From a virus, in IMG/VR virus record IMGVR_UViG_3300006350_000121, positions 1 to 26,509 of that record: 26,509 nucleotides of DNA. One strand, 5' to 3'. Of the stretch, positions 1 to 26,509 are shown piece after piece (the first letter of the stretch is position 1; every line of letters starts with the position of its first letter). The position numbers and the translations under genes were made by a program. The notes beneath the pieces were generated by a model. The model was not told the origin of the DNA, did no database searches, and worked only from the letters and a program-made list of their open reading frames with translations.

Positions 1-195
1 AGAGACAATTCTGATGCTATAATGAGAATACAATTAAATCAAATACAAAACCAATTTACCAAACTATCAAGAGCTGGTCGTCATCATGATGCTTTAGCTT
101 TAGCAGCAGAGTATGAAGAGTGGATTTTAGATAATGATGAGTGGGGCTTTCTCTACTTAAATAATTTATCTGATGAATTAAACCAGTTGGATTAG
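1..195 (+). CDS. C-terminal part of a small unknown phage protein
   Basis: The frame is open from the first base to a TAG at 193-195, giving 64 residues. An in-frame ATG lies at 22, but the frame is also open upstream, so the real start is either there or outside the window. The visible part is hydrophilic and probably helical, with a cluster around DALALAAEYEEWILDNDEW and an acidic end. I do not recognise a family. It closes the transcription unit left of the window: a GTGTCACAC box and a -10-like site follow within 45 bases of its stop, the same layout seen after several later units. Confidence 0.6.
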   Translation, partial: RDNSDAIMRIQLNQIQNQFTKLSRAGRHHDALALAAEYEEWILDNDEWGFLYLNNLSDELNQLD

Positions 196-237
196 TGTCA
201 CACACACTCACACAACCATATAAATCTATAGTATATT
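195..237 (+). promoter_or_regulatory. Promoter with GTGTCACA box
   Basis: GTGTCACAC starts at 195, overlapping the stop codon of the preceding gene, and a TATATT -10 box followed by AGC lies at 232-237. The 37-base gap from the box to the -10 recurs at several other promoters here. No good -35 hexamer is seen. It would drive the structured RNA at 245-324 and perhaps the genes from 349. Confidence 0.5.
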
Positions 238-244
238 AGCTATA

Positions 245-324
245 GTTCAGAGGCAGTAAGACTTTCAAGGTGAGCTAATAAATGCTCTTTAAGTCGAACT
301 TAAGCAGTAAGTCCTCTGCTTTTT
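245..324 (+). ncRNA. Candidate structured small RNA or leader with terminator-like end
   Basis: A -10 box at 232-237 predicts transcription from about 244. The RNA can fold with a closing stem CAGAGG (248-253) against CCTCTG (313-318), an arm GACTT/AAGTC (260-264 with 291-295) containing GAGC/GCTC (272-275 with 284-287), and an arm ACTTA/TAAGT (298-302 with 308-312) abutting the closing stem. A CTTTTT run follows at 319-324. The decamers GCAGTAAGAC and GCAGTAAGTC form a near-direct repeat. It is tRNA-sized but has no T-loop, anticodon loop or CCA. It could be a stand-alone RNA or an attenuating leader for the gene at 349. Confidence 0.4.
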
Positions 325-348
325 ATCCAATTTCTTTATTTACTAATT

Positions 349-774
349 ATGGCAACTCGCTCTCGCATCGGCATTCAAATTGAAGGCGGTATCGTATCAG
401 CTTATCACCATTGGGATGGTTATCCTGAGTGGTTAGGCGTTACACTTAATCAAAATTTTAACGATGAAAAATCAGTTAAAGAATTGATAGATGGCGGAGA
501 TATGTCATGTTGCCATTCTGATAATGGATGGGATTCTGACGAAAAGTATGTTGAGCCTAGACCAGTATATTATTCTGAGCGTGGCGAAGATACGCCTCCA
601 AAATTATCTGAATCAATTACTGAATACTTAGATTTAGCAAATGATTGTTGTGCTGAATTTGCTTACTTATTTGTAGGTGGCGAATGGTTCTGTTATGATA
701 CAGATAGATATGGCAAAGGTTTTGCTAGATTAGTAGATATTCCTGCTGATTATCCAAAGGAGGTTGCTGCATGA
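349..774 (+). CDS. Conserved phage protein beginning MATRSRIGI, function unknown
   Basis: A 141-residue acidic soluble protein. Its start MATRSRIGIQIEGG followed by the HHWDGYPEWLG motif (residues 21-31) matches a small family I recall from many cyanophages and other large phages, always listed as hypothetical. It has no membrane segment or signal peptide. Aromatic and acidic residues are plentiful in the C-terminal half. The ATG at 349 follows the hairpin and T-run by about 25 bases and no clear ribosome binding site is seen. Its stop overlaps the next start as ATGA. It heads a cluster of four small genes ending at 1279. The gene call is firm, the function open. Confidence 0.88.
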   Translation: MATRSRIGIQIEGGIVSAYHHWDGYPEWLGVTLNQNFNDEKSVKELIDGGDMSCCHSDNGWDSDEKYVEPRPVYYSERGEDTPPKLSESITEYLDLANDCCAEFAYLFVGGEWFCYDTDRYGKGFARLVDIPADYPKEVAA

Positions 775-950
775 TCAAATATGATGAGTGGAAAGCACTT
801 AATGATGCTTTGATGTATCTATCCAATGAGGATCAGAAAACTATCGAAAGAATCAGAAATGTCAAAATAGAAAACATACTGCCAAAAATTGATTTTTATG
901 AAAATCAAACAGCAGATTATATAGATAGAGTCAATGAAAGTACACTATGA
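771..950 (+). CDS. Small unknown protein, 59 residues
   Basis: Starts at an ATG overlapping the preceding stop (ATGA) and has one of the few strong Shine-Dalgarno sites in the small-gene block, AAGGAGG at 757-763, inside the end of the upstream gene. This makes the start secure. The product is charged and probably helical (MIKYDEWKALNDAL at the start), with no membrane segment. Its 3' end overlaps the next gene by 17 bases. I do not recognise a family. Translational coupling with the gene at 349 is likely. Confidence 0.75.
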   Translation: MIKYDEWKALNDALMYLSNEDQKTIERIRNVKIENILPKIDFYENQTADYIDRVNESTL

Positions 951-1137
951 TGTAACACTTGAATCAAGTGAGATCGAAGCGATACATATTATGGCTCAGG
1001 TTATTCGAGATCTTGAAATCGAAAAGCAAGTTGAGGAACATACAAATGCCTCAGTATATGCTATAGAAGTCAAGATGGCTGAACTTATACATTCATATAA
1101 TAAATTCAATGAAACAACAATTAAAGATGCTCCGTAA
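934..1137 (+). CDS. Small unknown protein, 67 residues
   Basis: The ATG lies 17 bases inside the end of the upstream gene, typical of coupled translation. The product opens with a short strand-like stretch (MKVHYDVTLESSEIEA) and then a helical region rich in Glu, Lys and Ile; it is acidic overall. No catalytic or binding motif is visible and I cannot name a family. It overlaps the following small gene by 11 bases. It is supported by its place in the overlapping chain 349-1279, not by similarity. Confidence 0.7.
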   Translation: MKVHYDVTLESSEIEAIHIMAQVIRDLEIEKQVEEHTNASVYAIEVKMAELIHSYNKFNETTIKDAP

Positions 1138-1279
1138 GACTATTGAATTAGCTGAAAAGGACATAACTGCGAACTATACTGAAGAAGAGATTAGGTATAT
1201 GAAGAAGAAATATCGAGAGCTCAGAGAAGAGATAAGATATGCTCAAAGACTTCAAAACAATGGATTTATGGTAGATTAA
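1127..1279 (+). CDS. Small basic helical protein, 50 residues
   Basis: Starts 11 bases inside the preceding gene and ends at a TAA (1277-1279) shortly before a terminator. The product (MLRKTIELAEKDITANYTEEE at the start) is very rich in Lys, Arg and Glu. Residues around 20-45 could form one long amphipathic or coiled-coil helix. It has no recognised domain. A minus-strand frame across this region is a shadow. Overlap, spacing and terminator support this as the last gene of the first unit. Confidence 0.65.
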   Translation: MLRKTIELAEKDITANYTEEEIRYMKKKYRELREEIRYAQRLQNNGFMVD

Positions 1280-1293
1280 ATCCAATAAAATAA

Positions 1294-1336
1294 CTGTCAC
1301 AAGGCCCTTTACGAAGGGTCTTTTTTTGTGTATAAT
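1294..1336 (+). promoter_or_regulatory. Promoter of the helicase gene with CTGTCACA box
   Basis: A TATAAT at 1331-1336 is followed by AGCTGTAT. TTTACG at 1308-1313 gives a 17-base spacing as a weak -35. The CTGTCACA box starts 37 bases before the -10, as at other unit starts. Predicted transcription begins near 1343 and leaves a leader of about 18 bases without a Shine-Dalgarno site. Confidence 0.75.
1303..1327 (+). terminator. Rho-independent terminator
   Basis: GGCCCTT pairs with AAGGGTC across a TACG tetraloop, with one G-U pair, and is followed by seven T. It ends the 349-1279 unit. It also overlaps the promoter region of the next unit, whose -10 box starts at 1331, so termination and initiation sites are packed into about 35 bases. 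Confidence 0.85.
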
Positions 1337-1360
1337 AGCTGTATCAACTGAAATTCCTTT

Positions 1361-2638
1361 ATGACCATTACATTCTTGCCTCATCAACAAAAAGCACTTG
1401 ACGTTATGAAAAACGAAGATGTAGGTCAAATCATTGTGCCAACTGGTGGCGGTAAGACTATGATTATGATGGAAGATCTCTTAAGAGATATTGACTATAG
1501 TTATGGTCAACCAACTGTATCAATCGTTGTTGCTCCTCGCCTTTTGTTATCTCAACAGTTGTGTGATGACTTCACTGAGCACTGCCGTAATCGTAAGAAT
1601 TTCAATAAGAATCAGATACAAATCGTAAATGTTCATAGTGGTAAAGGCAGTAAATTCTTTACAACTACAAAACCAAGAGATATCAAGGATGTAGTTCGCT
1701 TCAATCTATTGAATGATCGCCATACTGTGCTATTCACAACATATCATTCTCTACATCGCATTGTAGATTGTAGGATGAGAGTTCATAATGTCTATTATGA
1801 TGAGTCACACAACTCTACCGCTAAATCATTCTATACAAGTGTAGAAGCGATGGCAAAGAGAACAAATCGTTGTTACTACTTCACTGCTACGCCAAAGCAC
1901 TCATATCGCCATGATCGTGGTATGAATAATGATGATGTATATGGTAAAATCATTTGTGATATCCCTGCTCCAGAGTTAGTTGAAAAAGGTTGTATCTTGC
2001 CTCCTACAGTTGTGCCTTATGATAAAGCACATGATATGGAGTTCAGTAAGGAGACCGCTCATGTACATCATGCTCTAACTGTTAAGGATGTAGTTGATAA
2101 TGTAGTCAAGGATACTACCGCTAAGATTATGGTAACTGTGCCATCATCAAGAGTTCTAAACAATATGATAGGACATACCACACTGCTCAAGACTCTCAAA
2201 GATCGTGGTTATGATGTATTGCATATTACATCAAAATTTGGTGCTTATGTCAATAAGACTAAGGTTAATCGTACTAAATTCTTTGAGACTCTCAAAGAGT
2301 GGAGTAATGATGTAGGTCGTAAATTTGTATTGTTTCATTATTCAATACTTGCTGAAGGTATCAACGTAGCAGGCCTGACTCACACAATATTCCTTAGAAA
2401 TTTGAATATCATTGAAATGGCACAATCAATTGGAAGAGTCATTCGCCTTGATAAGGATGATCGCCAAGATATTCAAAGTGGTAAGATTGCCGCTGGTGCT
2501 TTGCAGTTCTATCGTAAATCAACTGGTTATTGTGTCATACCGACCAGTAAGCACTATAATAAGAATATTCATGGTCGAATCGAAAGAATTGTACATGACA
2601 TATTTGTTGAGGGTAAATTCTCAACTGGTTTTTGTTAA
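1361..2638 (+). CDS. SF2 DEAD-like helicase, UvsW-related
   Basis: A 425-residue superfamily 2 helicase. Visible motifs: a Q-like FLPHQQKAL (5-13), Walker A PTGGGKT (27-33), Walker B DESH (147-150), motif III-type FTATP (about 174-178), and motif VI QSIGRVIR (355-362). In T4-like phages UvsW unwinds branched DNA and R-loops and helps switch replication from origin-dependent to recombination-dependent; that role is inferred from the family. The protein starts almost directly at the Q motif, so it lacks any substantial N-terminal DNA-binding domain, and it is shorter than T4 UvsW as I recall it. It has its own promoter and is followed closely by a small membrane protein. The family call is firm, UvsW orthology moderate. 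Confidence 0.9.
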   Translation: MTITFLPHQQKALDVMKNEDVGQIIVPTGGGKTMIMMEDLLRDIDYSYGQPTVSIVVAPRLLLSQQLCDDFTEHCRNRKNFNKNQIQIVNVHSGKGSKFFTTTKPRDIKDVVRFNLLNDRHTVLFTTYHSLHRIVDCRMRVHNVYYDESHNSTAKSFYTSVEAMAKRTNRCYYFTATPKHSYRHDRGMNNDDVYGKIICDIPAPELVEKGCILPPTVVPYDKAHDMEFSKETAHVHHALTVKDVVDNVVKDTTAKIMVTVPSSRVLNNMIGHTTLLKTLKDRGYDVLHITSKFGAYVNKTKVNRTKFFETLKEWSNDVGRKFVLFHYSILAEGINVAGLTHTIFLRNLNIIEMAQSIGRVIRLDKDDRQDIQSGKIAAGALQFYRKSTGYCVIPTSKHYNKNIHGRIERIVHDIFVEGKFSTGFC

Positions 2639-2646
2639 ATAGTACT

Positions 2647-2838
2647 ATGAATAAAAAAGGATACAAAACTGGTTATGCAATCGGAGCTGTAGCGGCAACG
2701 ATTGCTATTCTATTTGGGCAAGCATGGCTCACTCTTCTCATTTTTAGTTGGTTCAATTTAAAACTGACTATCTGGCAATGCTTGCTGATCATTGTATTGA
2801 TCAAATCGATCACAGCGGTAGTTGATAAGGACAGTTAA
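2647..2838 (+). CDS. Small membrane protein with two predicted transmembrane helices
   Basis: A 63-residue protein with two hydrophobic segments, roughly residues 8-31 and 38-58, separated by a short polar turn, and a Lys-rich N-terminus (MNKKGYKTGY). I chose the ATG at 2647 over an in-frame TTG at 2632, which would overlap the helicase stop; neither has a ribosome binding site. It begins 9 bases after the helicase stop, so the two probably share a transcript. Its role is unknown; small inner-membrane proteins of this kind are common in phage early regions. Confidence 0.7.
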   Translation: MNKKGYKTGYAIGAVAATIAILFGQAWLTLLIFSWFNLKLTIWQCLLIIVLIKSITAVVDKDS

Positions 2839-2842
2839 ATTA

Positions 2843-2875
2843 GTGGCACACAATATATTGAAATTGGTCTATAAT
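2843..2875 (+). promoter_or_regulatory. Promoter with GTGGCACAC box, short spacing
   Basis: TATAAT at 2870-2875 is followed by AGAGTATTATAG. GTGGCACAC starts at 2843, only 27 bases before the -10 where the others have 36-39. The 10-base difference is about one helical turn. No consensus -35 is present. Confidence 0.6.
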
Positions 2876-2891
2876 AGAGTATTATAGCCAT

Positions 2892-3455
2892 ATGGGAAAC
2901 AAATTCATCCCTTTTGAATTTGTTTCTCCCACCTATTCTTTATTTCATTTTAAACTTATGGTTGCTTCTTACATCACTGCTCAGCAAGAGATCGCTGAAA
3001 GAGTTAGTACATGGGCTGATCAACTTGCCGAGTCGCTCACAGAAAACTATAGAAGATACCATATCAGAATGTTAACTCAAAATTCAGTACGTTTCGCTAA
3101 AAAAGACAATGGAAGTGTACTTGGTTATCGCCCTGACTTATCTGACTATGCCAATCAGCAACTTGCTGAGATCGAAAATGGCACTGCGAAGTTAATGAAG
3201 TTTAAAGTGTATACTGGTAAGAAATACTACAAGATCGTTCAGCAAAATTTCGATACATTTCAAAACAGAAATGAGTATCGTGATGGCAGTGTGAATTGCT
3301 TTATCGATAAGAAAACTGGCGAAGTTTACAAGCCTGCATCATGGAAGGCGCCTGCCAAGCACGTTCGCTATGATATGAGAATTATTCAGCAACGTGAATA
3401 CTTACTCAATCCTGACAATATAGATTGGGCTGGTGGCTATCTCTACATGAGATAG
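2892..3455 (+). CDS. Conserved phage protein with GEVYKPASWKAPAKH motif, unknown function
   Basis: A 187-residue basic soluble protein. The stretch VNCFIDKKTGEVYKPASW (about residues 135-152) followed by KAPAKHVRYDMR resembles a motif I recall from hypothetical proteins of many tailed phages. The N-terminal half is helical and charged (IAERVSTWADQLAESLTENYR). The start is uncertain: the ATG at 2892 is only about 10 bases after the predicted transcription start, and an in-frame ATG at 2958 would give a protein beginning MVASYITAQQEIAERV, which looks more like a natural N-terminus. It is the only gene in its unit. Gene reality is strong, function unknown. Confidence 0.85.
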   Translation: MGNKFIPFEFVSPTYSLFHFKLMVASYITAQQEIAERVSTWADQLAESLTENYRRYHIRMLTQNSVRFAKKDNGSVLGYRPDLSDYANQQLAEIENGTAKLMKFKVYTGKKYYKIVQQNFDTFQNRNEYRDGSVNCFIDKKTGEVYKPASWKAPAKHVRYDMRIIQQREYLLNPDNIDWAGGYLYMR

Positions 3456-3468
3456 ACCACTTAAATAA

Positions 3469-3510
3469 GTGTCTACTTGACTTGCAAATTAGACACTTAT
3501 CCATTATAAT
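3469..3510 (+). promoter_or_regulatory. Promoter with inverted repeat over the -35
   Basis: TTGCAA (3482-3487), 17 bases, TATAAT (3505-3510), then AGCTGTATAC. A perfect 9-bp inverted repeat, TAAGTGTCT at 3466-3474 and AGACACTTA at 3491-3499, brackets the -35 hexamer. It looks like an operator or a transcript hairpin. The GTGTC box starts 36 bases before the -10. Confidence 0.7.
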
Positions 3511-3534
3511 AGCTGTATACAAAACAAATTTTTC

Positions 3535-3699
3535 ATGATCAAACTTGGCACTTCAGTTCAGCATAAACTACATGATGACCTAAACGGCGATGTAGTTCAA
3601 CTCAATAGAAGCAGTAATACTGCTACTGTTAAGTATTGGATTAACGACTATGAACCAATGCTTGTATCTTGCTACCTATCTGATTTGGAGGTTGCTTAA
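3535..3699 (+). CDS. Small unknown protein, 54 residues
   Basis: First gene of the third long unit, about 18 bases after the predicted transcription start and with no Shine-Dalgarno site in its A-rich leader. The product (MIKLGTSVQHKLHDDLNGDV at the start) looks beta-rich, with alternating hydrophobic residues in VVQLNRSSNTATVKYWI, compatible with a small barrel or DUF-type fold, but no family is recognised. Its TAA is followed directly by the next ATG, consistent with coupled translation. The GGAGGTTGC at its 3' end can serve as ribosome binding site for that next gene. Confidence 0.72.
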   Translation: MIKLGTSVQHKLHDDLNGDVVQLNRSSNTATVKYWINDYEPMLVSCYLSDLEVA

Positions 3700-3876
3700 A
3701 TGAAAACATTTGTAATCGAAGAAAAATTCGTTGGTTATGCCAATATAACCATTGAAGCAGAAAACGAAGAGCAAGCAATTGCTCTATACAATCGTGGACA
3801 TTATCCTGATAATTCATATGACATGGATGATATGTTCTATGACTATCAATTCAATTCAATTCAAGAGGCTTCCTAA
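3700..3876 (+). CDS. Small acidic unknown protein, 58 residues
   Basis: The ATG follows the preceding stop without a gap (TAAATG), with GGAGG about 10 bases upstream. The product has the pattern FVIEEKFVGYANITIEAENEE, then QAIALYNRG, a ferredoxin-like strand-strand-helix arrangement often seen in small phage proteins that begin with an MKTF or MTTY strand. The C-terminus is strongly acidic. The gene at 7014 has the same opening pattern (strand, IEAD or IEAENEE, then a DAI or QAI helix), so the two may be distant paralogues. Function unknown. Confidence 0.74.
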   Translation: MKTFVIEEKFVGYANITIEAENEEQAIALYNRGHYPDNSYDMDDMFYDYQFNSIQEAS

Positions 3877-4014
3877 ATGACAATTCCAACTTACGATTTT
3901 CCACACTCTCCAATTTTGATTATTGGATTCTTCGGCATTCTCACAGCGCTTGTAGTGCTATTTGTTGCCAATCGTTCTTACTTCTCAAGTCCATTGAATG
4001 AGGATAAAAGATGA
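3877..4014 (+). CDS. Single-pass small membrane protein, 45 residues
   Basis: Starts directly after the previous stop and ends in an ATGA overlap with the next gene. Residues about 13-31 (ILIIGFFGILTALVVLFVA) form one clear transmembrane helix, followed by a polar tail ending NEDKR. No signal peptide cleavage site is evident. The DNA contains a TTTTCCACA at 3897-3905, which encodes Asp-Phe-Pro-His here and is probably chance. The role is unknown; the position inside a tightly coupled gene chain supports its being translated. Confidence 0.7.
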   Translation: MTIPTYDFPHSPILIIGFFGILTALVVLFVANRSYFSSPLNEDKR

Positions 4015-4205
4015 AAAACGATCTCTCGAAGCTCTCAGAATTGATACAGCAGGATATTACATTTTATCTCGATGGCGAAGAACCGCTTGTAATCGAGAAT
4101 ATTTGTGATATCATAGTAAAAAGATTTGAGCAAGTCAATGCTCCATCAGCAAATATTGCTGAATTAAATCATTCTCTATCCAACTATTTTAACTCAAATG
4201 TCTAA
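4011..4205 (+). CDS. Small acidic helical protein, 64 residues
   Basis: Overlaps its upstream neighbour by four bases (ATGA) and its downstream neighbour by eight, so it belongs to the same coupled operon. The product is acidic and mostly helical (MKNDLSKLSELIQQDITFYL, then ICDIIVKRFEQVNAPSANI), without cysteines, membrane segments or known motifs. It directly precedes the GIY-YIG/ParB-like gene. A functional link is possible but only suggested by the overlap. Confidence 0.72.
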   Translation: MKNDLSKLSELIQQDITFYLDGEEPLVIENICDIIVKRFEQVNAPSANIAELNHSLSNYFNSNV

Positions 4206-5439
4206 AAACATTGTAGAAACAATTATTCCTGCTCCGCCAAATGACTACGAAGCATACTTGTATAAGTGGACGAACTTAGACAATGCTCGAATGTATGTTG
4301 GTTGGCACAAGGGCTCAGTTAATGATGACTATAGTCATTCAAGCTCAGATGATGAGTTTGCTGATGTATTTCAAGATTCAGAAAGCAAACTGAAATTTGA
4401 AGTGATGCAGTATGGAAGTGCGAAAGAAATTCAAAATTCAGAAGCAACTTATCTGAGAAGAGTCAATGCTGCCAAAAATCCACAATACTATAACAAGTGG
4501 AATGGATTTGTGGAGTACGAAGAGCCTGATCTTGAAAAATGTCAACAGTTAGTTCAGCAGATTCAAGATGGCATTTATCCAATTAATCAAGAATTAATCA
4601 AAGATCATATCGGCATGGAATATCTCCAAGTCAGAGAAAAACATGATGATGAACTTCAAAGAGAAATTCGTGATAAAATAAATGATGCTCTTGGCAATAC
4701 GGAAAAGTGTAATCCAGTTATCATCTTTGCGGAGAGAACTGCCAATGGTGCGGATTTAAGAGTAGATGGGAATCATACTGTATTTGGTTCTGCACAAGCG
4801 AAACACGCTCGCTATATTCCAGTTATCACAATTCCAGCAAATGTTGCTGCTGAATTTAATGAAACTGAAATTCGCACAATCGCTAATTTGCTGAATAAGA
4901 AACCTGACGTAACCAAAAAGCCCGTAAGCGATGAGGATGCTATCAAGTATGTCATTACAAATGCCGATAAGGGTATTCCATATAACTCTCAGGTTAACAT
5001 TACTGCTTTAGAAAGTTTTGGATTCGCCAAAAAGAAGATCACAACCATACTGAAGAAGGCGAAAAAAGAACTTGATGATCGGGAGGATAAACGCTCTGGT
5101 CAGTTATTCATTAACTATTCTGCCTATCCTGATAAGACTACACTTCTCAATCGTACCAAGAGATTTGCTGCAAAAGACAATACTTGCTCAGTATATATGT
5201 CAAGTCGTAAATTCTCAATCGAGAGAATACTGGAAGAACTGTATAGTGGCAAGCAAGATAACGTCAAACATTGTGTGGTCGTTATCCATCATCCTGATAA
5301 AGATGCTGCAAAGCACTGGAAGAAATCAGTACAGCCCACATGGTTAGACATTATCGATCATATGAATATGGAAGAATGGAGTATTACATTTGAAGAAATG
5401 GATACTCACAAGCCTGATCCTGATTTTAATGAAGACTAA
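4198..5439 (+). CDS. GIY-YIG-like nuclease domain joined to a ParB-like domain
   Basis: A 413-residue protein. The N-terminal part carries a GIY-YIG-like pattern: YLY at 20-22, YVG at 33-35, a candidate metal ligand E82 in NSEATYL and N99 in YYNKWNG. The middle has a ParB/Srx-like motif, VIIFAERTANGADLRVDGNH with DGNH at 190-193, then a helical region (about 230-305) that could be helix-turn-helix. The C-terminal 100 residues are unassigned. GIY-YIG domains cut one DNA strand per site; ParB-like folds bind CTP or ATP or act as nucleases. Homing, host DNA attack or a modification role are all possible. The GIY-YIG call is moderate because the first motif is degenerate (YLY for GIY). Confidence 0.72.
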   Translation: MSKNIVETIIPAPPNDYEAYLYKWTNLDNARMYVGWHKGSVNDDYSHSSSDDEFADVFQDSESKLKFEVMQYGSAKEIQNSEATYLRRVNAAKNPQYYNKWNGFVEYEEPDLEKCQQLVQQIQDGIYPINQELIKDHIGMEYLQVREKHDDELQREIRDKINDALGNTEKCNPVIIFAERTANGADLRVDGNHTVFGSAQAKHARYIPVITIPANVAAEFNETEIRTIANLLNKKPDVTKKPVSDEDAIKYVITNADKGIPYNSQVNITALESFGFAKKKITTILKKAKKELDDREDKRSGQLFINYSAYPDKTTLLNRTKRFAAKDNTCSVYMSSRKFSIERILEELYSGKQDNVKHCVVVIHHPDKDAAKHWKKSVQPTWLDIIDHMNMEEWSITFEEMDTHKPDPDFNED

Positions 5440-5659
5440 GTTAAAGTATGTAAAAAGGAAGGATGAAAAACTCTTTCCTTGCCGTACAATGCCATGGAGA
5501 GTGGAGAGTCGCATAGGTATGAACTTATGTTGGTTCTATAGAATAGACCAAGTTGAGGATTATGTCAAGAAATTCAATTTAAAGCCCAAAGACTATCGGA
5601 TTATGTTAAATGCGAATGTTAAATTAGAGAATTTGCCCAATCAACTGTATATTTTCTAA
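5429..5659 (+). CDS. Small basic unknown protein, 76 residues
   Basis: I place the start at the ATG at 5429, which overlaps the end of the GIY-YIG/ParB-like gene by 11 bases; an in-frame ATG at 5390 would add 13 residues and overlap far more. The product is Lys/Arg-rich with several aromatic residues (CWFYRIDQVEDYVKKFNLKP) and ends NQLYIF. The TMPWRVESRIG segment is reminiscent of small cyanophage proteins but I cannot name a family. It is the last gene of the unit begun at 3535. The repeat-rich spacer follows immediately. Confidence 0.66.
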   Translation: MKTKLKYVKRKDEKLFPCRTMPWRVESRIGMNLCWFYRIDQVEDYVKKFNLKPKDYRIMLNANVKLENLPNQLYIF

Positions 5660-5942
5660 ATGGCTGAAAAAATATGGCTGTGTATTCTATATGGATTCTA
5701 TAAAGAGTGAATATGGATGTATATCTGATTATTAACTGATAATGGCTGGGGTTGTTGTTGTCTTTACCTGACCCCTATCGAAAGATTGGCAATGCTATGT
5801 ATAAGCTCAGAGAGCTTCAGAGGACCTCAGAGGCCTCAAATTATTAACATATTAGAATTATTAACATATATGCCATGGCATTCTATCAGAAATACTGTTA
5901 AAAGTCAAGGGCGCTCAGATTATTAACATATATGGCTGAGGT

Positions 5943-5965
5943 TTTTCCACAGGGGTTGTGGAAAA
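5943..5965 (+). promoter_or_regulatory. Inverted pair of cyanobacterial-type DnaA boxes
   Basis: TTTTCCACA (5943-5951), GGGGT, then TGTGGAAAA (5957-5965) is a perfect 9-bp inverted repeat. TTTTCCACA is, as I recall, the DnaA-box consensus reported for cyanobacteria. It lies between ATTATTAAC copies at 5919 and 5981. A transcript hairpin is the alternative, but no T-run follows on either strand. Confidence 0.5.
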
Positions 5966-6008
5966 CTCGGAAAACTTCAAATTATTAACATATATGCTAT
6001 GAGTATTG

Positions 6009-6037
6009 TTGACAGTCTCCGAGCTTTGTGTTATAAT
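6009..6037 (+). promoter_or_regulatory. Consensus sigma-70 promoter
   Basis: TTGACA (6009-6014), 17 bases, TATAAT (6032-6037), with an extended TGT directly before the -10. It is the closest to consensus in the window and lacks the GTGKCACA box. The ATTATTAAC copies at 5981 and 6055 bracket it. It drives the genes at 6066 and 6288; the first ATG is about 22 bases after the predicted start. Confidence 0.85.
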
Positions 6038-6065
6038 ATATAATGTAATCGCAAATTATTAACTA

Positions 6066-6260
6066 ATGTATTATACTATTAGTGACCTATTTGATGATGA
6101 GGAGTTAGCATTGATTCTAGACAGTTTATATGCCGAAGAATTATGTGCTGATGACGAAACCTTACGGGCGAAATTATCGTCAATAAGTAAAAAGATATCA
6201 TCTCTTATTCAAGAAGAATATGAGATCGAATCTGTTGAAGACTGCTGCGAGTATCGGTAA
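6066..6260 (+). CDS. Small acidic unknown protein, 64 residues
   Basis: Starts three bases after an ATTATTAAC repeat and ends at a TAA that forms the edge of the next repeat. The product is strongly acidic (MYYTISDLFDDEELALILDS, then YAEELCADDETLRA), probably helical, with Cys residues near the middle and end and no membrane segment. It reads from the consensus promoter at 6009-6037. I do not recognise a family. If the repeats are operators, this is the gene most directly under their control. Confidence 0.72.
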   Translation: MYYTISDLFDDEELALILDSLYAEELCADDETLRAKLSSISKKISSLIQEEYEIESVEDCCEYR

Positions 6261-6287
6261 TTATTAACAAATTATTAACATATAAGT

Positions 6288-6461
6288 ATGCAGTATCGAG
6301 ATTTATATGATGAATTAGGGAAGATGAGTGAGGAGCAGTTGGCAGCAACTGTTTTAATATATGATATCACGTTACAGAAATTATTCCCAGCGGAGCATAA
6401 TTTAAATTATGCAAATGGTCGGGATGATATAACGAACGGGCATCCGTATATTTCCTACTAG
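6288..6461 (+). CDS. Small phage protein beginning MQYRDLYDEL, unknown function
   Basis: A 57-residue protein starting two bases after the last repeat. The pattern MQYRDLYDELGKMSEEQLAA, then TVLIYDITLQKLFPAEH, is like small cyanophage proteins I recall in which a helix ending MS(D/E)EQL is followed by a beta strand ending in YD. The C-terminus (DITNGHPYISY) also fits that group. It probably shares a transcript with the gene at 6066. Function unknown. Confidence 0.75.
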   Translation: MQYRDLYDELGKMSEEQLAATVLIYDITLQKLFPAEHNLNYANGRDDITNGHPYISY

Positions 6462-6488
6462 TATAATATTACAGCATGTAACGAATCT

Positions 6489-6529
6489 ATTTGGATTCAA
6501 TTTGGATCATAACATAATAATATTTGGAT
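6489..6529 (+). repeat. Three ATTTGGAT copies in helical phase
   Basis: ATTTGGAT begins at 6489, 6500 and 6522, so the copies are 11 and 22 bases apart and would face the same side of the helix. They lie between the stop of the gene at 6288 and the terminator at 6565. They may be a small protein-binding site or part of a decayed sequence. Confidence 0.5.
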
Positions 6530-6539
6530 CACATCGAAT

Positions 6540-6589
6540 AAAAACCGCTTTATAAAGTGGCACACCGCTTCACCAGAGGCGGTTTTTTT
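6540..6589 (+). terminator. Terminator with alternative hairpins
   Basis: CCGCTT (6565-6570), loop CACCAG, AGGCGG (6577-6582) and seven T form a standard terminator. An upstream AAAAACCGCTT (6540-6550) can also pair with the AGGCGGTTTTT side or with AAGTGG (6555-6560) over a TATA loop. The longer pairing would also act on the minus strand. Confidence 0.85.
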
Positions 6590-6599
6590 ATGTCATAAT
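6557..6599 (+). promoter_or_regulatory. Promoter with GTGGCACAC box
   Basis: An extended TGT-CATAAT -10 (6594-6599) is followed by AGCATTATAAATC. GTGGCACAC starts 37 bases upstream and lies inside the terminator stem region. No -35 consensus is seen. The leader before the ATG at 6625 is about 19 bases, A-rich and without a Shine-Dalgarno site. Confidence 0.68.
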
Positions 6600-6624
6600 A
6601 GCATTATAAATCAAACAAATCTTT

Positions 6625-6861
6625 ATGATTCAAGAATTTACTAGAGCAGAATACGAACTGCTTTATTCCGCTTTCAAATCTTACAGAGTCTATATGACTA
6701 AGGAAGAGGAAGTTATGTCCGAGAAAATTTTGGACAAAGTATTCTATCCTAGCTTTGATGCCAAGCAATCCGAATCACCATTTATGGATACTTGGGAAAA
6801 AGAACAGCAGCTATTAGTCGAAGATGCTGAAGAAGCTTTGAGAATGGAGCTAACCGACTAA
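6625..6861 (+). CDS. Small acidic unknown protein, 78 residues
   Basis: First gene of a four-gene unit. The product is acidic and helical (EFTRAEYELLYSAFKSYRVY, then a C-terminal EDAEEALRMELTD), with no membrane segment or known motif. The pattern of a small phage protein starting with a helix and rich in Tyr is common in this block. Its stop shares an A with the next start (TAATG), so translation is probably coupled. Function unknown. Confidence 0.76.
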   Translation: MIQEFTRAEYELLYSAFKSYRVYMTKEEEVMSEKILDKVFYPSFDAKQSESPFMDTWEKEQQLLVEDAEEALRMELTD

Positions 6862-7013
6862 TGGAAATGACAACTATTGATGTATGGGATATGCTCACGG
6901 ACAGAGAGCGAGAGACAATCACCGATCTCTTAATGGAAGCATACGTTAGAGAAACTAACGAAATGCCATTTTTATTTGAAGTTCAAACTAACATTATCGT
7001 GGAGGCTGATTAA
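6861..7013 (+). CDS. Small unknown protein, 50 residues
   Basis: Starts at the TAATG overlap with the previous gene and ends directly before the next ATG. The product opens MEMTTIDVWDMLTDRERETI and continues with a predicted helix and a beta-like C-terminus (FLFEVQTNIIVEAD). It is acidic, with no recognised domain. An in-frame second ATG two codons in (MTTIDVW) is an alternative start. Support comes from the tight spacing on both sides. Confidence 0.7.
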   Translation: MEMTTIDVWDMLTDRERETITDLLMEAYVRETNEMPFLFEVQTNIIVEAD

Positions 7014-7181
7014 ATGACTACTTACAGAGTCAAAGTCAAACAAGTCTATATTGAGACTATGTTTATTGAAGCAGATTGTGAAGATGATGCTATTCAGCTG
7101 ATGTGGAGCGAGGATTATGAACCTGCTGATGAAGAATACAAATCAGCAGAAGCAGAAGTTTTAAGTGTGGAGGCAGTATAA
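7014..7181 (+). CDS. Small acidic protein, 55 residues, possible paralogue of the 3700 gene
   Basis: Begins immediately after the preceding TAA, with GGAGG about 9 bases upstream. It opens MTTYRVKVKQVYIETMFIEA and continues DCEDDAIQLMW, a strand-strand-helix layout matching the gene at 3700 (FVIEEKFVGYANITIEAENEE, then QAIALY). The C-terminus is very acidic. Both are middle members of short operons. I infer a shared small fold; no function is known. Its stop overlaps the next start as TAATG. Confidence 0.73.
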   Translation: MTTYRVKVKQVYIETMFIEADCEDDAIQLMWSEDYEPADEEYKSAEAEVLSVEAV

Positions 7182-7312
7182 TGAATTTAACTCAGCAAGC
7201 AATTAAGTTTCTATCAACTGAAGATCTCATGGCAGCTCTTAAAGAAGATCTGGACCCTGATGTACATGATATGATATCATACGAATTATTTGAGATCAGA
7301 GAAACCACTTAA
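7181..7312 (+). CDS. Very small unknown protein, 43 residues
   Basis: Starts in a TAATG overlap, preceded by GGAGG at about 7169-7173, and ends at 7310-7312 inside the first arm of the following hairpin set. The product (MNLTQQAIKFLSTEDLMAAL at the start) is acidic and probably two helices. It has no known domain. Coupling, ribosome binding site and the terminator just after it make it a credible gene despite its size. Confidence 0.65.
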   Translation: MNLTQQAIKFLSTEDLMAALKEDLDPDVHDMISYELFEIRETT

Positions 7313-7350
7313 GAAAGTGGCACAAGCGCTACACCATTACCGCCACTTTT
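7305..7350 (+). terminator. Terminator with competing hairpins
   Basis: AAAGTGGC (7314-7321) pairs perfectly with GCCACTTT (7342-7349), with four T at 7347-7350 closing the stem. CCACTT (7305-7310) can instead pair with AAGTGG (7315-7320) over AAGA. The two structures exclude each other, as in an attenuator. The long 20-base loop and short T-run make this a weaker terminator than those at 1303 or 9426. Confidence 0.6.
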
Positions 7351-7361
7351 ATGGTTATAAT
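7317..7361 (+). promoter_or_regulatory. Promoter with GTGGCACA box
   Basis: TATAAT at 7356-7361 is followed by GGACCTATAAACAAA. GTGGCACAA starts 39 bases upstream, inside the hairpin stem. No good -35 is present. The leader to the ATG at 7393 is A-rich and lacks a Shine-Dalgarno site. Confidence 0.65.
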
Positions 7362-7392
7362 GGACCTATAAACAAATTAATCAATTAATTTT

Positions 7393-7605
7393 ATGTCATT
7401 TTTCCATTACGTTGAATTTACCGACTACGAACTAACAGAAGCAGATATGCTCCGTTGCTGTTATGATGAAGTCGTTGCTGAAGCGAAGGATACTGGCGAT
7501 TTTCCAATGTATTCCGAAGCGGGTCTATGGAGTGCCGCTTCTTTCAAACTTCAAGATTTCAAAAATTGGATGCGCCCTTTATTCTATGATGTAGATGAGG
7601 ACTAG
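7393..7605 (+). CDS. Small acidic unknown protein, 70 residues
   Basis: First gene after the promoter at 7356. The product opens MSFFHYVEFTDYELTEADML and is rich in aromatic and acidic residues, with a predicted helix around LRCCYDEVVAEAKD and a Trp-containing C-terminus. It is soluble and shows no catalytic motif. Its stop lies eight bases into the next gene. The family is not recognised. Confidence 0.75.
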   Translation: MSFFHYVEFTDYELTEADMLRCCYDEVVAEAKDTGDFPMYSEAGLWSAASFKLQDFKNWMRPLFYDVDED

Positions 7606-7756
7606 CCCCGAACAGCACGAAGTGCTATATTCCAAAATCTATGAGCTAGTAGAGCTAGACATAGATTTTGAAGTAGATGACGAGGACCTATTGAATGCCT
7701 GTAGGTCCGTCATCTGGAATCTGGAGCTAGATAAACGATTCTATCATAAAAATTGA
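7595..7756 (+). CDS. Small acidic unknown protein, 53 residues
   Basis: The ATG lies 11 bases inside the end of the upstream gene, with a GATGAGG just before it. The product (MRTSPEQHEVLYSKIYELVE at the start) is acidic in the middle and basic at its end (LDKRFYHKN), probably helical. It is the last gene of a two-gene unit. No terminator hairpin with a T-run follows within 50 bases, so transcription may continue into the next unit. Confidence 0.68.
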   Translation: MRTSPEQHEVLYSKIYELVELDIDFEVDDEDLLNACRSVIWNLELDKRFYHKN

Positions 7757-7813
7757 ATTGTTACGAAATGTTTCAGTACCAACATAAACGCTAATTTATT
7801 CGCCAAGATCCTT

Positions 7814-7819
7814 TATAAT
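7814..7819 (+). promoter_or_regulatory. -10 box six bases before a start codon
   Basis: TATAAT followed by AGACAC lies at 7814-7819. The next gene's ATG is at 7826, where transcription would be expected to begin, so the message could be leaderless. Only a weak match to the GTGKCACA box (AGTACCAAC at 7775) is found 38 bases upstream, and there is no -35 consensus. Confidence 0.5.
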
Positions 7820-7825
7820 AGACAC

Positions 7826-8005
7826 ATGAGCACATTACATCACGAATCAATTCTTGAAGACTGCTTTGAGCAAGCTATCGAGAATTTCAGAGTTCATAAC
7901 GAACTAACCGCCAAACAAATGGACGAGCTAATAGTTTGCTCCTCTGGCACTCGCTCTCATCTTGAGAAGCAAGCACACAAATTATTCGAGGAACTTTGCC
8001 AATGA
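7826..8005 (+). CDS. Small unknown protein, 59 residues, possibly leaderless
   Basis: The ATG at 7826 lies six bases after a TATAATAG box, so the predicted 5' end falls on or next to the start codon. The product (MSTLHHESILEDCFEQAIEN at the start) is helical with His, Glu and Lys in the second half (RSHLEKQAHKLFEELCQ). No motif is recognised. Its stop overlaps the next start as ATGA. If the -10 is not used, it would be read from the 7356 promoter. Confidence 0.68.
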   Translation: MSTLHHESILEDCFEQAIENFRVHNELTAKQMDELIVCSSGTRSHLEKQAHKLFEELCQ

Positions 8006-8271
8006 ATGAAAATTTCTTAGATTTCGTAGACTACTGCTATAGCTTCTATGGAGCAGAAGATGCCCTCTATCCAATGGGCGTAACCAAAGAACAGATAGCA
8101 TATGCTACGCTGATGTATTTGGACGCTTGTGCCTACTATGAAAAGGTTAACAATGAAAACTGGAAAGGACCTGCCCTTGTACCTATGACATGGGGCGATG
8201 GCGATTCGCTAGACAGAGAGAGAGTAAGAGATATCCTGGCACAGAAGTATTCTATACCACAAACGGTATAG
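8002..8271 (+). CDS. Conserved small phage protein with FYG..YPMG motif
   Basis: I start this 89-residue protein at the ATG at 8002, in an ATGA overlap, rather than the TTG six bases upstream. The pattern FLDFVDYCYSFYGAEDALYP followed by MGVTKEQIAYAT and a C-terminal GDSLDRERVRDIL matches a family I recall in cyanophages and other phages, whose hallmarks are FYG, YPMG.T and DRE.VRD. It is acidic and soluble, with unknown function. Its stop is buried in a perfect 8-bp hairpin (8251-8272). Confidence 0.82.
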   Translation: MNENFLDFVDYCYSFYGAEDALYPMGVTKEQIAYATLMYLDACAYYEKVNNENWKGPALVPMTWGDGDSLDRERVRDILAQKYSIPQTV

Positions 8272-8272
8272 A
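8251..8272 (+). promoter_or_regulatory. Perfect 8-bp hairpin at a gene end
   Basis: TCTATACC, loop ACAAAC, GGTATAGA. The second arm contains the TAG stop of the gene at 8002. No T-run follows, so it is not a standard terminator; it may slow 3' decay or bind a protein. Confidence 0.55.
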
Positions 8273-8283
8273 ATCGGTGACAA

Positions 8284-8311
8284 TGTGTGCCAGAAATATT
8301 AGTGGCACACA
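8284..8311 (+). promoter_or_regulatory. Inverted repeat containing the GGCACACA box
   Basis: TGTGTGCC (8284-8291) and GGCACACA (8304-8311) form a perfect inverted repeat with a 12-base spacer. The right arm is the conserved box that precedes promoters here. The arrangement suits a dimeric regulator. It could also be a short transcript hairpin, but there is no useful T-run. Confidence 0.5.
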
Positions 8312-8345
8312 AAATCACCATTCCGTTTGCTATTGACGTTATAAT
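8302..8345 (+). promoter_or_regulatory. Promoter with GTGGCACAC box
   Basis: TATAAT at 8340-8345 is followed by AGCATTGTAAACAAA. GTGGCACAC starts 38 bases upstream. There is no -35 consensus at 17 bases. Unlike its peers, the leader does contain AAGGAC about 10 bases before the ATG at 8379. Confidence 0.7.
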
Positions 8346-8378
8346 AGCATTGTAAACAAAACAAAAGGACTTATTTAA

Positions 8379-8597
8379 ATGAGACTTTCACCAATCGGAT
8401 CTAACATGACAGAAGTCGAAACAGACAATGCTCGTGTTTTATTCTCATACCGCACACCAGTTGCTGCTTACATCTTTGGCACAGGATTTGTCAAGACCTC
8501 TACATGGTACAGCACAACAACATCTCGCCACATCAACAAATGGGGTGCTAAAGAAGGTAAAGAAGTAGACCAAAAAATCCTCGATGCATTATGCTAG
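8379..8597 (+). CDS. Conserved phage protein beginning MRLSPIGSNMTEV
   Basis: A 72-residue protein. The pattern SPIGSNMTEV, then VLFSYRTPVAAYI, then KTSTWYSTTTSRHINKW matches a small family I recall from many cyanophages and other phages: a compact beta-rich domain with a closing helix. It has a recognisable ribosome binding site (AAGGAC) and heads a chain of small overlapping genes running to about 9154. Its last codons overlap the next ATG by seven bases. Function unknown. Confidence 0.85.
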   Translation: MRLSPIGSNMTEVETDNARVLFSYRTPVAAYIFGTGFVKTSTWYSTTTSRHINKWGAKEGKEVDQKILDALC

Positions 8598-8731
8598 AGG
8601 ATATTTTCACGGATGAGGAATTATCCGCTATCGAGTCGATGTGCCGAGACTACGCCGACTATGGTGACGAGGCAGCAGCAATTGCTGACTCAATCATTGC
8701 TAAAATCTATTCACCCGCTGGACATGCTTGA
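8591..8731 (+). CDS. Very small acidic protein, 46 residues
   Basis: The ATG lies inside the end of the preceding gene (overlap seven bases). The product, MLEDIFTDEELSAIESMCRD at the start, is acidic and helical, resembling the opening of the protein at 6066 (DLFDDEELALILDSLYAEEL). The similarity in D/E-F-DDEEL suggests a related short motif or a common small family. It overlaps the next ORF by eight bases. Supported by the overlapping chain. Confidence 0.68.
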   Translation: MLEDIFTDEELSAIESMCRDYADYGDEAAAIADSIIAKIYSPAGHA

Positions 8732-8801
8732 AGTATGGATCGCCATCTTTCTACTGATGGCGACAAATTATGCCCTTTCTATTTTTGGTTTATCATTATG
8801 A
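8724..8801 (+). CDS. Micro membrane protein, 25 residues
   Basis: A 25-codon ORF that overlaps the previous gene by eight bases and the next by four (ATGA). Nearly the whole product is one hydrophobic helix (MLEVWIAIFLLMATNYALSI plus five more residues), so it would be a membrane micropeptide. No ribosome binding site is obvious, so translation would rely on coupling. It may instead be only a linker between its neighbours. Confidence 0.5.
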   Translation: MLEVWIAIFLLMATNYALSIFGLSL

Positions 8802-8926
8802 ACGAACTCGCTGACATTTTTGGTGCTGATTCTGAAGAAGCACTGCTCTTAGGACAGTTAGATGCTGCCGCCGTCTTTATGGAAGAGGATTTTGATCCTA
8901 CACCAGCTACGGAGGAATATGCTTAG
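8798..8926 (+). CDS. Very small acidic protein, 42 residues
   Basis: Starts in an ATGA overlap. The product opens MNELADIFGADSEEALLLGQ and ends in an acidic, Pro-containing tail (EEDFDPTPATEEYA). No family is recognised. An in-frame upstream ATG at 8735 would give a longer product with an unlikely N-terminus, so I prefer 8798. The end carries GGAGGA (8909-8917 region), a good ribosome binding site for the following gene. Confidence 0.65.
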   Translation: MNELADIFGADSEEALLLGQLDAAAVFMEEDFDPTPATEEYA

Positions 8927-9083
8927 CCCAGAGGCATACGAAATACTCAAAGACCCAAGCCCCACTATTGAATTTTACTTCCTAACAACATGGCATCAAG
9001 CACAAAGACCACCGTCCGCTACTGGTTTAATCAACAACCACAGGCACGCTACATCTCATTCCAAGCCTACAGGCATGCCCTAG
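8919..9083 (+). CDS. Small protein overlapping the next gene in another frame, 54 residues
   Basis: The ATG has a strong Shine-Dalgarno site (GGAGGA a few bases upstream). The first 25 residues, MLSPEAYEILKDPSPTIEFY onward, look natural. From about residue 25 the product is rich in Pro, His, Ser and Thr and runs antiphase to the better-looking ORF at 8990, sharing 94 bases with it. So either the two genes truly overlap, or the C-terminal half is non-functional. A frameshift joining its start to the 8990 frame is another explanation. Confidence 0.5.
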   Translation: MLSPEAYEILKDPSPTIEFYFLTTWHQAQRPPSATGLINNHRHATSHSKPTGMP

Positions 9084-9154
9084 AGTATGTGGAGAATGTT
9101 ACAAAACTTGAAGATCCAGACTGGCGAGCAGAGATTGTACCTTATGCCGTCTAG
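8990..9154 (+). CDS. Small unknown protein, 54 residues
   Basis: The product (MASSTKTTVRYWFNQQPQAR at the start) looks like a real protein: basic and beta-like at first, then a helix (FQAYRHALEYVENV) and an acidic Trp-containing stretch ending IVPYAV. It overlaps the 8919 ORF by 94 bases in a different frame. No ribosome binding site is seen before the ATG, so it may depend on coupling or be the original continuation of the upstream ORF. No family is recognised. Confidence 0.6.
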   Translation: MASSTKTTVRYWFNQQPQARYISFQAYRHALEYVENVTKLEDPDWRAEIVPYAV

Positions 9155-9180
9155 AATAGAACTAACAAATTAAATGCCAC

Positions 9181-9417
9181 ATGATCATTAATTCACCCGC
9201 CATCACAGAGTCTAGAGAGCAACTCATCGCCCAAGGCTACACAGTGAAGGTGCTAAGACCTCGCCGCCCTCGTAAGGGTGAGCTAGTCATGAGTATGACA
9301 AAGGGCATAAGAACTAACACAAATCGCAGAGGGCAGGCACATTCTGCCCACGCCCTACGTCCTGAGACCAGCATAATTGCTGGCCCAGAGGGCAGCTATT
9401 TTAAGACATCTGGCTAA
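9181..9417 (+). CDS. Basic unknown protein, 78 residues
   Basis: Last gene before the strong terminator at 9426. The N-terminal part has a beta-alpha-beta look (IINSPAITESREQLIAQGYT then VKVLRPRRPRKGEL). The rest is basic and Ser/Gly-rich (TNTNRRGQAHSAHALRPETS) and probably disordered. No catalytic motif is seen. It is in relatively GC-rich DNA compared with its surroundings. Start choice is by the first ATG after the previous stop; no ribosome binding site is evident. Confidence 0.6.
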   Translation: MIINSPAITESREQLIAQGYTVKVLRPRRPRKGELVMSMTKGIRTNTNRRGQAHSAHALRPETSIIAGPEGSYFKTSG

Positions 9418-9425
9418 CAGAAGTC

Positions 9426-9467
9426 AACGGGGGGCCAGGGCCAGTTGTTTGGCCCGCCCCCGTTTTT
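9426..9467 (+). terminator. Strong GC-rich terminator at a module boundary
   Basis: AACGGGGG (9426-9433) pairs with CCCCCGTT (9457-9464) and GGGCC (9438-9442) pairs with GGCCC (9451-9455) over AGTTGTTT, followed by a T-run ending at 9467. It is by far the most GC-rich structure in the window and separates the small-gene block from the virion block. Confidence 0.92.
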
Positions 9468-9688
9468 ATGGCGAAAACCGCTGACTCCCCTAATCTATAA
9501 CGGACCAAACTCGACCTCTAAAAATATCGAGATTTGAAAAATTTTTCGCCAGAAAAATCCGTCTGAGGCCTCGATGAATCCCTTACATTTCTCATATGCG
9601 TACATTCTGACAGAACGAGAAAAATAAGAAAACTAAAAAGTAACTATCACTATATAATTTTATGTAATGCACTATACAATATACTTAC
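9468..9688 (+). other. Non-coding spacer between modules
   Basis: A 221-base spacer without a credible gene. It holds a TATAAT at 9653-9658 without a matching -35, and a distant inverted pair GGCGAAAA (9470-9477) and TTTTCGCC (9543-9550). Possible late-type promoters here cannot be told from AT-rich background. Confidence 0.5.
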
Positions 9689-9871
9689 ATGTCAAATTTT
9701 GATACAAGTACAGAAATACTCTATGATGAAGTAGACGAGAATCATACAGTGGCAATACCAGAGGATCTTTTAGAAGAATTGGAATGGAAAGAAGGCGATA
9801 TTTTGGAATGGGAGTATCACGACTATAATGGACTTCCAGGCCTTCGCCTACATAAAGTAGGCGATGATTGA
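9689..9871 (+). CDS. AbrB/MazE-like (SpoVT-AbrB fold) protein, 60 residues
   Basis: A 60-residue acidic protein. The stretch NHTVAIPEDLLEELEWKEGD, then ILEWEYHDYNGLPGLRLHKV, has the swapped-hairpin pattern of AbrB/MazE-type DNA-binding domains: strand, IPEDLL helix, WKEGD turn, then strands. Such proteins are transition-state regulators or antitoxins; small stand-alone members occur in cyanophages as I recall. No toxin gene is adjacent. It stands alone between the GC-rich terminator and the first virion gene, so a regulatory role at the switch to structural genes is an attractive inference. It is unusually acidic for a DNA binder. Confidence 0.78.
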   Translation: MSNFDTSTEILYDEVDENHTVAIPEDLLEELEWKEGDILEWEYHDYNGLPGLRLHKVGDD

Positions 9872-9947
9872 GAGAGTTCTCTCGAACTACTTAAAGAATA
9901 CTCTAAGATTCTCTCAGGCATACGGCACGTAGCGTTTTTCATATAAT

Positions 9948-12900
9948 ATGAGTACTGCAAACTCTGGTATAAACTGTTCTAATTCAAGAGAGGAAGCAAA
10001 AGCCTCTGTTGTAATTCAATGTCCACAGAAAAATAATAAACCTTCCTATCTAAGAAGACTCGGAGAATCCTTTGATTATATTGAGTCTGTCTATAACGAG
10101 GTGCAACCAATTACTTTAACGAATGGTACTCTTCGGGAGCAATGGGATAATTCGGGTGATCCAAGATTTCAGCAATATAACGTAGACACTGGCGCAGCGA
10201 TTTTCGAGAACTATTGTAGAATGGATAAAGGTATCGATGAAGGATACTTCTATCATCTATGGAACTTCCCTACGAGTCATCAATCAGTTAAAGATATTTT
10301 AATTAAGTATGTACCAATCTGTTTAGATTCGGACGGTGATCCGACTACAAATTGTGCTGGAGCAGGTTATTCTGCAGCAACAGGTGGTTCATGTACAAGA
10401 AAAGCAAAGATAACCAATAATTTTACATTAGATCGAGTTGATATAGATATCAGTGGTCTACCTACAGTTGAAGAACCTTATGTTTATAAGGCAGGAACAA
10501 CTGACGCTTCAATCATCTTTACATATAAAAATGATACTAGAACTGTAGTTAAGGCTGGAGATGTCATTAACGGTCATACAGTGACCTCTGTGGTGAACTT
10601 TTGTGATACTCGTACCGAACAAAAGAGAATCCATCGAATTATCGGTGACTCTGCCTTTATACTGAATAATGTAAAGAATATACAGGTTGGAGATGTTGTC
10701 AGAGGATATTTGGATGAAGAGACTCAATTTCCTACAGGTTTGACAGTTAAAACGATTACTACTTCTACAAATCGTATTGATTTGAATTTACCAAGTGGTT
10801 TTCAAGGATTTAATCGAACTAAACGTAGAAAACTTAGAAATATTACAATTACCGCAGCAGAACCGAATAAAATACCAAGTACAAATTATTGTTTTGCAAC
10901 TATAGCAACAAATGTAACTCTTGGAAATAAACAAGTAGGATTTAAAATTGAGGGGCCTGGGATACATGATAATGACTGGCAGTTCACTACTAACCTAAAT
11001 GGTAACTGGACAAATCAAAAAGTATTCAATGAAGGTGGAAATGCGATCTTTAATTCAGCAGAGACAAGAACATATACAATTAACAAGGGTGGTGCAACCA
11101 TTACTGTTGTGGCAGAAGTCATCGATGATGGTGGAGAGTATGATACAAACTGGTATATTTCCAACTGGACTGGTGAACTTCCTGATATAGGTAGTACTTT
11201 TCAGTCTACACAGAATGGAGGACGAGGAAATGTTGTCATTAAGTTCAAGGTTGAGGGTACACCTGATACACTTACGACTGATGGAGGAGACTTTACAAAG
11301 GATGCTGAGTACACAGCAAGTCTTTCTGGTGCAGTAATTAACGTAAGAGCGGGTTGGGGTATCATAGATCGTGCAGCAATGGTCGGAATTATCATAAGTA
11401 AACGTAAAGATGTACTCTATGAACCTGTTTTTACGAAAGAAGATAAAATTATTGGTCAAGAATTGAATTTATTAAAGCAAGATTTTCCAGGCTTGAACGA
11501 TTTAGGTGCAGTTAGAGAGGCAGAGTACCTTCCTACAGTCGTAGATAGTCCTTGTGACCCTTATTTAACTCCAAATACAGAGGTTCCGACTAATGTGGGT
11601 ACAGCAGATAACACTACTTCCTTAGCTTCAAGTGGTAATTCGACTATTTCGAGTAAAATTAACGCAAAAATTGATGAATTAGCGGGTACTTCCTCTGTAA
11701 CAGACATTTCTGATGCGATTCAGACCATTACTATTGCAGAAACTTCGGTAGAAACCGTAAATAACAACCTATCAGAGGATGTAAAGTCCAATATTGCGAA
11801 AATTAAAGGAAAAGAACCTGGCGATAACAATGAAGTTGAACTTACTACGAAGCAAGATGCGAGTGTAAACACTCTAATTACGAATATTCTTGATAAATTC
11901 AAGGAAATTCCCGATGATATGAATACATTGATACCAGATTCCGTTCCAAGCTTGGCAGATCAGGTAGATGGAGAGAATATTGGTGAAGTTGAGCTTAGAA
12001 AGAACGCATTTCGTGATCTTCCTGTAAAACAAGACGGAATGTACTTTCTTGTAGAGGATCTTTCACTAACAGATTCATCTTATGAGAATATTGGTAAAAA
12101 TGCGAATAGAGATACGATTATTGCGAATGTATTACCACGATGGACTTACGGAAGTCCTACAGTGGGTACAGAAGTCGCTGGAGAGACAGAAATAATAATT
12201 CCAGGCACTGCATTAGGTGGTACAAGTCCAGATAATGACCTAGGCATACTTGTAATAGGTGTAAATGACTCAACAGGTGCAATTACAGAGTATGAAGTAC
12301 AAACTGACGCTGTTCCTAAACTTGCATATACATCAATATCACCTTCTTCACAACCTACACAACAAACTAGGACAACTTTTGACGTAACTGCATCTGGAGG
12401 AAACTATAATGTTGCAATTAATACAGCTGCGACAAATGATGCGAATAGAGTAGGTCAACAATTCATCATTAGAGGAGGTTTATTGGGTGGATCTGATGGA
12501 ACTGATACAAATGATAATAATGACTGCTTTATAACCGTTACAGGGGTCTCTGGAACGACTATAACTACATTTGACGTTAATGGTTCATCTACAGGAGCAG
12601 CTACTTTTACTGGTGTATCACCAACTATTGTAAATGGAACGTTTGATGTCGGTGTTTCGTGGGTAAGTACTGCAAGTACGACTGATGACGTATATACCGT
12701 ACAAGTTACGCAAGAAAAAGCAGGAAGAGGGTTTTTAGTGGGTGATGTACTCCGAATCAACGGAAGTACACTTGGAGGAACAAATACTACCCATGATCTT
12801 GATATTACGGTAACTGCGGTTGACTATGTGGGTGGAATCTCGGAATTGACCTTTGCTGGTACTCCAGAAACACTCTATACAGGCGTTAGTGGTACAAACA

Positions 12901-13937
12901 CTGACGGAAAGAACGGATCAGGTGCGACATTTGATGTATTAAAGGGTACATCCTCAGATGGTAGTGCATTATACATTGTTAATGTTGATAATGCTGGTAC
13001 TCTTTACAATACTGTTTCGCAACCATCTGGAATGTCAGTTAGTGTAGATGATGCTCGTAGAGGTAGAATGAGTGTATCGGGTGGAAACTTAAATGACTTC
13101 CCTACTAACTTTACGATTACCTTTGCTAGTAATGCACCTTCTCCCCTTCAGAATGGTACTGCATACGGTGCTGTTAAAGCAAGTAGTACTCAATTCTTTG
13201 TATATTATCCGACATTGGTAAATGGTATTCAAGTTCCAGTTACTTCTACAGGTAGATATCAGTTTATGACCGCAAGAGTGCGTTTTAGTAGTAATGCATC
13301 TAATATTACGACTTTTTCTATCGGTTTAAATAATGTTTCGCAAACTGTCAACTATTATACTGGTGCTGGTCTTACAAATTACGTTAAGGATATTGATTTG
13401 AGTGCATCTGCCGAAGTATATCCGACTAAATCATGGAAAGGTGCGGATTTTGAGTATAGAAGCACTTATGTTAAAGAATATGAGTTTGATATGGTTCCAA
13501 TGTCGGCAAATATCTCAAAAGCGAGTTTTAATAGAGGAAATCCACTTCAAATAGAATCAATTACCTCAAAATTAACGGAAGAGTTAAAACCAACCGATAT
13601 TTCGATCAAAGTTGAAGATACTAGCAAGTTTTTGAGTTCTGGGTACTTATTAATACCAAAATGGGTAAGAAAAACGGAAATTTACCTAGATTTGGGTACT
13701 GGAATTAATCAAACTAAGAATGAAAGGAATAATTACTTTTATGATGGAGAAGAGATTATATTCTACGGTTCTAAGACCAGCACAGAGTTTAAAGACATTA
13801 AAAGGTCTAGATTTAACTCAGATGCACTATTTACAACAACTATGGAACCTTATGCGAAAAATGGTGGAATTGTAAATAGTTATCAAAAGGGCTATTCAGT
13901 CCAACAATATTGGCCATACCGAATAGGAGCGGATTAA
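9948..13937 (+). CDS. Large virion structural protein, baseplate or tail-fibre type
   Basis: A 1329-residue protein. The N-terminal part (MSTANSGINCSNSREEAKAS onward) has the look of large T4-like cyanophage structural proteins. Residues about 569-665 form a Ser/Thr/Ile-rich, probably helical stretch. Between about 740 and 1010 there are at least three repeats built on a LGG turn (PGTALGGTSPDNDL, RGGLLGGSDGTDTN, NGSTLGGTNTTHDL) followed by a strand pattern like ITVTAVD, typical of cyanophage tail fibres. The C-terminal part has a YDGEEIIFYGSKT motif (about 1265-1277) shared with the giant protein at 17656. It begins the virion block, next to the PAAR-like gene. Its exact place in the particle is inferred. 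Confidence 0.82.
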   Translation: MSTANSGINCSNSREEAKASVVIQCPQKNNKPSYLRRLGESFDYIESVYNEVQPITLTNGTLREQWDNSGDPRFQQYNVDTGAAIFENYCRMDKGIDEGYFYHLWNFPTSHQSVKDILIKYVPICLDSDGDPTTNCAGAGYSAATGGSCTRKAKITNNFTLDRVDIDISGLPTVEEPYVYKAGTTDASIIFTYKNDTRTVVKAGDVINGHTVTSVVNFCDTRTEQKRIHRIIGDSAFILNNVKNIQVGDVVRGYLDEETQFPTGLTVKTITTSTNRIDLNLPSGFQGFNRTKRRKLRNITITAAEPNKIPSTNYCFATIATNVTLGNKQVGFKIEGPGIHDNDWQFTTNLNGNWTNQKVFNEGGNAIFNSAETRTYTINKGGATITVVAEVIDDGGEYDTNWYISNWTGELPDIGSTFQSTQNGGRGNVVIKFKVEGTPDTLTTDGGDFTKDAEYTASLSGAVINVRAGWGIIDRAAMVGIIISKRKDVLYEPVFTKEDKIIGQELNLLKQDFPGLNDLGAVREAEYLPTVVDSPCDPYLTPNTEVPTNVGTADNTTSLASSGNSTISSKINAKIDELAGTSSVTDISDAIQTITIAETSVETVNNNLSEDVKSNIAKIKGKEPGDNNEVELTTKQDASVNTLITNILDKFKEIPDDMNTLIPDSVPSLADQVDGENIGEVELRKNAFRDLPVKQDGMYFLVEDLSLTDSSYENIGKNANRDTIIANVLPRWTYGSPTVGTEVAGETEIIIPGTALGGTSPDNDLGILVIGVNDSTGAITEYEVQTDAVPKLAYTSISPSSQPTQQTRTTFDVTASGGNYNVAINTAATNDANRVGQQFIIRGGLLGGSDGTDTNDNNDCFITVTGVSGTTITTFDVNGSSTGAATFTGVSPTIVNGTFDVGVSWVSTASTTDDVYTVQVTQEKAGRGFLVGDVLRINGSTLGGTNTTHDLDITVTAVDYVGGISELTFAGTPETLYTGVSGTNTDGKNGSGATFDVLKGTSSDGSALYIVNVDNAGTLYNTVSQPSGMSVSVDDARRGRMSVSGGNLNDFPTNFTITFASNAPSPLQNGTAYGAVKASSTQFFVYYPTLVNGIQVPVTSTGRYQFMTARVRFSSNASNITTFSIGLNNVSQTVNYYTGAGLTNYVKDIDLSASAEVYPTKSWKGADFEYRSTYVKEYEFDMVPMSANISKASFNRGNPLQIESITSKLTEELKPTDISIKVEDTSKFLSSGYLLIPKWVRKTEIYLDLGTGINQTKNERNNYFYDGEEIIFYGSKTSTEFKDIKRSRFNSDALFTTTMEPYAKNGGIVNSYQKGYSVQQYWPYRIGAD

Positions 13938-14264
13938 ATGAGACCAGTACAAGTTATAGGTGGAGGAGATAGTGGTTCTGTTTTAGGATGTTGTAAGTGT
14001 TTTCCATTTGTTGTAACTCCAGTTATACAGAAACAATTTCACTTAGGATTACCAGTAGGTAGCACAGGACAACCTTTAGTACCTGCTCCTGGCATAAACT
14101 GTTGCGGTTTTGGATGTAGACCGTGTGTTTGTCCTAGAGTTATGGTTGGAGTAGGTAAAACTTTTATAACAGGTAGAAATTTCTCTCATTTAGGTGATCC
14201 TAACCCACCTTCTGTTCCACGTTTGAATATTGCAACCCCAGCTCCAAAAATGCTTTATGCATAA
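13938..14264 (+). CDS. Cysteine-rich PAAR-like spike-tip candidate
   Basis: A 108-residue protein starting directly after the stop of the large structural gene. Glycine- and proline-rich segments and VMVGVGKTFITGRNFSHLGD resemble PAAR elements; gp5.4-type PAAR proteins cap the membrane-piercing spike in T4-like phages. Eight cysteines (18, 19, 21, 55, 56, 60, 63, 65) plus His35 could bind a metal ion at a tip. Position among baseplate genes supports the call. It lacks an obvious canonical PAAR repeat set, so this remains a candidate; another cysteine-rich virion protein is the alternative. Confidence 0.6.
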   Translation: MRPVQVIGGGDSGSVLGCCKCFPFVVTPVIQKQFHLGLPVGSTGQPLVPAPGINCCGFGCRPCVCPRVMVGVGKTFITGRNFSHLGDPNPPSVPRLNIATPAPKMLYA

Positions 14265-14268
14265 TACC

Positions 14269-14297
14269 TTTACAATTAAGGATTCTTATGTTATAAT
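14269..14297 (+). promoter_or_regulatory. Sigma-70-type promoter inside the virion block
   Basis: TTTACA (14269-14274), 17 bases, extended TGT-TATAAT (14292-14297). It lacks the GTGKCACA box and the AGC start region. A later TATAAATTCATAAATG (14308-14322) resembles a T4-type late -10, so this spot may carry both classes. Confidence 0.75.
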
Positions 14298-14319
14298 GCG
14301 TCTAACTATAAATTCATAA

Positions 14320-14460
14320 ATGGCAGTACGTTTTAATCCTGGCACACCAACAGTAGAATCAAAACCGAAGAAAACAAGACAAGGTAACGGAAAACATTCT
14401 AAATACTCTGCTACCAGTAGAAATCACAAAGGTAAATCTTATCGAGGACAAGGAAAATAG
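14320..14460 (+). CDS. Small basic protein, 46 residues
   Basis: First gene after the internal promoter. The product (MAVRFNPGTPTVESKPKKTR at the start) is strongly basic and rich in Lys, Gly and Ser (SRNHKGKSYRGQGK), probably disordered and perhaps nucleic-acid binding. Short basic proteins like this occur next to baseplate genes in cyanophages, as I recall, without known roles. It is followed after three bases by the next gene. Confidence 0.72.
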   Translation: MAVRFNPGTPTVESKPKKTRQGNGKHSKYSATSRNHKGKSYRGQGK

Positions 14461-14463
14461 TCT

Positions 14464-14640
14464 ATGCGAATCCAAATTTGGTACTCTGAACATGTACAAC
14501 AGTGGAGATGGTCATTATACACAAGAAAGTATGCAAAAAACGGCGATGCAACACATTTAACAGGATCAGCACCAAAAATTCGAGATGCAATGGAAGATGT
14601 TTCCAATCGAGTTGAGTATTTAACTAAACAATACATTTGA
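14464..14640 (+). CDS. Small unknown protein, 58 residues
   Basis: Product MRIQIWYSEHVQQWRWSLYT onward: an aromatic beta-hairpin start, then a polar middle and a C-terminal helix (IRDAMEDVSNRVEYLTKQYI). The layout suits a compact strand-strand-helix protein. It lies three bases after its upstream neighbour and seven before the next, so it is cotranscribed with both. A minus-strand ORF over the same DNA is a shadow. Confidence 0.72.
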   Translation: MRIQIWYSEHVQQWRWSLYTRKYAKNGDATHLTGSAPKIRDAMEDVSNRVEYLTKQYI

Positions 14641-14647
14641 AAAAATT

Positions 14648-14869
14648 ATGGCAACTAAACGTGAAAAAGTAAGGGCTCAAGTAAAGTCCAGATGGTATTA
14701 TATTTTTTGGGGAAGTGCCACTGTTGCAGTTGTATCTGGACAGTGGTTTGTGGGTGCTGGATTTCGTAGTATGTCTAAATCTCTTGATACTCTTGTTGAT
14801 ACATATGTTAATAGACCAAGAGTTATGCCTGTTCCAAACAAAGATTATGGAATGACCATTATAAGATGA
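14648..14869 (+). CDS. Conserved cyanophage single-pass membrane protein
   Basis: A 73-residue protein with a basic N-terminus (MATKREKVRAQVKSR) and a hydrophobic segment WYYIFWGSATVAVVSGQWFV, followed by VGAGFRSMSKSLDTLVDTYV. It looks like a protein I recall in T4-like cyanophages near the baseplate genes, always hypothetical. The positive-inside rule places the N-terminus in the cytoplasm. It could be a virion component or a membrane factor in lysis or assembly; neither is shown. Confidence 0.8.
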   Translation: MATKREKVRAQVKSRWYYIFWGSATVAVVSGQWFVGAGFRSMSKSLDTLVDTYVNRPRVMPVPNKDYGMTIIR

Positions 14870-14879
14870 AACTACAATT

Positions 14880-15179
14880 ATGTACCAAGCATTACCAAAC
14901 AGATTACATATTAAAGATAGTGATGTAGCTGGTCAAGGCATTTTTGCTCTTGAAGAAATACCAGCTGGTCTTGTTTTGGGAATGTCACATATAGTTGTAG
15001 ATGAAGTAATTTACCGAACACCATTAGGAGGATTCATTAATCATAGCGATGAACCTAATTGTGAAAAGTGGAGAGAAAATGATAAGTATTTTGTAAAAAC
15101 AATTCGTCATATTAGTAAAGGCGAAGAATTATTTTTGAAATATACCTTTTATAGTATAAAGAGATTTGATAAATTCTAA
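14880..15179 (+). CDS. SET-domain protein, putative protein lysine methyltransferase
   Basis: A 99-residue minimal SET domain: GQGIFA (18-23) at the start, NHSDEPNC (53-60), which holds the NHS..PN cofactor and active-site motif, and GEELFLKY (80-87) with the catalytic-type Tyr. It should transfer a methyl group from S-adenosylmethionine to a protein lysine. Small SET proteins of this kind occur in T4-like cyanophages, as I recall; substrates are unknown. Pre-SET and post-SET parts are missing, and only about 12 residues follow the last motif. Its place between virion genes suggests a virion or host translation target, but this is inference. Confidence 0.88.
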   Translation: MYQALPNRLHIKDSDVAGQGIFALEEIPAGLVLGMSHIVVDEVIYRTPLGGFINHSDEPNCEKWRENDKYFVKTIRHISKGEELFLKYTFYSIKRFDKF

Positions 15180-15229
15180 AAAGTTGGAAAAACTCGCATA
15201 TATAGCTTAACGAATTATGTTTTTTAACC

Positions 15230-15679
15230 TTGTCGTTTAGCGTAACCAGATCTACTGCACCAACTAAGATAGTTGATAATTACTTGGGGAAGACCTCTAG
15301 GTCATTTAAAGATATTAGCTTTAATATGACTAAGAATCCTATCACCAAGGATATTGTTGTACTTAAAAATGAGGAAGCAATTAAGCAGTCGGTTAAGAAT
15401 TTAGTTTTAACGCAAATCGGTGAAAGACATTTTAGTCCACTTCTAGGAACCAACACAACATCCTATCTGTTTGAATTATCTACTGGATTATCTGAGAATG
15501 CTCTAATTGAAGAAATAGAAGATGTATTGCAAACTTTTGAACCAAGAATTGCTCTATCATCTGTAACTGTGAACGCAAATGAAGATTATAACAGATTTGA
15601 ATGCTTTATTGAATATTTTATCATTGGTATTCCTGAGGCATTACAAACAGTCGATTTCATTTTAGTCAGAGAAAGTTAA
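15230..15679 (+). CDS. 25: gp25-like baseplate wedge subunit
   Basis: A 149-residue protein of the GPW/gp25 superfamily. The hallmarks are ERHFSPLLGTNTTSYLFE in the middle and an EPR core in LQTFEPRIAL (E104, P105, R106), which is essential in T4 gp25 for joining wedge to sheath. T4 gp25 is 132 residues. The only possible start in this frame is TTG at 15230, with a stop at 15203 upstream. An ATG at 15217 in another frame would join it if the T-run at 15220-15225 were one base shorter, which would give a start MFLTLSFSV. The start is thus uncertain; the gene is not. Its stop abuts gene 6. Confidence 0.92.
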   Translation: MSFSVTRSTAPTKIVDNYLGKTSRSFKDISFNMTKNPITKDIVVLKNEEAIKQSVKNLVLTQIGERHFSPLLGTNTTSYLFELSTGLSENALIEEIEDVLQTFEPRIALSSVTVNANEDYNRFECFIEYFIIGIPEALQTVDFILVRES

Positions 15680-17656
15680 ATGGAGTTACCATCAGTAGCA
15701 TCCTTAGAGTTTGAACAACTTAAGGCGTCTATAAAAAATTATATAAAAACTAAATCAGACTTTACTGATTTTGACTTTGAAGGGTCAAACCTTTCAATGT
15801 TGGTAGATATTCTTGCTTATAATACTTTATATACCAGTTATAACATTAATATGGCATCTAACGAGTTAAATCTCGATACTGCCGTTTTAAGAGATAATAT
15901 AGTTTCACATGCTAAAAAATTAGGATATAATCCTATATCTTATCAATCTTCAAAGGTTGTAGTTGATCTTACTTGCTCTGGTGTAGGAGGATATAAAAGA
16001 TTAGGTCTTAAATCTGGTGCAACTTTACAAACCAGTATGATTGGAAAGAACTATACTTATGTGTCCAAAGATCCAATTAACCTTACAATTGTTCCAGGCG
16101 CATCTCAGGCGGTCTTTAGAGATGTCGAATTAGTAGAAGGTACAGTATTCGATATAAACTATACTGTCAACACCTCAAACGAACATCAAAGATTTTTTAT
16201 ACCTAATAATTTTGTTGATTCTACTACTGTAAAAGTATTTGTAAAAGATGATGCTAGTGCAACTACAGAAACAGAATATACAAGAAAAAATACAATTGTA
16301 GGTGTAAAACCATCTGATACAGTTTTCTTTGTAGAAGAAGTTCAAGACCAAAAATATGAAGTAATATTTGGTGATGATGTAATTGGTAGAAAATTACAAA
16401 ATGGTGAAGTAGTAAAAATTAGATATATTGTAACAGCTGGTTCTGAACTTAATAACGTTAAAGAAAGTTCTTTACAGTTTATTGGAACTATTGAATATGT
16501 TGATGCATCTGATAATACTGGAAAACTTCCTCTAAGTAGTGTTTCATTTACTCTAAATGATCAAAATTCAAGTGGTGGTTCATCATTTGAAAGTATTTCC
16601 TCTATAAAGTATAGAGCTCCAAGATATTATGCTGCACAAGAAAGGGCAGTTACAATCAGTGACTATGAATCTTTAATAATGCAACTTTATGGTAATACTG
16701 AATTAGTTAAAGTTGTTGGTGGTGAAACATTGTATCCACCTCAATTTGGTAAAGTTTTTATTACAATTAAACCTAAAGTAGGTGATGTAGTTAGTAGTAC
16801 TGAAAAGTTAAACATAGTAAAGGATCTCAAGGATTACATTGTTGGATCTATTACACCAGTAATTGTAGATCCTAAGAGAATTAAAATTACTGTTAAACCA
16901 GTTATTGTTTATAATAAAGATAAAACAAGAAGAAGTGCTGCTGCATTAGCTAAATTGATTCGTGATTTACTTATAGATTATGAAAATTCTGATGCATTTA
17001 AGAATTTTATTGGAAGATTTAGTAAATCTGAGTTACTTGCTGCAATTCAGAATCTAGATGCTTCTATTTTATATACAAACGTAAAAACTAAAGTTTGTGC
17101 AGAGATTGATCTTCAATCATCTAAAACTCCTATTGATTATAGTGGATCATTCTTCACTAAAATGAAGAGTAAACTTGATGGAAAATATGCTATTGTTTCT
17201 GGTTTCTTCTGTTACCCAGGCTATGCAGATCCAGTATTTATTGGAGTTCCTTCACTATTAGAAGGTTGTGTTTTAGATAATAACATTTATATATTTGATA
17301 AAAATGGAAATATAATTGATTCAATAGGTACGATTGACTTTGAAACTGGTGATTTTGCATTTTCTCTTGCATCATGTAGTGATAATCCTATAGATTTATG
17401 TGGGTTACAAGATGGAACTGATTTAGAGACAGATTCAGAAACTTATCCTGATATTATTATTGATGATCCTGTAATTCTTGATGATGACGATGATGATTCT
17501 GAACTTGATGATGATACTTCTATTGGTGAACCAGATATCGGAGATGTCACTGGCGATCCTGATATAACTAGTCCAACAACTGTAGTTGATGATCCTAATA
17601 ATGTTATTACAATTGATGACTTTACTCCAGAAACAGATCCAAGTAAGTGTAACTAA
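15680..17656 (+). CDS. 6: gp6-like baseplate wedge protein with acidic tail
   Basis: A 658-residue protein, close to T4 gp6 (660). The N-terminal LVDILAYNTLYTSYNINMAS motif, the central KYRAPRYYAAQERAVTISDY block and GKVFITIKP are typical of gp6/gpJ family wedge proteins that form the inner baseplate ring with gp25 and gp7. The order gp25-gp6 fits T4-like cyanophages. The last about 70 residues are very acidic (ILDDDDDDSELDDDTSIGEP) and look disordered; T4 gp6 does not have this as far as I recall. It ends in a TAATG overlap with the giant gene, so the three genes are probably coupled. Confidence 0.92.
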   Translation: MELPSVASLEFEQLKASIKNYIKTKSDFTDFDFEGSNLSMLVDILAYNTLYTSYNINMASNELNLDTAVLRDNIVSHAKKLGYNPISYQSSKVVVDLTCSGVGGYKRLGLKSGATLQTSMIGKNYTYVSKDPINLTIVPGASQAVFRDVELVEGTVFDINYTVNTSNEHQRFFIPNNFVDSTTVKVFVKDDASATTETEYTRKNTIVGVKPSDTVFFVEEVQDQKYEVIFGDDVIGRKLQNGEVVKIRYIVTAGSELNNVKESSLQFIGTIEYVDASDNTGKLPLSSVSFTLNDQNSSGGSSFESISSIKYRAPRYYAAQERAVTISDYESLIMQLYGNTELVKVVGGETLYPPQFGKVFITIKPKVGDVVSSTEKLNIVKDLKDYIVGSITPVIVDPKRIKITVKPVIVYNKDKTRRSAAALAKLIRDLLIDYENSDAFKNFIGRFSKSELLAAIQNLDASILYTNVKTKVCAEIDLQSSKTPIDYSGSFFTKMKSKLDGKYAIVSGFFCYPGYADPVFIGVPSLLEGCVLDNNIYIFDKNGNIIDSIGTIDFETGDFAFSLASCSDNPIDLCGLQDGTDLETDSETYPDIIIDDPVILDDDDDDSELDDDTSIGEPDIGDVTGDPDITSPTTVVDDPNNVITIDDFTPETDPSKCN

Positions 17657-20600
17657 TGAAATTTCTAAGCGATCACTCAGTAGACCTTTCACATTTAATT
17701 GAAAATCAATTTCCTCAATTTGTAAGGGAAGATAATTCTACGTTCATTAAGTTTATAAAAGCATACTATGAGTCACAAGAATTAAAAAATTCACCTCTAG
17801 ATATTGCACAAAATTTAATAGAATATTACAATATTGGTTTTTATAAAAAAGCAGAGTTAATAGAAAATACTCAATTAAATGGTAATATTGCTAGTAGTGC
17901 TACTACAATTAATGTAGATAGTACTGTTGGTTTTCCAGACAAGGGATATATTCAAATTGATGATGAAATAATCTATTATGGATCTAAGACTACAACTTCA
18001 TTTACAGATTGTATACGAGGTACTTCTGCACTTATATTAACTAACATACCATTATCTCAAATTAGTCTTAAAACATCATTAGTTGAGGATCATCTTGATA
18101 ATGCTGTAGTTACAAATATTGCATACGAATTTACATCAGAATTTTTTAGAAGAATTAGATCAGAAATTGCCGTTACAATACCAGAAAATCTTGTATCCGA
18201 ATTAGATTTAGCATCTTTCTTTTCTAGAATTAGAAGTTTTTATGGGTCAAAAGGAAGTTTAAATTCTCATGCAATTCTTTTTAGAATATTATTTAATGAT
18301 AAGAAAATAAAATTTAGAACTAAAACAAGAGGTAGTGGAGCAACTTTAAAAATACCTAACTTTGATGGTGCTATAACTGGTCTTGAGATAACTGCTGGTG
18401 GGTCTGGATACGATTCTAGAACAGATGGTAGTGGTTTGATCAATCCTCCTATAATAGAGGTGTTTGGAAGTGGTACAGGTATCGATGTTGCAAATCCTAC
18501 CGCTCTACTAACAGTTACTAGTATTACTAGTGGATCAATTGATGGGGTAACTATTGTTGACAAAGGAGAAAATTATGTTGGCCCTATTACTGCTTTTGTA
18601 AGAGAAAGAGATTTTGCTGAAGAAGAATTAGTTAGTTCTGTTGCTGGAAATGGTAGTGGTATAGTTGAGAGTTGGGATTTTAATACAGGAGAACTTACAT
18701 TAACCAATATTGTAGGATTTTTTGTTAATGCTGATGAGTTACAATCTGGTAGTGGTGAAAGAGCAAGAGCATTTGTGGATAATTTTGAAATTATCTCTCA
18801 AGATCCAGAAATAGAATTTCCAAAAGATTATCTATTCAGACCATCAACATCAAACTATGGTGGTAAAAAATTAGCTAGATTAGAAGTTATTAAAAAGTTA
18901 TCAAATATATCTGATCCTTCATTAGATGTTATTTCTAACAATAAAACTGTCTCTCCATCATATATTACATTTGTACAGGAACAAGATAGTATATTTGGAG
19001 TATCTAATGTAACTATTGAAAGTAGTCAAGTTGTAAAAATTGATGCTGTTGATAAACCAACATATGAAGCAGATATTGAAATTAATGATGATTTTAATAA
19101 GATATATCTTCCAGCTTCTACTCAATTAGTTAAAGCATTTAATCCTGCTAGTGATACTACAATAACTGTTGATGATGCATCAGGATTTCCTACTACAAAA
19201 GGTCAAGTTTATATTGATGATGTAATTATTGATTATGATGAAAGAACTGTCAATCAATTCTTAGGTTGTGCTGTTGTATCTGGATCTGGTACTAAAGCAG
19301 TTTCTACTGAAGTAGTTGCTTATGGAAGATATAGAACTAGAAAACAATATGCAAGAGGTGAGTTTGTAGGAATAGGTCAAGAAAGATATTATGGAGAAAA
19401 TTTATATAGATCTATAAATGAAGGAACTTCATCTAGCACTGCTGATCCAACTCATATTTTAGGAAGGGTTAAAGTTGGTGATATTGAATGGGAATATATT
19501 GGAAGTTCTAAAGTATCTTATTTCGTTGATGTTTTTGTTGGATTCCCAGAAATTACTTGTACTGGTAATGAAGGTGAATTAACAATAAGAGTTGATAAGG
19601 TAAGAGATATAGCAGTTGGTCAATCAGTTGTTGGTTCGGGTATTGGAATTGGTGCAAAAATTCGTTCTATATCAGGTAAAGAGTTAACATTGTCAATACC
19701 AAACACATCTAAGGTTACTGGTGGATGTATATTCTCTGTTGCACAAGCAAGATTAATGGGATTAGTTGGTGATCTAACTATTGAAAAAACTGGTGCTTTA
19801 TTCAGTCCACAAAAATACTTTTTTGATGATAAAACTTATGAAGATTTTACTGGAACAGAATATACATCATGGAATATTAATAGTGACCATACATTAGATA
19901 CTGACAATGATTTTGTTGGTATTTCACAAATTTATAATTACAAATCACCAAAAGATGAGCATGTTTATGTTTCGTCTTCTGCAATTCCAAGTTATATTTT
20001 TAGTGGATCTGTAAATGCTAAAAATAGAGTTCTTTCAAATATATTTGATGGATATACAAACGCATTTACTTTAACTGGTCTTACCAATCCTATTGAAAAA
20101 GATTTATTTATTTTTAGAAATGCAGTATTACAAGATCCAGCAACAGATTTTGATGTTGTAAATGATGTTCTTACTTTTATAGAAACTCCAAAACAAGGTG
20201 AGCCTGTATATGTAAGATATTTTAATGATACTAATAAAGTTACAAAACTAACATATACACAAACCACTCAAGGTGCTTCAAATTCTACACTTACATTGAA
20301 TGGTTTAGGATCTTTTAATACATCTAATGATTATCTTTTTGTATCTGTAAATGGTGTATTACAAGTTGGAAATTCTATTAGTTATAACAATACTACTAAA
20401 GTAGCTACTTTTACAGATAATGTAAACACTCTTACTACTAAATTAACACCAACCACTGTTTCATATAATCCTTCTAATGGTAATTTAACTCTTACTATTC
20501 TTAATAGTAATTTGACTGTAGGAGATAAAATTAAAATTGCAGATGGTGGAATTACATTTACCTGTGCAAAAGATAGTGATGCAACTACTCATGCATATCC

Positions 20601-23600
20601 AAGATCTACTGACCCTGTAAGCGATCAATGGTTAGAAGTTGAAAGTATTAGTGGTAATGATCATTTGGTTAATGTAGGTGTTTCTAGTGATACATCAACA
20701 CATACATTTGTTTCTGCTGTAACTGATTCTATTACTAGGAGACCAGATAAAGTTGTAGCATATTGGATAAAAAATGCAACTGTCTTAGATACTATTACAT
20801 CTACATCTTCAAAAACTTATACATTACAAAATTCAAGTTCTAATTACACTGCTGCGACTACTGATAATGTAATTGTTGCTATAAATGGTGTAATACAAAA
20901 ACCAACAACTTCATATACAATATCTGGATCTACTTTAACATTTAGTGAAGTAAATTCTGGTACTGCAATTACTGTTATTGATTTAGAAGATGGTAGTGGT
21001 GGAGCAGATATTATAAATGTTGATTTAGGTGGTCTTGCTGGTATTAATCAAGATAAAGATAATTATAAATTACAAAAATTAGTTAAAAGAATACCTTTCC
21101 CTGCAAGTCTTATTAATGATAATGTTTTAAGAACTTCTAAAGCACTTTCACCAACAAAAACATTAAAAGGTATTGGTATTACTATTGATGGTATACAATT
21201 CAATAGTATACAAGGTAATAAGGTAAGATATGGTGCTGTAAAATCAGTTACTATCGGTTCTGGTGGTAATTATGAAGTTCCCTTAGATAAAACTACTTCT
21301 GGTTCTGGTAAATTTTTAAAATCTTCATATCCTAAAGTTACTTTAACTAAAAATGGTGGAGAGACATCGGATATTATAATAACTGAAGATATATTTGATA
21401 TGTCAGCAGGAATTAAAAAAGTTGATATTAATAAGTTTTTAGATCTTACTCCTCTAAGTGGATTTACAATAAAACCAAATGTTGAGGTAATTAACAATAA
21501 TACAACAAATCCATCAGGATTTAGAAAAGCTGTAATAGATGTTGGTTACAAAAATGGTACTATAGATGGATTTATTGTAGTTGATTCTGGAGCTGGTTAT
21601 ACAGAGGCACCAACAATTAAGATAACTGGTGGTGGTAAACTTCCATCAGAAGATTTTTCAATTCCATTTTTTAATACATCTACAAAAGATTTGATTGTAA
21701 CTATGGAAGGTTCGGTAATATCTTCTAAGAGTGCTTCTTCTACAATCACATTAACAACTCCTGCTGGTAGTAAATTTAATGCTAATCCTGTAACAACTGT
21801 TGATAGTGGTTCTAATGGATTAGTAAAAGTATTCGTTGCAAATGGTAAAATTGTAGCAACTCAAGTTATTAATAAAGGTCAAAATTATTTTACCGAACCA
21901 AGTATTAAAATTGTTGGAGTTGGTGTAAATGGTGTACTTAGAGCAAGATTAGACGGTAGTGGTGGAATTAATACAGTAGATATAATAAATGCTGGTAGTG
22001 GATATACAGTTCCACCTGTAATTACTGTTATAAATGATGATACTTTAGCAGTAGCAAGTTCATTATTAAACGAATGGACATTTAATATACCAAATAGATT
22101 TAATACAAAAATAGATGAATTTGGTGGTTATTCTTTTGATTCAAGTGAGGGTGTTAATTTAAAAGTTGCTTCATTTACAACTAGTACATTAGTATTGTCA
22201 GAAGCACCTACAGGTGTGGTTGTTGGAATGGAAGTTACACATCCAGAAATACCAATTGCAACTTTTGTTACTAAAATAGATACATCTAATAAAATAATAT
22301 ATCTTTCTAAATATGGTCTAGATCAAGTTACAAATATAGCATTAAATGGTTCTCTTGTAAGTTTCTTCCAAGGTGATGATAGGTTTAAAGGAACACTTAA
22401 AGCACAAGAAGTTGTTTCTACAAATTTACCTGAGTCTAGATTAAATTTTCAGTATTTACAATTAAAAAATACTACTAAGTTTGAAGATTATTATGGTATT
22501 GTTAAACCAGGCACAACACATACTGCAACTACTGGTACTACATATGATCCTAAAACTGGTATTGTCAAGGTTACTACAACTACTGCTCATGGATTAGCAA
22601 ATGGAGATTATGTTAATTTTGTAGATGGATCATTAAAATTCTCATGTAATTTTAATGGTGCTACTGGTGCTAGTTCCCAAAAGGATTATCCAAGATCTAC
22701 TGATTATGCAAGTGGTAAATATTTAGAAATTTCTAACGTAACTACAAACACATTTGAAGTTACAATTTTAGATGTAATTCCTTCAACTAATATTAATGAA
22801 CATATCTTTGTTTCTGCAACAGCAGATGGTATTATTAGTGCAAAACATTCTAAATTAGTTGGATTCTCTTATGATGGACATCCAATATACTGTAAGTATG
22901 GTTTTACTACTACTTTAGATAATACTTCTGGAATATCAGAACAAACTTCATCATGGAGATTAAAAGGAAATAGATTAAATGGGCCATTGGTTGAAGACTA
23001 CCCATTAGGTTCATTCATAGAAGATTATGAATATGATAAAACATTTGGAACTTTAGATGAGTTTAATGGTAGATTCTGTGTAACTCCAGAATATCCAGAT
23101 GGTGCATATTGTTATTTTATGGTGGATACATTCCCATTTGTAATTGGCCCACAATATTTCTCAGATCCAGATTGTTATAATACTGGACAGAATAGAACAA
23201 ATGATCAAATTCCAAAACACTTTATTAGAGTTAATGATACTGCAAATACATACTTCCCACAAGAAGAAAAAAATATAAACAGATCTATTTTGTTTACTGA
23301 TTATTCTTCTGTAGGTACAATTGATGGTATCTTTATAGAATCTGCTGGTGATAATTATAGAGTTGGTGACAGTATAGTATTTGATGAAGAAGATACTGGT
23401 GGTAGTGGAGCAATTGCTTATGTTAATTCTGTAGATTCACCACCTATTTCAAATATTCAGATTGGAGCAGATGGTATTATTGAATTTACATTTACTGGTA
23501 ATCATCAAATTTCTAAAAATGATGTTATAGATGTAACTTATACAAAACAAACAACAAATACTATAATTAACTTAGATACACTTTCTACAATACCTACTGT

Positions 23601-26509
23601 ATTAAGTGGTAAAAATTTATATAGCGTAGTTTTAGAATCTCATAAAATATATCGATTTAAATTTGGTGCATCTAGACCATACAATTTATCTTTTGATATT
23701 TTAAACTTTAATCCATATTTCCAAAGAGATATTGATTTAGAACCAACTTATTTTGATATAGATCCTACAAAAATTCCAAGTGTTATTTTTGTACATACAT
23801 CTCAAGCAATATTTGAACTTAGAGTAGAAACAGCACCTATTATTGGTAGACATATTGTAAATGAAGTATTATCTCCAAATACATTCACTGTTAAAGATAC
23901 ATCTGTTACAGAAGCTGATACTACAGTAATAGATATTGCTATAAAATCAAAAGGTGCATCAGGTCCTATAAAAACATTAAATTTGGTTGACGGAGGTAGT
24001 GGATATAGAGTATTGCCTGGTGTAAAATCTATTACTTCTACATCTGGAAAAGGAGGTCTTTTACAAGCAACATCAACAACTATTGGTAGTATTAATTCTA
24101 TTAAATTTATTACTTACGGTGATAAATTTTATGGATCTAAGACTGTAAGAAATTATGTAGATCTTCCTGTTACAGTAAAAGTAAAATCTAATTTTGAGAT
24201 TGACACTGTTTCTGTTCTTACATCAGGACAGAATTATTTCTTAAATCCTTTTGTTAGAGTAAATGGTTTAAATGATGCTGCAAATTTACAACCAATATTT
24301 AGTAATGGTGAAGTTGTAGGTATGGAAGTACTTGATGGAGGTAGTGGATTTAGTACAGAACCAACTATACAAGTATTCAGTCAAAATGGTGGTTTTGGAG
24401 CTACATTTTCATCTACACTAAAAAGAAAATCATTGACTGTAGGTGATACTCTTTCTGTTCAAAATAAGAGTACAAGTGCTAAAATTCTTGCTGTAGATAC
24501 TAGATCATCTACAATAGAGTTATTAGTTACATCAGGAAAATTTTTAAAAGATGATGTATTACTTTCTTCTAATGGTAAAACCTATGGTACAGTTGTAGAA
24601 GTTAATACTGCAAAAGCTTATGCTAAATCAAATTCATTTGGACAAATTAAAGAAAAATTTGTTGGAAGTGCTGGATTTATAAGTGATAGTTTCCAAAAAC
24701 TTGGAGATAATCTTTACTATCAAGATTGGTCTTATAGTTTATCAAATGAGAGAAATATTATTGAATGGAAAAAGAATGTTAATGATAATACTCATCCAGC
24801 TGGATTTAAGTTTTTTGGTAAGAATAGATTACATAGTCGAAAATCTATATTAGGTAGATCACAAGATATTGTAAGAAGTGCTGTTACTTTTAAATCTAGT
24901 ATTAGTAGTTTACTAAACGCAGATATACAAGTTCCATTTGAAGGAAAATGTACAAAATCTTATATCTATTTTCATAACTTAGCATCTCCAAATCCATATA
25001 AAGTAAATGATATAGTTTTTGGTGATATAACTGGTAATTTAGGATTAGTTATAGAAGTTGGTGTTGGATATATTATTGTTGAATATCAAAATGGTGAAAT
25101 ACAAATTGGTGAAAATGTAATTAATTATCTTAGAAATGTAACTATTTCAAGTGTTTCTGAAACTTCAAAAGCTTTAATTGCAGTCAATGGTATTTTACAA
25201 TCACCAAGCATTGCTTATCATGTTTCTTCAAATCAATTATTACCTAAGTTTCCAATATTTCCAAACGATGAAATTGTAGGACATTACCTAACCACTCCTT
25301 TCCAAATTATAAAAGGATCTGGTGTTAATGATGTAAATTCAATAAATTTATCTCAAGGTGGTGTAGATTATACTGCTTCTAATCGTGATCATTTATTAGT
25401 TTCTATGAATGGTGTAATTCAGAGAAATACAAATTTAACACTTACCAATGGTGGTAAAACTATTAAGTTTGCTGGTTCAAATCTTGATGGAAATACAATA
25501 GTAGAATTTGTATTAGAACATCCTCAATTACAACCATTAACATTTACTGGAAGTGCTGGAACTGCATTTACTCTTAATGTAACTCCTTCATCTAATTGCA
25601 AATTATTAGTATTTTTTGAAGGTGTTGATCAATCTCATTTATTAACAGATTACACTGTTAGTGGAAATACAATTACTTTCCCATCTTCTGTAAATCCAAC
25701 TGAAATATTTGGATGGCATATTAATGAAACAGTTACTTGTCAAAAAGTTCCTTTACCAAATTTATATTCAAATAAAGCTGCTGGACTTGATAAAGTATGT
25801 AATCAAGCAAATAATATAACATTAGAAATTAATTCAGATAATGTAAAACGTGCAAATGATTTTTATGAAATACAAAAAGAACAACTAGATGGAACTATGT
25901 TCTTATCTGGTAGTCAAGTTTATGGTTTTGGTACTAAATTTAAAACTTCTAATCCAGAAAATTCTACAAGTCATGTAGAAGTTATTAATGATATTTCAAA
26001 CAAAGCAAATAATGTTACATCTACATTTGATCTTAAGATTAATAAGGATCAAGCTTACACACCTGTAGATGGAGTTAACTCATTACAAGTTACAGTCAAT
26101 GGAACTATATTAGGAAAAAATAATAGAACTGTAACTCCTACAACTGCATCTTATGTTGCATCAACAGGTGTAATGACTTTAACAGTTCCCAATCATCAAT
26201 TTGCTACTGGTGATTTTGTTAAGATTGCTGATAATGCAATTACATTTACTTGTACAATGGATAGTAATGCTACTAACCATTCATACCCAAGATCCACAGA
26301 TCCTTTCAGTGGTGAATGGATTGCAGTTACAAAAATTGATGCTAATAATTTTAGTGTTAATGTTGGTAAATCACCTACAAAAAAATTCACTGCAACTGCA
26401 GCAAGTTATGCTACAGGATCAGGACAACTTACACTAACAATTGGTGGTCATGCACTGAAAGCTGGAACTAAAGTTAAAATTGCAACTGACTCACTTAAAT
26501 TTAATGTTA
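17656..26509 (+). CDS. Giant virion structural protein with YHYH domain, truncated by window end
   Basis: The frame is open from the TAATG overlap to the last base, giving more than 2950 residues with no stop. The N-terminus (MKFLSDHSVDLSHLIENQFP, then FIKFIKAYYE) is the type found at the start of large T4-like cyanophage tail proteins. Repeats: a GYIQIDDEIIYYGSK module at about 75-125 and a degenerate copy at about 496-560; many GGSGY..PP motifs; three ITFTC..PRSTDP modules near 945, 1632 and 2834, with a fourth starting at the edge. A YHYH domain lies at about 1735-1850 (VGFSYDGHPIYCKYG, GRFCVTPEYPDGAYCYF). It is likely a long fibre or baseplate arm; exact location in the particle is inferred. 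Confidence 0.88.
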   Translation, partial: MKFLSDHSVDLSHLIENQFPQFVREDNSTFIKFIKAYYESQELKNSPLDIAQNLIEYYNIGFYKKAELIENTQLNGNIASSATTINVDSTVGFPDKGYIQIDDEIIYYGSKTTTSFTDCIRGTSALILTNIPLSQISLKTSLVEDHLDNAVVTNIAYEFTSEFFRRIRSEIAVTIPENLVSELDLASFFSRIRSFYGSKGSLNSHAILFRILFNDKKIKFRTKTRGSGATLKIPNFDGAITGLEITAGGSGYDSRTDGSGLINPPIIEVFGSGTGIDVANPTALLTVTSITSGSIDGVTIVDKGENYVGPITAFVRERDFAEEELVSSVAGNGSGIVESWDFNTGELTLTNIVGFFVNADELQSGSGERARAFVDNFEIISQDPEIEFPKDYLFRPSTSNYGGKKLARLEVIKKLSNISDPSLDVISNNKTVSPSYITFVQEQDSIFGVSNVTIESSQVVKIDAVDKPTYEADIEINDDFNKIYLPASTQLVKAFNPASDTTITVDDASGFPTTKGQVYIDDVIIDYDERTVNQFLGCAVVSGSGTKAVSTEVVAYGRYRTRKQYARGEFVGIGQERYYGENLYRSINEGTSSSTADPTHILGRVKVGDIEWEYIGSSKVSYFVDVFVGFPEITCTGNEGELTIRVDKVRDIAVGQSVVGSGIGIGAKIRSISGKELTLSIPNTSKVTGGCIFSVAQARLMGLVGDLTIEKTGALFSPQKYFFDDKTYEDFTGTEYTSWNINSDHTLDTDNDFVGISQIYNYKSPKDEHVYVSSSAIPSYIFSGSVNAKNRVLSNIFDGYTNAFTLTGLTNPIEKDLFIFRNAVLQDPATDFDVVNDVLTFIETPKQGEPVYVRYFNDTNKVTKLTYTQTTQGASNSTLTLNGLGSFNTSNDYLFVSVNGVLQVGNSISYNNTTKVATFTDNVNTLTTKLTPTTVSYNPSNGNLTLTILNSNLTVGDKIKIADGGITFTCAKDSDATTHAYPRSTDPVSDQWLEVESISGNDHLVNVGVSSDTSTHTFVSAVTDSITRRPDKVVAYWIKNATVLDTITSTSSKTYTLQNSSSNYTAATTDNVIVAINGVIQKPTTSYTISGSTLTFSEVNSGTAITVIDLEDGSGGADIINVDLGGLAGINQDKDNYKLQKLVKRIPFPASLINDNVLRTSKALSPTKTLKGIGITIDGIQFNSIQGNKVRYGAVKSVTIGSGGNYEVPLDKTTSGSGKFLKSSYPKVTLTKNGGETSDIIITEDIFDMSAGIKKVDINKFLDLTPLSGFTIKPNVEVINNNTTNPSGFRKAVIDVGYKNGTIDGFIVVDSGAGYTEAPTIKITGGGKLPSEDFSIPFFNTSTKDLIVTMEGSVISSKSASSTITLTTPAGSKFNANPVTTVDSGSNGLVKVFVANGKIVATQVINKGQNYFTEPSIKIVGVGVNGVLRARLDGSGGINTVDIINAGSGYTVPPVITVINDDTLAVASSLLNEWTFNIPNRFNTKIDEFGGYSFDSSEGVNLKVASFTTSTLVLSEAPTGVVVGMEVTHPEIPIATFVTKIDTSNKIIYLSKYGLDQVTNIALNGSLVSFFQGDDRFKGTLKAQEVVSTNLPESRLNFQYLQLKNTTKFEDYYGIVKPGTTHTATTGTTYDPKTGIVKVTTTTAHGLANGDYVNFVDGSLKFSCNFNGATGASSQKDYPRSTDYASGKYLEISNVTTNTFEVTILDVIPSTNINEHIFVSATADGIISAKHSKLVGFSYDGHPIYCKYGFTTTLDNTSGISEQTSSWRLKGNRLNGPLVEDYPLGSFIEDYEYDKTFGTLDEFNGRFCVTPEYPDGAYCYFMVDTFPFVIGPQYFSDPDCYNTGQNRTNDQIPKHFIRVNDTANTYFPQEEKNINRSILFTDYSSVGTIDGIFIESAGDNYRVGDSIVFDEEDTGGSGAIAYVNSVDSPPISNIQIGADGIIEFTFTGNHQISKNDVIDVTYTKQTTNTIINLDTLSTIPTVLSGKNLYSVVLESHKIYRFKFGASRPYNLSFDILNFNPYFQRDIDLEPTYFDIDPTKIPSVIFVHTSQAIFELRVETAPIIGRHIVNEVLSPNTFTVKDTSVTEADTTVIDIAIKSKGASGPIKTLNLVDGGSGYRVLPGVKSITSTSGKGGLLQATSTTIGSINSIKFITYGDKFYGSKTVRNYVDLPVTVKVKSNFEIDTVSVLTSGQNYFLNPFVRVNGLNDAANLQPIFSNGEVVGMEVLDGGSGFSTEPTIQVFSQNGGFGATFSSTLKRKSLTVGDTLSVQNKSTSAKILAVDTRSSTIELLVTSGKFLKDDVLLSSNGKTYGTVVEVNTAKAYAKSNSFGQIKEKFVGSAGFISDSFQKLGDNLYYQDWSYSLSNERNIIEWKKNVNDNTHPAGFKFFGKNRLHSRKSILGRSQDIVRSAVTFKSSISSLLNADIQVPFEGKCTKSYIYFHNLASPNPYKVNDIVFGDITGNLGLVIEVGVGYIIVEYQNGEIQIGENVINYLRNVTISSVSETSKALIAVNGILQSPSIAYHVSSNQLLPKFPIFPNDEIVGHYLTTPFQIIKGSGVNDVNSINLSQGGVDYTASNRDHLLVSMNGVIQRNTNLTLTNGGKTIKFAGSNLDGNTIVEFVLEHPQLQPLTFTGSAGTAFTLNVTPSSNCKLLVFFEGVDQSHLLTDYTVSGNTITFPSSVNPTEIFGWHINETVTCQKVPLPNLYSNKAAGLDKVCNQANNITLEINSDNVKRANDFYEIQKEQLDGTMFLSGSQVYGFGTKFKTSNPENSTSHVEVINDISNKANNVTSTFDLKINKDQAYTPVDGVNSLQVTVNGTILGKNNRTVTPTTASYVASTGVMTLTVPNHQFATGDFVKIADNAITFTCTMDSNATNHSYPRSTDPFSGEWIAVTKIDANNFSVNVGKSPTKKFTATAASYATGSGQLTLTIGGHALKAGTKVKIATDSLKFNV

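Follow-up and report, generated by a model that had tools for sequence, protein, structure and literature searches.

The window analysed here, a stretch of 26,509 bases from a T4-like cyanophage, is an entire IMG/VR record. By protein similarity search its uvsW-type helicase shares no more than about 50% identity with the uvsW of known phages, and each of the 418 phage records that match it is named as a Synechococcus or Prochlorococcus phage, a cyanophage or a marine phage. The uvsW gene (from 1361) and gp25 (from 15230) are 12.6 kb apart, with many mostly small genes between them, and the gp25 and gp6 baseplate genes come after this small-gene block. The longest stretch lacking a plus-strand ORF of at least 50 aa runs from 5660 to 6065, and a DNA similarity search of the phage collection with 4198-6900 gave no match. 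The features referred to below are as follows.

1361-2638, plus strand: uvsW-type helicase, the left syntenic marker (protein family match)
5728-5736, plus strand: ATTATTAAC, copy 1 (exact match)
5752-5790, plus strand: TTGTTGTCTTTACCTGACCCCTATCGAAAGATTGGC, probable diverged copy of element 2, upstream of the boxes (best PWM score in the whole window, a weak 11.1 bits; suggestive only)
5840-5848, plus strand: ATTATTAAC, copy 2 (exact match)
5857-5865, plus strand: ATTATTAAC, copy 3, the first of three exactly 62 bp apart (exact match)
5919-5927, plus strand: ATTATTAAC, copy 4 (exact match)
5943-5951, plus strand: DnaA-box-like TTTTCCACA, left arm (exact match; conserved site family)
5957-5965, minus strand: DnaA-box-like TTTTCCACA, right arm, inverted, 5-bp spacer (exact match)
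5981-5989, plus strand: ATTATTAAC, copy 5 (exact match)
6009-6037, plus strand: sigma-70 early-type promoter, TTGACA-N17-TATAAT with extended -10 TG (12/12)
6055-6063, plus strand: ATTATTAAC, copy 6, immediately 5' of the ORF at 6066 (exact match)
6066-6260, plus strand: ORF of 64 aa, 3' of the promoter (matches no Pfam or PHROGs family)
6260-6279, plus strand: ATTATTAAC, copies 7 and 8 (6260-6268 and 6271-6279), 5' of the ORF at 6288 (exact matches)
6288-6461, plus strand: ORF of 57 aa, PHROG 17540, unknown function (E 1.9e-07)
15230-15679, plus strand: gp25 baseplate wedge, the right syntenic marker (Pfam and PHROGs match)

A strong intrinsic terminator at 6564-6583, 3' of the ORF at 6288, is identical in the relative L027 and may end the transcript from the promoter at 6009. 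The 413-aa protein encoded at 4198-5439 belongs to no Pfam or PHROGs family and has distant relatives, at about 30% identity, in SynMITS9220M01 and the marine virus AG-345-O18. A SET-domain protein is encoded at 14880-15179, immediately 5' of gp25, and its relatives are present in four IMG/VR loci with the TTTTCCACA palindrome.

A direct-repeat array surrounds an inverted pair of DnaA-box-like sites

All eight exact copies of ATTATTAAC in the window lie on the plus strand within 5728-6279, with none elsewhere, and those at 5857, 5919 and 5981 have an exact spacing of 62 bp. Exact matching thus bears out the first-pass annotation, which had described eight copies, three of them at this spacing, around a perfect inverted pair of TTTTCCACA and a consensus promoter. 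When 5660-6290 was dinucleotide-shuffled 2,000 times, no 9-mer reached more than five copies, compared with the eight observed, and 200 shuffles of the whole window yielded no 9-mer with more than five copies per 550 bp. Several of the copies fall between the stop codon of one short ORF and the start codon of the next. The same annotation had assigned the array to the longest gene-poor stretch of the window; this is correct for 5660-6065 when plus-strand ORFs of at least 50 aa are counted, but the array also spans a probable gene. Since the repeats extend past this gene, at 6066-6260, as far as the start of a second probable gene at 6288, the array is not wholly intergenic.

The perfect inverted pair, TTTTCCACA-ggggt-TGTGGAAAA, occupies 5943-5965 and accounts for two of the three exact TTTTCCACA sites in the window, where 0.48 are expected. 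This 9-mer is the cyanobacterial DnaA box (PMC4674748), as the first-pass annotation had it. Repeats of AATTATTAACATATA lie on both sides of the pair and make up a candidate AT-rich unwinding element. The 12/12 promoter at 6009-6037 is the sole such match in the scanned part of the window (1-10000), and AT-rich sequence lies directly 3' of it.

The relative L027, which is 93-95% identical, keeps all eight ATTATTAAC copies and has one extra, three copies occupying the site of copies 7 and 8 of the window. Its TTTTCCACA palindrome is unchanged and both promoter hexamers are kept, the three substitutions within the promoter all falling in the spacer. Between the two sequences the array core (5791-6008) differs by one substitution in 218 bp, compared with 3.9% in the flanking sequence (p = 0.002), a difference that is not decisive alone because 6518-6755 is equally unchanged.

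ATTATTAAC also lies beside the boxes in two other cyanophages, with four copies in L148 and three in L121, numbers that were reached in none of 5,000 shuffles for each; there, as in the window, the repeats have the same orientation as the uvsW or gp25 gene. The unit is therefore not unique to the window contig; it may serve as a melting sequence or as a site for a second protein. Lineage-specific repeats gather at the boxes: some 9-mer occurs at least four times in 20 of the 101 box loci listed, compared with about 2% of background windows. A separate IMG/VR scan for three ATTATTAAC copies spaced 40-70 bp apart returned 23 stretches, among which only the close relative was equivalent; most of the others were set aside as chance matches or as repeats with periods of 66, 72 or 75 bp, multiples of three such as repetitive coding sequence would give.

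Box clusters recur between uvsW and gp25

We listed all exact TTTTCCACA sites in 20 complete T4-like cyanophage isolate genomes, placed gp25 and uvsW in them, and defined a cluster as two or more boxes with neighbours at most 60 bp apart. Clusters are found in 14 of the 20 (S-PM2, S-RIM32, P-TIM68, DSL-LC03, S-CREM1, S-WAM1, S-SZBM1, Syn9, Syn1, Syn19, S-SM1, S-SM2, S-SSM5 and S-ShM2). In S-BM3 a single exact box is grouped with three that have one mismatch each, and exact clusters are absent, among these 20 isolates, from P-RSM6, SynMITS9220M01, P-HM1, P-SSM2 and S-RSM4. Six of the isolates (S-PM2, S-RIM32, P-TIM68, S-BM3, DSL-LC03 and S-CREM1) were obtained through a box query and are biased for that reason; four (S-WAM1, P-RSM6, S-SZBM1 and SynMITS9220M01) came from protein similarity, and ten were chosen by name when their boxes were not yet known. 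Seven of these last ten have clusters, all in the uvsW-gp25 interval. Of the four phages with a recorded Prochlorococcus host, three have no cluster, a sample too small for a judgement on any link with the host.

In the 17 isolates with a uvsW match, the interval makes up 8.3% of the sequence and contains 49 of the 79 exact boxes (p ~5e-33) and 17 of the 17 clusters (p ~4e-19), the density of exact TTTTCCACA being about 18-fold that elsewhere. DSL-LC03, for which there is no uvsW match, has seven boxes in 460 bp, arranged in two clusters that both lie upstream of gp25; most isolates have just two to five boxes. The module is located at 19.2 kb in S-PM2 and at 52.6 kb in Syn9. In Syn9 a small annotated ORF, gp86, overlaps the boxes, so that annotation does not in every genome leave the site intergenic. 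T4, taken as an outgroup, has two single TTTTCCACA sites and no cluster.

The same placement is seen in uncultivated genomes. A scan of IMG/VR for TTTTCCACA-N3..8-TGTGGAAAA returned at least 120 stretches, and among the matches listed the palindrome is upstream of gp25 in all 54 loci that could be placed relative to that gene and downstream of uvsW in all 14 that could be placed relative to uvsW. A second scan, with a tandem pattern, placed the boxes of newly fetched loci upstream of gp25 in 21 of 21 and downstream of uvsW in 5 of 5, bringing the two scans together to 75/75 and 19/19, respectively, among the matches listed. Inverted spacers are 3-6 bp long in the 135 palindrome instances among the matches listed, with 4 bp in 88 of them, and extra boxes are often present near the palindrome in the IMG/VR loci listed. 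Box clusters are thus a family feature at one syntenic place rather than a quirk of the window contig. The first-pass annotation had suggested seeking the array in related cyanophages: box clusters recur between uvsW and gp25 in most isolates, and ATTATTAAC itself is present in L027, L148 and L121.

Two further observations concern the distribution of the motif at large. Among 107 new tandem-box loci (L367 onward), 63 have none of the cyanophage block genes that were tested for and span GC contents of 0.27-0.67; some of these tandem-TTTTCCACA contigs may represent other phage groups with DnaA boxes. The palindrome also has at least 118 scattered matches across phyla in the bacterial genome collection, which have no visible pattern and were taken as background.

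S-RSM4 (L344, reverse complement, ~11560-11990) has no TTTTCCACA at all, although its AT tract, element 2 and a promoter-like site are still present. Because the rest of the module is kept here without exact boxes, DnaA boxes are not universal at this locus. Repeats of the GAGAATCAAT type occupy the place of the boxes in S-RSM4, and a change of initiator is possible.

Architecture of the module

The spacing of neighbouring boxes is helically phased, at 11-12 or 20-22 bp for tandem pairs, 12-14 or 23 bp for inverted pairs and mainly 19 bp for divergent pairs, which argues for a DNA-bound protein over an RNA hairpin. Across 80 loci, AT content peaks immediately beside the boxes, reaching 73% in the first 20 bp compared with 61% for the loci overall, and A-tracts lie no more than 50 bp away. 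Of the 75 distinct loci, 41 have a promoter matching at least 11 of 12 positions no more than 300 bp from the boxes, compared with 7.9% of background windows. These promoters are mostly downstream of the boxes and aimed at gp25, with the boxes typically 50-200 bp upstream of the promoter. These motifs, their conservation and synteny, the helical phasing and the association with promoters are all features of the DNA as it stands.

A further motif, element 2, with a family form of roughly GTTGTYGTCTTAGCRCGCNNCCTATCGATTGTCAAC, lies about 100 bp downstream of the boxes in many isolates and is near the boxes in 63 of 227 box loci, where 0.006 per locus is expected. It was scored on both strands with a small hand-made PWM, and reaches 34-40 bits, downstream of the boxes, in most of the isolates from which that PWM was built. 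The L027 counterpart of the candidate copy at 5752-5790 has the best PWM score in L027, at 16.8 bits. Distances between the parts of the module are variable, and the layout of the window differs in its closer promoter and in having element 2 on the opposite side of the boxes. Read on the opposite strand, element 2 of the isolates and of the window (5752-5790) resembles TTGACA-N17-TAAGAC with TGC before the second hexamer, and is perhaps a divergent promoter. Long AT-rich inverted repeats (CTCAAAATCTG... and its complement) are found just 3' of element 2 in S-PM2 (L327), Syn1 (L335) and S-RIM32 (L155).

A candidate replication origin and its alternatives

We lean towards the view that 5728-6279 represents, in this phage, a conserved origin-like module that carries DnaA boxes and is most likely a replication origin. 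DnaA binding, melting, priming and origin activity are inferred, in the following way. Host DnaA would most likely bind the TTTTCCACA pair, and DnaA and the AT-rich ATTATTAAC iterons would together open the DNA. The adjacent host-type early promoter is proposed to supply transcription, and probably with it the RNA primer for the phage replisome, through an R-loop as at T4 oriF. Precedents exist in T4 for each part of this mechanism other than DnaA: oriF for the location, the promoter, the AT stretch and the R-loop, and oriE for the iterons and the early promoter. A broader and more tentative proposal, which we regard as plausible but slightly less likely than not, is that T4-like cyanophages as a group have a single conserved origin in the uvsW-gp25 interval to which host DnaA is recruited, and so represent a DnaA-using branch of T4-type replication. 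Such a branch would combine DnaA boxes with a promoter and AT tract of the oriF kind, and in box-free relatives such as S-RSM4 the locus would be served by another initiator.

The first-pass annotation had already put the array forward as a candidate origin. The conserved syntenic boxes, the early promoter, the AT tract and the T4 oriF location strengthen that proposal, but the boxes are not universal, as S-RSM4 illustrates. We also count against an origin the variable distances between parts, the promoter and element 2 layout of the window, the box-free isolates and a T4 review free of DnaA. A turn in skew near the array had been offered as a check; the window is a genome fragment, and six related complete genomes have at most a local dip at some boxes and no global turn. 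GC skew thus gives an origin no clear support. Skew is a weak origin test in these phages because it probably follows gene direction.

The main rival is a DnaA-controlled early promoter: host DnaA at the boxes would activate or repress the adjacent sigma-70 promoter and so time the expression of the small early genes, and the site would not act as an origin. More than half of the distinct loci combine the boxes with a strong promoter, which is mostly aimed into the small-gene block and usually has the boxes 50-200 bp upstream of it, all as such control would have it; most boxes, however, stand further upstream than simple activation or occlusion would allow, and the AT tract and iterons are left unexplained. 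In addition, Syn1, S-PM2, S-RIM32 and S-CREM1 have boxes and an AT tract and no plus-strand promoter of at least 10/12 in the next 360 bp. We judge promoter control without origin function to be rather unlikely. A DnaA sink and a different DNA-binding factor are less likely still. The datA locus of E. coli is a DnaA sink, and the phage clusters could likewise titrate host DnaA and halt host chromosome replication, a role for which perfect boxes clustered at inverted and tandem spacings, up to the seven in 460 bp of DSL-LC03, would be suited. The two to five boxes of most isolates are few for titration until the phage replicates, and the fixed position, promoter and AT tract are not needed by a sink, yet are conserved; we consider this function improbable.

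To a similarly small degree we entertain the idea that a phage-encoded or other host protein reads TTTTCCACA, perhaps as part of a site for recombination or packaging. The module of S-RSM4, kept without exact boxes, and the presence of element 2 as a second conserved motif beside the module are in keeping with this, but the exact 9-mer is the host DnaA consensus, and the boxes are helically phased in several arrangements, as expected for DnaA sites. An RNA element, with the inverted pair forming a hairpin in an early transcript and ATTATTAAC acting as translation or processing signals between tiny ORFs, seems to us very improbable. The stretch does fold better than its shuffles (-15.6 kcal/mol, z -2.8), and five of the eight ATTATTAAC copies close a short ATG ORF; the palindrome, however, is upstream of the promoter, in many relatives the boxes are tandem, not inverted, and in phase with the DNA helix, and the stretch has no Rfam match. 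The related idea that ATTATTAAC serves to close tiny ORFs ending in NY* or DY* was dropped as a main explanation, and one mini-ORF between copies differs in length in L027.

Comparison with known origins

If the module is an origin, as we favour, it shares features with several known types. Iteron plasmid origins combine direct repeats and DnaA boxes with AT-rich DNA, as the module does, but the window iterons are only 9 bp long and unevenly spaced. No Rep-type initiator gene was recognised among the window ORFs scanned against Pfam and PHROGs, where the ORFs at 4198 and 6066 match no family. The cyanobacterial chromosomal oriC has the same DnaA box, TTTTCCACA, in several copies (PMC4674748), whereas the module has no recognised dnaN or dnaA nearby and most of its boxes form inverted or tandem pairs at short spacing, next to a sigma-70 promoter.

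T4-like cyanophages are abundant viruses of the ocean's main photosynthesisers. The start of their DNA replication is assumed to follow that of T4 (PMC2984593), and a review of T4 replication describes its origins without mention of DnaA (PMC3016281). A single theta origin was once predicted for Syn9, according to a citation in PMC2984593, and Syn9 carries the box module. In the open-access literature covered, no earlier account of DnaA boxes in this phage group came to light, a scope that does not amount to proof of novelty. A conserved module with a host DnaA site offers a defined locus in which to search, and a testable connection between the replication of the phage and the control of replication in its host.

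The closest parallels are with T4 itself. T4 oriE combines evenly spaced short direct repeats (12-nt iterons) with a promoter of the early mode, and lies close to a small early gene (PMC3016281); it differs from the module in its repeat and its map position, and no DnaA boxes have been described there. T4 oriF, or ori(uvsY), initiates from a promoter and an AT-rich stretch via an R-loop (PMC3016281). That promoter, which in T4 is a MotA middle promoter, stands beside an AT-rich unwinding stretch, as in the module (PMC3016281); no iterons or DnaA boxes have been described at oriF, and no uvsY is annotated in the Syn9 uvsW-gp25 interval. Nevertheless oriF (at 115321) lies between uvsW and gene 25, in the same neighbourhood as the cyanophage module. 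This shared position next to gp25 raises the possibility that the origin locus is old and that only its initiator sites have changed.
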